From Phallus indusiatus (taxonomy: Eukaryota > Basidiomycota > Agaricomycetes > Phallales > Phallaceae): a stretch of DNA of 64,000 nucleotides. The translations under genes and the position numbers were made by a program. The stretch's first letter is position 1. Every line of letters starts with the position of its first letter. Positions 1 to 64,000 of the stretch are shown piece by piece. The notes below the pieces were generated by a model. The model was given only the letters and a program-made list of their open reading frames with translations. It was not told where the DNA came from and did no database searches. Location of the stretch: NCBI GenBank assembly GCA_027605045.1, contig JAQFWX010000001.1, positions 1,302,001-1,366,000 on the forward strand. Direction: 5' to 3'.

Positions 1-272
1 TCAAAGCTAACAAGCGTCAAATCAAAGATGCTGTTAAGAAGTTATACGATGTACAGGCGGCGAAGGTTAACACTTTAATCCGGTAAGGTAACATTTGTAG
101 TCAATGAAGGTCACGTCTAACATGGATTAAAATAGTCCTGACGGCAAGAAAAAGGCGTATGTGCGGTTGACCGCTGATCATGAAGCACTGGACGTCGCAA
201 ACAAGGTACCACTGATCTGGTTTTTTGAGGGCTTACATATTCATTCCTGTTATCTAGATTGGCTTCATTTAA
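1..272 (+). CDS. RPL25: 60S ribosomal protein uL23 (L25/L23a), 3' end only
   Basis: The window opens inside this gene at codon position 2. Three exons are readable: 1-82, 136-205 and 258-272, joined by GT-AG introns of 53 and 52 bases. The joined product reads [17 protein letters not shown], then the family's C-terminal signature [21 protein letters not shown], and ends IGFI-stop at 270-272. uL23 is a large-subunit ribosomal protein at the exit of the nascent-peptide tunnel and binds 25S rRNA. The signature is nearly invariant in eukaryotes, so the assignment is firm although the N-terminal half lies outside the window. No frame damage is visible. Confidence 0.93.
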
Positions 273-1684
273 GTTTCTTTCATAGTCGTCTGTATGTCGT
301 ACGTTATGAGTATGAAACTCTATGATTATGTCAGCCTTGTGATCTCATCGTGATGTCTACCTTCCACCAATTGCTTGTAAGCAGGCTCGATCAAATAAAC
401 TATTTCAAGCAGCTTCGTTTGTATTTGGCTATTTATAACGAAATGTGGTTCTGGAAATCTTTTGTTAAGCCAGGCCAATACAGGACTCCTTCCTGTCGTT
501 TCCATGGTCATGGGCATTGACATGTTCGGCACCTGGTTCCATGAGATACTACTAGTAGCTTCATTATATCGAACGGAAAGCATAAGCGATATCTTGAAAC
601 AAATGGTGAATTCATATGTCAATGCCCGTCGCACAGAAAAACGCAAATCAGCGTGAGAGGAATCCTTTTGTTCCACATCTGAAGCTGTTTCGATGGAGAC
701 ACTACTCTGAGTCGGATATCAGCATATCAGAACATAGTTTCAACTCGAGATGTTCTAGGGTGCCTTTACCTATTAGAGTTTGCAATTGAAAGATCATGAT
801 GTTTGTGTTTGTTGCTTCTTTGGATGTACGATTTTCCGATTGAGATTGTACTTGGTAGGGTCAGGACATCCTGCGAATGGTGTATTCGTTGATGGTTGGT
901 CTCGGGAAATCGATTTTCAATTGATGCTTTGATTGTGTATTTTTTGTTAATAATGATAGAGAATAACATCTCAAGAATTGTAAAACTCTCGTCGATGTAG
1001 TCCAACCCGTATTTATCATAAATGGACTTGCATACACTCCAATCTCAAGAAAATCTCAGTTTCGTCAACATGACATTAGGGGAAAACTTGAGTTTAATTT
1101 CGCGGATACTTAGTGCTTGAGTTGAAGCTGCCAGCTGCAGCGAGTGTTGACGAATCCCATACCCGTCGTTAAGGAAATATCGCTCAAGTGATATTGTGAC
1201 GTATCAAAGAAAGTGGGGCTAGGTACGTGCATGATAACAAAATTAGAATGAATGTAGGACCGTGCCACACTCAGATTAAAGCTAATGCAGACTGTCACTC
1301 AAGTGAGGAGTGGTCGGTGATACAAATTTAAAAACTACATCCGCCACAGTGATGCGATTTACAGAGAACAATCCTCAATGATCATCATGTGGATCATGAT
1401 GATGATAAAGGTTTTTATAACTGGGAGGTATTTGTATTCACGTCACAACACCACCCAACAGCATCTACATGATTCCCCCAATAAAGACCCTCCCAATTTG
1501 AATTGGCAGCGATACTATGAAGCTCCGAATCACCACTGACCTGTGATCATGATTTGACAAGCCGCATATAAGAGCTTAAACATACTTGCTGACCTTTTTC
1601 AGCACGGGTGATACTTAAATTCCGGACTCGAAACGCTAAGATCAATTGCTTCTTATCACTTATAATAATTACCCCCCTTGTGAC
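273..1684. other. Intergenic region, no supported gene
   Basis: This stretch holds the 3' flank of RPL25 and the promoter side of the following DUF6533-type gene. A TATA-like ATATAAG lies at about 1566-1572, roughly 115 bases before the next ATG. Short open frames on both strands (for example 326-676 minus) show no recognisable domain, exon structure or paralogue in this window, so I do not call them genes. Confidence 0.5.
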
Positions 1685-3380
1685 ATGAACGACACAAACA
1701 ATGCGGCAGCCGCAATTTTCATCCAGGAAGCTTATGCGGGGTGAGTGTCATCACTGACAATTATATTTTATCCTCACTATTACCCTTGCCTGACTATGGG
1801 ACTAGCTACATCTATACCTTTTCTAACTTCAGTGCAACAAGTGAGCAACCCTACACTTCAGAAAGAAAGATTTAACCAAGCGTTCAGCACTCCTCTTCTA
1901 TGCTACTTTGATGATATTCTCCCGAGAAATTGAGTTTATGTGGTCCAAATCATTCAGTCCCCTTACATTATTGTACATTTTCACAAGATATGGGTACTTG
2001 ATTTCGCAAGGACTTAACCTTGGACTAAATTTCATTCCTGTGAGTTGAATTTGCTTACACCTTGACAGTTGTTCTCATACTTGTTGTATCGGAAGCTGGG
2101 AAGGTAAATATCTTTGACCGTACCTACAATTGATAGACATAACAGACACTCAAAGATCTTGTAATATACTGGCCGATATACTAAACACTGTTTTGTTTTG
2201 GTTGCCATACATTGGTGTCGAAGGTGTGTTTGATCATTAGTTCTTTTCAAAAGCATTCATGTGACAGTCAAAAACCTTAGGCCTATTAATCATACGAGCA
2301 TGTTCAATATGCCAAGGAAGTAGAACCGTCGCTTCAATTTTAACCTTCGGACTTTGTACCAACCTCATTTTGAGCTTGTATAGTGAGAATTATAAAATGA
2401 TAAAGTTTGAAACTGTCAGCTCACCATTTATTTCGTAGTCGCAATAGCATTTCCTGGATGCTTTTCAAGGTTTGTGATTTATGCAGAATTTTCAAATTCA
2501 TCATGCATCAACGAGGTTCTTGTCTTTACAGCACACTCAGTAATGAAACCAGTATCACCAGTATGGTTCATTCCAAATTCGCGTGTGTTTTAAATAATCA
2601 ATCCAAACCTAGTTGATCTTATCGAAGATATCATCACCATTTCCTCTGATGTACTTATATTTTGTGTCTGCATGTGGAAGATCTGGGGGATATGGAGACT
2701 AAAACGCAACATGGGGATTCAGAGCGGCAGTAGTCTCATCTCCGTTCTTCTTAGGCAAAGTAAGTTTGAGTGAGTTCTAGTACCAAACTTTCTAAAAAAT
2801 TTGCAGGTATAATGCGATGCTGGTAGGCACTCTTTGATAATTTCCATGTCCAACATCTAATGATCATGTCGCAAAAATCGGGAGTGCCATATCAGGCCTG
2901 ATAAGGCCTATCAGTGCCGTCAGATGGGTGGTTGCCTGACCGAGCCTGACAGAATCCAATACGTTTCAAGTACATGAGACTGCCTGATCATCACTGACGA
3001 CTTATGGATCAGGAAAAGGCGAAAGTTGGTCAAGACAAAAATACCAATATCAATAATATATCAACAAGAGTCACTCAAATCAGACTTCAGTACATCACAT
3101 ATTGGATTATTGAAGAACCCGAGATTTATAGAAGTTAGAAAGATATTTTATTTCATATTACGTAATGCCAATAAACAGACAAAAAATAACGAGTATACTA
3201 CTTCTACTACTGTCCTATAATAATCAGCTATAATGGTGTGAAGTACAACCATATAAAAAAATCGAAAATAAAACTATGAACTACAGGGAATCAGAGTAAG
3301 TAAACACGACGTTAAGTAATTCTAAACACAAATACATACCAACCGAGACGTGAGTAATGTTAGAACTTAAGTGCGAGGCC

Positions 3381-3776
3381 TGTTAGGGCACGATCGTTCA
3401 GCGATTAGACTTAAGGATCAGACTGCTACTATAACCCAGTAACCCAGTCTATAATAGCGCAAGGAGCTACTCATGCGCGCACAGCTGTATATATACATGA
3501 TTACACTATCTCTAACCAATAGCTATCAGGTGCATTATCTGCCAATAGGAGGAGTCGGCAGTCGAGGGCATACGGACGACATAGAGAAGGAGGGAGATGT
3601 GACAGAATGGAGCGAACGGAGAAACGGGGAGAGTTCGGGAGAATACGTGGGGGATAAGTACGGACCGGTATACCGGGTACCGTATGACCGACGTAGAGCG
3701 CGTAGGCATCTAAGTAGGTTATACTATACTACGCTAATATACTAGAATGACCGTTAACCCGGGACGTACCCTGACA
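3381..3776 (-). mobile_element. Solo LTR, family 1 (396 bp), TSD AGGCC
   Basis: The ends read TGTTAGGGCACG and CGTACCCTGACA, and the insert is flanked by the 5-bp duplication AGGCC. Further copies of equal length occur at 44102-44497 and 44872-45267. I infer the sense strand to be minus because TGTATATATAC is then a TATA-like box well inside the unit. No internal retroelement region is attached. Confidence 0.82.
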
Positions 3777-3847
3777 AGGCCTGGGTACTGGTACTGAGTA
3801 CTGAGTACTGAGTGCCGCCTGACGCTTGACCAAGTCATGGTAGGAGC

Positions 3848-4245
3848 TGTTAGGGCTACTCAGCTCAGGCTAGAGGGAGGGGATCCTAAGAGAAATATAT
3901 TGGGGAGAACTAACTACTCACCTAGAGGGAGGGGATCCTAAGAGAACAAGCTTAGGGACCCTCACTCTAGGGACTGCGACTATATACATGAAAACGATAA
4001 CGCGGCGTGCGGCCCTGACACAGCTAAGTGCCAGACGCCCGAACCGAACATAAGCGACGTGACGCTGTAGGCGTCACGCCGGGTACGAGCGCGCGACGCG
4101 CGCAAGTAGAGAAAGTGGAATAGAGACGGGGGGAGCAAACGGAGGATGGAAACAATATAAGGGAAATATAAATAAAGTATAGAGGAATATATACCGATGA
4201 TAATAAATAAGGAAAAATGAGGGGTCGCGGTAGCGTACCCTGACA
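3848..4245 (-). mobile_element. Solo LTR, family 2 (398 bp), TSD GGAGC
   Basis: The ends are TGTTAGGGCTACTC and GGTAGCGTACCCTGACA, and GGAGC is duplicated on both sides. It contains two direct copies of a CTAGAGGGAGGGGATCC segment and a GC-rich block with GCGCGCGACGCGCGC. The same family occurs at 32343-43235 (split), 44552-45349 (split), 46144-46355 (partial) and 60936-61333. Confidence 0.82.
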
Positions 4246-5030
4246 GGAGCAAAAGAGGGTGAACGGGGTGAACGGTGTGTTGTGTCCCCCCAGACCTTAT
4301 ATACAGTTGAACCAAGATTATATAATTTCTCTAACCCTGCATTCAGTTGCGTTGCGACAAAGTTCGGTTATCAGCACTCGGGTATTGTTCGCCATAGAAT
4401 AATTCATGTCGCCCAAAAAACTACAAGTGCCTCCCCCCACGGCTTGAGTGTATGATAGCCTTTTCTCGTGTAATGGTTGTTCACAGAATCCCAAGACGAA
4501 AAACCTCATTTCAGCAGCAGACGGATGTCAACGAGAAAGCATAAGATTCCTGTTATTGTGTATGAAGTTTTTCGCCAGTAGGCTTCAGACTCCAAATCTT
4601 CAAAGTGCCATTATCACCAAGTGAGTTTATCCAGCCCAAGTTTGTTCTCCTTGAGCCAAGAACTGATTATATTCATACAGATAACTGTTTGCCATGTTGT
4701 GACTTCTCTGATGTCCAATCTATCATTTCACAATCACACTAGACTTAGAACGCCATCCATCCGAGATACATAGTAAGCAAAACTGATATCCAACATGAAA
4801 TTTCATTTACTGAATATGTCAATTTAATAGGCATTCACATTACTTCGTTTTCTGAGCTCAAGGTCAGGTATTTATCCGGACGTCATTCAAAATTTGGTTG
4901 CGACGCCTATACAGTCAGTCATTTTCGAAATGAATTAACGACATTGATCTGGTGTATTTTAGGTATATATCATACGATATTTGAAACCAGAATTTGTGCA
5001 TAGCCCGTCAGCTCCTGTCAGCTCCTGTCA

Positions 5031-5374
5031 TGTCACAAAAACCTGGAGAGGTTTATAAAGCTTTATAAACCCAAAAAAAACGTAAATGTCGGGGAAGTTT
5101 ATAAACCATTAGAAAAAAATTCAAAGCTTTTATAAAGCTATATAAACCAGATCAACAAGTTTTTCAATACAACGTCGCCTTGATTATGTTTTTTTGGGAC
5201 TTGACTTTCTTTAATCTCGAATCACATGTTAAAGTAGTTATAAAAAATATTATATTATTGAGATACAGATGTACATAGTCCGATACAAGTAGTACACTAC
5301 CTATTAGACTACTACTACTATTACAACTACTACTATTACAACTACTACTATTACTACTACTGCTACTGCTACTG

Positions 5375-5410
<36 letters not shown>

Positions 5411-5730
5411 GACTACTAATCGAGGCAACAAGGACGACTTGAAGATTTAACCAAGTCCCGAGTTTATATAAAAACTTGATCTTGCGCACAGACCATCTTC
5501 TTTTTTTATGCTACGGAGACGATTAGTGATTAGCCGATGAATGAGTTTTACCCGATCATAGCTTAGGCGAAGCTGCAGGACATTTATTGGAGAAAGGACC
5601 CGAAAATAAATTGCACAGGGAGTAAAATGCATTGTGAAATTGAAATATAAATACAAATTAACATTGCATTGAGTTTATAAAGGTTTATAAACTCGGGTTG
5701 GTTTATAAACCCCTCCGGGTTTTTGTGACA
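5031..5730. mobile_element. 700-bp TIR element (TGTCACAAAAACC termini), nested
   Basis: The ends are TGTCACAAAAACC and GGTTTTTGTGACA, followed inward by TTTATAAA-rich arms. GTCA flanks both sides and may be the target duplication. The termini resemble those of the host element (TGTCGCAAAAATC), so it probably belongs to a related family. Its interior shares a block in inverted orientation with the degraded element at 12111-12840, including GATCGGGTAAAA and a TAG/TAC triplet array. No coding capacity. Confidence 0.7.
5305..5413. repeat. Trinucleotide array (ACT)n
   Basis: An array of CTA/ACT triplets interrupted by ATTACA and TGC variants inside the TIR element at 5031-5730. A related array (AGTAGTTCTAAT-type units) sits in the homologous element at about 12419-12530, so the array is part of the element family. 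A poly-valine reading frame on the minus strand is a by-product. Confidence 0.85.
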
Positions 5731-6341
5731 GTCAGCTCCCTGTCAGCTCCCATCATCTTCTCTCGCATCCCTCAGCCTCCCTCAGCAACTGTCAGACGGC
5801 CATCAGTGGCTATCAGCACCCGTCAGATTAAGCCTGCTCTGATCAGGCTTGGGTGATTTTTGCGACACAATGTCCATTATGATTTCACAAGCTTTGTTGT
5901 TACCATTGGTGGTGCTAATGCGTTTATCACACGGGTGAGTTTGGCTGTGTAATGATTATATATTCCGATTTCAAATTGGGCTTTACTCCAGTTCGGAAAT
6001 GTGATTCAAGCTTTTTCTCTCGTACCATGTTTATCATAAGTAACTATTTTATGGGCTTATATCGTCCTGTCGCTAATTTATTTATCGCAAGTCTGTCAGC
6101 AGTCCTAGTCGCCGATTTCACTCTTGATCTTCGTTGCCTCAATTCGGCCAGAATTGAAGCCAGTCAAATGACGTTACCACCACTTCGATTCTCGAATGTT
6201 GTTCAGCATATGCACCAATCATTCCTTGTGGAAATGGCCACGCCGGAAGATGGCAGCGAGGAGGAAGAAGCTTCAGACCATGATCATGATAATCAACTTG
6301 CCAATGGAGTTACTGCAGCCATCCAAGCCGCCGAGGATTAG

Positions 6342-6723
6342 AACACATTCGTGTGCGATTAGCTTAAATCACTTGATTGAGAATTATCAGGTTGTTGCCG
6401 TTGAGATTATATTTGTCCCGGATTCTTTTTCGTCGTCGGTGGGTACAAGGTAGAGTAAGCAAACACAAGCTTGAAGCCTGAGGCTATGATTTGGGGTGTC
6501 GTTGAGTTTATGTAAACAGACGAACAAAAATATACTGTATGCTACTCTGTAATGGGCGGATCTCGGAGTGCTTCGAAGAGTAAGCTGCTTTTCTCAAGAG
6601 TCAGCGCGTATTAACATCGTCATCCAAAGTCACCCAATAATCGTTGCAGACAAACAAAAGCGTTGGAAATATCTCGTTTATTTTTAGTGTCGTGAATCGC
6701 ACATATGGACGATTGAACATTGA
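6342..6723. other. 3' flank of DUF6533 paralogue 1, no gene seen
   Basis: AT-rich sequence with no supported reading frame, repeat or RNA gene. It probably holds the transcript end of the DUF6533 paralogue and the 3' side of the possible minus-strand gene that follows. Confidence 0.4.
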
Positions 6724-7153
6724 CTACTGGATTCTGAAAATGATGTCTTTGCCCAAGCAGCCTGAGTGAGTCCGCCCGTCACTTGGTTTTGCTGTTCGCA
6801 GCGAGGGGAGACCCTTTGTTCTCTCCTTATGCCTCTAAATGTTAATAGAATTTCCGGAAAAGAAAATGTAAAGTCTCTTGGACAGCATCTAGAAGATAAC
6901 TTGCTCACCGCGATATCACCAAGTTCGTAAATCACGGCGATTCGATACCCATCATCCATATACATAATCTACTCGTTATTGTTTTGTCATCTTCAGAACA
7001 ATCGATCTTCCTCAAAAGGTTTTTACGTACGAGCAAAACTGGAGTGAGCTCAGGTAAACGCCGCTGACCTAATAAAGACCTTTCGACAAGACAAAGGGTT
7101 GGCGCCAGGCTTGAGTCTGGAAGCTGGAGGAGTCTGGCCGTCAAGCCTTTCAC
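6724..7153 (-). CDS. Possible small gene, unknown function (three exons)
   Basis: On the minus strand an ATG at 7153 opens exon 1 (7153-7031, starting MKGLTARLLQLPDSS). Exon 2 (6968-6909, MDDGYRIAVIYELGD) and exon 3 (6834-6724, ending FRIQ-stop) follow. The two introns (62 and 74 bases) have GT-AG ends and are both phase 0, giving about 97 residues. I do not recognise the product and see no signal peptide or membrane helix. The only support is the fit of short introns typical of this organism, so it could be chance. Confidence 0.28.
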
Positions 7154-7506
7154 CCTGAAACTTCTTAGATATTACACCTTGAGCTGTTTATAGTCAAGAA
7201 ACGGATATCGATAATTTTCGAACTTGGAGTCTTGACTCTTCCCTCGATAACCGTGCTACTCAGGCTTGGAAGTTCATCCTGCTAGTTGATCGCCAAGTTT
7301 TCACTTGGCGGATATTCTCGATCGAATTGACCGAGGGGACATAATGTCATTCACAGGGACGTGAACTACCCGTGCCTGTAAAATTTCGGGGAGCAGCTCG
7401 AATTCTTTCGCCCCTTCACCAGCCTTCACCCCAAAGGCGAAACGAAATAAATCTTGTGTCAACGAATGGCAAAATGATTGGATATGCGATTGATGATATG
7501 CAGTAG

Positions 7507-7519
7507 TTTATATATATCC
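7507..7519 (+). promoter_or_regulatory. TATA-like box upstream of the mucin gene
   Basis: TTTATATATATCC lies about 285 bases before the mucin start codon and is followed by a pyrimidine-rich leader. The position and composition suit a fungal core promoter, with transcription starting in the region 7540-7800. No experimental support. Confidence 0.4.
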
Positions 7520-7802
7520 AGCATAGTGCCAGTCGCTTCTAATTTCGTGAGATGATATTTCTGAAACGTGCGGTCAGCGTTGGCCTTTTCCGGGTCGGAG
7601 TCCGAATTTTTTGTTACTCTAAACTGTTTGCTCTCTTCATCGTGTACAACGTCCTTCCTGTGTCCTTTCTTTCTCTGTCCGCCGCTTTTTCATCTGCAGG
7701 CCCGACAATAGCGAAGAAAACACTTTCCGACATTCACTCCAAACCACACTCCTTTCATAATTATCCTTTCCTAAACTAAAAAAATACCAAAACGCTCTCA
7801 CA

Positions 7803-10800
7803 ATGATCTTCAGCACTTTTCTTTCTCTCCTCCTCCTTTTCGTCTCGGCAGCTACCGGTCACCAACTTTATCCAAGACATTATAATCACAAACGTCTAGT
7901 CCCGATTCGTTCCAAGCATAGTTCTAGGGATAATTTTCTTGGTAGTCTCGGAGGTAATGTGTACCCTCAGGTCCGAACAGGTCTATTTGCTTACCTGTTT
8001 TTTATTCTTCCTTTTTATTAGACGGTGCTGGTGGTGCTGTTGATGGCCTTGGTAGTGGCTTAGGCGGCATTGTTTCTTCTGGCGGTGCTGGTCTTGGTCA
8101 AGTCCTTGGTGGTCCTCTCGGCGGTCCTGTAAGCGGTGTCGCTGGTGGATTGGGTAGTGGTGTCAGTGCCGTTGGACATGGTCTTGGTGGCGGTGTCAGC
8201 GCTGCTGGAAATGGTCTTGGTAGTGGTGTAAACAGTATTGTAGGCGGCGGCGACAGTAAGTTGAATTTTCAACGTTCTTTTTCTTTTCTGATATCGTAGG
8301 CTCGACGCCGGTATCCACTCCTGCTCCTACATCTGAACCAACACCAGCTCCCGCTCCCAGTTCTCCTTTTAACTCAGTTGCCTCACCGCCTCAACGTAAG
8401 TGTTTTAAACAGTCTTCGAATGGAACATCAATCTGAGTTGATTTCACCAGCTTCCGGTTCCGTCAATCCCATCGCGAGTCCCCCTAATGGTGGACCAGGC
8501 ATTGCTCCACCCGCATCTTCCTTCAGTTCCATATCTGTTGCAGACCCTACAGCATCGGGAAATGGTCCCTCTTCTCCATCTGCTGCTCCATCGTCTCCCG
8601 CTTTATCCTCACCGCCCCCATCTTCACCGGTCTCATCTTCACCAGCCCCTTCATCCTCCGACGACGGTGGAGGTTTGCTTGGTGGTGTTGGTGGTGGTAT
8701 AGGCACAATCCTTGGAGGTGTAGGCAATGGCGCAAGTACTATCTTAGGTGGTGTTGGAAACGGCGCGTCAACCATTTTGGGAGGTGTTGCTGGAAGTAGT
8801 TCATCTGCTACCCCGTCTTCGGATTCCTCTTCTGCTCCAACCCAAGTTAGCTCCAGCTCTAGCACCAGTTCCGGCTCTTCAAGCTCAGGCAGTGCTGGAA
8901 GCACCATAACCGATACGAGCGTCCAGTCTTCATCATCCGATACGTCTTCTTCGTCTAGTTCTTCATCAGATGATGGTGGTCTTCTCGGTGGTGTCGGTGG
9001 TGTCGTAACCTCTCTTCTTGGTGGTCCAAGCTCAACACCAATACCTTCTCCATCCCCTACTCCTACACCTAGTCCTAGTCCCATCCTTTCTAGCTCAGGC
9101 AGCAACGATGCTCCCCCAACTGACACAAGCGCTGCGACATCTTCTGCTGACACCTCTCCTTCTCCCAGTTCTTCATCAGATGGTGGCCTCCTTGGTGGTG
9201 TCGGTGGTGTCGTCACCTCTCTCTTAGGCGGTCCGAGTTCAACACTAGCAGCAACTCCTTCCCCAACCGCAGCACCTTCTCCAGCACCTTCAAGCGCTTC
9301 AGGCTCTGGTTCCTCATCAGCATCAAGTAACGGTGGCCTTGGCATAGGCAGTGTTCTTACAAGTATTCTAGGACCTGCTACTCCCTCTCCATCGCCGTCT
9401 GGGTCAAGTGGATCATCGGTTGCTACACCACCACCAGCGTCGGCTTCCACAGGACCTGCCGCACCCTCCGGCTCCTCCGTCGCACCTTCAGGTTCTTCAG
9501 TTGCGCCATCAGGTTCTTCGGTTGCACCCTCAGGTTCTTCAGTTGCACCCTCTGGCTCTTCTGTCGCGCCTTCTGGTTCTGTCGCACCCTCTGGCTCTGC
9601 TTCTTCATCTGGACCGTTGTCTTCAGTGACCAGTCCTAGCCCCACAGGCTCTCCCAACGGAGGAAACAGCTCCACTAGCGCGTCACAATCGTCAAACTCC
9701 TCAAGTATCTCGCCAACTGACGGAAATAATGGCAACAACACCACACCCTCGGCCACCTCTGACAATTCGACTGCACCGTCTATGACTGTAGTTCCCGTCT
9801 CAATTCCCGGCAACACAGAATTTTCGTTCCTTCCAACTAATTCACTGGTTTTGAATACTCCTATGTCATCGTCGGCGATAAGTACACTTATGAATAACAA
9901 CAATCCGGATGCAGCTACCTCTTCCATGACGTCCGTACAGCCAACTACCGCTAAAGGCGGTCAACAGGCTCCTCCACCTGTTCCCACACTGCCTGCAAAC
10001 TTGCCAGAAAGAATCTTCCCTCCAGGAGGGGCCCCCAGCGCTCCCCCCGGAACAGTATTGATTAGTCTTACTATGGATTCACAATTGAATTGGAACTTTG
10101 TCGCCAACCAAGTCGCTGCTCAAGGAGAGCTATTCCTCGATATGCCCGAAGTGATCGTGACCGCTTTCAGTTTAGATCGTGAGTATTAACGTTTCTCTTT
10201 CTTTTTTTCCTCTCAAAAGTTTTCATGTTTCCTTTTACCAGCCACATCGGTGAAAATGTATGCCCTTCAGGTCGCGATCCCAGCAAACTGGGATAGCAAC
10301 ATCGAAGAATTGGCAACTCAATGTCTCATCTATCTACCTCAGGATACCGTTACCGAATTATCTGATGCGCTACGTAACCCACATAGTACGCTTTATTCTG
10401 TCGCTGGTACGCCAGGACAAATCGCAACCCACATTGTGCCTTCATCCTTCGTCGTCGTCACCAACCCCGAGAACTCTTCCCCTACGAATCCAACCGGTTC
10501 CGCATCTTCTGTAGCTTCGAAGTCTAGCACAAAACGAACGGACGCGATTATTGGTGTTTGTTCAGCTGTAGCGGGTATAGCAGCTCTGCTCGGAATCTGG
10601 TGGGGTTTGCGCACGTGGCAACGCAAACAACTCGCTGCTCATCGGCGATTGAGCAATTTGAGCGATCCTAACATGAGTAACGGGATTTATGGAACACAGC
10701 ACGATGACAGGCGAACTAGTTTCTTCTATGCGGAAGATGAGCTTAGAGGTGGTTATGAAGCTCCCGCTGTTATGACCGGCGAGAGTGTCATGACGCAACG

Positions 10801-10867
10801 TGTCAACGCCAATCAACACTCTCCTATATCGCCTCCCGTACTGCAAGGGAGTAGTATGAATTGGTAA
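7803..10867 (+). CDS. MSB2-like signalling mucin, type I membrane protein
   Basis: Five exons (7803-7953, 8022-8255, 8300-8395, 8451-10178, 10242-10867) join in frame through GT-AG introns to about 944 residues. The order is a signal peptide (MIFSTFLSLLLLFVSAATG), a Gly-rich segment, and a long Ser/Thr/Pro/Gly region with repeats (three GGLLGGVGG-type blocks, seven VAPSGS units). A folded stretch follows with LNWNFVANQVAAQGELFLDMP and NPHSTLY. A transmembrane helix (IIGVCSAVAGIAALLGIWWGL) and a tail of about 90 residues close the protein. The W-FV...P...V...LYIP-type stretch just before the helix resembles the extracellular domain of fungal MSB2, a plasma-membrane sensor upstream of Cdc42 and the filamentous-growth MAPK pathway; this assignment is by pattern only. 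Another mucin-type wall sensor is the alternative. No frame damage. Confidence 0.72.
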
Positions 10868-11551
10868 AAAAAAAAGGAGGTGGAATTTATCTGCTCTCTT
10901 TTTTTATAGACAAATCACGTCGTCATGATTACGTCTCGTCAGGGTTTTTTTTTACAATACGTACGGCTTCTAAGGACCTCTGTCCACCACCTAGTTCTTT
11001 TCCTGCTGACGGCTTTGGGCATAGAAATAATTCCCGCTCAATCTCTCGTCTTGTTGGTTCCTTTTTTCATTTTTTTTGTTTCCTTATTGCTTTGAAGCCT
11101 CATTTCGTACTTTTTTCCGTTTTTCTTTTTCTTTCAAATCTGGTTCTTCGGCTCGGTTTATCCCTCTTGTTCAAACCTTTTCACTCCTTTTACCGATATG
11201 TGTGTATCCAGCGGAAACGCATAACCGTACTTTATCTATTTGAGGACTAAACTCAGGTCTTATAACCTGCCACACTTGCCGCACCGTTTTTTTTCCTTCC
11301 TCTTTCTCTTTCGATGGTGTCGTTTTGTTTTTTTCTCGTTCTTATTTCTTTTTTGTTATCTCTGTCCTGGATGTTTTTTTCCCCTTCCGATAATATACCA
11401 CGTACGTATAAGTAGATCACCTGGCTGAGCAAATAGTCTGTTTTGACATGTACTTTGACCGAATTAAGTCTAAAAATCAATGATCAGTCCGGAGGTTAGT
11501 GTTAATTTTTTCAAAATTTCGAGCTCGACTTTTTGGTTTTGACTTGTAGTT
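10868..11551. other. 3' region of the mucin gene, pyrimidine-rich, no gene
   Basis: After the stop codon the sequence is rich in T and C tracts (for example TTTTTTTTTACA near 10946 and several CTTTTTT runs). This suits a long 3' UTR and terminator region. Reading frames here are low-complexity Phe/Leu/Ser strings and are not supported. Confidence 0.45.
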
Positions 11552-11645
11552 TTAGAATTCGGATGTATTGACGATGTCTATGGTTACTTCGGACTTATAC
11601 ACGCTGCTGCGCCAATGGCTGGGTCCAGGTATTGTATTTGTTCCC
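11552..11645 (+). repeat. Duplicated fragment of the DUG2-like pseudogene
   Basis: GAATTCGGATGT...TTGCGCCAATGGCTG...GTATTGTATTTGTT-type blocks match the DUG2 pseudogene at about 14030-14120 in the same order, at perhaps 70 percent identity by eye. This is a small dispersed or tandem duplicate of WD40-coding sequence, 2.5 kb upstream of its source. Confidence 0.55.
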
Positions 11646-11712
11646 ACCTCTGTTCCCAAGCACCGCTCGACTCCTCGCAACCTCATCTGACACATACATA
11701 CTTACTAGCTAG

Positions 11713-12096
11713 CCACAGAGGGCATTTGGGGATCTATGTAACTGCAAAAATCGTGTAAAAAATTAGTAATGTGGCGGAGTTACAACAAAGTGTTTTTATT
11801 TGTAAAAATGCTTCCTGAAATTTAAAATTTTTGCATGTTCGAAAACTGTAAAAAAAACAGTGGTAAAAATCTTGTGCAAAAACCTTGTAAAAATGCGAAT
11901 CCATACTGGCTTTCGAATTTTTACAGTATTTTTGCACAAAATTTTTACAATTGTTTTTTTACAGTTTCCGGACATGCAAGTATTGGACAATTTTTATACC
12001 GTTTTTACAGTGGTAAATACTTTTCTAAAAGTCCACCACATTGCTAATTTCTTATATGATTTTTGCAGTTGCATAAATCCCAAATGCCCTCTGTGG
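11713..12096. mobile_element. Fold-back MITE (about 190-bp inverted arms)
   Basis: The outer 18 bases are perfect inverted copies (CCACAGAGGGCATTTGGG at 11713 and its complement ending at 12096). The pairing continues through almost the whole element: TGCATGTTCGAAAACTGTA in the left arm faces a matching block in the right arm, and the arms meet near 11905. No loop of any size remains, so the transcript would fold into one long hairpin. It is non-coding; open frames in both strands are mirror images of each other. The target duplication is unclear. Confidence 0.85.
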
Positions 12097-12110
12097 TATA
12101 CTATCACTGA

Positions 12111-12840
12111 TGTCGCAAAAATCCAAGGAGATTATAAACTCAATCAAGTTTATTTATTCGATAGGTCGTTTATTTTGTATTTATAATTCAATATCTCATA
12201 ACGCACAGAGATTATTTTCTCCCCTGTGCCTTCATTTTTAATTTGTCTCACCAATGAGTGTGCTCAGCTTCGCTTGAGTTGTGATCGGGTAAAAACCATT
12301 CACCGGCTAATCGCTAAGCGTCTCATACAGCAAAAAAAGGAGGATGGTCTGTGCGCAAGCTCAGGCTTCTATATAGACTCGAGACTCTTGCACCCGCGTT
12401 GCGCCCACTTAGTAGTCTTAGTATTCTAATAGTAGTTCTAATAGTAGTTTAATAGTAGTTTAATAGTAGTTCTAATAGTAGTTTAATAGTAGTTCTAATA
12501 GTAGTTTAATAGTAGTCTAATAGCAAACCTAGTAGTTAGCAGCGTAGTAATTTAAGTAGTACAGTAATAATTGTATTATTTCGTAGTGCCAGTGCAGACT
12601 ATGTATGTACATATAAGTACTCAATATAATGTTTTAATGACTACTCTAACTTGTGATTTGACATTAAGAAAAACAATCAAATTGTTATAAAAAAGGACTC
12701 GAGAAAAAAAATCTGGTCATTTGATTTATAAACCCAACCTGACAAATTTTTATTGCCTTGAAAAGTTTATAAATAGTTTATAAACTACCTCGGCGCGTCT
12801 CGATTTATAATCTGATTATAAATCCCATTTCGGTTTTTCA
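12111..12840. mobile_element. Degraded TIR element related to 5031-5730
   Basis: It begins TGTCGCAAAAATCC followed by TTATAAAC-rich sequence and ends near an AAATCCCATTTCGGTTTTT block that resembles the opposite terminus. The interior block AGTTGTGATCGGGTAAAA...CGGCTAATCGCTAAG...GATGGTCTGTGCGCA is the inverse of that in the element at 5031-5730, and an AGTAGTTCTAATAGTAG array follows at 12419-12530. The right terminus is eroded, so that boundary is approximate. Confidence 0.6.
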
Positions 12841-13259
12841 ATGGACGAGTTCGGGTTGGCAAAAAATGCGATTCACATCGTTGTGGGCTATCAAACTAGT
12901 GACATTAATGTACATGCTTAACAATGACAGCGAAACTAAAAGATTAGACCGACCAGGGTTTTTCTTTAGGTCTTGAGTCGTTGTACGTTTCAAATAAAAT
13001 CGATGCTCCATGGTGCACAGGCTGTGTTGTCGCTTTGAAGAAAATGTGAATGGCTGTTCAGCTCCTCAAGTAAGTCCCTAGTTATCATCACACTCTTGTT
13101 GAATTGGCTCTGAGTATCCCGCAGGCGACAATACGGTCAAAATATGACCCACGCCAGACCTCGCTTGCTACTACATCCTTAGTCCACATCTCGACACTTT
13201 CGCAGGCGACATTCTTACTCGCATACTCACCTACGCTTAACTCTCTCTACTTCCGGTGA

Positions 13260-16200
13260 AAATACAAGTCTACAATGGTACGACCTTTTAAAACTGCGTC
13301 GGGGACAGTGTCGGACGGAAAGCACCGAACCACAACCACAACCACTGCCATTACTCCTAGACAACCACGCCCACGCCCACGCCCACACCCACTGAGCCTC
13401 ATTCGATCAAATAGACGGAGATGGAGATGGAGATGGCGAAACCTGGAACACCAGTCTAACCCTCAACCGCAAAGAACGGCACTGCTTCTTTGACAACACC
13501 CCTCGTCTTGAGGCCGTCCCGTTCTCTTTCCCAGGTCAATCCCTCACTCAATCAAAAATTCTCAACACCTGTCAATCGCACTCGCACACTCCACGTGTCC
13601 TAAAGTTGACCCGCAGAATATTATACATTCAGCGCATTAGGGGTATATCTATTGTATGGCGCTGCTTCCTAGTCTTCTTGCAGGCGCAACCGACCGACAC
13701 CGACAACACCGGCAACGACTACAAGAAAAAAAGGACACGAAAACGCTCAGGCTGATTTTGACGTAGATATTCTGCGTATTACTGGCGGTGGAGATGAAGC
13801 TATCAAGATATGGATTTGCAGCAGCACGCCTCAAGGCCTGTTGTATTAGATGCGTTTGAATGTAATCAAGGAGGGTGTTGTTGCTCGTGGCGCGTGATGG
13901 TACGATTTATATGGGATGTCAGGATGGGTGTGTTGCTCTTTGTGATTTAGATACCAAGAATCTTGTTAAGCTTATTATGACTCAATCGGGCCCAAGTTTA
14001 GGTTCACGTCGTCCGAATTGTGTTACTAGAATTCGGATGTGTTGGCTACGTTCGTGGTCAATTTGGATTATGAACGTGTTGCGCCAATGGCTGAATACAG
14101 GCACTGTATTTGTTTATTTCTATCCATATACCATTCCCGTTTCTTCAGCGCTAGTCAGCCCAATTTGCATGTATGGCGTCGTGGTACGCACATTCTGGAA
14201 TCATTCTATCCTCCACGTCACACAATTATATGACCTTTACAGCCGTCTTCATTGTCATTTCAACAACATCAACAAGAAGATAAGAAGACTGATGATCGTA
14301 ATGGAAGTCAAGTCTACAAAGTGGTGTCTTATTACCGGCGGAAAATACAACAATAATATCAAGGTACGACATGTTTCTTTTAATCCAAATCTTTACGTAA
14401 GTTTGTCTTGAGGCGTGTATATGGGTAGTGTTGCCTTTACTGCGTCTAGGATCTTAATGCGGACGGTGCATGTATGCATGGTAAAACCGAATTCTTCACC
14501 CGACCTTAGATATGTATTATTAAAGTTTCAATTTCTCGTTCCTTTTGCTTTATTAGATCCACTCATGAAATCGCTTTCGTCGTTCGTTTCTCTTCCGTTG
14601 GTAAGCAATAGCCAACGACATCGGGAGGATTGTAGACAAGTTGAGGTATGCCTCAAGCATTGTTTAGCGCAGTTGGCGCAGATGCAAAATGGAAAGGTGA
14701 TCGATGACAATGGATCCACAAAAAAAAGGTGAAACTTATTCTGCGGCTTTGTTGGCAGATTGCAGCTGACAGGGACAAACCCGGTTGTGCTAGCGATGTA
14801 TAAAGGACTTGGAATAGTAGGTTTATCCGATAAATTAAAACCACGTATTCTCTTCTATGGGCACGTAGGGGTACGTGTCTCCCTCGTCCCTCTTTTTTTG
14901 GGTGTTCTTCTGAATTTGCATATTAGGCATTACGACATAATTTGAGCTCCACGCATATCATGGAAAACGTGCTCGTTCGAATTAAACGGTGCAAATGATT
15001 ACTTATACGGTCGTGGTGTGTCGGATAATGAAGGATCTAGTTTGGCTGTTGCGTATGCTGCGTCGAATTTGTTGAGACGGCGTTTGTTATGGTGTAATGT
15101 TGTGTTTTTGATTCAGGGGGAGGAAGAGGCAGGGAGTGGTTTTGAAGGAGTTGTTAGGGAGTATAAGGTGAGAGGGTTGATTTTTTGGGACTTGATTGAT
15201 GTTAATAATTGGATAGGAATCTACTGGGGAGATTGATGCTTTGTTGGTCAGGTAAAATAGAGTTTTTGTTTGGAAGGGTTAGTGGCTGATCTGAGATCTG
15301 ATTTGAATATAGTAATTTGGATTGGATCGGTGAAGATACGTCTTGCATTACGTACGGATGGCGAGGCGTCGTTCATGGTACCATTGACGTATTCAATTCC
15401 AGGTCTGATTCGCATTTGGGTGTTGAAAGTGGAAGTGTTGGATAAACTGATGTGCGATGTGTATGTTGTTTGTTCGTATTTTCATTAATCAGCTTTCTGA
15501 CAACACTTTAAAGTTAAGATTTTTACTGGACTTGTTGATGGGGATGGAAAGTTTTTATACCCGGATTCTGTACGTCGCTCGTTCAGCTCTAACAAACAAA
15601 CCCGCTGAGTCACTCTCATTTGCGATGGAGAGAGCCTAGTTTGAGTGTACATGTGTTGAAACGTCCGGTTCCGGAAGTAAGTGTCCTTGAATTCGTAAAT
15701 CACGTTTCGATTTATGCTTTGAGGTATATATTTTACTGTTGTACCAGCCGGAGTTCGCGCGAAATTGTCCACTCTTGTTGTACCAGATTGAAAATTAGAG
15801 ACGGTGGGGAGTGCACTTGTGTCGCACGTTAAAGAGAATTTTGCGAAACTCCGGTCTAACGATACTCTTCAAAGTATGGTCCCTCCTCTTCTCAATCTTG
15901 TTTTCATAGATCGAACGCTTGTGGTGTTTTTCGTTGTAGATCTGATTGACAGAACAGCGGATTGGTGGTGAGGAAATTTGGAACCTCGATATTAGAAATC
16001 CTCGAGCAAGTGGTGAAAGAAAAATGAGGCCCGTCGTGGATAAGAGAAGAAGAGGTGAGATGCGCCACGTGGCCGGTTTTTTTTTTCGGGTTGTTCATAC
16101 TGAGGTCAAACTTTTTTTAGTCTATCTCTTCTGTGCTATTTTCGATGAAGGAGTTCGGATGTTTCGGGTTGCATTTACCTATGATACAAAGTTCGGTAAG

Positions 16201-16375
16201 TGATGATGGTGTTTTTGCGTTGCTGCTTCTTTTTTCGAAGGTTCATTTTCGGTTGTATATGATCTTAACCTCATCTTGCCAATGAACGCATCTCGCTGAT
16301 CGACCTTGGTGACGGAAAATCTGTTGTGGAGCGGTTTTTGCTTGCTGTGTCTGCTGAGTTGTCATCTGGCGGATT
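13260..16375 (+). pseudogene. DUG2: DUG2-like gene (WD40 + M20 peptidase), decayed
   Basis: DUG2 is a subunit of the cytosolic glutathione degradosome (Dug2-Dug3). It combines N-terminal WD40 repeats with an M20-family metallopeptidase fold. WD40 pieces seen are RITGGGDEAIKIW (13770), RDGTIYMGCQDGCVALCDL (13890) and CICLFLS...NLHVW (14100-14190). M20 pieces are FVSLPLVSN-HREDCRQVEVCLK (14580), NPVVLAMYKG (14770), RILFYGH-HYDII followed by a TGA stop (14840-14945), DYLYGRGVSDNEGS (14998), VVFLIQGEEEAGSGFEG (15098), TGLVDGDGKVF (15530), and HLANERISL...GDGKSVVERF (16275-16340). The pieces are collinear but lie in different frames with stops between them, and not all breaks can be introns. Expression of a full product is unlikely. 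Confidence 0.8.
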
Positions 16376-16621
16376 GGAGCCTTAAGTAAGTTGCGGGCTG
16401 GGTGCTGACATTTCCCTTTGCCATACTCCTCACGCCGTACCAGATTATGGCTCATTATTAATGTACGTACGTTTGAAATGTTTTTGCTAGCAAGCGGCTC
16501 AGTTGCGAGAAGATAAGCCCTCGATCCAGTATTCTTGTCCTCCATATCAAAATTTAAAATGAGCGCAAATTGTTTTAATTTGTTCTTGTTGATATGAGAT
16601 TTGTTTTCGTTGGAGTATCAT

Positions 16622-17497
16622 GAAGATGGTAACCCATTTGACTCAATGAGGTGAAGCTCTTTTACCATAAGGCTTGAGTACTTAGTTCCGCAAATACCGG
16701 CTTCTCTCAGTTCAGTTGACAATCTGGTGATATTGTAACAACCACGTTCCATGGAAAGCCAGTTATTTTATAAACTCCAAGAGGTATTTGAGCTCTGATA
16801 CGTGATGATTTGTGGTTTGATCCATGATTCAAATATCATATATAAGGACACTTTGTGTGATTCCAGGTTCATAACACTGGAGTTGACCACTTCAAATCAC
16901 AATTTCTATAATATCTTCCCATATGAACAGCACAAATACTACTGTAGATGTTTTAGCTGCAGAGATTATTCAAGAGGCCTATGAAGGGTATACATCAATC
17001 CTGTCCTATGCCTGTCATTACATCTGATATGATGATGGGATTAGCTATGGCCCGGCGATGATGCGAACACGTTTGACTCAGTGATGATCAAATCCTTTTT
17101 CCCATAAGACTCAAGTATTTGTTGTCGTAAATATTGGCTCCTCTCAGTTGACAATCTGGCGATATTGTAATGTTTCATCAAAAGCCTTTGTTTTAAGGGT
17201 TTCAAGAAGTACTTGAACTTTAATGGGTGACTCTGATGGTTTGATCCATGATTCAAATGTCATATATAAGGACGTTTTGCATGTTAGACTTTGTTAGTAC
17301 TAAATTCCCAGGTTCACAGCACTGAGGTTGACTACCTCAAGTCACAATTTCTATAATATCCTCTCATATGAATAGCACAAATACTACTGTAGATGCTTTA
17401 ACACCCAAGATTATTCAAGATGCCTATGAAAAGTATATGTCAATCCTGTCTTGTGCCTGTCATTACATCTGATATCATGATGGCATTAGCTATGTTC
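16622..17497 (+). repeat. Tandem duplication of promoter plus exon 1
   Basis: Two direct copies (about 16622-17046 and 17055-17497) share the sequence from TTTGACTCA through ATATATAAGGAC (TATA), AATTTCTATAATATC and the ATG to the first intron. Each has its own TATA-like box and start codon, so a gene downstream could use either. Identity by eye is roughly 80 percent, indicating an older duplication. Confidence 0.8.
16923..16987 (+). pseudogene. Orphan first exon of the DUF6533 gene (duplicate)
   Basis: It encodes MNSTNTTVDVLAAEIIQEAYEG and ends at a GTATAC donor. The next exon in this copy is missing, because the duplicated promoter and exon 1 of the intact gene follow immediately. It could still act as an alternative first exon, since its donor phase is the same as that of the downstream copy. 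Confidence 0.6.
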
Positions 17498-19094
17498 TCA
17501 GTTTGGTGCTTTTCAGTGCAACAGGTGAGGAGTACATTGTTGTAAGAAAGTCTTACTAACACAGCAAAACCTCTAGCATCCAGTTTTTATACTACTCTGA
17601 TTAAATTGTCTCAAGAAAGAGAGCATATATGGTCTAAGCAATTCAGTTTGCCTACATTATTGTACATTTTTGCAAGATATGGAAATTTGCTGTCCCAGGG
17701 GCTTATCCTTGCTATCAACTTCCTACCAGTAAGTTAGTACACATAGCTATGCCAGTGGTGCTTTCAATATCTCATTGTTGTTTTATCAATGTACCACTTT
17801 CCTGAAGCTTGGAAGGTAAACATTCTTATATATATCTTGAATCCACTAAAACCACAACCTTGAAGACCTTGTAACATATTGGCCGACATATCGAACATTG
17901 TTTCTGTTTTTACAGATATTGGTGTTCAAGGTCTGTGTTCCATAATCACATGTTTCGAAATTTCTGTAATAGGGACCTCAGGTTTACTGGCTGTTCGAGC
18001 ATATTCAATATGTGAAGGAAATAAAATCCTTAGTTCGGCTTTAGCCTTTGGCTTTTTTTCTTATTTGGGTTTGGAGTTGTATGGTAAGGATCTGATGACA
18101 ATGATCATGAAGCTATCATAGTTACCTCCTTGTTTGGTGATAGGCATAGCAACATTCCCTGGGTGTTTCTCAAGGTCTGTAGTCCATGCAAAATAGGCCC
18201 TTAACATGCATGCACTCACAGTTATCTTGGTGGTGAAGCTTCTCCAGGAGACAAGATATCAGTATGGCTAATGCTCATTGATGGTTTAGATGTGTTTATA
18301 ACTGAACTGGTTTAGTCAACACTATCATTAATGTCATCGATGTTTGCACAGATTTACTTATATTTGGCATTTGCATATGGAATGTCTGGGGTATATGGAG
18401 ACTAAAATGCAACAATGGAATTCAAAGTAAAAGCCTCATTTCCATGCTTCTTACACAAAGTAAGTTTCACTGGAATTTATAACAAGGGTTACTGAGCAAT
18501 GTACAGGTATATTTCGATGTTGGTAAGGTCTCATCAGTTGATGTTCATCGTTGAGAGTCATCTCATGTCTTGTTATGGCTTCGTCAGTTTCGTCATCACC
18601 ATTACTTTCATTATTGTCTGGCTTATACAGGTAAGTTTTTGATTCATATAAAATGGAAGTTTGGACTGAGATTTTATTAGCTTCAAGATGTAAGGGCTTC
18701 GTTGAATTCTCACACACTATGTTTCTTTGTAACACTTCTCTCAGTTTTTTATAGCAGAGAGTTACACCCGTATACAAAATGTGTAAGATTCATGACATCT
18801 TAGTCCACATTCTTCCATCATTAACCTCTCCTAAGCCTGTCGGCAACTCTAATGGCTGATTTCACTCTTGATCTTCGTCACCTCAATTTGGCCAAAATTG
18901 AAGCTAGCCAAATGTCTTTACCATCACTTCAATTCTCAAATATTCTTCAACATGTGCACCAATCTTTCCTTGTGGAAATGGCCACCCCTGAGGAAAGAAA
19001 TATGGAGGACTCGGAGAACCTATTTGGTGGAGACAGTGATCCTGATGGTTTACCATTAGACATCATGGACATTGTTCAACCTATTGAAGCATAA
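17368..19094 (+). CDS. DUF6533-type multi-pass membrane protein, paralogue 2
   Basis: Exon 1 (17368-17432) reads MNSTNTTVDALTPKIIQDAY. An 8-base micro-exon TGCAACAG (17517-17524) follows, then exon 3 (17577-17728), which encodes FYTTLIKLSQEREHIWSKQF and SLPTLLYIFARYGNLLS, the DUF6533 core. Downstream exons carry ISVIGTSGLLAVRAYSICEG (helix), IATFPGCFSR, IFGICIWNVWGIWRLK and VSFVITITFIIVWLIQ (helix). The last exon ends HVHQSFLVEMATPEER and an acidic tail with stop at 19092-19094. These genes are abundant in mushrooms; the function is unknown, and integral membrane localisation is inferred from the hydrophobic helices. I placed about nine or ten exons, but the small internal ones near 17750-17815 and 18500-18620 are uncertain. 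No disabling mutation was seen. Confidence 0.68.
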
Positions 19095-19141
19095 AATTTC
19101 TCATTATGTGATTTTTACAAGATGAAGATTGTCAATGGTTA

Positions 19142-19472
19142 CAGCAGTTTTCATTATGTAAGGCCGGCGCTCGTTTTTTCAAAATATTCATCGAAACTTT
19201 GCAAATGCGATAGCTCATGCAATTTTGAAGATTTTGACTTACTGTTTCTTTAAGATATGTTCATAAATATTAGGTCTAGTGCACCGTATACTTTATTAAG
19301 CTTGTCAATGTGTATTTCAAATTTTGACTTTTTCCCCCAAAAAAACAACAATCAAAGGAACCTCAAATTAGCTCATAAAAATTAGATAGTGCACTAGGTA
19401 TAATATTTATGGACATGTCATAAAGAAACAGTAAGCTGAAATCTTCAAAAATGGACGAGCTATCGCGTTCGC
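19142..19472. mobile_element. Truncated TA-target MITE (CAGCAGTTTTCATTA terminus)
   Basis: The left terminus CAGCAGTTTTCATTATGTAAGG and interior match the complete element at 59865-60254 in inverse orientation, including CCCCCAAAAAAA and TAGTGCACTA. The right 35 to 40 bases are missing; the copy stops at GCGTTCGC, where a fragment of another element begins. It lies directly after the DUF6533 paralogue 2 and may contribute to its 3' UTR. Confidence 0.75.
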
Positions 19473-19495
19473 TAGTGTGGTTGCGGTTCGGTTCC
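19473..19495. mobile_element. 23-bp remnant of a hAT MITE terminus
   Basis: TAGTGTGGTTGCGGTTCGG is the terminus of the hAT-type MITE found complete at 47358-47944. Only 23 bases remain before the LTR at 19496 begins. Confidence 0.7.
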
Positions 19496-20245
19496 TGTTA
19501 GGGCACGACCGTTCAGCAGTAAGACTTAAGGATCGGACTGCTACTATAACCCAGTAACCCAGTCTATAATAGCGCAAGGAACTACACATGCGCGCACAGT
19601 TGTATATATACATGATTACGCTATCTCTAACCAATAGCTATCAGGTGCATTATCTGCCAATAGGAAGAGATGACAGTCGAGGGCATACGGACGACATAGA
19701 GAAAGAGGGAGATGTGACAGAATGGAGCGAACGTGTTAGGGCGACTCAGGGCACACACCTAGAGGAGGGAAAACCTAAGATCTATTGAGGGGCAGCGACT
19801 AACTACTCACCTAGAGGAGGGAAAACCTAAGAGAACAAGCTTAGGTATCCCCCTCTAGGGAAAACGCATATAAGTACAGGATACGAAGCGCTCGACTGAT
19901 CCCCATGGGATCCGAGGAGATACAGACAGAAATCGAGGAAAATCGAAGAGATCGAGAAATCGAGAAAACGATGGAACTAATGGAAACGGCAAAGTACGGG
20001 AAATGAAGGAAATCGTAATACGAAATGAAACCGAAAGAAATCGAAGAAATCGAATAATCGGAAAAGGCGCTAGCGTACCGTGACAGAACGGAGAAATGGG
20101 GAGAGTTCGGAAGAATACGCGAGGATGAATATGGACCGGTATACCGGGTGCCGTATGACCGACGTAGAGCGCGTAGGCATCTAAGTAGGTTATACTATAC
20201 TACGCTAATATACTAGAATGACCGTGAACCTAGGACGTACCCTGA
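19496..20245 (-). mobile_element. Family 1 LTR, split by a family 3 LTR, right end damaged
   Basis: It begins TGTTAGGGCACGACC and resumes after the nested insert at 20086. The expected CCTGACA end reads CCTGAGAG at 20241-20248, so the terminus is mutated or deleted and no target duplication can be found. Confidence 0.75.
19734..20085 (-). mobile_element. Solo LTR, family 3 (352 bp), TSD GAACG
   Basis: The ends are TGTTAGGGCGACTC and GCTAGCGTACCGTGACA, flanked by GAACG on both sides. The unit contains two direct CCTAGAGGAGGGAAAACC blocks and a purine-rich (GAAATCGA)n tract. In the inferred sense (minus) strand CTTATATGCG is a TATA-like box. Other 352-bp copies are at 22147, 27968, 34509, 46599, 61351 and 62194. 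Confidence 0.85.
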
Positions 20246-20468
20246 GAGCACTACTATAGATGATGATAAGGCTGATGGCTATTTACAAAAGAAATCAGCC
20301 CCTATTTATACACTTTGGGGCTGCTACAAATAAAGCAAAATATTAGTAAGTAAAAGATAAGAAATTACTTAGAAAGGAAATTAATTAGTAAAGGTGGAGC
20401 AGTAAAAATTATAGTGAAACATTATGGTGAGACAGAAAAATTAAAAGTACCTGAAACTGAGTCATAAG
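20246..20468. other. AT-rich spacer, no gene seen
   Basis: No reading frame or recognisable terminus. It may be a remnant of whatever the hAT transposon inserted into, but nothing in it proves this. Confidence 0.3.
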
Positions 20469-21283
20469 CACTGGAGACATTGTAGGGTTTAGCCAAAAAA
20501 AGGATCTTAAGAAAATTATAGTTCGAGGCATAGGCTATTGACAATTAATCAAATTACAAAATCATAATATAACTAATACTCAGGTCAAGGGATTCTGGCT
20601 TGCAAAATTGTCAGTATACTGCTATAATTATCTTAGCCAAATTATATAATAACTCTTTATCATATAAGCCTATGATCAATGTTATCCATTCAGTAAAATA
20701 ATAAATAGAATGAAACTTACATTATGATTATTTATATTGAAGAATGTTCTAAAAATCTTTTTTATATTTATTGTGAAAATATATTTCTATTATAATTTAG
20801 ATGCATGGAAAAACCTTAATTTTAGCATGAGATTACACTGTGTAATATCAGAGTTTTCCTGGGAAAACCTTAATAATACAGGGATTCCTGGAAAATCTTG
20901 AGAAAACTCTAATGTCACATATTGTGACCTCAAGTTTTAATTACACAGAAACTCAGTATTTCTCACTCCCTCAAAATTATAATAAAAAATTGTATTGATA
21001 AGTAATTATATTAACTTGATTATATAATTTTCTACTATGGTTAATAATAATATATGTTTTACTTTGTATACTGTTTGATTGGTGTTATATAAGTAAAAAT
21101 TCTTACATAATTTAACTAAGATAAAAATAGCAATATAATGACAATTTTTCAACTCAGAATCCCTTGATCTGAGTAATAGTTATAATATGATATTACAAGC
21201 TAGTGAATTGTCATATTCCTATACCTCGAACTATAATTTTCTTAGGATCCTTTTTTTGGTCAAACCCTACAATGTCTCCAGTG
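20469..21283. mobile_element. 815-bp TIR element (CACTGGAGACATTGTAGGG)
   Basis: The termini are inverted for about 60 bases (CACTGGAGACATTGTAGGG against CCCTACAATGTCTCCAGTG). The AT-rich interior repeats TTATAATTAT motifs and shows no transposase. The copy at 28815-29650 is about 90 percent similar by eye. The flanks AAG and ATG do not make a clean duplication. The TIR start CACTG and the 3-bp target of the sibling copy would suit the CACTA or a related superfamily. Confidence 0.78.
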
Positions 21284-21940
21284 ATGACTGTTCCTAGAAA
21301 ATAAACAAATAGAAATACACAAATACAAGCAAGAGCTCAAAAAAGAATAGTAAAAAACTGACATAATGTGGGCTTTTGTTGTTTATATGCTGTTTTTGGA
21401 GTTAGTGGCTGTGCCTTTTGACTTGTTTTTGCTGAGCTGGGTAAAAGTGCCCTAGATACATGACAAGAGCTCCAGGGGGTCCGGACCTTGCAGTGACATA
21501 TGGTTTGTGTCCCAGGCTTCAATTTCATCATACGTTCGCTGCAGAAAGCATGTCACAAAAAGATAAATGTGAATTATGAATATAACTTACCCGGGGTTTA
21601 GATGCGCTCTCCTGTACCATTTTTGGAAGGTACTTCTCTTCCCATATCTTACAGACGATGTCTATTGCTGTCTGTATCCATTCTTCCGGCCATTCTTTTT
21701 GTTTGAAATACTGTGTCTTGTACTGCAGATGGAACTATTAGGATAATTAGAGTGAATCATATATGATAGGCCATTAATATACCTACCCATGGCTGTACAG
21801 TGTCGCGCACCAAAATCTTCCCTTTTTGGTAATTTAGGTTGCTCAGCTAAAAAGCGGACATTCAAAATCCTATCTTCCTGAACTACTCACTTCCAGCTCA
21901 TTTGACACCCCCAGTTTACCCAAATCAACAAAACAATAAA

Positions 21941-22894
21941 ATGTTCAATCTTCGACTCTCTTCCTCCATTTCTTTCAAACACCCTTCTCCTACTCCTATT
22001 TCTCGAGAACCTTCCCCAGAAGAAGATGTTTCACCCCCAATCTTTCGTTATTCTCACGATAGTCCTCGCACTCACGATCTGGATATCGAGACGACTTTAT
22101 TCACATATTATTCACCCACTCCTATTCTCGAGATCGACCCAAAGACTGTCACGGTACGCTAGCGCCTTTTCCGATTATTCGATTTCTTCGATTTCTTTCG
22201 GTTTCATTTTGTGTTACGATTTCCTTCATTTCCCGTACTTTGCCGTTTCCATTAGTTCCATCGTTTTCTCGATTTTTCGATCTCTTCGATTTTCCTCGAT
22301 TTCTGTCTGTATCTCCTCGGATCCCATGGGGATCAGTCGAGCGCTTCGTATCCTGTACTTATATGCGTTTTCCCTAGAGGGGGATACCTAAGCTTGTTCT
22401 CTTAGGTTTTCCCTCCTCTAGGTGAGTAGTTAGTCGCTGCCCCTCAATAGATCTTAGGTTTTCCCTCCTCTAGGTGTGTGCCCTGAGTCGCCCTAACAAA
22501 GACATTACTCCCAGTCTACTTGCACAAGGTTCCTCGAACTATCGCTAAGTGTAGAAGTTCAGATATCGTACACCCCTTTTTGGCTTTTGGAAAGGAAGTT
22601 TACATCGAGAAAGAATTAAGATGGTTCACAGTCACTCATGTTTATTCAACTCCAGAATCAGCTCTACAAGATTCATATCGTGTTTGGCTAACAGCACAAG
22701 TTGGATTGGATTACATGATTATGGTCCTGGATGTTCCCAGCCGATGGATCCTAATAGCATGTAATCATCAACCTGCCTTAGGATTTTATCGATCACCCAA
22801 TCCTATCTCGAAAGAACCTCTAAACCCTCTATTTCATGATCCTTCACCCCCTCAATCCCCTACTTCCTCCAAAATGACCATACGACCTCCCTGA
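21941..22894 (+). pseudogene. U3 reading frame 1 (unknown protein), split by a solo LTR
   Basis: The frame starts MFNLRLSSSISFKHPSPTP at 21941 and is interrupted at 22147 by a 352-bp LTR with TSD AAGAC. It resumes at 22499 and ends at 22892-22894. The added length (352 + 5 = 357) is a multiple of three and the frame on both sides agrees, so before that insertion it was one open frame of about 198 codons. Its second half (IAKCRSSDIVHP, KEVYIEKELRWFTV, TPESA, VLDVPSRWILI) matches the frame at 50870-50298 minus (RQCRSSDLVHP, KVYIEEQLNWFTVV, TPESA, VLDVPSRWVIM). No known domain was recognised; both have Pro/Ser-rich tails. The protein is carried by the LTR and is not a host gene. Confidence 0.72.
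22147..22498 (+). mobile_element. Solo LTR, family 3 (352 bp), TSD AAGAC
   Basis: The ends are TGTCACGGTACGCTAGCG and GAGTCGCCCTAACA, with AAGAC at 22142-22146 and 22499-22503. It is inserted inside reading frame 1 of the giant solo LTR and is therefore younger than that LTR. Confidence 0.9.
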
Positions 22895-23094
22895 TATCAG
22901 CAAACCCTTCGCACACTTCGACGTGTTTGTTCTGGCCTCCTAGAACGAACCTGATCAAGAAACATTGGAGAACAATAAAGAATAAAAGAATAACGATTCT
23001 GGAGAAGTTTCGCGCCTTTCATTTTATCAAAAACATTCTTTCTGTTTTGGAGCTTTAATTCTCTTTTTCAACTCTTAACCTTCCATTATCCATT

Positions 23095-23652
23095 ATGTCC
23101 ATCCAACCTATTGGTTATCGCACACTCCCCATCATCCCTATTCCTTATTATCCCGACCTTAATTCACCTCCTCCATATAGACTACATGGAGAATTTCAAA
23201 CTGTGGTTCGCAAATATCAATTGGAAAGCGATGAAGTAGAAGTAGAAGAAGGTGATCCATGGCCTCGACACTACAATCTCATGCTCGACTTCCAGTATTT
23301 TTACGATGATCTGAAGCTGCCTGGTGACATCAAAGTAGACGAATGCATTCATATCCCTATCATGCAAGCTTCGTATACTCTGATTGGGGCCCTTGCATCC
23401 CATCGTCCTGGAATTTTAATCTGGTGTCTTATCTTCTATCGCGCTGCCCTGTTTCACAATTATGTCCTTTTCCTAGATGCCCCTTTCGATGTCTTCACTG
23501 AACCCCCTCCACACCAACCCACTGCTCCCTTACCCGAATATGAAGAACCTGAAGAGCTTATACCTAATGCTCCGCAACTTCGCCGAAATCGAAATCGTAT
23601 GCGTCCTATGATAGTCAATCCAATACCTAGACAGCGCAGGAGATTAGAATAA
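23095..23652 (+). CDS. U3 reading frame 2 (unknown protein, 185 aa)
   Basis: An open frame starting MSIQPIGYRTLPIIPIPYY and ending RRRLE-stop. It aligns with the frame at 50110-49529 minus in the other giant LTR: HIPIMQASYTLIGALASHRP against NVMHESYEFVGFLRAQRDG, then GILIWCLIFYRAALFHNYVL against GVLIWRLVFRNWFYGYVQFL. Both continue FLDAP/FVDAP and a PP-Y...E-rich tail ending in basic residues. No known domain, signal peptide or clear membrane helix. It lies upstream of the LTR promoter, so it would be copied in the 3' part of the genomic RNA. Conservation in two diverged LTRs argues for a function in the element. Confidence 0.68.
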   Translation: MSIQPIGYRTLPIIPIPYYPDLNSPPPYRLHGEFQTVVRKYQLESDEVEVEEGDPWPRHYNLMLDFQYFYDDLKLPGDIKVDECIHIPIMQASYTLIGALASHRPGILIWCLIFYRAALFHNYVLFLDAPFDVFTEPPPHQPTAPLPEYEEPEELIPNAPQLRRNRNRMRPMIVNPIPRQRRRLE

Positions 23653-24088
23653 GAAGGGAAGAATAGTACTCATCGATCAAGATCGCGATCTCTTCTTTTT
23701 GACAGAAGCCAAGGGTACTTTAAGAACTCGATGGATCCATCGACAGATACCTGATCAGTAGGAAAAATAAGAGGATGGTGGTATGGTTCAAGAAAGAGGC
23801 AGCGTGGGAAGTGCCAGGTGTTGATTATGGCAAGGCTGTGTTATGAGTCAGTTCCTTCTTTTCCTGTTGATCCCTCTTTTGTGTTTCTTTTGTTCTTTGT
23901 TCTTGATTTTCCCGTCATCGTTTCACCAGTCGATATGAAATCTCTTCTTTTGTTGTAATTGTATCTCCCTTCTTTCTCTCGCGATTCTCCTATCCTCTCA
24001 TTTCTCTTTTTGGTCTTATTATTTCTTTTGTTTGTTATTCCGGTGAATGATGAGTGATCGTCTCACCAAAGCTATGTACTCTGAAAGG

Positions 24089-24096
24089 TATAAATA
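24089..24096 (+). promoter_or_regulatory. TATA box of the giant solo LTR
   Basis: TATAAATA followed by CTGCATGTAAATACTTGTAACAG. The same block with TATATATA occurs in both LTRs of the 48665-59727 element. It marks the U3/R border, placing both LTR reading frames in U3. Just downstream is a conserved block of TCAAGT/TTCAG repeats. Confidence 0.65.
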
Positions 24097-24457
24097 CTGC
24101 ATGTAAATACTTGTAACAGCAGCAATTCTACCGGACGAGTTGTCTCACAGTTTAAGTCTCAGTCAAGTTCAGTTTAAGTCAAGTTCAGCTCAAGTCAAGT
24201 TTCGCCTCTAGTCTATTTCTACGCTCGTATCTATATCTTTGGATTAACTCTGAGTGAGGTCTCGGAGTATAAACTAGCGATTTTATTTCAGTTTATCGCT
24301 TTCACTAACTCGCACAGGAATTCAGTCATCATTGATTGCAGGTCCTCTCTTTAGTCGCATTCCAAGTTCATTGCCGACTTTCTGTTCACCCTCTCACTTG
24401 CACAGTTGCATACGATCTTTTATCATTGCAGTTGTTGTTGGTGTTTTGTTTGTGTTG

Positions 24458-24855
24458 CACTGGAGACATAGGAAAGTTTGCTTGACATGCAAACCATTAA
24501 ACAAACTCCAAGCAGAGACCCAGTTTGCTTGGAGTTTCCTACTGTTTCAAACTTTGTACAAACTCTCAATTTGATCAGAGTTTACTTGTGGAAGTAGATT
24601 TTATACAAATTTTCTGACAAACCTTAATTAAATGTTATGTGAATGTTATGCAGATGCTGAACAAGCAATCTGCTCAAGGTTTCCATATAATTTGCATCAA
24701 AATCTATTCATAGGATGCTTAGCCAAGCAAACTTCTATCAAACTCAAAGTTTTCACAAAGTTTGATCCATCCAGAAAACTTTAGGCAAACTAGGTCTCTG
24801 CTTAGAGTTTGCTTAATGGTTTGCATGTCAAGCAAACTTTCCTATGTCTCCAGTG
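24458..24855. mobile_element. 398-bp TIR element (CACTGGAGACATAGGAAAG)
   Basis: The inverted termini extend about 70 bases (CACTGGAGACATAGGAAAG; inner block ACATGCAAACCATTAA). TGTTG flanks both sides. The homologous position in the two LTRs at 48665-50989 and 57404-59727 is empty, which confirms a clean insertion into U5 of the giant LTR. It shares only the outer CACTGGAGACAT with the elements at 20469 and 28815. Confidence 0.82.
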
Positions 24856-25643
24856 TGTTGGTTTGATATCGATGCATACATCCCTCCCCCATTCCCCACA
24901 CACACCCACTCCCTCTCTCACGTTGAATTCAGCACCAGGACACGCTCCACGGTAGACTTACCGACCTCGAAACAAATATCTCATTGTAGTCCGATCATTT
25001 ATAGCCGACACATTTAGCTATTCACATCGGATCATTACAACGGTAGACTTCACTCTGGTCAGACAATCCATAATACTTGTCTAAAATATGTGTGCCGCAT
25101 TTAGCAGCATGATGGACGGCAGGATGTAGGTCTTCGTCATCAATAATCTTGTCTAAGTGTTTGCGCAAATAATCAATGGTTGGGATGACTTGATAGATGA
25201 GGGAGGCGTCCGAGCGACTCATCTTCTGAGTTGCTACTTTGAAAGCCTAAATAGATAATGTTAATAAGGGAATTGAAGACAAGGAACCATACCTTTAAAA
25301 GTGGTTGCAGCTGCTCAATTATGGCCCACTCATGAGCGCGCAGATGGTATTTCTCCAGCTTAAGGTCTTCATATCGAGCAGCAGTGCAGAGCTTGACTAC
25401 TGCCAGACGATTGTGAAGATGGCATTCCAGAGCTTTGACGTGGGTGTTCCACCGAGTAGGAACCGCCTTAATAGGAGCCAGAGGTGTGATCCCTTCAGCT
25501 TTTGAGCATTCTGCGAGTGCTGTGCGTTTGGTATTGGAGCGAGCGAGCGTTGTGGCAAAACTGGTAACCTGATGGATGAACTAAGTTAATGAATTGATAT
25601 AATGATATATGGACATACCTTTTTTAACGTGAACATCGCCTCT

Positions 25644-27249
25644 TGTCAAGTACCAATATCTGGGAACGGTAACAGATACTATAATGTATTTTAGTCGCTG
25701 AATAGAATATCAATAACCATCACCGTTGGTCGACGGCAGTCAGGACTTGGCCTCAATCTATAAGAGGTTGTGCCACGACAGTCTTCTTCAGGATTTGTCC
25801 TGACGTTCGTCACGAGCGTCGAGTTCGTCAAGGACATTTCTGATATGTGCGTTCCGAGCTTCGAGAGCCGCGAGCTGTATCTCGTATTGAATGATATCAA
25901 GCTCGACGATAATGAAGAAAGCTTCAAGATGTAGCTCTCGGCAACGACGGATGACTTCCGTCGCTGCAAGTCTCGAGGATTGATCTCGATGTTCAATGAT
26001 GAATAGAATAAGAGAAAGGAGAGTTTATAGAGATATCGAACTACGTTCAATATTAAGTCTGAAGAACTATCTACGTGTATGCTAGGGTTTATATACACGT
26101 CAGATAAATAATTCTAACTCAGTTCGAAATAGATTCCGAACTTGAGAAATACAAACAAGTCGTGAGATTCGTAAGTTACATCAATATATGCAGGGTATGA
26201 TGTCTCATGTGATGAACATGAGGTGTGCAGGGATAAGAGCTAGTGATGCCGAAGTTCGGTTCGGGAACCGTTTTGAACCCGAACCGAACCCGAACCGACC
26301 CCTGGTTCGGCTTATGTAAGCCGAACCGAACCGAACCCGAACTAGTGGTTCAGGTTCAGGTTCGACCATGAGGAAATTAGGGTGAACCGGTTCGAACCGT
26401 GACGAACCGTCACACAATGTCACATAGTGTCACTGGTGTCACCAATCACCTAAGTGCTAACTCAATGTGAATTTTGTCATGATTTTTTTTTTATTTTGGC
26501 TCTGGAGAGCTCAAAAATTGCCCAAAATGAAAATAAAAAAATATGCCAAGAATATTTTTTGAATATCTACGAGATAAGTTGGGCGCTTAAATAAGCGCCC
26601 GTATTACAAATCATCTAAATCTTCGAAATTTCGAAAATTTAAACTGAACTGAACCAAATTGGACCTAGGCTACACTAAAATAGTTTATTTATAAGTCTAA
26701 CACAGAGAATACATCTAAATTATAGGGATAATATAGGTTTGGTTCAGGTTCTGGACCTGAACCGAACCTGAACCGAATTCGAACCAAGGAAAATAACTTC
26801 AAATTTTCAGAATGGGAAAAATCAGGTTCTGAACCGGTTCGAACCCCGAACCGAACCCGAACTGGGGTTCAGCTTACGTAATCTGAACCGAACCGAACCG
26901 AACATTTGGTTCGGGTTCAGGTTCGCCAAAAAAGGGGGGTGAACCGAACCGAACCGAACTTCGGCATCACTAATAAGAGCTGTGCATACATGGACCTATG
27001 TTCGTCATCTATGATCTCATAATCGGAACGTGCGTGGAATATTCTAGAAAGGGCTTTCCGCGGGTGTTCCAGGAGTTAAGAGAGACGGGTACATCTCTAT
27101 TCGAGTTGCGAGGTTGATGGGGATGACTGAACGTGAAGGTCTTATCGTGAGTGACATAAGCGAGATAAGATTACGGAGAGAAATGGTAAATGATCGGATA
27201 TGGATTACGTAATGTTACCGGAAGTGGTGTCATGAATCAGATCATGACA
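25644..27249 (-). mobile_element. Solo LTR (about 866 bp without insert), TSD CCTCT
   Basis: On the minus strand it runs from TGTCATGATCTGATTC to GGTACTTGACA, flanked by the 5-bp duplication CCTCT (27250-27254 and 25639-25643) in the hAT coding exon. GTGTATATAAACCCTAGC near 26085 looks like its promoter. A hAT MITE has inserted at 26241-26972. The superfamily cannot be told from an LTR alone; a Copia origin is possible. The minus-strand frame at 26098-25691 lies wholly in the LTR and is not supported as a gene. Confidence 0.8.
26241..26972. mobile_element. hAT-type MITE (732 bp), TSD ATAAGAGC
   Basis: The termini TAGTGATGCCGAAGTTCGG and CCGAACTTCGGCATCACTA are inverted, and the 8-bp duplication ATAAGAGC sits on both sides, the hallmark of hAT elements. 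Subterminal regions are packed with CGAACCGAAC / GGTTCGG units in both orientations. The AT-rich core shares blocks with the MITE at 47358-47944, for example GGGCGCTTAAATAAGCGCCC and GAGCTCAAAAATTGCCCAAAA. Non-coding. Confidence 0.9.
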
Positions 27250-27967
27250 CCTCTTTACGTTCCGCATCTGACAGCGGCCCTAGGATTGACTCTACATCCT
27301 CCTCTATCTCATGGATGACGTCCTCCATTTGTTCATCATGAAGGATGTCCACGTCATCCACATCCTCCGTTTCTTCATCCTGAATATTGTTGTCATCTTG
27401 ATTGTCAACGTTCTCCGTATCATAAAGATCTGGTTCTTCTGGCTCAAGATCTTCCAGCCGCGTGGCATCTTCTTCCGACACGGTCTTGCCAGGTAAAAAC
27501 CCGCGAAGAACGGCCTTTTGTACAGTTAGTTAGTTGGCAAACAGATAGAATAAAGCTGATCCCACCTTTTCCGTAAGACTAAGAACATGGTTCATGCAAC
27601 GAACACGCGACTTTTGCCCACCCCAACCCATGATGCGTCTCCTGAGCTCTGCAGTCATCGTGTCGTTGTTTGACGCGTTATCGCCTGCTAGTGTGAGTAA
27701 CTATAGTAGTAATGCATTAATGAGTGACTTCAGTTGAAAAATTTTACGCGGATTCAACGTACCTTGTCTGTAAGTTCAAATCTGGCTAGGATCTTCAACA
27801 CCTGGTCAGCGAGATTCTTGCCAGTGTGGGAATGCGACGCGCTGGGAAAAAAGAAGCAAATGTAAGTATCATTGTAAGCAAATGAGAAAGCAAAGGCCAT
27901 ACCGAACGAAATCCAGGATCATGTGCCACATTTCACCAGTTTTCATGTCGACCCAGTGAACAGTAAG

Positions 27968-28319
27968 TGTTAGGGCGACTCAGGGCACACACCTAGAGGA
28001 GGGAAAACCTAAGATCTATTGAGGGGCAGCGACTAACTACTCACCTAGAGGAGGGAAAACCTAAGAGAACAAGCTTAGGTATCCCCCTCTAGGGAAAACG
28101 CATATAAGTACAGGATACGAAGCGCCCGACTGATCTCCATGGGATCTGAGGAGATACAAACAGAAATCGAAAGAAATCAAAGAAATCGAGAAATCGAGAA
28201 AACAATGGAACTAATGGAAACAGCAAAGTATGGGAAATGAAGGAAATCGTAACACGAAATGAAACCGAAAGAAATCGAAGAAATCGAATAATCGGAAAAG
28301 GCACTAGCGTACCGTGACA
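27968..28319 (-). mobile_element. Solo LTR, family 3 (352 bp), TSD GTAAG
   Basis: The ends are TGTTAGGGCGACTC and CACTAGCGTACCGTGACA with GTAAG at 27963-27967 and 28320-28324. It splits the hAT transposase exon that encodes MSFLAL and VHWVDM. Confidence 0.9.
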
Positions 28320-28814
28320 GTAAGTGCCAGGAATGACATGGCTTTTCGTGACGTCCATGCATCCAGGGCGATGTGAATAGAATGTGTGTGTTTCTAAAAA
28401 TGAATAAGCTCAAAAAATCTCCAAGAAAAGTGGAAGACATACTTGAAATAACTCGATCACCTTCGACATTGTGAGTTTGAACAGGGTTTGTATATCGCGA
28501 ATGACTGATTGGCGTGACGGGACTTGCAGAGTTGCATTCAACATTTTGAATGCTTCAATTATTTCGGGATCTTCTATTATGGCATATGGACGGTTGCACT
28601 TAACAATCCACTTCACGATGGCGAAGCAGAAACCTTCGCGTGTATACGTCGACCCTTTGGAAAAGTGGGCCATAAGTTGACTGGCTTTCGTAGCTTCGGG
28701 GTCACAATCCTTGACGTGGCAGTTTAAATTACCCATGGACATGTCATTACAGTGTCGGGTGATGATTTTAGAGGGATTCCTGAACAAGGGGAAGGAAGGG
28801 GAAGGAAGAAGGTA

Positions 28815-29650
28815 CACTGGAGACATTGTAGGGTTTAGCCAAAAAAAGGATCTTAAGAAAATTATAGTTCGAGGTATAGTCTATTGATGATTTACCAAAT
28901 TGCACAATCATATTATAACTAATACTCAGATTAAGGAATTCTGATTTGGAAAATTGTCAGTATACTGCTATAATTATCTTGGTTGAATTATATAATAATT
29001 CTTTGTCATATAAGCCTATGATCAATCTTATCCATTTAGTAAAATAATAAACAGAGTGAAACTTATATTATCATCATCTATATTGAAGAATGTTCTGAAA
29101 ATATTGTTTATATTTATTATGAGAATATATTTCTATCATAATTTGGATGCATGGGAAAAGCTTAATTTTAAGCATGAGAATACTCTTTGTAATATTAGAG
29201 TTTTCCTGGGAAAACCTTAATAATACATGGATTCCTGGAAAATCTTGAGAAAACTCTAATGTCACAAATTGTGACCTTAAGTTTTAATTACACAGAAACT
29301 CAATATTTCCCACTCTCTCAAAATTATGATAAAATACTGTATTGACAAGTAATTATATCAACTTGAATATATAATTTTCCACTATGGTTAATAATAATAT
29401 ATATTTTAGTTTGTATACTGTTTGACTGAATAGAGAAAGTTATTTATATTGTTATATAAGTAAAAATAATTATAGAATTTAACTAAGATAATAATAGCAG
29501 CATACTGACGATTTTGCAAGCCAGAATCCTTTAATCTGAATATTAGTTATAATATAATTGTGCAGTTTGGTAAATCATCAATAGTCTATACCTCGAACTA
29601 TAATTTTCTTAGGATCCTTTTTTTGGCTAAACCCTACAATGCCTCCAGTG
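28815..29650. mobile_element. 836-bp TIR element, sibling of 20469-21283, TSD GTA
   Basis: The ends are CACTGGAGACATTGTAGGG and CCCTACAATGCCTCCAGTG, flanked by GTA. It sits in an intron of the hAT transposase gene, between the exons carrying the two halves of the BED finger, so it need not have inactivated the gene. Non-coding. Confidence 0.85.
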
Positions 29651-30289
29651 GTAAGCCTGGGAATCGATAAATGAAGCATTGATTGATTGGCTCACTTACC
29701 TTTTGCATGTGAATGCATAAACTAAATTACCGCGGGACTTAACTCGACTACCTTTGCTATCGATATGGAACACTGCCGGCTTAAAATGACTGTATACAGC
29801 AGAGGTGAACTTTCGTTGCTTGTGGTCTATTCAAGGTAAGCAATAGCAAAACTCATAGTAAATCTATTACTTACAAAGAATTTTGGTATCTTCGGAAGCA
29901 TCACTTGGAATTCCAGAATCATTGTCGTCATCATTTATTGGAGGATCAATTGTTTCTTCCACTTCATTGTCGACTGTCAGATTTGGCGTGTCGGGTGGCG
30001 TGGAATTGGGAGTCTGAGTAGCAGGCGGGGAAGAAGATAAAATTAAGTCTTCTACTTGAGATGTTTTGGTTTTTTTTTTAGATTGGGGATCTTTCGCTGC
30101 TGTGCCCTTCGAGGGTTGCTTGCGTTTCATGGTAAAGGTTTTTTTTTTGTGATTTTTAATGGACCTTTATGGGTCTCATTTATAATAAGTACATGGGACA
30201 CTTGTGTCACACCTTGTAATATAAGAAAAAATAGATAGTACCAGCGAAGCATAATAAAAAAATTGATACACTTAAATGAGGAAAAAAAC

Positions 30290-30437
30290 CCGCGGGTATT
30301 GAAAAATTCAGGAAAGGAAACCCGGATCCGCAGGTAATTTGGGCTGCAGGTACCTGCAAATGGGTACCTGAAACCCGCGGGTCAAAACCCGGGTACCCGA
30401 ACGGGTACCTGTTTTTTGCCATACCCGTGGCCATCCT
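30290..30437. repeat. Terminal region of the hAT transposon
   Basis: Beyond the transposase start codon the sequence carries repeated ACCCGCGGGT and GGGTACCTG motifs and ends CCCGTGGCCATCCTTA. Read on the minus strand this is TAAGGATGGCCACGGG, similar in layout to the MITE terminus TAGTGTGGCCGCGG. I take 30437 as the approximate right end. The left end was not found and is probably lost. Confidence 0.55.
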
Positions 30438-31391
30438 TAAACTACACTCGAACTGATCGAGTCTAGACTAGCGTCTAGACTAACGATCTATTCTAGAACA
30501 ACTTATATAAGAGGTTCTCATGACGTCATATTGTTTCCCTTTGTTTAATCTCTTAGTTAGCGAAAACTCATGTTTTCCATGAGTTCGATTATGTAAGCAA
30601 GAAATACTTTCCTAACTTGTATTTCTTTGTCTTCAACCCTGACTCTAGAATATGTATATATGTAAGGATACGATCGTTCGGTGGTTTAGACTTAAGGATC
30701 GGACAGTATAACCCAGTAGTCCAATCTATAATAACGCAAGGAGCTACTCTTGCGCGCACAGTTGTATATATATACATGAGTGGGCTATCTCTACCAATAG
30801 CGCTCAGGTGCTATATCTACCAATAGGAAGGAAGGCAGTCGACGGCGAATAAGAGAACATGAGAAAGAGGAAGATGGTGACAGAATGGAAGCGTACGGAG
30901 AAACGGTAAAAGTACGGGAGAATACGGGAGGATAATACGGACCGGCATACCGGGTACCATACGATGGATGTGATAATGCGTAGATCAGCACATACGTCTA
31001 TACTATACGCACAGTATACTAGATTAGCCCTTATGGTCCTAGCACGTACCCTGACAATATAAACCCATGTAAAATACATAGTTAGGGTCGTCTTGAAATC
31101 AAACTTTGGTTCGTTTCAATATATTCTCTTTATCTGATTCTTGCTCGACGACTTCTTCGAAGTCGTCTCGAACTTCTTCTTCGATCTCGAACTTCATCGT
31201 CTGCGCCGACGAAGTTATTGTCATCATGGTCGGACATCATTGTCGTGAGTACTTGTCGTTACCGAATCAAATCGAGGAACAACTCAGACCTTCAGGAGCG
31301 GGCGCAACACATACGTTGAAGCCAAGTTCCTCAATGATCTCGAACTCATTCTCGAACCCCTCGAACTCATCCGAAGACTCGGACCTTGACA
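30438..31391 (+). mobile_element. Partial LTR-like sequence, split by a family 1b solo LTR
   Basis: It has GTCTAGACTAG palindromes, ACTTATATAAG and CCCTTTGTTTAATCTC, then after the nested LTR ATAAACCC...CTCTTTATCTGATTCTTG and many TCGAACT repeats, ending CCTTGACA at 31391 against the chromovirus relict. The TATATAAACCC block and the TTGACA end resemble the solo LTR at 25644-27249 (sense strand). The left end is missing. Frames through it are not supported as genes. Confidence 0.45.
30661..31056 (-). mobile_element. Solo LTR, family 1b (396 bp), TSD ATATA
   Basis: It begins TGTAAGGATACGATCG and ends GCACGTACCCTGACA, with ATATA on both sides. The copy at 47173-48163 is near identical apart from a nested MITE. 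It differs from family 1 mainly in the middle, where GACTAGATTAG-type sequence replaces ACTAGAATGACC. Confidence 0.87.
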
Positions 31392-31575
31392 CCAGCAGTC
31401 TGCTAAAACAGCTCCCGATTCCCAATAGACCTTGGGAATCAATTGGAATGGACTTCGTCGGTCCATTACCTGTCTCAAATGGTCACGACTTTTTATTTGT
31501 CATGATTGACAGACTGACCTCAATGGTTCGTCTGATGCCAACTACCACCAAGCTGACCGCCAAGGGCACAGCTTG

Positions 31576-31839
31576 TGTAACGGTTCCGCTATGAGCAGCG
31601 GACTACTATTAACCATAGTACATATTCGTATATATATACAATTGTATGCAGACGATCGTCGCCTGCACAAGTACCTAGTATTATGTAATGTACATAGGCG
31701 CCGTCACACCAGTAAATACCGCGTAACGGTAAAGGCGCCGGCAGCCTTTCTTACCTGCACTTGCAAATATACAGCTTTATAATGTTTGTTGTGAGTCCGT
31801 AAGAACCGGGCTAATCGTAAACTGTAACGAAACGTTACA
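31576..31839 (+). mobile_element. Solo LTR (264 bp, TGTAACGGTTCC...AACGTTACA), TSD GCTTG
   Basis: The ends TGTAACGGTTCCGC and AACGAAACGTTACA resemble those of the full-length chromovirus LTR, but the interior differs (GCGCCGTCACACCAG, TATATATACAATTGTATGC). GCTTG is duplicated at 31571-31575 and 31840-31844. A second copy is split at 32435-42249. It probably belongs to a sister chromovirus family. Confidence 0.88.
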
Positions 31840-32528
31840 GCTTGGCTATATCTCAGTGAAGTCATAAGACTCCACAGTGTCCCTGACTCAATTGTGAGCG
31901 ACAGGGATGCATGATTTACTGCCAAGTTCTGGCAGGAGCTACAATGCCTAATGGGGACACGATTGCTCATGTCCACGGCATTCCATTCGCAAACGGATGG
32001 ATCTACCGAGTGAGCCAATCGCTCGATTGGTCAAATACTTCATTCCATGATACAGAACGATCAAAAAGATTGGCCAAAAGGATCCCAATGGTGGAGTTTG
32101 CTATTAATAGCAGCACCAGCGAAACCACTGGTTTCGCGCCGTTTGAACTCAATTATGGCTACCTTCCCAGTTTGGGAAGGAAAATTGAGACGAACACCAA
32201 ATTCAAAGGTGTTCAACACTTTGCTCAACAGGCAAAGTGGAATTTAATGAGAGTGCATGATGCTATCATAGCCAATCGCGTTAAACAGGCTCACTATGCG
32301 AACAACTCACGGCGTGATGCACCGGAGTACAAAGAGGGTGACTGTTAGGGCTACTCAGCTCACACTAGAGGGAGGGGATCCTAAGAGAAATATATTGGGG
32401 AGAACTACAGTGGCGAACATAAATAATGCACGTGTGTAACGTTTCGTTACGGTTTACGATTAGCCCGGTTCTTACGGACTCACAACAAACAGTATAAAGC
32501 TGTATATTTGCAAGTGCAGGTAAGAAAG

Positions 32529-32849
32529 TGTAACGGATCCACCGCATGCGGTGGATTGAGTATATGCCACTTAGGCATATGCAGAGGGCTTCGCCCTCTG
32601 CAGTAGTTACTATTACTTACTCTAATAACAGAGGCGCTTAACGCCTCTGGCTCGCCGCGCCGCGGCGAGCCATTATGTAATAACTATACATTAGTAGTAG
32701 CTACGCGCGTGCTGATTCAGCACGCACAACTTGTTTTACTCCACAAAGAAAATACAGCACTTTGGTCTGTTACTTGTGGCGTGAAACTACAGCGTGATAT
32801 AAACTGTGTACCGCAAGCGGTACACTATAAAAAGTAACGAAACGTTACA
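32529..32849 (+). repeat. 5' LTR of the chromovirus
   Basis: It runs TGTAACGGATCCACCGCATG to AACGAAACGTTACA. It contains a series of perfect short palindromes (CCACCGCATGCGGTGG, ATGCCACTTAGGCAT, AGAGGGCTTCGCCCTCT, AGAGGCGCTTAACGCCTCT, CGTGCTGATTCAGCACG). The 3' LTR differs by a few bases, for example GGCTCGCCGCGCCGCGG against GGCTGCGCGCGCGG. Confidence 0.93.
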
Positions 32850-32934
32850 TCTTTTTTAACACCAAAGGCGTTAAAAACAACCCGCCGCTGTATTAAGCAA
32901 GCGAAATTAACCCTTCCTATTACAGGAGGATTCA

Positions 32935-34125
32935 ATGGCTCCTACTACCAGGAGTCAGAGTGCACCAGATCGTGGTACACCTGATTCCAATCAGCCTGAC
33001 CCACCCGGGCCAGTGCAAACCGAAAATCCCGACCCGTCTAGGGAAGGAACCCTCGAAGGAGAGTCATCCACATGGGAGAGAGTGGATGCATCAACCCAAA
33101 ATCCCACTCGTCCTGCGTCGCAGACGATGGAACATCAGCCCCAACTCGCTGATGAAGAAGATGAGGACGTAAAGTCCATAGCATCTGGTCACTCCAGACT
33201 TAGCGTCAGGAGCGACAGGTCCATCCGAAGGGACGAGACAATGAACGCTGTTCACGCATCGTTACTCGATGGCGTGAGGAACGGGAATATGTCCCCGTCA
33301 GAACTGCAGAGACTAGCTCGATTAATCGAGAATGTCAATGCAGGAGTTGAAAACCCTGAGCCAGAGCCTGTTACTACAGGCACTGACAGGGACCAAGTCA
33401 GGACAACAGACTTGTCTCCTGAAGCAGAGCCTGCACGAGCACGCTCTGACAAAGGAAAAAGCAGAGCGGTAGATCCGCCTGCATCAGGTACTGGATCTAC
33501 TCGTCCTAGACCAGCAGGGCCGACGAGTCGCCTTGCATATCAATTCACAAACCCAGCCCCACAAGCTAGGTTTGTTACACCGACGGGACCGACATATGCC
33601 AGTCCGTCACCAGCGACAGCTGGTAATTCCCAATCCCCTGAGCCTGCACCAACAGGCACCAGACAACGTTCTCAGAACGTTACCCCAGGACCGAGTACGC
33701 GTCCTGATAGACCTCCTACTCAAGGAGCTATGGCATATACAGCTCCTAGAAACCCCGGCCCCGAAATAGAGGCTGGCAGAGAAACAGTGAGACGAATGCA
33801 CCGTTTCACAAGACAACCGCCTCACGAGTCTGACGCGGTTGGTGACTATATCGATACCGAGATAGCCACGCGACTGGTGAACCAGTCGCGAAATGGAACA
33901 CCCCCACGAGAGGATGCTGAAGTGGTCGCCCAAGCTGCCCTCGAATACCAGAGGATAGCAAGGCTACTCTCCGACAGAGCAATCCGTACGCATGCACGGG
34001 CTGTGGAGACGGCCACTAATGCGCTCGAGGAAGCTGTAGCAGGCTCTCTCGAGACTGACACTCCCAACGAGCAGCAAATGCGGATCATCCAAAATAGGAT
34101 CCGCATCGCGAGGACGCGCGTATGA
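32935..34125 (+). CDS. Chromovirus ORF1, N-terminal Gag-like protein
   Basis: It starts MAPTTRSQSAPDRGTPDSN 86 bases after the LTR and runs 396 codons to TGA at 34123-34125. It is hydrophilic, rich in Pro, Ser, Arg and Gln, with predicted disorder and helical stretches (LQRLARLIENVN, EIATRLVNQSRN, NALEEAVAGSLE). No known domain, but the position suggests the matrix-like part of Gag. Its stop overlaps the ATG of the next frame as ATGA (34122-34125), which could allow reinitiation; alternatively a single-base change split one long Gag. A second copy, on the minus strand at 59801 and 48656, starts identically. Confidence 0.75.
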   Translation: MAPTTRSQSAPDRGTPDSNQPDPPGPVQTENPDPSREGTLEGESSTWERVDASTQNPTRPASQTMEHQPQLADEEDEDVKSIASGHSRLSVRSDRSIRRDETMNAVHASLLDGVRNGNMSPSELQRLARLIENVNAGVENPEPEPVTTGTDRDQVRTTDLSPEAEPARARSDKGKSRAVDPPASGTGSTRPRPAGPTSRLAYQFTNPAPQARFVTPTGPTYASPSPATAGNSQSPEPAPTGTRQRSQNVTPGPSTRPDRPPTQGAMAYTAPRNPGPEIEAGRETVRRMHRFTRQPPHESDAVGDYIDTEIATRLVNQSRNGTPPREDAEVVAQAALEYQRIARLLSDRAIRTHARAVETATNALEEAVAGSLETDTPNEQQMRIIQNRIRIARTRV

Positions 34126-36383
34126 ACGCGGTCCGCCATGCTCGTGTGCTTGAAGGTGGCTATAATGCCATCACTGGCGATAGGATCCCATCGCCAGACC
34201 CAGCCACAAGCTCAAGTCGTCCAGACGACAGAGCATCACCCCCTGGCAGACAACTGCCAAGGCAAAGTGCCGAGCCCAATGGGCAGAGGCAAGCATCTGC
34301 TAACCCAGCAGAAGCACCACGTATCGATCCATATGATGGATACGCTCGTCGACCACAGTATGGCGAGGATCTCCGCGCCACACCGTTCGATGAGGAACGT
34401 GTTGAAAGATTTGACCCTTTCAACGACGACGCCCCAGTACTTGAGGGCGTCATAGCCATGGTTCAAGAAGCCCTGATTGCAAACAGGGATATGATGCCAG
34501 GCAACTCGTGTTAGGGCGACTCAGGGCACACACCTAGAGGAGGGAAAACCTAAGATCTATTGGGGGACAACGACTAACTACTCACCTAGAGGAGGGAAAA
34601 CCTAAGAGAACAAGCTTAGGTATCCCCCTCTAGGGAAATCGCATATAAGTACAGGATATGAGGCGCCCGACTGATCTCCATGGGATCCGAGGAGATACAG
34701 GCAGAACTCGAAATAAATCGAAAAGATCGAGAAATCGAGAAAACGATGAAAATAGTGGAAACGACAGAATACGGGAAATGATGGAAATCGAAGCGTGAAA
34801 TGAAATCGAAAGAAATCGAAGAAATCGAATAATCGGAAAAGGCGCTAGCGTACCGTGACAACTCGCCCCTTGCGAAAGCAGGAGCGAAGATAGGGCTCCC
34901 GCCCACATATAGCGGCTCGTCCAGAGCCGAGGACTTCGACAACTTTGTGTCGGGTCTGTTACGCTGGCTACGCGTAAACCACCTGCTTGGAGAAGTCAGC
35001 CAAGCAGAGCAACTCTCCTTTCTAGGCATGCGCCTAGAAGGGTTGGCACAAGAGTGGTTCACCCAGAACGTGGAACGAGGTACTCGTCCCATGCATGAGT
35101 GGACCCTAGTCCCCGCTTTACGGAGACTACACGAACGATTCCTCCCACCCCACTCGAGAAGTGAGGTGGCGATCCAGTTCGAACGCGAACGGCAAGGATC
35201 GCACTCTGTACACGAATACATGAGTGCGTTACTCACGCTAGCCAACAGACTAGCGCACCCTCCTGATGATTATACATTCAGGAGGAGGTTCCTTGATGGG
35301 CTGAACCACAGCCTCGCCGCTGAAGTAGCATTCAGAGGCGGTAGTCCTGAGCAGATGTCTGCTAAGGAACTACTTGCACTCGCCATCCAAGTAGAGGAGG
35401 CGTTCAAGAAGCGGAGGTCGATAACGGCCTCCCAAGGAAGCACTACCCGTCCAACGGGTAGTAGTGGCAGTAGTGGTAGTGGCAGCAGCAGCAGCCACAC
35501 CAACTTGGCCAGACAAGCGCATTCAAACAATATGCGCTTGAACCAGAGGAACCACGGTCCCTCTGCGCGTCCCCATGAGACGCGAACTAATGGCAATTCC
35601 CCATTGGGGAATCGCCCCTCGAGCTCATCAAGCTCGAGAAATCATAACTCGCAGCTCGCTAGGACTGCCCCAACTAGTACGAACAATCGCACTAGCACTA
35701 CCCCTCCCACGTGTTTCAACTGTGGGCAGGTGGGACATTACAGAAATGCGTGCCCCAGACTGAGACAGGTACGAGCCAATGTGGGTCGTATCGAAGAGGT
35801 TGAAGAGACCTCTGGCGAGACATCGAACGATGCCCCGCAGGAGAACGTGGAAGACCCCACAGCTGAACAAGCTGTGGAGGAAGAGGTGGCCCAAGACGAG
35901 CCCACCAACGACCCCGTCGAGGACGACGAGGGCATCCAATACCAATGGGACGATGATGACAATGGTCCCAGTGTATACATGCTCCTCACAATTGGTGACG
36001 AGTATGAGGAGCGCAGACTGCACTTCGCGGTCCACAAGTCATCGCCATTGGATGACAATGAGTCCTCGCTCGCTACGAGCAAGGAACCACTCTATGACCA
36101 TACGGCTAGAGTGAGCTCTCGTGCCCCAACACGAGACAGAAACGCATCGAGACCCATTGAGGGTTTCTGGCCAGTTAATGGCCAATTGGCTCACTGCCTA
36201 GTCGACAGTGGATGCCAGGGGATGATCATGTCCCCTCATTTCTCTCTTGCCACCGGGGCAAGAACCTTCAAGCTCGACAAACCTGTCGTGCTGCAGCTGG
36301 CCGTTAAGGGCAGCAAGTCTTCCATCCAGTATGGAACGTACACCGAATCCAATTGGAGGTATCGATGTCCAAGAGTACTTTGA
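34122..36383 (+). CDS. Chromovirus Gag (capsid, zinc knuckle) and protease start
   Basis: The frame starts MNAVRHARVLEGGYNAITG. It is interrupted by a 352-bp LTR at 34509-34860 (TSD ACTCG; 357 bases in all, so frame is kept) and continues to 36383. The retrotransposon-gag capsid domain spans about 34930-35420 (LRWLRVNHLLGEVSQAEQL, LAQEWFTQN, HEYMSALLTLANRL). A Ser-rich linker follows, then the CCHC zinc knuckle CFNCGQVGHYRNAC at 35716-35757. The aspartic protease begins LAHCLVDSGCQGMIM (36190) with DSG in place of DTG, as in many chromoviruses. The frame is lost near 36340. Confidence 0.85.
34509..34860 (-). mobile_element. Solo LTR, family 3 (352 bp), TSD ACTCG
   Basis: The ends are TGTTAGGGCGACTC and GCTAGCGTACCGTGACA with ACTCG at 34504-34508 and 34861-34865. 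It is the innermost insertion of the 31-46 kb nest, inside the Gag frame of the full-length chromovirus. Confidence 0.9.
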
Positions 36384-36795
36384 CATCGTCAACATCGATC
36401 ACTATGATGTGATCATTGGCGTCCCATTCCTGAGACGCTACAACATCTGCCTGGATTTCAGCAGAGGTACAATCACCCGCGACGGCGAGGTGATTGACAC
36501 CAATCACCATGTGATTGGACACGCTCCTGAAACAGGAGCGATGGTGCTAGCCAGCACCCAACATTCCAGCTCCTCCGTCCCTGAGATGACGGAAGAGAAT
36601 ATCCCAGCACTCATCGAGTACTGGAAGAACAAGTACAGTGACCTTTTCGGTCCTGTCCCTTCCCGACTTCCCCCGTTTCGGGAAGTGAATCATCAGATTC
36701 CTCTTATTGAACCCAATAAGAAGATCCGGTACCACCTTCCCAGGTGCCCGGATGCGCTCAAGCGCTACTCGCTGAAAAGATTCAGCAATACGTAG
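36247..36795 (+). pseudogene. Frameshifted link: protease C-terminus to RT N-terminus
   Basis: This frame carries GGIDVQEYFDIVNIDHYDVI and IGVPFLRRYNICLDF (protease C-terminal half, the I-G-PFL motif), then ENIPALIEYWKNKYSDLFG and the RT entry PSRLPPFREVNHQIPL-KIRYHLPRCPDALK. The upstream protease half is in one frame, this part in the next, and RT returns to the first. At least two single-base changes (about 36325-36360 and 36755-36770) have therefore occurred, or they are assembly errors. Confidence 0.75.
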
Positions 36796-39700
36796 CTGCA
36801 GGTTGGTGGGAACCAACTGTAGCTACACAGGCAATCCCTATGCTTTGCCTGCAGAAACGAGCCGTGGTCTTAGCACTACGGACCGTGTTCGATCTGCGCC
36901 TGCAGAACGAAAACACAGAGAAGGACGTAACGCCCTTCCCTGACCAGGAAACCATCCGCCAGAACGTGGCGAGACACAAATACAGATCAAAGATTGATCT
37001 GACTGAGGCGTACGAGCAGGTACGCATAGTCCCAGAGGACGTCCACAAGACGACCTTTGCCACCATCTATGGCACTTTCAAGAGCCATGTCATGCAGCAA
37101 GGAGACTGCAATGCCCCATCGACGTTTCAACGTCTGATGACCCATATCTTTAGGGACTGCATCGGTCGTTCGACGGATGCATACATAGACGACGTGTTCG
37201 TCTATTCAAACACAACAGATCTGCATCAGCAGCATCTAGAGAACGCCTTCTCGCGTTTGCGAGAGGCACAACTTTACCTGAGTAGTCGTAAAGTTGACTT
37301 ATACTCTAAGCGACTGGAGTGCTTAGGCCACATCATTGACGATGATGGCATCCATCCCGATCAAGAGAAGATGGATAAAATACGTGAGTGGAGAACTCCA
37401 CGCACGTATAACGATGTCCAGAAATTTCTGGGCCTCGTACAATACGTTGCGGCATACCTACCAGGGGTAGCCGCATACACTACACCACTATCAGGGTGTA
37501 CGTACAACAACAGACCGTTCGTATGGACGCCGTTGTTGAACAAGTGCTTTGATTCAATCAAAGCACTCACGCGAAAGGCTCCTATCTTGAAGCCTATTAA
37601 CGTGGACGACCCAGATCCAATTTGGGTCGTAACCGACGGCTCTAAATGTGGCGTCGGTGCCTATTATGGGCAAGGGCCTACATGGCAAACATGTAGGCCA
37701 GCAGGGTTTCTCTCGAAGAAGTTCACCCCTGCTCAGTACAACTACCGCACCCATGAGCATGAGCTCATCGCGGTACTTGAAGCCTTCCTTAAGTGGGAAG
37801 ACAAACTACTAGGGCGTAGATTCACCCTAGTAACGGACAACGAGGCCATGGTCCACTTCAAGACCCAGCCTCGCATGTCACCGCGCCAAGCACGGTGGTA
37901 TGAATACCTGTCTCGTTTTGATTACGAGACGATTCATGTCAAGGGCGTCACTAACAATGTCGCCGATGGCCTCTCTCGTTATTACGAAGAGGACACTCCG
38001 GATGAGGTTCACCCTCCGGAGGTATACGTCAACGCTGACGTTAGACTTGATCCCGAAGGGGATCATCTTCCCATCGAAAGAAGGGATGAAGTGAGAGTGA
38101 ACGTTATTACACGTTCACGAGTACGAGAGGAACCTCGAGTTGAAGGTCCCTCAAATACTACACCTTCTGATATTACAGAAGCGCAATCCGATGAGGATAT
38201 ACTTGCTCTAAGTGCAGAGCAAGACAGCAAGCTTCTTAAAGCCAAAATTGAGGGCTTTGCTGAATTTACCTCGCTGATACAGCAAGGTTATCACAAGGAC
38301 CCAGTATTTAAGCTGGTTCTTGCCAACCCAAACGCTCACAAGGCGTTTGGAATTAAAAATCAACTGATCTTTACCAAGAATCAGTTCCTCCGCGATGTAT
38401 TATGCGTCCCCCATAACGCATTTTACAAGGGGAGGAGGATCACTGAGATTATAATCAGTGAGGCCCACCAAATTGTTGGGCACTTTGGACGTTACAAAAC
38501 GTCTCAGTACGTTAGACAAGCGTACTGGTGGAAATCGATGATTGAAGACATCGATACGTTCTGCAGATCCTGCGGAACGTGCCAGACCAACAAAGGGGAG
38601 AATAATCACCCCAGTGGTCTGTTAAAACAACTCCCGATTCCCAATAAACCTTGGGAATCGATTGGAATGGACTTCGTCGGTCCATTACCCGTTTCAAACG
38701 GCCACGACTTCCTATTCGTCGTGATTGACAGACTGACCTCTATGGTTCGTCTGATGCCAACCACCACCAAGCTGACCGCCAAGGGCACAGCCTGGTTATA
38801 CCTCAGTGAAGTCGTAAGACTCCACGGTGTCCCTGACTCAATCGTGAGTGACAGGGATGCACGATTCACTGCCAAGTTTTGGCAGGAACTGCAACGCCTA
38901 ATGGGGACACGATTGCTCATGTCCACGGCGTTCCATCCGCAAACGGATGGATCTACCGAGCGAGCCAATCGCTCAATTGGTCAAATACTTCGTTCCGTCA
39001 TACAGAACGATCAAAAAGATTGGGCCGAAAGGATCCCAATGGTGGAGTTTGCTATTAATAGCAGCACCAGCGAAACCACTGGTTTCGCGCCGTTTGAACT
39101 CAACTACGGCTACCTTCCCAGTTTGGGAAGGAAAATTGAGACGAACACCAAATTCAAAGGTGTTCAACACTTTGCTCAACAGGCAAAGTGGAACCTCATG
39201 ATAGCGCATGACGCTATCATAGCCAATCGCGTTAAACAGGCTCACTACGCGAACAACTCACGGCGTGATGCACCGGAGTACAAAGAGGGTGACCTCGTCT
39301 ATCTGTCGACGAGGAATCTCAACCTCCCCAAGGGGAGAGTTAAGAAGTTGATCCCGCGTTATGTGGGACCATACAAAATATTGTCCGTTAAAGACAATAT
39401 CACAGTAAAACTTGAGCTCTCTGAAGAGCTCAAGCAACGTCGCATAAATCCCGTATTTCACGTGGATTTGATTAAACCTCACATCGCCAACGACGATGAG
39501 AGATTTCCACGCCGCGATACACTCACGGCGTATGACTTTGGACAGCCAGACGATGCTGAATGGCACGTCGAGGAACTCCTAGCTCATCGCTGGAGTGGAA
39601 CTCGCGAGAAAGATCTCGAGTTCCTAGTCCAGTGGACCCTTGGGGATACCACTTGGGAACCTTACAGTAACTGTAAGGACTTGCAAGCTCTAGACGAGTA

Positions 39701-39809
39701 CTTGCAATTACGAGGCGTAAACGAGCCTCGGCAGCTGCCACGACTATCCAATCACGGAGAGTCGCGGACCAACAACAAGCGCCCAGATCCCACTCGGGGA
39801 TCTGCTTGA
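36744..39809 (+). CDS. Chromovirus Pol: RT, RNase H, integrase, chromodomain
   Basis: The frame is about 1020 codons. Reverse transcriptase shows SKIDLTEAYEQVRI and the catalytic DAYIDDVFVYS (about residue 145). RNase H shows WVVTDGSKCGVGAYYG and THEHELIAVLEAF. Integrase has the zinc-binding HQIVGHFG...CRSCGTCQ (about 38460-38585) and the DDE triad in MDFVGPL, VSDRDARFT and STERANRS. It continues through the GPY-type IPRYVGPYKIL and ends in a chromodomain, EWHVEELLAHRWSGTRE / FLVQWTLGDTTWEPYSNC (39555-39700). Chromodomains steer integration to particular chromatin, which defines the chromovirus clade. The true start is upstream; frameshifts separate it from the protease. Confidence 0.92.
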   Translation: MPGCAQALLAEKIQQYVAAGWWEPTVATQAIPMLCLQKRAVVLALRTVFDLRLQNENTEKDVTPFPDQETIRQNVARHKYRSKIDLTEAYEQVRIVPEDVHKTTFATIYGTFKSHVMQQGDCNAPSTFQRLMTHIFRDCIGRSTDAYIDDVFVYSNTTDLHQQHLENAFSRLREAQLYLSSRKVDLYSKRLECLGHIIDDDGIHPDQEKMDKIREWRTPRTYNDVQKFLGLVQYVAAYLPGVAAYTTPLSGCTYNNRPFVWTPLLNKCFDSIKALTRKAPILKPINVDDPDPIWVVTDGSKCGVGAYYGQGPTWQTCRPAGFLSKKFTPAQYNYRTHEHELIAVLEAFLKWEDKLLGRRFTLVTDNEAMVHFKTQPRMSPRQARWYEYLSRFDYETIHVKGVTNNVADGLSRYYEEDTPDEVHPPEVYVNADVRLDPEGDHLPIERRDEVRVNVITRSRVREEPRVEGPSNTTPSDITEAQSDEDILALSAEQDSKLLKAKIEGFAEFTSLIQQGYHKDPVFKLVLANPNAHKAFGIKNQLIFTKNQFLRDVLCVPHNAFYKGRRITEIIISEAHQIVGHFGRYKTSQYVRQAYWWKSMIEDIDTFCRSCGTCQTNKGENNHPSGLLKQLPIPNKPWESIGMDFVGPLPVSNGHDFLFVVIDRLTSMVRLMPTTTKLTAKGTAWLYLSEVVRLHGVPDSIVSDRDARFTAKFWQELQRLMGTRLLMSTAFHPQTDGSTERANRSIGQILRSVIQNDQKDWAERIPMVEFAINSSTSETTGFAPFELNYGYLPSLGRKIETNTKFKGVQHFAQQAKWNLMIAHDAIIANRVKQAHYANNSRRDAPEYKEGDLVYLSTRNLNLPKGRVKKLIPRYVGPYKILSVKDNITVKLELSEELKQRRINPVFHVDLIKPHIANDDERFPRRDTLTAYDFGQPDDAEWHVEELLAHRWSGTREKDLEFLVQWTLGDTTWEPYSNCKDLQALDEYLQLRGVNEPRQLPRLSNHGESRTNNKRPDPTRGSA

Positions 39810-39940
39810 AGATCCCACCCACAGGGATCCACTGGCACTTCACTGCTACGCGGTGAGGTAATTTTCACTTGGGCGCTCCATGAGGCCGCCCAAGTATATA
39901 ACCCAAAAGTCCGTTCACGGTCTTTTCTCCTCACACCCCC

Positions 39941-41081
39941 ATGCCTGACAGCAAGGGAAAACAACGCGAACGATCACGCTCGCGGTCGCCTACGCCGCAA
40001 CCTGTTAGTAGGTTCAAAAAGCAGAGGCTCAACTGGCCCTGCAAAGGTCCGAATGGACCTTAGACGCGATGGACGGATGCATATCCGTCTATCATAACAA
40101 TGATAGTTGCACTGCGTGCAACGACTTTGCCAGTCACCTGGCAGGCCCCGCTGGCAGCGGGGCAATCATCCTTGACCATGATATGGTCAAGCAGGCCGTC
40201 TACAAGGCCTTTCCCTTCATAAAGAGGGAGTACTATCATCTAGACGAACGTCTAGAAGAAGCTGAAAAGGACGTCAAGTCCTTGACAGACCACCTCGACG
40301 ATGCGAATCGTCATATCTGCGAGCTGAAAGCTCGCATTGCTGAACTTGAACGTTCAGCGTCGACGGCAGGCCCGTCGACTACCCCATCGACCTCCAAAAG
40401 CGGTCGAGAGACCAGGCCGATAAAGCGCCTGAACCATCCCAGGCAGCCCCTTTGCCTGATATCTTCAACGACATGTCGTCTGACGACGACATGGAAGACA
40501 TAGTCGATGATAATGACTATGATGACGACGCCTCCATCGCGTCGTCCACCAAACACAAGCCTCAGCGTACCTACGCTGATGCAACCAAGGCATCGGGCTC
40601 TCGCGATGCTGCCCCGGTTTCTCCAAGGAAACCCTCTGGTCCGTATCCACGGACCAAGCCAGGATGGGACTCCAATAGGGACCCATGGCCCTTCTTCGTC
40701 AAGGGTTTCGACCCCACTGTTAGTGGGGATCATTCTCTGGTGCCTGGCACCCCCAATCCTACTGCATGGTATAACACCTGCAGCCTCGACGAACCATTGT
40801 TCGTCGAGATTGGAACCCGGGTTTGGACCGACCCCCCGGTGTTCACGTACCCCGATGACAGAGGGGTACACATGCGTATTTCATACGCATGGACTCGTTG
40901 GCGCAGATCCATGAAGGAGCGCCGCCTGGCGAGGAAAACAGCCAAGCTTGAAGCTATGGAGGCTGCCGCCAACCGTCCATCGGTGGTGTTTATCTCGGGA
41001 GAGTTAATCCACCCCGAGATCAAGTATTTAATCAATACTTGGAATGCGGACCCTAACCAGGTCCTCCCTACATCCGACTAA
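39941..41081 (+). CDS. Chromovirus ORF3, coiled-coil protein after pol (unknown)
   Basis: It starts MPDSKGKQRERSRSRSPTP just after pol. It has a basic RS-like N-terminus, then CTACNDFASHLAGPAGSGAI, a heptad-rich coiled coil (YYHLDERLEEAEKDVKSL, DDANRHICELKARIAELE), an acidic stretch (MSSDDDMEDIVDDNDYDDD), and a conserved domain with GFDPTVSGDHSLVPGTPN and WTDPPVFTYPDDRGVHM. Two 1-base losses in A-runs (near 40016 and 40392) break it here. The relict at 43851-46143 keeps both positions in frame, so the ancestral product was a single protein of about 380 residues. Its location matches that of env in errantiviruses, but it has no signal peptide or membrane helix. Function unknown. Confidence 0.7.
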
Positions 41082-41761
41082 TGTCGGATGGATCATTAAA
41101 CCCTCAAGATGTTGAGGTGTTCGCATGGCTCAAACGAGTCACACGTACTCGTGAAGTGCGTGCCAAGTTCCTCGAGAAGGCGGCTGAGTGCCTCCTCGAC
41201 CCCGCACTTACTGTGTGGGAAGAAGTTCTCGGTGGTAGGGGTAATTCCTCCACCCACCTGCCTTCCACGCTCATGGAAGGCTACACTCGTTCCTTCGAGT
41301 GCAAATCCCCCTCCTCCATTACCATAGAGGAGGTGATTCGCTCCATGCACGCCAATGGAGCGACGACAAGACGCGTCACTGAGGTGATTGCGCCCCTTCT
41401 CCAACGTTACGCCAATGGAGAAGATGTTAATCGCATCGCGCATGACTATCGCGTGCGCCGTGGACTGGATCGTCCAACAAAAAAGGCGCGTACGACTCAG
41501 TCGGCCGCCCCCGCCGTCCATGCGTCGGCATCACCTGCCAGTATTGTGGCAGGCCCGCCTAATAAGGTTTACTCCCCGTCCGTCCCAATTCAGATGACGG
41601 ACGAGGAATTGTTGAGGCCCCTGAGGACCTTGACGCACCGCATCCGAGTGCCTCGGAGAGCATGGAGATTGACTACAGCAATCCCTCTGACTGATTACAG
41701 TCAGATGCTTCCTCTTCGCGATCCTATGACTTGGAGTCCAAGTCACAAGGGGAGGATGTAA
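41081..41761 (+). CDS. Chromovirus ORF4, helical protein, unknown
   Basis: Its ATG overlaps the ORF3 stop as TAATG (41079-41083). It encodes 226 residues: MSDGSLNPQDVEVFAWLKRV, a helical central part (ITIEEVIRSMHANGATTRR, VTEVIAPLLQRYANGE) and a basic segment RPTKKARTTQS that could be a nuclear localisation signal. It runs into the 3' LTR, ending a few bases inside it. No known domain. The relict is truncated before this part, so independent evidence of selection is missing; it may be a C-terminal part of ORF3 moved out of frame. Confidence 0.5.
   Translation: MSDGSLNPQDVEVFAWLKRVTRTREVRAKFLEKAAECLLDPALTVWEEVLGGRGNSSTHLPSTLMEGYTRSFECKSPSSITIEEVIRSMHANGATTRRVTEVIAPLLQRYANGEDVNRIAHDYRVRRGLDRPTKKARTTQSAAPAVHASASPASIVAGPPNKVYSPSVPIQMTDEELLRPLRTLTHRIRVPRRAWRLTTAIPLTDYSQMLPLRDPMTWSPSHKGRM
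41744..41756 (+). promoter_or_regulatory. Polypurine tract of the chromovirus
   Basis: CACAAGGGGAGGA abuts the 3' LTR start TGTAACGG at 41757. It is the expected plus-strand primer site for reverse transcription. Confidence 0.8.
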
Positions 41762-42074
41762 CGGATCCACCGCATGCGGTGGATTGAGTATATGCCACTT
41801 AGGCATATGCAGAGGGCTTCGCCCTCTGCAGTAGTTACTATTACTTACTCTAATAACAGAGGCGCTTAACGCCTCTGGCTGCGCGCGCGGCGAGCCATTA
41901 TGTAATAACTATACATTAGTAGTAGCTACGCGCGTGCTGATTCAGCACGCGCAACTTGTTTTACTCCACAAAGAAAATACAGCACTTTGGTCTGTTACTT
42001 GTGGCGTGAAACTACAGCGTGATATAAACTGTGTACCGCAAGCGGTACACTATAAAAAGTAACGAAACGTTACA
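41757..42074 (+). repeat. 3' LTR of the chromovirus
   Basis: It runs TGTAACGGATCCACCGCATG to AACGAAACGTTACA, 318 bp, nearly identical to the 5' LTR (321 bp). It is followed by the GAAAG target duplication. Confidence 0.93.
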
Positions 42075-42888
42075 GAAAGGCTGCCGGCGCCTTTACCATT
42101 ACGTGGTATTTACTGGTGTGACGGCGCCTATGTACATTACATAATACTAGGTACTTGTGCAGGCGACGATCGTCTGCATACAATTGTATATATATACGAA
42201 TATGTACTATGGTTAATAGTAGTCCGCTGCTCATAGCGGAACCGTTACAACGTGATGCGCTTTTGGGGCCAAAATGACCACATTGCAAGCCTTATATCTC
42301 GCTGGGGAGGAAAATTCAGTTGATGGTTTCTAAGCTCAAATGAAAAAGAAGATCAGAAAGTATAATAATAGCATTCTACCAATTTTTTTTAGAAAGCCCT
42401 GGAGAAAGTTGATTTTTGGGGTTTTTTTAAACCCTTCATATCTGTACAGACCTCAGACATTTATACTCAGTTTATTCACTCATAAGATCGCCAAGTTGCT
42501 CATCTACAACTCTCACATAATGTATTTGCCATGAATTTTATTTTTTCGCGAGATATTACAGGCTACATCACGTGCATTATTTATGTTCGCCACTGTAACT
42601 ACTCACCTAGAGGGAGGGGATCCTAAGAGAACAAGCTTAGGGACCCTCACTCTAGGGACTGCGACTATATACATGAAAACGGTAGCGCGGCGTGCGGCCC
42701 TGACACAGCTAAGTGCCAGACGCCCGACCCGAACATAAGCGACGTGACGCCGTAGGCATCACGCCGGGTACGAGCGCGCGACGTGCACAAGTAGAGAAAG
42801 TGGAATAGAGACAGAGGGAGCAAACGGAGGGTGGAAATAATATATGGGAAATATAAATATAATAGAGGGGAATGTATACCGATGATAA

Positions 42889-43188
42889 TGTTACAGTACG
42901 CTAGCGCCTCGTCCTATTATTCGATTTCTTCGATTTCTTTCGATTTCATCTCGCACTTCGATTTCCTTCATTTCCCGTATTTTGTCGTTTCCACTATTTC
43001 CACCGTTTTCTCGATTTCCCGATCTCTTCGATTTCTTTCGATTTCTGTTTGTATCTCCTCGGATCCCATGGGGATCAGTCGGGCGCCTCATATCCTGTAC
43101 TTATATGCGTTTTCCCTAGAGGGGGATACCTAAGCTTGTTCTCTTAGGTTTTCCCTCCTCTAGGTGTGTGCCCTGAGTCGCCCTAACA
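42889..43188 (+). mobile_element. Family 3 solo LTR, 300 bp (52-bp deletion), TSD GATAA
   Basis: It starts TGTTACAGTACGCTAGCG and ends GAGTCGCCCTAACA, with GATAA at 42884-42888 and 43189-43193. Compared with the 352-bp copies it lacks the segment between the two GGTTTTCCCTCCTCTAGG repeats, which points to recombination or slippage between them. It is inserted in the family 2 LTR. Confidence 0.87.
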
Positions 43189-44101
43189 GATAATAAATAA
43201 GGAAAAATGAGGAGACGCGGTAGCGTACCCTGACAGTGACCTCATCTATTTATCGACGAGGAATCTAAACCTCCCCAAGGGGAGAGTTAAGAAGTTGATC
43301 CCATGTTATGTGGGACCATACAAAATATTGTCCGTTAAGGACTATATCACAGTGAAACTTGAGTCTTGAGCTCTCTGAAGAGCTCAAGCAATGTCACATA
43401 AATCCTGTATTTCATGTGGATTTGATTAAACCCCACATTGCCAATGACGATGAGAGATTTCCACACCGCAATACACTCACGGCATATGATTTTGGACAGC
43501 CAGACGATGCTGAATGGCATGTCGAGGAACTCCTAGCTCATCGCTGGAGTGGAACTCGCAAGAAAGATCTCGAGTTCCTAGTCCAGTGGACCCTTGGGGA
43601 TACCACTTGGGAACCTTACAGTAACTGTAAGGACTTGCAATTATGAGGTGTAAACGAGCCTCGGCAGCTGCCACAACTATCCAATCACAGAGAGTCGTGG
43701 ACCAGCAACAAGTGCTCAGATCCCGCCCACAGGGATCCACTGGCACTTCACTGCTATGCGGTGAGGTAATTTTCACTTGGGCACTCCATGAGGCCGCCCA
43801 ACTATATAACCCAAAAGACCGTCCACGGCCTTTTCTTCCTCACACCCCCCATGCCTGACAGCAAGGGAAAACAATGCAAACACTCACGCTCACGGTCACC
43901 TACGCCGCAACCTGCTAGTAGGTTCAAAAAAGCAGAGGCTCAATTGGCCCTGCAAAGATCCGAATGGATCTTAGATGTGATGGACGGACGCATATCCATC
44001 TATCATAACAACGATAGTTGCACGGCATGCAACGACTTTGCCAACCATTTGGCAGGCCCCGCTGGTAGTGGGGCAATCATCCTTGACCATCAAATGGTCA
44101 A

Positions 44102-44497
44102 TGTCAGGGTACGTCCCGGGTTAACGGTCATTCTAGTATATTAGCGTAGTATAGTATAACCTACTTAGATGCCTACGTGCTCTACGTCGGTCATACGGTA
44201 CCTGGTATACCGGTCCGTACTTATCCCCCGCGTATTCTCCCGAACTCTCCCCGTTTCTCCGTTCGCTCCATTCTGCCCTATTTCCCTCTTTCTCTATGTC
44301 ATCCGTATTGTCCTCGGCTACCGCTCTTCCTATTGGTAGATAATGCACCTGATAGCTATTGGTTAGAGATAGCGTAATCATGTATATATACAACTGTGCG
44401 CGCATGTGTAGTTCCTTGCGCTATTATAGACTGGGTTACTGGGTTATAGTAGCAGTCCGATCCTTAAGTCTCATCACTGAACGGTCGTGCCCTAACA
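44102..44497 (+). mobile_element. Solo LTR, family 1 (396 bp), TSD GTCAA
   Basis: It runs TGTCAGGGTACGTCCCGG to GGTCGTGCCCTAACA with GTCAA at 44097-44101 and 44498-44502. It splits ORF3 of the relict chromovirus. Confidence 0.9.
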
Positions 44498-44551
44498 GTC
44501 AAGAAGGCTGTATATAGGGCCTTTCCCTTTATGTATAGGGACTACCATCAT

Positions 44552-45349
44552 TGTCAGGGTACGCTACCACCGTCTCTCATTTTTCTATTTATTATCATCG
44601 GCATCACTTCATTTCCATTCCATTTACTATTTCCGTATTTTACTTTTATCTTCCGTTCCCTTGTTCAGTCTCTATTTCGCATTCTCTACTCGCGCGCGTC
44701 GCGCGCTCGTACCCGGCGTGATGCCCGTGACATCACGTCGCTTAGGCTCGGTTCGGGCGCCTAGCACTTAGCTGTGTCAGGGCCGCACGCCGCGTTATCG
44801 TTTTTCATGTATATAGTCGCTGTCCCTAGAGTGAGGGTCCCTAAGCTTGTTCTCTTAGGATCCCCTCCCTCTGTTAGGGCACGACCGTTCAGCGATTAGA
44901 CTTAAGGATCGGACTGCTACTATAACCCAGTAACCCAGTCTATAATAGCGCAAGGAACTACTCATGCGCGCACAGTTGTATATATACATGATTACGCTAT
45001 CTCTAACCAATAGCTATCAGGTGCATTATCTACCAATAGGAAGGACGGTAGCCGAGGACAATACGGATGACATAGAGAAAGAGGGAGATAGGGCAGAATG
45101 GAGCGAACGGAGAAACGGGGAGAGTTCGGAAGAATACGCGAGGAATAAGTACGGACCGGTATACCGGGTACCGTATGACCAACGTAGAGCGCGTAGGCAT
45201 CTAAGTAGGTTATACTATACTACGCTAATATACTAGAATGACCGTAGACCAGAGACGTACCCTGACACCCTCTAGGTGAGTAGTATAGTTCTCTCAATAT
45301 ATTTTACTTAGGATCCCCTCCCTCTAGTGTGAGCTGAGTAGCCCTAACA
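44552..45349 (+). mobile_element. Solo LTR, family 2, split by a family 1 LTR
   Basis: Pieces 44552-44871 and 45268-45349. It begins TGTCAGGGTACGCTACC and ends GAGTAGCCCTAACA. The flanks ATCAT and GTCAT are a likely 5-bp duplication with one later change. It lies in the relict ORF3 before the coiled coil. Confidence 0.85.
44872..45267 (-). mobile_element. Solo LTR, family 1 (396 bp), TSD CCCTC
   Basis: The ends are TGTTAGGGCACGACC and GACGTACCCTGACA with CCCTC at 44867-44871 and 45268-45272. It is nested in the family 2 LTR. Confidence 0.9.
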
Positions 45350-46143
45350 GTCATCTAGACGAATGTCTAGATAAATCAGAAAGGGACGTCAAGGAATTGA
45401 CAGACCATCTTGACAAGGCCAATCATCGAGTACGCGAGCAGGAGGCTCGCATCGCTGAACTTGAACGTTCAGCAGTGACGGTCGGACCGTCAAGCACTCC
45501 ATCGACCTCCAAGAAGAGGTCCTGAGATCAGGTAGATAACGCGCCTGATAAGACCCAGGCAAAGCCAATGCCTGATGTATTCAACAACATGTCATCTGAC
45601 AACGACATGGACGGTGTAGTCGATGACAACGACTACGAGGACGACACATCTATCGCGTCATCTGAACATCACAAGCCCCAGTGCACTTACGCTGAGGCCA
45701 CCCAAGCATCAGGCTCTCGTGATGTTATTCAGGTTTCCCCAAAGAAACCATCTGGTCCGTTTCCACAGACCAAGAAAGGCTGGGACGCCAAACGAGACCC
45801 ATGGCCCGTATTCGTACTGGGCTTTGACCCCACTGTTAGTGGAGATCATTCTCTGGTGCCTGGCACCCCCAACCTCACTGGATGGTATAACACATGCAGC
45901 CTCGACGCTGCTCTGTTCGTCGAGATTGGAACCTGGGTTTGGACTGACCCCCCGATGTTCACGTACCCCGAAGATAGAGGGGTTCACATGTGTATTTCAT
46001 ACGCATGGACTCGCTGGCGCAAGTTCATGACTGAATGACATCGCGCCAGGAAGATCGCCAAGGCTGAAGCAATTGAGGCCGCAGCCACCCATCCACAGGT
46101 GGTGTTCATCTCAGGGGAGTTAATCCACCCTGAGATCAAGTAC

Positions 46144-46355
46144 TGTCAGGGTACGCTACCGCCGTCTCTCATTTTCCTATTTATTATCATCGGCATCATT
46201 TTATTTCTATTCCATTTATCATCGGCATCATTTTATTTCTATCCCATTTATCATTTCCATATTTTACTTTTACCTTCCATTTCCTTGTTCTGTCTCTATT
46301 TCACTTTCTCTACTCGCACGCGTTGCGCGCTCGTACCCAGCATGATGCCCGTGAC
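46144..46355 (+). mobile_element. Family 2 LTR, truncated
   Basis: It starts TGTCAGGGTACGCTACCGCC and contains a local tandem duplication of ATCATCGGCATCATTTTATT. It stops at GATGCCCGTGACAT, about halfway through the family consensus. The remainder is missing, so no duplication is seen. Confidence 0.75.
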
Positions 46356-46365
46356 ATTAAAGTGA

Positions 46366-46570
46366 CTCAAAAAACTGATCGCGCGCAAGACGATTTTGTG
46401 CGCGTATGCAAATATTTCATCCAATAAAATTCCTAAATTTCTGAAAATATTAATTTAGATATATTAATATATTATCTACATTATTTAATAATTGAGCTAA
46501 GAGCAAATGTGAACCGCGGCAGAAATATTTGTGTTTTTTGAACAAGACTTCGTGTGATCAGTTTTTGAGC
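46366..46570. mobile_element. Small TIR element, about 205 bp
   Basis: CTCAAAAAACTGATC at the left faces GATCAGTTTTTGAG at the right, with an AT-rich middle. It is too short to code. Boundaries are approximate, and only one copy exists in this window. Confidence 0.5.
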
Positions 46571-46598
46571 CAATGCCTCAGATTCCATATTTGGCACC

Positions 46599-46950
46599 TG
46601 TTAGGGCGACTCAGGGCACACACCTAGAGGAGGGAAAACCTAAGATCTATTGAGGGGCAGCGACTAACTACTCACCTAGAGGAGGGAAAACCTAAGAGAA
46701 CAAGCTTAGGTATCCCCCTCTAGGGAAAACGCATATAAGTACCGAATATGAGGCACCCGACTGATCTCTATGGGATCCGAGGAGATACAAACAGAAATCG
46801 AAAGAAATCAAAGAGATCGAGAAATCGAGAAATCGAGGGAACTAATGGAAACGGCAAAGTACGGGAAATGAAGGAAATCGTAATACGAAATGAAACCGAA
46901 AGAAATCGAAGAAATCGAATAATCGGAAGAGGCGCTAGCGTACCGTGACA
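46599..46950 (-). mobile_element. Family 3 LTR (352 bp), no matching TSD
   Basis: Complete ends TGTTAGGGCGACTC and GCTAGCGTACCGTGACA. The flanks (GCACC left, ATTCA right) do not match, so one side was rearranged after insertion. On the right it abuts a 20-bp piece of the giant LTR end. Confidence 0.8.
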
Positions 46951-47172
46951 ATTCACATCGGATAGTTACAACGCGTACTCGGTCCTGGGGTAACGTTCTG
47001 GGAACGTTGTCTGGTGCCTGTTGGTGCAGGCTCAGGGGATTGGGAATTGCCAGCTGTCGCTGGTGACGAACTGGCATATGTCGGTCCTGTCGGTGTAACA
47101 AACCTAGCTTGTGGGGCTGGGTTTGTGAATTGATATGCGAGGCGACTCGTCGGCCCTGCTGGTCTAGGACGA

Positions 47173-48163
47173 TGTAAGGATACGATCGTTCAGCGGTTTA
47201 GACTTAAGGATCGGACAGTATAACCCAGTAGTCCAATCTATAATAACGCAAGGAGCTACTCTTGCGCGCACAGCTGTATATATATACATGAGTGGGCTAT
47301 CTCTACCAATAGCGCTCAGGTGCTATATCTACCAATAGGAAGGAAGGCAGTCGACGGTAGTGTGGCCGCGGTTCGGTTCGGTCCGGTTTTTTGACCCTTT
47401 TTGCCGAACCGAAAACCGAACCGATGGTTCGGTTCGGGAAATTTCACTGAACCGAACCGTTTTACATTGGTTCGGTTCGGTTCGGTTTTTATTGGTTCGG
47501 TTCAGTGGTTCGAACCGGTTCACAATAGTACTTGAAATTTTCTAGATTTCGATGAATTTAGATGATTTTGGACAGCTTTTTTGCTTATGTAACACGGGCG
47601 CTTATTTAAGCGCCCGTCTTATCTTGTAGATATTCGAAAAATATTTATGACATATTTTTTTATTTCCATTTTGAGCAATTTTTGAGCTCTCTAGAGCCAA
47701 AATAAAAAAAAAATCACGACAAAATTCACCATTTTGACCTAGTTATATGGCAATATGTGAATTGGTTTCTGAACCGGTTCGAAATGGTTCCTATCGGTTC
47801 AGCAATTTTTCAAAAATTTCCAAACCGCGAACCGAACCGTTTAAAAGACCGAACCGAACCGAACCGATAAATCGGTTCATTTCGGTCTTTTTTTCGGTTC
47901 AGTTCGGTTCGGTTCGGTCCAAAAACCGAACCGCGGCCACACTAGTCGACGGCGAATAAGAGAACATGAGAAAGAGGAAGATGGTGACAGAATGGAAGTG
48001 TACGGAGAAACGGTGGAAGTACGGGAGAATATGGGAGGATGTCACGGACCGGTATACCGGGTACCGTACGATGGATGTGATAACGCGTAGATCAGCACAT
48101 ACGTCTATACTATACGCACAGTATACTAGATTAGTCCTTATGGTCCTAGCACGTACCCTGACA
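47173..48163 (-). mobile_element. Solo LTR, family 1b, split by a hAT MITE; TSD GACGA
   Basis: The ends are TGTAAGGATACGATCG and GCACGTACCCTGACA, with GACGA at 47168-47172 and 48164-48168. Removing the MITE and its 8-bp duplication leaves exactly 396 bp, the same as the copy at 30661-31056. Confidence 0.9.
47358..47944. mobile_element. hAT-type MITE (587 bp), TSD GTCGACGG
   Basis: The termini TAGTGTGGCCGCGGTTCGG and CCGAACCGCGGCCACACTA are inverted. The 8-bp duplication GTCGACGG is confirmed by the empty site in the sister LTR at about 30836-30843. Subterminal GGTTCGG arrays and the core GGGCGCTTATTTAAGCGCCC relate it to the MITE at 26241-26972. Non-coding. Confidence 0.93.
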
Positions 48164-49198
48164 GACGAGTAGATCCAGTACCTGGTGCAGGCGAATCTAC
48201 CGCTCTGCTTTTTCCTTTGTCAGAGCGTGCTCATGTAGGCTCTGCTTCAGGAGACAAGTCTGTTGTCCTGACTTGGTCCCTGTCAGTGCCCGTAGTGACA
48301 GGCTCTGGCTCGGGGTTTTCAACTCCTGCATTGACATTCTCGATTAATCGAGCTAGTCTCTGCAGTTCTGACGGGGACATATTCCCATTCCTCACACCAT
48401 CGAGTAACGATGCGTGAACAGCGTTCATTGCCTTGTCCCTTCGGATGGACCTGTCACTCTTGACACTAAGTCTGGAGCGACCAGATGCTACGGACTTTAC
48501 GTCCTCATCTTCTTCATCAGCGAGTTGAGGCTGATGTTCCATCGTCTGTGACACAGGACGAGTGGGATTTTGGGTTGATGCATCCACTCTCTCCCATGTG
48601 GATGACTCTCCTTCGAGGGTTCCTTCCCTAGATGGGTCGGGATTTTCAGTTTGCACTGGCCCGGTGTAACGATCCGATGTGAATAGCTAAATGTGCCGGC
48701 TATAAATGATCGGACTACAATGAGATTTTTGTTTCGAGGTCGGTAAGTCTACCGTGGAGCGTGTCCTGGTGCTGAATTCAACGTGAGAGAGGGAGTGGGT
48801 GTGTGTGGGGAATGGAGGGGGATGTATGCGTCGATATCAAACCAACAAAAAAACACCAACAACAACTGCAATGATAAAAGATCGTATGCAACTGTGCAAG
48901 TGAGAGGGTGAACAGAAAGTCGGCAATGAACTTGGAATGCGACTAAAGAGAGGACCTGCAATCAATGATGACTGAATTCCTGTGCGAGTTAGTGAAAGCG
49001 ATAAACTGAAATAAAATCGCTAGTTTATACTCCGAGACCTCACTCAGAGTTAATCCAAAGATATAGATATGAGCGTAGAAATAGACTAGAGGCGAAACTT
49101 GACTTGAGCTGAACTTGACTTGAACTTGACTTAAACTGATCTGAACTGTGAGACAACTCGTCCGGTAGAATTGCTGCTGTTACAAGTATTTACATGCA

Positions 49199-49208
49199 GT
49201 ATATATAC
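49199..49208 (-). promoter_or_regulatory. LTR TATA box
   Basis: On the minus strand GGTATATATACTGCATG. Its 5' LTR counterpart lies at about 57938-57947. The conserved position relative to the solo LTR at 24089 fixes the U3/R border. Confidence 0.6.
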
Positions 49209-49528
49209 CTTTCAGAGTACATAGCATTGGTGAGACGATCACTCATCGTTCACCGGGATAGCAAACAAAAAGAAACAAAAGAACAAAAGAAATATGGCAG
49301 ATAGGGGGAATCGCGAGAGAAAGATGGGAGATACAATTACAACAAAAAGAACAACATACATTGATAGGAGAAAATGATGAAACCCGAAACAAAGAACAAA
49401 AGAAAACAAAGAAGAGATCAAAATAGGAAAAACAAAACCGGCTGGAGACACAGCCCTAGCCTGACTCAACACCTGGCACTTCCCGCGCTGCCTCTATCCT
49501 GTACCATACCTATACCATCTCATTCTTC

Positions 49529-50110
49529 TTACTGATCTGGCTCTGGCTGCTGAGATCGGCTTCTTCGTGGCAGTGGAAGAATGATGATGGGACTAGGAAT
49601 CGATGGTCGCCTCAGATCTTCGAACAGATCGCTTTCCACTTCTTGATATGAGGGAGGTGGGCGAGTAAGATCATCTGAAAAGTCTGGGGGAGGTGGCATG
49701 ACGGATAGGGGGGCATCGACAAATAGAAACTGTACGTATCCATAAAACCAATTGCGGAAAACTAATCTCCATATAAGTACTCCATCCCTTTGAGCTCTCA
49801 GGAACCCGACAAACTCGTACGATTCGTGCATGACGTTGATGTCCGTTCGTTCGTATAGAGTTAGTGCTCGCGGGTATCCTAGTTCTAAATCATCGTAAGG
49901 AAGGGTTATTTCCAGAGATGGGGGAGGTGTAGCGGGGAGTACTGTATTAGCGTCGATATTGATTTCGGAGGTGAAGGTGTTGTAGACACGGATTATGGTA
50001 AGGAAGCCTGGATTTGGTCCGGTTCGGAGAGAAGAACGGAACGTGAAGGGGAAGAAGGGAAGTTGTAAATAAGGAGTTGAGTTTTGTGAGTTTTCATGGT
50101 AGTACGACAT
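49529..50110 (-). CDS. U3 reading frame 2 (193 aa), unknown
   Basis: It starts MSYYHENSQNSTPYLQLPF. The conserved middle reads NVMHESYEFVGFLRAQRDGV / LIWRLVFRNWFYGYVQFLFV and then DAP. The tail is PPxY-bearing (RPPPSYQEVES) and ends in RRSRSQQ. PPxY is a ligand for WW-domain proteins such as Nedd4/Rsp5 ubiquitin ligases, so a host contact is conceivable but unproven. The homologue is at 23095-23652. The 5' LTR copy is frameshifted by a G-run length change. Confidence 0.68.
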   Translation of the reverse strand: MSYYHENSQNSTPYLQLPFFPFTFRSSLRTGPNPGFLTIIRVYNTFTSEINIDANTVLPATPPPSLEITLPYDDLELGYPRALTLYERTDINVMHESYEFVGFLRAQRDGVLIWRLVFRNWFYGYVQFLFVDAPLSVMPPPPDFSDDLTRPPPSYQEVESDLFEDLRRPSIPSPIIILPLPRRSRSQQPEPDQ

Positions 50111-50297
50111 AGTGGGATAACAGGATGAAAAGAAGCGCTAAGGGGACTGTACGAGAAGGAAGAAGAAAAGTAAGTGAATCTGATTGTTTTTGCCTCGTAT
50201 ACTATCTTTATTGTTCTAAATTCGTCCAAAAATATTGGAACAAGCTCGTCGGATCTTTCGGAAGGATCGTTTGGTGGGAGAAGAGGGACTGGGAAGG

Positions 50298-50870
50298 TTA
50301 GGGAGGACTGCGTTGGAGAAGTGTCGAATGATAAAGGGAGAATCGTGATGGTGGGGTGTCTTCTGGGATAGGATTCGTGGGTCTGGAAGGGCTAAGTTTT
50401 TGCGTACTCATGCCCTTCATGATTACCCATCGACTTGGCACGTCCAGTACTAAAAACGTGAACTTGAATCCTTCTTGAGTTGCTAACCATATTCGATACA
50501 AGTCCCGTTTTGCTGATTCTGGTGTCAAATATATGTTAACAACTGTAAACCAGTTTAATTGCTCCTCGATATAAACTTTCTCTCCAAACATGATTCCGGG
50601 GTGAACCAGATCCGAACTTCTGCACTGACGGATAACGATAGGTGAAGGTTCCTTCGGTAAGTGCGTGTCCCGATCGAGGTCGAGGCTTGCATATTTGGAA
50701 CTATAGATATACAGAGTCGTAAAAAGATCCAAATCGTATGTCCTGGGACTGGAAGGCGAATAACGAAAAGGAGACATAGATTCATTATCAGAAAGAATTG
50801 GTGATTCGGTGGAGGAATTTGGAATTGGTAAAGAGACTGAGGATGAGTAATGGAACGAAAACGTAGTCAT
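50298..50870 (-). CDS. U3 reading frame 1 (about 190 aa), unknown
   Basis: I chose the ATG at 50870 (MTTFSFHYSSSVSLPIP) because the solo-LTR homologue starts at the matching place (both after AACAATAAA). An upstream ATG at 50990 exists only at this junction with the internal region. Conserved blocks are FRYSPSSPRTYDLDLFTTLY, RQCRSSDLVHPG and KVYIEEQLNWFTVVNIYLTP, then ESA and VLDVPSRWVIM. The N and C termini are Ser/Pro-rich. No domain recognised. The 5' LTR copy (59608 downward) carries three homopolymer differences that break the frame. Confidence 0.68.
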   Translation of the reverse strand: MTTFSFHYSSSVSLPIPNSSTESPILSDNESMSPFRYSPSSPRTYDLDLFTTLYIYSSKYASLDLDRDTHLPKEPSPIVIRQCRSSDLVHPGIMFGEKVYIEEQLNWFTVVNIYLTPESAKRDLYRIWLATQEGFKFTFLVLDVPSRWVIMKGMSTQKLSPSRPTNPIPEDTPPSRFSLYHSTLLQRSPP

Positions 50871-51020
50871 TTTATTGTTTTGAATTTTTGAGGCTGTGAT
50901 GTTGGCGATATGGGATTTCTGGATGATTAGAACTCCGCTTTGAACAAAAAAAGAACCTTCCCCAATTAGGAAGATTTTGGTGTGCGACATCCACCCTGAA
51001 CTTGAAATGACTGTCCCTAG

Positions 51021-54000
51021 TCAGAAATCTTCATCATCTCCAAAATCTTCCACAACCTGGTCATCGGCTTCTTTGGCTTCTTCTTCTTGCAACGGTTCAA
51101 TAGAAACTTCATCATCAACTCTGGGATAATAGAGAATTAACCTAAACCCTGCAATCGCAACTCGGGATACTGTTCCATCTAATTCCTTCAATACATATGT
51201 TCCTCGAGGTGTTCTCTTGACGACTTCGTAAGGTCCAATATAACGTGGTTTCGTCTTTCGGTCAAGTTCCTTTTCAATGCGTGAATTCCGAACCAAAACT
51301 AAATCTCCAGGCTTAAATTCTTCTCGCTGTATGCGCTGTGCAAATTTCTTCTCAAAGGCTTCCTTGCTGTGAAGTCGACTGCGATGAAGGATCTTTTCAG
51401 CTCGTGAAACATCGCTGTCCATTTTCCTGATTTGCTGAACTCGTAAGGCAATTAGATCTTCTGTGGCAAGATTTCTGTCGAATCCAGAGACCAAAAATGT
51501 AGCTTCGAATAGGTCGAGGGGGAGCGTAGGATGTTGACCATAAAGTAGATAATAGGGTGAAAAACCAGTAGCTCGTCGAACAGTAACTCTATCAGCGAAA
51601 AACACATGAGAAATGAGCTCAGGCCATTTTGAAATATTGCCTTGACATGACTTGATTAAGGCTTCTCGAATCGTGAAGTGTCCTCGCTCTACGACTCCAT
51701 TGGCTTGGGAATTGTAAGGTGAAATTCGAATTTGCTTGATATTGTAGCGTCGCATGAGTTCTTCTGTTGCAGCTTTAGTCTCTGGTCCATTATCAGTGAC
51801 GATTTCTTCAATAACTCCATATCGGCAAATGAGTTCCTCGAAAATAAACTGGGCTACTGAGCGTGCTGTGGCTTTCTTGAGTTTGCGTCCTTCAGCTGCT
51901 CCTGATAGATCGTCTCGAGCTGCAATAACATAACGATAGCCTTGGGCTGGAGTCATAAGCATAATATCGAGGTAGACTTTGGTGAAAAGCGAGGTTGGAT
52001 GAGAAATAGTGATGGGTATATGCATCTTGATCGTGGAACGAAGTTGGCAGGGGTGACATGATCGACAAAAATCGTGGACTTCTTCTCGAATTGTAGGCCA
52101 GTAGTAGCGTAAGGAGATGTGGCAGTATGTCGCAAATCCTCCTCGGTGTCCTAAATCGTCATGGGCCATCTTGAGTAATGTTTTCCTGTGATCTCTATCT
52201 AGAATTACACGTAAATGATGAAGGGGGTGCTTTTTGAAAAATAAATTGTCCTGAACAAAGAATTTTTGTGATTTTCGAATAAAACTTTTCTTATGAGAGG
52301 GAGAATCAAAGGGAGGCAAGATAAAATGAGAAAGAAATTGAAAAATGTGGTGAAGCTGCTCGTCATCTATCCGTTTGCTGTTGATTGCGAGCAACCACCC
52401 TGAACTTAAATTAAGAGTCTGAGAAGGGGAAAAAGAATGAGAAAGAAATAGAGCATATTCTGTGTTTTTGTGATTTTCTTCATTTTCGCTTTCACTCTCG
52501 TGAGCTTCTTCTTCGTTCCAATCTTCGGGTAATGGTGGTCGTCGGGATAATGCGTCTGGTCCTTTGTGTGATTCTGCTGGGACATGTTTTAGCTGGAAAT
52601 GGTATAGCAAAATTCCTTCAATCCATCGGTTAAGCGTGGCATTTGGGGCGATATCTGGATTGTTGATCATAGATTTGATGTAAGATGCATCAACTTCTAC
52701 AATAAAATTGAGTAGACCGGCAATGTAATAGCGACAAGCCTTGAGTGCGCGATATAATCCATATAACTCGAGTTTAGCTTGGCTATACTTTGCTTCGTTT
52801 GAGGAAATAGGGAGGGATCCAAAACGAACAGGTCTTCTTCGGCCTTCAGAATCCATCTGATACAAAATAAATCCGATTGCAATGACTGAAGTGTCTACTG
52901 CAAGAATAACGGGGGGTGGTGAGGAATAGTCAATAGGAACAAGTGCGGGGGAATTTGCAATCTCATTCTTCAAGTCTTCAAATGCAGCTTGTCGAACAGG
53001 TGTCCATTCGAAAGGTACTTCTTTTCGAACTAATTCTGAGAGTGGTCGCGATCGTGCAGAATAATTCTTGATCCAAATGCGCATTGTTCCGCAAAGTCCT
53101 AAAAACTGACGAACTTGAGTAACTGAAGTAGGAGGCGGCCAGGTTTGAATCTTCTTAACACGCTTCTCGTCTGGTAATCGTCCGGTATAAGTCAATTTCT
53201 GTCCAATAAGCACAATCTCGGGTTGCGCTATTTTTGACTTCTTCGGTGAGATAGTAGCGCCGGCATGACTGAGTCTGTGAAGGATACGATGAACATCTTC
53301 GGCATGTTCCCAAATAAAACGTCGAATTCCAGGGTTCTGAGGAATGACTTCGAATGTTCCATCGGCTTGCTCGTAACGTGTATGCGGTCCTTGAATACCA
53401 ACGTCATCGATCATAACGCTTGCTTTAGTTGGAAATTCGGGTTGTAAGATGAACGAAGTGCAATTTTGAAATTCAGCGACTGAATTGGTAAATCCTTGAG
53501 GAAGAACTGTAGAGCGTAGAAGTCCTAATGGTGTATGAAATGACGTAAGGTCTCGACTCTTGACATGGATCTTGCGTGCGTCATATCCGGATAATAGATC
53601 AAAGCTAGAATAGACTGAAGCGCCTGTGAAGGGTTCTAACATTTCATCTGTGTTTGGAGGCATTCCTGCATCTCGAATTGTGACTGAATTAAGGGGTTGA
53701 TGATCGATAATCTGACGAATTCCTCCGTCGGTCTTCTTGATGAAAAACATGGCAGTTCGATAAGATGCTTGACTATATTCGTAGACTCCAATGTCAAGTT
53801 TCTTCTTCAACGCTTCGATGACTTGTGTTCGAATTCCTGGAGGTACAGGGATTGGTTTCTTCATCCAAGGTATATGCTGTACTACAGGGATAATGTAATC
53901 GGAAAAATAATCTGACCGGAGAGTTCCTCGTTCTGTTTCGTTGAAAGCGAGTACAGATTCATTTTGTTGGAAGACGGAGATGAATAGTTTTTCTTCTTCT

Positions 54001-54146
54001 GGCCAAAGAAAGCCTGAATCATTTATGCGGAGTATTCGGAGGCGTTCTGCGGTGAGTTTGGATGATGGAATAAATGTCGGTGGATGAGGGGATAAGGGAG
54101 TAAGGGAAATAAGGGGATCTTCGGAAATCTTCTCGTCACAAGACAA
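51021..54146 (-). CDS. Pol of the giant-LTR element: RT, RNase H, integrase
   Basis: The frame is 1041 codons as read from MSCDEKISEDPL. RT shows RQIIDHQPLNSVTIRDAG, SSFDLLSGYDARKI, the TVLPQGFTNS motif and the catalytic SVMIDDVGIQ (MIDD). RNase H shows VILAVDTSVIAIGFILYQ and AKLELYGLYRALKACR. Integrase has HDDLGHRG...CRSCHPCQ as zinc finger, then DDE positions in VYLDIMLMTP, IVTDNGPETKA and VVERGHFTI, and a C-terminal KPRYIGPYEVVKRTPRG. No chromodomain is evident; the C-terminus is acidic. The likely start lies upstream in another frame, so expression would need a frameshift. Confidence 0.9.
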   Translation of the reverse strand: MSCDEKISEDPLISLTPLSPHPPTFIPSSKLTAERLRILRINDSGFLWPEEEKLFISVFQQNESVLAFNETERGTLRSDYFSDYIIPVVQHIPWMKKPIPVPPGIRTQVIEALKKKLDIGVYEYSQASYRTAMFFIKKTDGGIRQIIDHQPLNSVTIRDAGMPPNTDEMLEPFTGASVYSSFDLLSGYDARKIHVKSRDLTSFHTPLGLLRSTVLPQGFTNSVAEFQNCTSFILQPEFPTKASVMIDDVGIQGPHTRYEQADGTFEVIPQNPGIRRFIWEHAEDVHRILHRLSHAGATISPKKSKIAQPEIVLIGQKLTYTGRLPDEKRVKKIQTWPPPTSVTQVRQFLGLCGTMRIWIKNYSARSRPLSELVRKEVPFEWTPVRQAAFEDLKNEIANSPALVPIDYSSPPPVILAVDTSVIAIGFILYQMDSEGRRRPVRFGSLPISSNEAKYSQAKLELYGLYRALKACRYYIAGLLNFIVEVDASYIKSMINNPDIAPNATLNRWIEGILLYHFQLKHVPAESHKGPDALSRRPPLPEDWNEEEAHESESENEENHKNTEYALFLSHSFSPSQTLNLSSGWLLAINSKRIDDEQLHHIFQFLSHFILPPFDSPSHKKSFIRKSQKFFVQDNLFFKKHPLHHLRVILDRDHRKTLLKMAHDDLGHRGGFATYCHISLRYYWPTIREEVHDFCRSCHPCQLRSTIKMHIPITISHPTSLFTKVYLDIMLMTPAQGYRYVIAARDDLSGAAEGRKLKKATARSVAQFIFEELICRYGVIEEIVTDNGPETKAATEELMRRYNIKQIRISPYNSQANGVVERGHFTIREALIKSCQGNISKWPELISHVFFADRVTVRRATGFSPYYLLYGQHPTLPLDLFEATFLVSGFDRNLATEDLIALRVQQIRKMDSDVSRAEKILHRSRLHSKEAFEKKFAQRIQREEFKPGDLVLVRNSRIEKELDRKTKPRYIGPYEVVKRTPRGTYVLKELDGTVSRVAIAGFRLILYYPRVDDEVSIEPLQEEEAKEADDQVVEDFGDDEDF

Positions 54147-54410
54147 TCCTGGGGAAGTATTGCTGGCACGGGCCGGATCTTCTTGTCGACGGTCTTGTAT
54201 GCGGTTAAAATGTCGGAAAATTGAGGATAATATTCGGGATTTTCTTCATAATGTTTTAAAAGGAGCCTATAAATAAAGTGATTGGGGATAAAGTTCGAGT
54301 CGTCACCGGGTTCATAAATAGGAAGCGAAATAAATAGGGAGATGGAGAAACGAATATTATAAGGGTCGGAAAAGGATGAATCTATTCCTGGTGAGGGTCG
54401 GGTGCATTCT
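54130..54410 (-). pseudogene. Bridging frame between gag-protease and pol
   Basis: This minus-strand frame reads PGIDSSFSDPYNIRFSISLF, then NHFIYRLLLKHYEENPEYYP and QFSDILTAYKTVDKKIRP. It connects the end of gag-protease to the N-terminal part of pol, but in a third frame. Either two frameshifts, natural or by sequence error, or a ribosomal frameshift would be needed to join them. Boundaries approximate. Confidence 0.45.
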
Positions 54411-57264
54411 TCTCTATGGTACGTCCATCTATCCTCTGAGGAGCTCTGTCGTCCAAGTGAAAATCCCTTGGGTGGAGACGTGCATCTTCTTTTGCATCTT
54501 TGGATGGTACGGCATTTATTCTCCATTCTTCATGTCCATATGCATCTCTCTTGACGAGGTGCGTTCCTGTGTATTCTTCACGAACTTCAATTCGGTTTTG
54601 TCGCATCCATGGTCGTCCCAAAATTAGAGGATGAGGGAGCAGTGGTGATACCCAAATTTCATCGGCAATACTCCAAGCTCGTTCTCCTATTTGTATTTTC
54701 ACGTTATATGCTCTTTCATCTAGCGTAGTCTTGTTGGAGGAGGCGTCCATTAATATCTTTGAGATGCCTGAATGGTACACTAAACCTGAATTTGGAGTTA
54801 CTACGGAACTGATGCAATTCACGTCTGCTCCAGTGTCTATAAGGGCAATGATGGAGTATCCGTTTGGGAATTTGACATTTAGGAATATAAGTCGAGAATC
54901 TTCTGGATGATAACTGGCCAAGAATTTTCGGGACGCTTCGGTTGCTGGGACTCTTTGCATATCTTCTTCAGCATCTGTTGTTGTTTCGGCTGCCTCGGGG
55001 ATCGCGGTTACTTCGGTTATCGTGGCTACAGGTATTTCATCTCGAGTAGGTCGAAGTTTTGCTATCATCATTTTGTCGAGCGTAGGTGCAGCTGCAAAAA
55101 CTTCTCGAAGCGTAAGTCCTGCATTTTGATCTAACATCCGATTTAGCGTGTTGTCCATATTGACTTCTCGTTCGAAAGAATTGCGAAATTTCTTGACAAT
55201 TTCGGTGGACTCGGACTCTGGCTTTTCTTTAACGATGGCCGGCTTAGGGGTGGCTGGACGTGGTGCAGGTCGCTTTACTCTAGTAGGGACAGGGTCTTGC
55301 ATTCTAACATCGGTTATCTCTTCTCCTCGCATAGGAAATGGGATATGAGTGACTTTCGGCTCTGGAACAGGTGCCTGAACTGGTACTGGTGCTTGAATAG
55401 GAGGCTGAGGTTGCAACGCTGGAGGTAACTTGGAAGGTGCTAATTGCGTAGTTGGCTCTGTATTAGGTGCGGAAGGAGCTGATTTGGGTATGGCAGGATT
55501 AACTGGCCGTTTCATGATCTCAACTCCATCAAAGCGTAATCGTTTAGCGTAAGGGGCTGTACGGACGGAGTCTTTTCCTTTTTCGTCCTTGGTCCGCGCG
55601 ATAGGGTACGCTTCAGAAAAGTATTCTCTACTAAAAATGTTATCTACTGAACACGCTTGGTTATACTCATCGTCGCTTAACATGATCTCTTCTCTATCTC
55701 TCCCGTAATTATTTATTGAAGAGTAGTGGCTAATACTATCTGGGAAAGGAAGGGAATTGGTGGAAGAAATAATGGTATTGGCCGTTACTGGTACGCGTTG
55801 GACGTCCAATTGTCGATTGATAGCCGCAAGCAGCGATTCACCATTGAATCTGGTGATCGGCTTACCCGTGCTAGACCATACGTATTTGTTATCGGCACTG
55901 ACAGTGATATAACCTTGATCCATGAATGTAGTAGCGTGAGGGCAGCGATGCATCGTGTGTCCGGATTCATCGCAGAAGTAGCAGACGACGTTCGCATTGT
56001 TAGTGGGGTTGCTGAGCGTGCGAGGACGAGGAACTGGGGGAATTTGTACAGGGAGTGGATTGGACGGAGGCATAGATGAAGGAATAGAATGTGGCATATT
56101 AAATAAAGTGAGAAGGACAGGAGCAAGAGACGGGGACAAGGTAGCAATACGGTGGTACGCGGAGAGAATCGCAGGGTAGTCGCGGAGAGTCAGCTTTTCG
56201 TTGAACTCTTTGATTAGTTTATCGATCTCGTCCGTATCGCTCTTTGTTACACGTTTCGACGCAGTCGGATAGTTTCCCGTCGGCTGTGACGGCGTACTAT
56301 GTTTCGGCACTGAGGGCAAAGACGACGATTCCTGCGGAGTAGGTTGTAACATATCCAAGCCAGGAGAAGTACCGCTATGCCGTTCAGGCAAAGGAATGCG
56401 ATCATCATTTGAATGCCGACGTTGAGCATGGTGGGAGGATGACTTCTTAGACTTCTTAGACTTCTTTTTGCTGTGTCTTTTATAGCTTCTTTCTTCATCG
56501 GAACTTTCATCCCAACCAGAGTCGCTTTCCGTTTCGGATTCAGATCCGGAGCTAGTTAAGATGACTTCATCATCGGAATTGGACTGCTTTCTTGATTTCT
56601 TGCGCCTTTCCATTCTGTGTTGCTGATCGTACCTCTTCGGATCTAATATGAATTTGATTACGGTTATGATCTCTTTCTTGGTATACGGGTTCTCCATACT
56701 ACGTCCTGGATACGTTGCTACTAAATGTAAGTCGCTTCGTCTTTTGAGATCTTTGGAAAGCCCTTCCCAAAAGCGTAAGTTGTACCTGTTTTCGTCGATT
56801 ACGCCTTTCTTTAATAGTTTTCCGGCTATTAAGTCGAAGTTACGAGTGTATTTATTGAATTCATATAGATCTAGAATTTCGCCTTCACGTTGATCTTCTA
56901 CAAAATCGTTGAGCTTTTCTTCGGTGTAACGCTTTGTGTCCTTGCGAGCACCATAAACTTCGCGCATATATTCGATGAATTCGGTCCAATTCTTTTCGAA
57001 GGATTCAAGACTTTCCATATGTTTCTTGACCCTCTTGGACACATATTGTGGGATCCTCGCGAATTTGTCTTTGTCAGATAACTTGTATACTTTGCATAGA
57101 TCTTCAAACTGATCGAAGAAGGCCTTGGCTTCAGAGGTTTTGCCTGTGAACTTTCTGGGGGCTCGAGTAGATCTGGGTAGCGGAAACTCCATTTTCTTGA
57201 CGTCATAATTGGGATTCGCTTCGGTAGTTTCGGGTTTAAGAGGAAGAGGATCGGAAGTAGGCAT
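54382..57264 (-). CDS. Gag-protease of the giant-LTR element (960 aa)
   Basis: It starts MPTSDPLPLKPETTEANPNY about 140 bases after the 5' LTR. The capsid-like region is in the first quarter (KFTGKTSEAKAFFDQFEDL, SKRVKKHMESLESFEKNW). A basic and acidic Ser-rich segment (SESETESDSGWDES, KKKSKKSKKSSSHHAQRR) follows, then the CCHC zinc knuckle CYFCDESGHTMHRC. A Pro-rich linker leads to the aspartic protease YSIIALIDTGADVNCIS, ending LPHPLILGRPWMRQN. This length (960 aa with protease in frame) and the DTGA catalytic motif are intact. Confidence 0.9.
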   Translation of the reverse strand: MPTSDPLPLKPETTEANPNYDVKKMEFPLPRSTRAPRKFTGKTSEAKAFFDQFEDLCKVYKLSDKDKFARIPQYVSKRVKKHMESLESFEKNWTEFIEYMREVYGARKDTKRYTEEKLNDFVEDQREGEILDLYEFNKYTRNFDLIAGKLLKKGVIDENRYNLRFWEGLSKDLKRRSDLHLVATYPGRSMENPYTKKEIITVIKFILDPKRYDQQHRMERRKKSRKQSNSDDEVILTSSGSESETESDSGWDESSDEERSYKRHSKKKSKKSKKSSSHHAQRRHSNDDRIPLPERHSGTSPGLDMLQPTPQESSSLPSVPKHSTPSQPTGNYPTASKRVTKSDTDEIDKLIKEFNEKLTLRDYPAILSAYHRIATLSPSLAPVLLTLFNMPHSIPSSMPPSNPLPVQIPPVPRPRTLSNPTNNANVVCYFCDESGHTMHRCPHATTFMDQGYITVSADNKYVWSSTGKPITRFNGESLLAAINRQLDVQRVPVTANTIISSTNSLPFPDSISHYSSINNYGRDREEIMLSDDEYNQACSVDNIFSREYFSEAYPIARTKDEKGKDSVRTAPYAKRLRFDGVEIMKRPVNPAIPKSAPSAPNTEPTTQLAPSKLPPALQPQPPIQAPVPVQAPVPEPKVTHIPFPMRGEEITDVRMQDPVPTRVKRPAPRPATPKPAIVKEKPESESTEIVKKFRNSFEREVNMDNTLNRMLDQNAGLTLREVFAAAPTLDKMMIAKLRPTRDEIPVATITEVTAIPEAAETTTDAEEDMQRVPATEASRKFLASYHPEDSRLIFLNVKFPNGYSIIALIDTGADVNCISSVVTPNSGLVYHSGISKILMDASSNKTTLDERAYNVKIQIGERAWSIADEIWVSPLLPHPLILGRPWMRQNRIEVREEYTGTHLVKRDAYGHEEWRINAVPSKDAKEDARLHPRDFHLDDRAPQRIDGRTIEKNAPDPHQE

Positions 57265-57381
57265 ATTGGGATAGAGTGGTCAGGGGAATGGAAGTATGAA
57301 TGAGATGTCGGTTAGATAAGGAGATGGGATGTTGTTGTGATGGTTGGTTGCGGATGAATGTGAAAGCAGCTTAGACTAGTT

Positions 57382-57400
57382 GCCTCTCTGGGGCAGCCAC
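57382..57400 (-). promoter_or_regulatory. Probable primer-binding site
   Basis: On the minus strand, three bases after the 5' LTR end (GTTACA-AAAG), TGGCTGCCCCAGAGAGGC begins with the TGG expected of a site complementary to a tRNA 3' CCA end. The tRNA was not identified. Confidence 0.5.
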
Positions 57401-57403
57401 TTT

Positions 57404-59727
57404 TGTAACGATCCGATGTGAATAGCTAAATGTGCCGGCTATAAATGATCGGACTACAATGAGATTTTTGTTTCGAGGTCGGTAAGTCTACCGTGGAGCG
57501 TGTCCTGGTGCTGAATTCAACGTGAGAGAGGGAGTGGGTGTGTGTGGGGAATGGAGGGGGATGTATGCGTCGATATCAAACCAACAAAAAAACACCAACA
57601 ACAACTGCAATGATAAAAGATCGTATGCAACTGTGCAAGTGAGAGGGTGAACAGAAAGTCGGCAATGAACTTGGAATGCGACTAAAGAGAGGACCTGCAA
57701 TCAATGATGACTGAATTCCTGTGCGAGTTAGTGAAAGCGATAAACTGAAATAAAATCGCTAGTTTATACTCCGAGACCTCACTCAGAGTTAATCCAAAGA
57801 TATAGATATGAGCGTAGAAATAGACTAGAGGCGAAACTTGACTTGAGCTGAACTTGACTTGAACTTGACTTAAACTGATCTGAACTGTGAGACAACTCGT
57901 CCGGTAGAATTGCTGCTGTTACAAGTATTTACATGCAGTATATATACCTTTCAGAGTACATAGCATTGGTGAGACGATCACTCATCGTTCACCGGGATAG
58001 CAAACAAAAAGAAACAAAAGAACAAAAGAAATATGGCAGATAGGGGGAATCGCGAGAGAAAGATGGGAGATACAATTACAACAAAAAAGAACAACATACA
58101 TTGATAGGAGAAAATGATGAAACCCGAAACAAAGAACAAAAGAAAACAAAGAAGAGATCAAAATAGGAAAAACAAAACCGGCTGGAGACACAGCCCTAGC
58201 CTGACTCAACACCTGGCACTTCCCGCGCTGCCTCTATCCTGTACCATACCTATACCATCTCATTCTTCTTACTGATCTGGCTCTGGCTGCTGAGATCGGC
58301 TTCTTCGTGGCAGTGGAAGAATGATGATGGGACTAGGAATCGATGGTCGCCTCAGATCTTCGAACAGATCGCTTTCCACTTCTTGATATGAGGGAGGTGG
58401 GCGAGTAAGATCATCTGAAAAGTCTGGGGGAGGTGGCATGACGGATAGGGGGGCATCGACAAATAGAAACTGTACGTATCCATAAAACCAATTGCGGAAA
58501 ACTAATCTCCATATAAGTACTCCATCCCTTTGAGCTCTCAGGAACCCGACAAACTCGTACGATTCGTGCATGACGTTGATGTCCGTTCGTTCGTATAGAG
58601 TTAGTGCTCGCGGGTATCCTAGTTCTAAATCATCGTAAGGAAGGGTTATTTCCAGAGATGGGGGAGGTGTAGCGGGGAGTACTGTATTAGCGTCGATATT
58701 GATTTCGGAGGTGAAGGTGTTGTAGACACGGATTATGGTAAGGAAGCCTGGATTTGGTCCGGTTCGGAGAGAAGAACGGAACGTGAAGGGGAAGAAGGAA
58801 GTTGTAAATAAGGAGTTGAGTTTTGTGAGTTTTCATGGTAGTACGACATAGTGGGATAACAGGATGAAAAGAAGCGCTAAGGGGACTGTACGAGAAGGAA
58901 GAAGAAAAGTAAGTGAATCTGATTGTTTTTGCCTCGTATACTATCTTTATTGTTCTAAATTCGTCCAAAAATATTGGAACAAGCTCGTCGGATCTTTCGG
59001 AAGGATCGTTTGGTGGGAGAAGAGGGACTGGGAAGGTTAGGGAGGACTGCGTTGGAGAAGTGTCGAATGATAAAGGGGAGAATCGTGATGGTGGGGTGTC
59101 TTCTGGGATAGGATTCGTGGGTCTGGAAGGGCTAAGTTTTTGCGTACTCATGCCCTTCATGATTACCCATCGACTTGGCACGTCCAGTACTAAAAACGTG
59201 AACTTGAATCCTTCTTGAGTTGCTAACCATATTCGATACAAGTCCCGTTTTGCTGATTCTGGTGTCAAATATATGTTAACAACTGTAAACCAGTTTAATT
59301 GCTCCTCGATATAAACTTTCTCTCCAAACATGATTCCGGGTGAACCAGATCCGAACTTCTGCACTGACGGATAACGATAGGTGAAGGTTCCTTCGGTAAG
59401 TGCGTGTCCCGATCGAGGTCGAGGCTTGCATATTTGGAACTATAGATATACAGAGTCGTAAAAGATCCAAATCGTATGTCCTGGGACTGGAAGGCGAATA
59501 ACGAAAAGGAGACATAGATTCATTATCAGAAAGAATTGGTGATTCGGTGGAGGAATTTGGAATTGGTAAAGAGACTGAGGATGAGTAATGGAACGAAAAC
59601 GTAGTCATTTTATTGTTTTGAATTTTTGAGGCTGTGATGTTGGCGATATGGGATTTCTGGATGATTAGAACTCCGCTTTGAACAAAAAAAGAACCTTCCC
59701 CAATTAGGAAGATTTTGGTGTGCGACA
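57404..59727 (-). repeat. 5' LTR of the giant-LTR element (2324 bp)
   Basis: Same content as the 3' LTR. Differences seen are all run-length changes: A-run near 58086 (+1), G-run near 58797 (-1), G-run near 59076 (+1), G-run near 59338 (-1) and A-run near 59460 (-1). These break both U3 reading frames in this copy. Confidence 0.92.
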
Positions 59728-59864
59728 CCGGGTGGGTCAGGCTGATTGGAATCAGGTGTACCACGATCTGGTGCACTCTGACTCCTGGTAGTAGGAGCCA
59801 TTGAATCCTCCTGTAATAGGAAGTGTTAATTTCGCTTGCTTAATACAGTGGCGGGTTGTCTTTA

Positions 59865-60254
59865 CAGCAGTTTTCATTACGTAAGGCCAGCGCTCGTTTT
59901 CTCAAAATATTTGTCAAAAACCTTGCGAACGCGATAGCTCGTCCATTTTTGAAGATTTCAGCTTACTGTTTCTTTATGATATGTCCATAAATATTATACC
60001 TAGTGCACTATCTAATTTTTATGAGCTAATTTGAGGTTCCTTTGATTGTTGCTTTTTTGGGGGAAAAAGTCAAAATTTTAAATACACATTGACAAGCTTA
60101 ATAAAGTATATGGTGCACTAGATCTAATATTTATGAACATATCTTAAAGAAACAGTAAGTCAAAATCTTCAAAATTGCATGAGCTATCGCGTTCGCAAGG
60201 TTTTGACGAATTTTTGAAAAAACGAGCGCCGGCCTTACGTAATGAAAACTGCTG
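59865..60254. mobile_element. TA-target MITE (390 bp), complete
   Basis: The termini CAGCAGTTTTCATTACGTAA and TTACGTAATGAAAACTGCTG are inverted for about 36 bases, and TA is duplicated. The empty site is visible in the full-length chromovirus leader (near 32860). The TA target and CAG start fit Tc1/mariner-like MITEs. A truncated sibling is at 19142-19472. Confidence 0.9.
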
Positions 60255-60278
60255 TAACGCCTTTGGTGTTAAAAAAGA

Positions 60279-60598
60279 TGTAATGTTTCGTTACTTTTTA
60301 TAGTGTACTGCTTGCGGTACACAGTTTATATCACGCTGTAGTTTCACGCCACAAGTAACAGACCAAAGTGCTGTATTTTTTTGTGGAGTAAAACAAGTTG
60401 CGCGTGCTGAATCAGCACACGCGTAGCTACTACTAATGTATAGTTATTACATAATGGCTCGCCGCGTCACGGCGAGCCAGAGGCGTTAAGTGCCTCTATT
60501 ATTAGAGTAAGTACTAGTAACTACTGCAGAGGGCGAAGCCCTCTGCATATGCCTAAGTGGCATATACTCAATCCACCGCATGCGGTGGATCCGTTACA
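60279..60598 (-). repeat. 5' LTR of the second chromovirus copy
   Basis: On the minus strand it runs TGTAACGGATCCACCGCATG to AACGAAACATTACA, 320 bp. The partner LTR is not present in this window because the left part of this copy has been lost. Confidence 0.88.
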
Positions 60599-60935
60599 AT
60601 CGAAGTATGTCTCTTTTCTCTTGCCAGTTTTCGAATGAACGGTATTGAAGATACAAACACTGGTATGGCGTTAACTGGGAATGTGAGCATTGTACGATAT
60701 CTAATGACAAACACTTGATCATACCTTGATAAATTCAAACGACCGCACCAGTTCTGGTAGGAACTCTGTTAAGAAATGTTTAAGTTGGGATGAAAAGTGC
60801 TGAATGGGACGGCAATCAGTCTGCCCCATTCATTAGGTGAAATCTTGTGAAGCTGTGAACCAAATTTCTAGTGATCGTCACTGGCTACAGCTGTTGGCAG
60901 AGGTTCATCATCACTGTTCTTGAGCTGCCCGGTAG
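60599..60935 (-). pseudogene. Fragment of an unidentified gene (low support)
   Basis: On the minus strand a stretch reads FLTEFLPELVRSFEFIK, then a possible intron (GTATGATCAAG...CACATTCCCAG), then LTPYQCLYLQYRSFENWQE. This is plausible for two joined exons of a host gene into which the surrounding elements inserted. Other frames contain stops, there is no recognised domain, and both sides end at transposable elements. Confidence 0.3.
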
Positions 60936-61333
60936 TGTCAGGGTACGCTACCGTGTCCCCTCATTTTTCCTTATTTATTATCATCGGTATATATCTGTTT
61001 CTATTTTATTTACATTTCCCGTGCGTTACTTCTACCTTCCGTTTATTCTCTCCGTCCATGTTTCACTTTCTTTACTCGCGCGCGTTGCGCGCTCATACCC
61101 AGTGTGATGCCCGTGACATCACGTCGCTTAGGTTCGGCTCGGGCGCCTGGCACTTAGCTGTGTCAGGGCCGCACGCCGCGTCGTCGTTTTATGTATATAG
61201 TAGCTGTACCTAGAGTGAGGGTCCCTAAGCTTGTTCTCTTAGGATCCCCTCCCTCTAGGTGAGTAGTTAGTTTCCCTTCCAATATATTGTCTTAGGATCC
61301 CCTCCCTCTAGTGTGAGCTGAGTAGCCCTAACA
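60936..61333 (+). mobile_element. Family 2 LTR (398 bp), no matching TSD
   Basis: It runs TGTCAGGGTACGCTACCG to GAGTAGCCCTAACA. The flanks GGTAG and CTTTC do not match. Only 17 bases (CTTTCGTACTGAATGCG) separate it from the next LTR. Confidence 0.82.
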
Positions 61334-61350
61334 CTTTCGTACTGAATGCG

Positions 61351-61702
61351 TGTCACGGTACGCTAGCGCCTTTTCCGATTATTCGATTTCTTCGATTTCT
61401 TTCGGTTTCATTTCGTATTACGATTTCCTTCATTTCCCGTACTTTGCCGTTTCCATTAGTTCCATCGTTTTCTCGATTTCTCGATCTCTTCGATTTTCCT
61501 CGATTTCTGTCTGTATCTCCTCGGATCCCATGGGGATCAGTCGAGCGCTTCGTATCCTGTACTTATATGCGTTTTCCCTAGAGGGGGATACCTAAGCTTG
61601 TTCTCTTAGGTTTTCCCTCCTCTAGGTGAGTAGTTAGTCGCTGCCCCTCAATAGATCTTAGGTTTTCCCTCCTCTAGGTGTGTGCCCTGAGTCGCCCTAA
61701 CA
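61351..61702 (+). mobile_element. Family 3 LTR (352 bp) directly upstream of a gag gene
   Basis: It runs TGTCACGGTACGCTAGCG to GAGTCGCCCTAACA. The flanks ATGCG and GTAGA do not match, unlike most family 3 copies. A gag frame in the same orientation follows 144 bases later, so this could be the 5' LTR of that element, or an unrelated solo LTR with a rearranged side. Confidence 0.7.
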
Positions 61703-61845
61703 GTAGAACAAGCTTCTACCTTCGGACCGGTCGTTTCTATTGTCGTTTTCTTTCGGAAACTCTTTGTCAGCATTGTCTCAGACGTTCCCGACGCTTTTCG
61801 CCCATAAAACGACCCTCCATCCTTCGTTCTTCGATTTCTTTCGTC

Positions 61846-63447
61846 ATGGATCTAGAAGAGAGTGACCCTACTACTGAAAGTCGCCTCTCTGCGATTGAAC
61901 AAAGAATAGAAGAGCTCGTAACTCATCTCGACCGACTCTTCACCCCTCAGGCTCCTGCTGCCGATCCCTCTAATCCGACAAACCCCAATCCCAGAGCCTC
62001 GGCTCCAAATCCCCAAAACGAGACGAGATCGTCTCGAAACACTCGCCCTGCTGTACCTCTCGCCTATGATGGGGATCGCAAAAACGGCCGTACCTTCTGG
62101 AACTCTGTCGATCTTTACATGAGCGTATGTGGTGGCGATTTCCCGAATCTCAGTACCAAAATCATTTGGGTACTTTCTTACATGAATAGTGGGTGTTACA
62201 GTACGCTAGCGCCTCGTCCTATTATTCGATTTCTTCGATTTCTTTCGATTTCATCTCGCACTTCGATTTCCTTCATTTCCCGTATTTTGTCGTTTCCACT
62301 ATTTCCACCGTTTTCTCGATTTCCCGATCTCTTCGATTTCTTTCGATTTCTGTTTGTATCTCCTCGGATCCCATGGGGATCAGTCGGGCGCCTCATATCC
62401 TGTACTTATATGCGTTTTCCCTAGAGGGGGATACCTAAGCTTGTTCTCTTAGGTTTTCCCTCCTCTAGGTGAGTAGTTAGTCGCTGCCCCCCAATAGATC
62501 TTAGGTTTTCCCTCCTCTAGGTGTGTGCCCTGAGTCGCCCTAACAGTGGGCGTGCTGGTGCCTTCGCCAAACTTATTCAGGCCCAGTACAATCGAGGGTT
62601 GGTTCCTTATGAGACCTGGGAAGACTTCCGCCAAAAGTTTCGCTCTGAATTCTTCCCGGTAACCGAGGCTGAAGATTCGCTGAACCTCCTTCTTTCAGGA
62701 CGTTATGCCCAAGGAGGACGAAACGTAGATGATTACACTGACGCCTTTCGCATTATCGTGGATCGCGCGGGTTTCACGGTGCATGATGGTCTTGCGTTAA
62801 CCACCTACTACCGGCAGGGCTTAGATCGAGAAATCGCCAGTAAGGTTGGAACGATGCAGAATCGACCCGATTATAGCGATTACGAAGGCTGGGTTCAAGC
62901 TGCTCGTCTTTTCGATCAAGCTCGTCGTACCAACGATGCTTTCAATGCCACCCAACGACGAGTCGTTCCCGGTAATTCGATTTCAACCCCTCTTACGTCG
63001 ATTCCGATATCCCGAACTCGACCCAGCCCTTTCCCGGTCTATCAACGCACAGCTGGACCCCCTATCTACTCCCCACCTCCTTTTCCCCCGCCTCGCGCAT
63101 CGATTCCTACCACCATCTCTCCCCCTGTACGACCATCGGTTTCTACTCCAGTTAACGTCGTACCTCCAATCCGAAATGATGCCATGGAGGTTGACGCTGC
63201 TCGTCGCCGCATACAGACTGAGACAGCCCGATGCTTCCGATGTGGGCAGTTAGGCCATCTCGTTAAGGACTGCCCACGCGCGTTCGATGTTCGATTCATG
63301 CAGGCTGATGAAATCGACGAAATTCTCGAACAACGTTTCACTCAACAAGATGTGCTGGAAGCGCAGAATCGTGCTGAGATCGCTGTCGAAGAAAATGAGA
63401 TCGCAATCACTTCGACCAGAGAGGATTTTCAGAATGGCAGCGAGTAA
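61846..63447 (+). CDS. Gag of a third gypsy-type element, split by a solo LTR
   Basis: It starts MDLEESDPTTESRLSAIEQ. The frame is interrupted at 62194-62545 by a family 3 LTR (TSD GTGGG; 357 bases, so frame is preserved) and resumes GRAGAFAKLIQAQYNRGLVP. The capsid domain includes FRQKFRSEFFPVTEAEDSL and FRIIVDRAGFTVHDGLALTT. The zinc knuckle CFRCGQLGHLVKDC lies at 63235-63276. It ends REDFQNGSE-stop at 63447. A coiled coil at the N-terminus (SAIEQRIEELVTHLDRLF) suggests multimerisation. It was probably intact before the LTR insertion. Confidence 0.85.
62194..62545 (+). mobile_element. Solo LTR, family 3 (352 bp), TSD GTGGG
   Basis: It runs TGTTACAGTACGCTAGCG to GAGTCGCCCTAACA with GTGGG at 62189-62193 and 62546-62550, inside the gag coding sequence. 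Confidence 0.92.
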
Positions 63448-64000
63448 GGGATGCGCCCTCACTGCCGACATCAAATAGATTCGATGTATTGTACATAGAC
63501 GACAAGTGCAATGAGACTTCTGATTCGAATTCTATTGATTCTGATGCATCTATTCCTCCCTCAAATCCTCCGATCCCTGCTCCTCGTCGCCTTTCGATTG
63601 GAAAACGCAAGCGGATTCCACACGAATACCGTCTGAACGCCACTGCCGGTACTCAAAAACTCGAAATCGATGTAGAACTCCAGAGCACCGACACTGGCGA
63701 TCTTATTCATTCAAAAGCGATGCTTGACACCGGTGCCAGTGGGATGTTCCTTGACCAAGACTTTGTCGAGAAAAATCGGCTCCCGAAGATTCGCTTACCG
63801 AAACCGATTCCCGTTTTCAATGTTGATGGTACTCCCAATCAAGCAGGAAACATCACGCACGTGGTGGACTTGGTGATGCGATATCAGACGCATTCCGAAC
63901 GTGTCATGTTTGCCGTCACTGCCCTCGGCAAGTACCCAGTGCTGCTTGGATTACCCTGGTTCAAGGCTCATAACCCGGTGATTGACTACTCAACTGGTGA
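63448..64000 (+). CDS. Protease region of the third gypsy-type element (partial)
   Basis: After the gag stop a second frame is open to the window edge and includes HSKAMLDTGASGMFLDQDF (catalytic DTGA at about 63726-63737), then PVFNVDGTPNQAGNITHVVD and YPVLLGLPWFKAHNPVIDYS, the typical end of chromovirus-type proteases. RT should follow outside the window. The frame differs from gag, so a frameshift or separate translation is implied. Confidence 0.82.

Follow-up and report, generated by a model that had tools for sequence, protein, structure and literature searches.

Two protein-coding genes within the U3 region of a Ty3-type LTR retrotransposon of Phallus indusiatus

INTRODUCTION

The LTRs of retroelements are normally treated as regulatory sequence, and solo LTRs as non-coding remains. 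The closest known analogue of the genes described here is sag of mouse mammary tumour virus (MMTV), an accessory gene within an exceptionally long LTR that is the 3′-most gene, has a splice acceptor just upstream, and tends to remain open in endogenous copies, as set out in the relevant part of PMC3026287. The fungal element likewise encodes its accessory genes within a long LTR, whereas it differs from MMTV in having two such genes, in being of the Ty3 type with no env-like gene seen, in that its proteins belong to no Pfam family, and in being known from sequence alone. Part of PMC7264820 describes conserved extra genes of unassigned function that follow pol, namely additional ORFs (aORFs) in plant LTR retrotransposons and, in fungal Boty, an antisense ORF. 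These sit internally between pol and the 3′ LTR, whereas the ORFs considered here lie inside the LTR and are therefore duplicated and retained by solo LTRs. Retrosat2 and RIRE of rice have LTRs of ∼3 kb and an extra ORF0 which, in the section of PMC3485330 concerned, lies upstream of the gag-pol ORF and outside the LTR, unlike the U3 ORFs. In crapaud of Podospora anserina, it is chiefly the part of U3 preceding the TATA box that sets the subfamilies apart, and recombinant LTRs occur; the divergent part of <200 bp is discussed as regulatory in the pertinent passages of PMC10787394, in contrast to ∼1.4 kb coding for two proteins here. No description of a fungal LTR element with genes in U3 was found in the open-access PMC literature.

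RESULTS

Structure and class of the element

The window (64,000 nucleotides of contig JAQFWX010000001.1, positions 1,302,001 to 1,366,000) contains a Ty3-type LTR retrotransposon with LTRs of ∼2.3 kb at 48665–59727 (Table 1), and as the element lies on the minus strand, the repeat at the lower coordinates is its 3′ LTR. The pol product exhibits Pfam domains over cut-off for RVT_1 (residues 136–317), RNase H (381–510), H2C2 (650–704) and rve (726–813), and the upstream gag frame gives weak matches to a CCHC zinc knuckle (427–443) and a protease (801–892), both below cut-off. This order of domains, together with the TG...CA ends, the purine tract AGGGTGGA before the 3′ LTR and the 4-bp target duplication, places the element in Ty3/Gypsy (Metaviridae). 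The LTR termini are TGTCGC...GTTACA and the duplication is CCGG; among the 44 insertion sites that could be scored, CG is found in 40 and TG/CA in four, and the duplications are mostly of 4 bp. Assignment to the chromovirus clade was rejected, as a search of the window's pol for a chromodomain, with matches admitted up to E = 10, gave none. A plant-type aORF element was likewise rejected, since the ORFs lie within the repeat and the pol stop is ∼30 nt from the 3′ LTR.

Table 1. Coordinates of the element, its U3 frames and the family B LTR in the window
Feature	Position	Strand	Remarks
3′ LTR, family A, 2325 bp	48665..50989	-	direct repeat of 57404-59727; target duplication CCGG after; pol stop and PPT-like AGGGTGGA before
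5′ LTR, 2324 bp	57404..59727	-	direct repeat of 48665-50989
Core promoter TATATATA, 3′ LTR	49190..49221	-	32-bp stretch
Core promoter, 5′ LTR	57929..57960	-	
gag-protease frame	54382..57264	-	sub-threshold Pfam matches to a zinc knuckle and an aspartyl protease
pol: RT, RNase H, H2C2 zinc domain, integrase core (Ty3 order)	51021..54146	-	Pfam
U3 ORF1, 3′ LTR copy, 190 codons, premature end	50298..50870	-	dN/dS 0.07-0.20 in four ORF1 pairs
U3 ORF2, 3′ LTR copy, 193 codons, open, PPSY motif	49529..50110	-	dN/dS 0.10-0.14 in four ORF2 pairs
ORF1 region, 5′ LTR, broken by one-base length differences as assembled	58953..59608	-	low end approximate, by analogy with 218-codon copies
ORF2 region, 5′ LTR, broken by a one-base length difference as assembled	58269..58849	-	
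Family B LTR, single, ends flanked by ACAG/ACGG, two nested insertions	21801..25039	+	
ORF2 homologue in family B LTR, open, 185 codons	23095..23652	+	35% identity to family A protein
ORF1 homologue in family B LTR, ends early, split by 352-bp repeat (~22147-22498)	21941..22894	+	

Two frames upstream of the LTR's own promoter

ORF1 starts ∼119 nt inside the LTR and ORF2 ends ∼310 bp upstream of the core promoter, both lying wholly within U3 and upstream of the LTR's own promoter, with the transcription start placed by the TATA box. The first-pass annotation was right in the coordinates and orientation of the element and in the placement of the frames relative to the TATA box, as borne out by the LTR repeat, the ORFs and the promoter positions. 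Its two open frames of about 190 and 193 codons in both LTRs hold for the 3′ LTR, whereas both are broken in the 5′ LTR as assembled; the size given for ORF2 stands, and ORF1 is longer elsewhere, at 218 codons in most open copies (29 of 33), the shorter frame in the 3′ LTR being due to one one-base length difference. The two LTRs differ by no substitution and by five one-base length differences, in short runs. Of the 41 family A copies, 29 had an identifiable start and were long enough to compare; in these, one-base length changes outnumber substitutions between close copies, and some of the length changes may thus be assembly errors.

Selection on the encoded proteins

In eight selected pairs, which share sequences and are not independent, dN/dS is 0.07–0.20 in frame vs 0.96–2.45 in the +1 and +2 frames (Fisher p from 3e-6 to 1e-26), with values of 0.20 (L009–L029, 106 substitutions), 0.19, 0.19 and 0.07 (L078–L084) for ORF1, and 0.12, 0.14, 0.12 and 0.10 for ORF2. 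The +1 and +2 frames of these pairs contain 7–17 stop codons, and 6 of the 16 out-of-frame tests reach p < 0.05 toward excess nonsynonymous change, which is a by-product of the in-frame signal. Over all pairs with finite dS the ratio is 0.04–0.45 for ORF1 and 0.10–0.28 for ORF2, well away from the value near 1 that had been named as refuting the earlier proposal of accessory genes. Both U3 frames are thereby shown to be protein-coding and under purifying selection. Maintenance of U3 for regulation, with the open frames as a by-product, would fit the position of the promoter in U3 and the conservation of its first 63 nt and of stretches close to the TATA box, but a single frame is constrained and the other two are unconstrained and carry stops, and synonymous change between families is near or at saturation; the frame-specific dN/dS refutes such non-coding constraint as the main explanation, and we assign it next to no probability.

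The frames were counted in a family A set of 41 copies, both LTRs of the window plus 39 stretches chosen by DNA score regardless of frame, which is not a random set (40 of 140 candidates scored). ORF1 is open in 25, ORF2 in 25, both in 15 and at least one in 35, where 'open' tolerates small end losses (204–225 codons for ORF1, 180–196 for ORF2) and a locus may be counted twice as two haplotypes, several contig pairs having near-identical matches. Because 35 of 41 copies chosen by DNA score keep at least one frame, and selection is frame-specific, open frames in family A are far beyond chance. The 32-bp core promoter stretch recurs at 79 sites genome-wide with at most 3 mismatches, and at least 73 of these have an ORF2-homologous stretch 242–1107 bp upstream on the same strand, a pairing in which ORF2 positions were entered by hand and some short partial rows were omitted, which can only lower the 73. 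Six sites have no ORF2 partner, and the two inspected are truncated or interrupted LTRs.

The two proteins

A Pfam search with 13 ORF1 and 13 ORF2 proteins at E up to 10 gave no family, and neither protein has a significant match in the PDB. On this Pfam comparison, the proteins do not fall in the MMTV Sag family. DUF6699, a fungal domain which we took to be a candidate identity because of a PATxPP-like stretch, was rejected as well, there being no Pfam match and hhalign comparison with 10 DUF6699 proteins from this genome giving P = 0.19 for ORF2 and 0.41 for ORF1. DUF6699 itself occurs in 34 stretches of this genome and in 0 of 14 control genomes, as would suit an agaricomycete. Compared by hhalign as possible paralogues, ORF1 and ORF2 align over 41 columns (P = 0.008, probability 4.8%) and over 32 columns (P = 0.02, probability 2.4%). 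A [PL]PxY motif (PPSY, LPTY or LPEY) is present after residue 120 in all 34 open ORF2 proteins, and an ORF2 homologue outside this genome carries LPSY; the motif is absent from the window element's gag and pol.

Two exchangeable forms of U3

A second LTR family, B, encodes homologues at ∼43% (ORF1) and ∼35% (ORF2) amino acid identity to family A, and further homologues at 44–67% identity are found in public contigs outside this genome, the collections searched yielding four such proteins. Open homologues in other LTR copies were thus recovered as the earlier annotation had anticipated, and its proposal of accessory genes duplicated at the element's two ends gains support from them and from the frame-specific constraint. 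Eight family B copies were fetched from rows with an open ORF1 and no stop, so that all eight being open is a biased figure and is counted apart; other family B rows contain 1–3 stops, and in the assembled L086, L087 and L103 at least one of the two frames is not open.

The internal region, taken together with the first 63 nt of U3, matches a family B element at 98.2% identity over 6482 columns, and past these 63 nt the U3 regions of A and B cannot be aligned except for 208 nt at 68%. Per 150 nt, A–B identity is 41–66% in U3 vs 77–98% on the promoter-R-U5 side. Near-identical internal regions are thus joined to U3 of two diverged types, which include sub-variants, and since the internal DNA is ∼98% identical beside either type, the coding U3 has been swapped as a cassette.

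The nearest pol relatives inspected within this genome, at 52% then 45% and at 40–47% amino acid identity, have LTRs of 270 and 675 bp with no sense stop-to-stop frame >76 codons, and both carry a similar stem and purine tract immediately before the LTR, so that U3 is probably where the two genes were acquired. The absence of the cassette from both relatives would also suit a captured host or foreign gene of no use to the element. Among the matches checked, two without an ORF2 partner, L102 and L103, are however LTR-derived pieces, and two diverged families and the outside homologues speak for age and constraint and not for a fresh capture, making such a transduction very improbable.

Solo LTRs

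Of 11 solo LTRs in family A that are flanked by an identical 4-bp duplication, 7 have both frames open, confirming that a solo LTR can retain both genes; in family B the figure is 6 of 6, although these were picked among rows without stops. Endogenous MMTV sag has been suggested to be used by its host in mice. Solo LTRs could by analogy be small resident genes used by the fungus, whose host use and not transposition maintains the frames, a reading that draws on these open pairs in family A and on the singletons in close copies, where 48 nonsynonymous changes are observed vs ∼63 expected, of 93 in five clusters, with only two of the five individually beyond z = −2. Constraint is however weaker among close copies than it is across element lineages, and the copies are many and scattered, several being disrupted either by nested insertions or by length changes, so that host retention seems to us improbable.

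Copy-number control is somewhat less remote, though still unlikely. U3 proteins from solo LTRs would here act in trans on elements with the same U3, and a swap of the cassette would be an escape. LTRs far outnumber complete elements (79 core-promoter sites vs at least five pol copies at 99–100% identity among the genome matches listed), both frames are often open in solo LTRs, and the exchanged cassettes encode diverged proteins. A precedent is provided by Ty1, which encodes p22 on an alternative transcript and is limited by this protein, as described in part of PMC4599808. The parallel is only possible and functional, as p22 is a truncated Gag whereas the U3 proteins do not resemble the gag frame (BLASTP best E 0.50 and 0.54), and a self-limiting gene is hard to maintain at the level of the element unless solo copies are selected.

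DISCUSSION

We consider it likely that the U3 of this Ty3-type element has been enlarged by a two-gene cassette of accessory proteins, and that the element replicates as follows. In the genomic RNA of LTR elements, U3 occurs once, at the 3′ end. By the logic of LTR replication, ORF1 and ORF2 would thus be the last two cistrons behind pol, and they are probably translated from a short RNA, spliced or separately initiated, with its 3′ end at the poly(A) site of the LTR, the existence of which we hold with slightly less assurance than the scheme as a whole. Reverse transcription would copy both genes into each end, and when two RNAs are co-packaged, template switching at a point between pol and U3 would exchange the whole cassette.

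As to function, we tentatively propose that both proteins assist the element, either by countering its host or by acting through it. ORF2 may recruit a WW-domain protein via the conserved [PL]PxY, most likely a ubiquitin ligase of the Nedd4/Rsp5 type, and ORF1 is predicted to form a small domain, largely of beta structure, whose C-terminal tail is basic and conserved. The swapping of cassettes together with the deep divergence of the proteins suggests that the U3 proteins, and perhaps the neighbouring promoter, are specificity modules. A more speculative and rather doubtful extension is that a solo LTR is a working two-gene unit, its ORF2 product as a WW-ligase adaptor and its ORF1 product as partner acting in trans on elements with the cognate U3, whole U3 cassettes being exchanged, much as immunity regions are among phages, while gag and pol remain constant.

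In this family the repeat itself is a gene carrier, with two constrained genes in two diverged, exchangeable versions. If the U3 proteins act in trans, solo LTRs would count as genes, the neutral dating of insertions by LTR divergence would be doubtful for this family, and the element would offer a fungal system in which to study how a U3-encoded gene arose in MMTV and similar retroviruses.

Anatomy of the element and position of the two frames

The 4-bp duplication CCGG borders the Ty3-type element on both sides, and the element's pol presents RT, RNase H, H2C2 and integrase core in Ty3 order, with no chromodomain match in the pol of this copy (Table). Its LTR starts with TGTCGCAC, ends with GTTACA and carries a TATA-box core, AAGGTATATATACTGCATG, ∼1.8 kb from the LTR start. 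The two sense frames, ORF1 and ORF2, sit upstream of this core, and we therefore infer that they are located in U3. The 190- and 193-codon frames of the first-pass annotation were recovered at the same lengths in the 3′ LTR; its statement that both LTRs carry them holds for this LTR and fails for the 5′ LTR, where both are broken as assembled by one-base length differences.

Such differences recur among the family A copies, i.e. those of the LTR family of this element. The nearest relative is 0–4 substitutions away for 17 of 29 copies, and nearest pairs (many counted from both sides) show 54 one-base length changes versus 27 substitutions, twice as many. These changes may be partly sequencing error, and counts of open copies are therefore probably lower bounds. 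The LTR pairs of two young elements, that of the window and another of the same genome (G000:C67:33943–44995), have 0 substitutions each, and 5 and 3 one-base length differences, respectively, which suggests homopolymer errors in the assembly.

Short CAAGTT/CAAGTC repeats follow the TATA box (window 49080–49160) and are also present in the family B LTR. At 54023–54526 the window copy has a separate frame, and in other copies pol is open further upstream, overlapping the gag end (1169 codons); either a length difference in the window copy or frameshifting may account for this. Both flanks of the element continue the gag-like frame of another retroelement (48164–48664 versus 33005–33505; open copy at 32935–34125, plus strand), and the element appears to be nested in a copy of that frame.

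Table. Coordinates of the LTR element, the family B LTR and the 352-bp repeat in the window
Feature	Position	Strand	Remarks
5′ LTR	57404–59727	minus	direct-repeat comparison
gag-protease frame	54382–57264	minus	
pol	51021–54146	minus	
3′ LTR	48665–50989	minus	direct-repeat comparison
Family B LTR, single	21801–25039	plus	ends flanked ACAG/ACGG; two nested insertions
352-bp repeat copies	22147–22498, 19734–20086, 27968–28321, 34509–34860, 46598–46950, 61351–61703, 62194–62546		

Open copies and selection

A DNA search of the same genome (67 Mb, 206 contigs), in which 40 of 140 candidates were scored, yielded at least 50 similar stretches, and 50 LTR copies were examined: 41 of family A (by DNA score) and nine of the diverged family B, eight of which were selected for open frames and one of which is from the window. 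Open homologues in other LTR copies, whose absence the first-pass annotation had named as a refuting result, are present: the 41 family A copies include 25 with ORF1 open, 25 with ORF2 open, 15 with both and 35 with at least one. Across all 50, including the eight selected family B copies, the corresponding counts are 33, 34, 23 and 44, and ORF1 measures 218 codons in 29 of its 33 open copies. The 32-bp core promoter occurs 79 times in the genome, with an ORF2-homologous stretch 242–1107 bp upstream on the same strand at 73 sites; both of the two read among the other six are damaged LTRs. The proposal that a solo LTR can keep both genes is borne out by family A: both frames are open in 7/11 of its solo LTRs that are bounded by an identical 4-bp duplication (13/17 when six selected family B solo LTRs are included).

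For pairs with finite dS, dN/dS (Nei–Gojobori) is 0.04–0.45 for ORF1 and 0.10–0.28 for ORF2, and dS between families A and B is at or near saturation. In a frame-control test on eight selected pairs, which overlap one another, dN/dS was not near 1, the value earlier set against the frames being genes, but 0.07–0.20 in frame (Fisher p 3e-6 to 1e-26) versus 0.96–2.45 in the two other frames, which hold 7–17 stops. Among singletons in five clusters of open copies that closely resemble one another, 48/93 are nonsynonymous versus ∼63 expected for identical base changes and CpG context (ratios 0.35–0.64). This constraint is weaker than that between the eight selected pairs, as selection on the transposing lineage predicts; some constraint may act on resident copies too, and retention of ORF1 and ORF2 by the host is one of the two main rival explanations.

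Family B and exchange of U3

Protein searches of the genome revealed family B as a second set of loci at ∼35–45% identity, with LTRs of ∼2.5 kb that hold both frames in the same order as family A. In the window copy, a DNA-transposon-like insertion of ∼400 bp with inverted ends (∼24451–24858, delimited by eye) interrupts R-U5, and ORF1 contains one of at least seven window copies, in both orientations, of a 352-bp repeat that is probably a short LTR or non-autonomous element.

Among the matches listed (44 of 612 candidates scored), at least five pol copies are 99–100% identical, and by coordinates three of the five carry family A and two family B U3s. Identity between the window element and L086, a copy with a family B U3, is 98.2% from end to end of the internal region and on through the first 63 nt of the LTR; past that point the U3s are unalignable except for a 208-nt stretch of ORF1 (68%), and identity in promoter-R-U5 is 77%. 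R-U5 is nearer to family A in other family B copies (98% over 286 bp in the window copy; up to 98% per 150 nt between the genomic stretches L078 and L029). Allelism of the two family B elements seems unlikely, because the sequence beyond them differs at the single end compared; for each element, the assembled 3′ LTR that was read carries a break in one of its two frames. Near-identical gag-pol is thus joined to deeply diverged coding U3s, for which the simplest mechanism would be a template switch between co-packaged RNAs near the pol-U3 border. Elsewhere in the genome, a 197-codon open frame that runs on into unrelated sequence (L102, G000:C112:208500–209900) contains 414 bp of family B ORF1 at 99.5% identity, possibly captured by another element or gene.

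The two proteins and their origin

A Pfam search of 13 ORF1 and 13 ORF2 proteins, with E allowed up to 10, gave no family, and sequence matches in the PDB did not rise above chance (best E 0.17 and 0.21). ORF1 has the conserved blocks PRTxDxD..TTL, CRSSDxxHP, VYIE..WF, YxTPxS..D.YR.WL and DVPxxW and a basic C-terminal tail; its core (∼47–152) is modelled as a mostly beta domain (pLDDT mostly 70–90), with no convincing structural match. ORF2 shows YDDL, D.P and IWRLxF, the last of which has one substitution in the family B copy of the window; after residue 120 all 34 open copies carry [PL]PxY (PPSY 19, LPTY 6, LPEY 9), a ligand of Nedd4/Rsp5-type WW domains. The outside homologue P0004 has LPSY, and the motif is absent from gag and pol of the window element. 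LPVY and PPRY occur in some family B ORF1 proteins (two looked at), and no such motif in three from family A. A WW-domain ligand role of ORF2 is thus putative and testable. In the five ORF1 and five ORF2 proteins analysed, hydrophobicity nowhere reaches the level of a clear membrane span (highest 19-residue Kyte–Doolittle mean 1.33), which speaks against an envelope-like role.

Relatives outside this genome are few in the protein database: P0003 (67%), P0005 (49%) and P0006 (44%) for ORF1, and P0004 (60% over 69% of the query) for ORF2, all of them protein matches on contigs of 812–5489 bp. The LTRs of two pol relatives in the same genome (52% then 45% amino acid identity along pol, and 40–47%) measure 270 and 675 bp by extent of repeat, contain no sense stop-to-stop frame of more than 76 codons and are preceded by a similar stem and purine tract; this lineage therefore probably acquired the genes within U3.

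HIV nef and foamy virus bel2/bet reach into U3. Plant elements mostly have their extra genes in the stretch from pol to the 3′ LTR, and an antisense gene of this class is present in fungal Boty (PMC7264820, in part); Retrosat2 ORF0 lies upstream of gag-pol (PMC3485330, in part), and the divergent part of the crapaud U3 subfamilies is <200 bp (PMC10787394, in part). In a fungal survey, a figure legend refers to an additional ORF, and parts of the text describe no coding LTR (PMC2864245), nor do parts of PMC11963269 and PMC3601003 treat coding LTRs. In agreement with the first-pass annotation, which knew of no such layout, text searches confined to open-access PMC articles turned up no LTR element of a fungus whose U3 encodes proteins.

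Since U3 is present only at the 3′ end of the genomic RNA, ORF1 and ORF2 would come after pol. MMTV sag, in the LTR, is read from spliced RNAs starting in the 5′ LTR or env (PMC3026287, in part), and by analogy a short RNA, spliced or separately started, may serve ORF1 and ORF2. The two proteins could act as a pair on the host or in regulation, their specificity being exchanged along with U3; the other main rival is self-limitation, for which Ty1 p22 is a precedent (PMC4599808, in part).

Target sites

Insertion sites were scored at 44 of 46 left flanks (window 48661–48664/59728–59731 and the genomic stretches L009–L047 and L078–L085), i.e. those readable and not next to the purine tract. Positions −3,−2 are CG in 40/44 and TG/CA in 4/44. 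An identical 4-bp duplication NCGN is present at 18 of 23 sites with both flanks; at four others the two copies are one transition apart, and the remaining site (L010) borders on the interior of the element. The CpG target preference is near-absolute. To our knowledge, a Ty3-type element with so strict a CpG preference and 4-bp duplications seems unusual, and this is perhaps as interesting as the coding U3.
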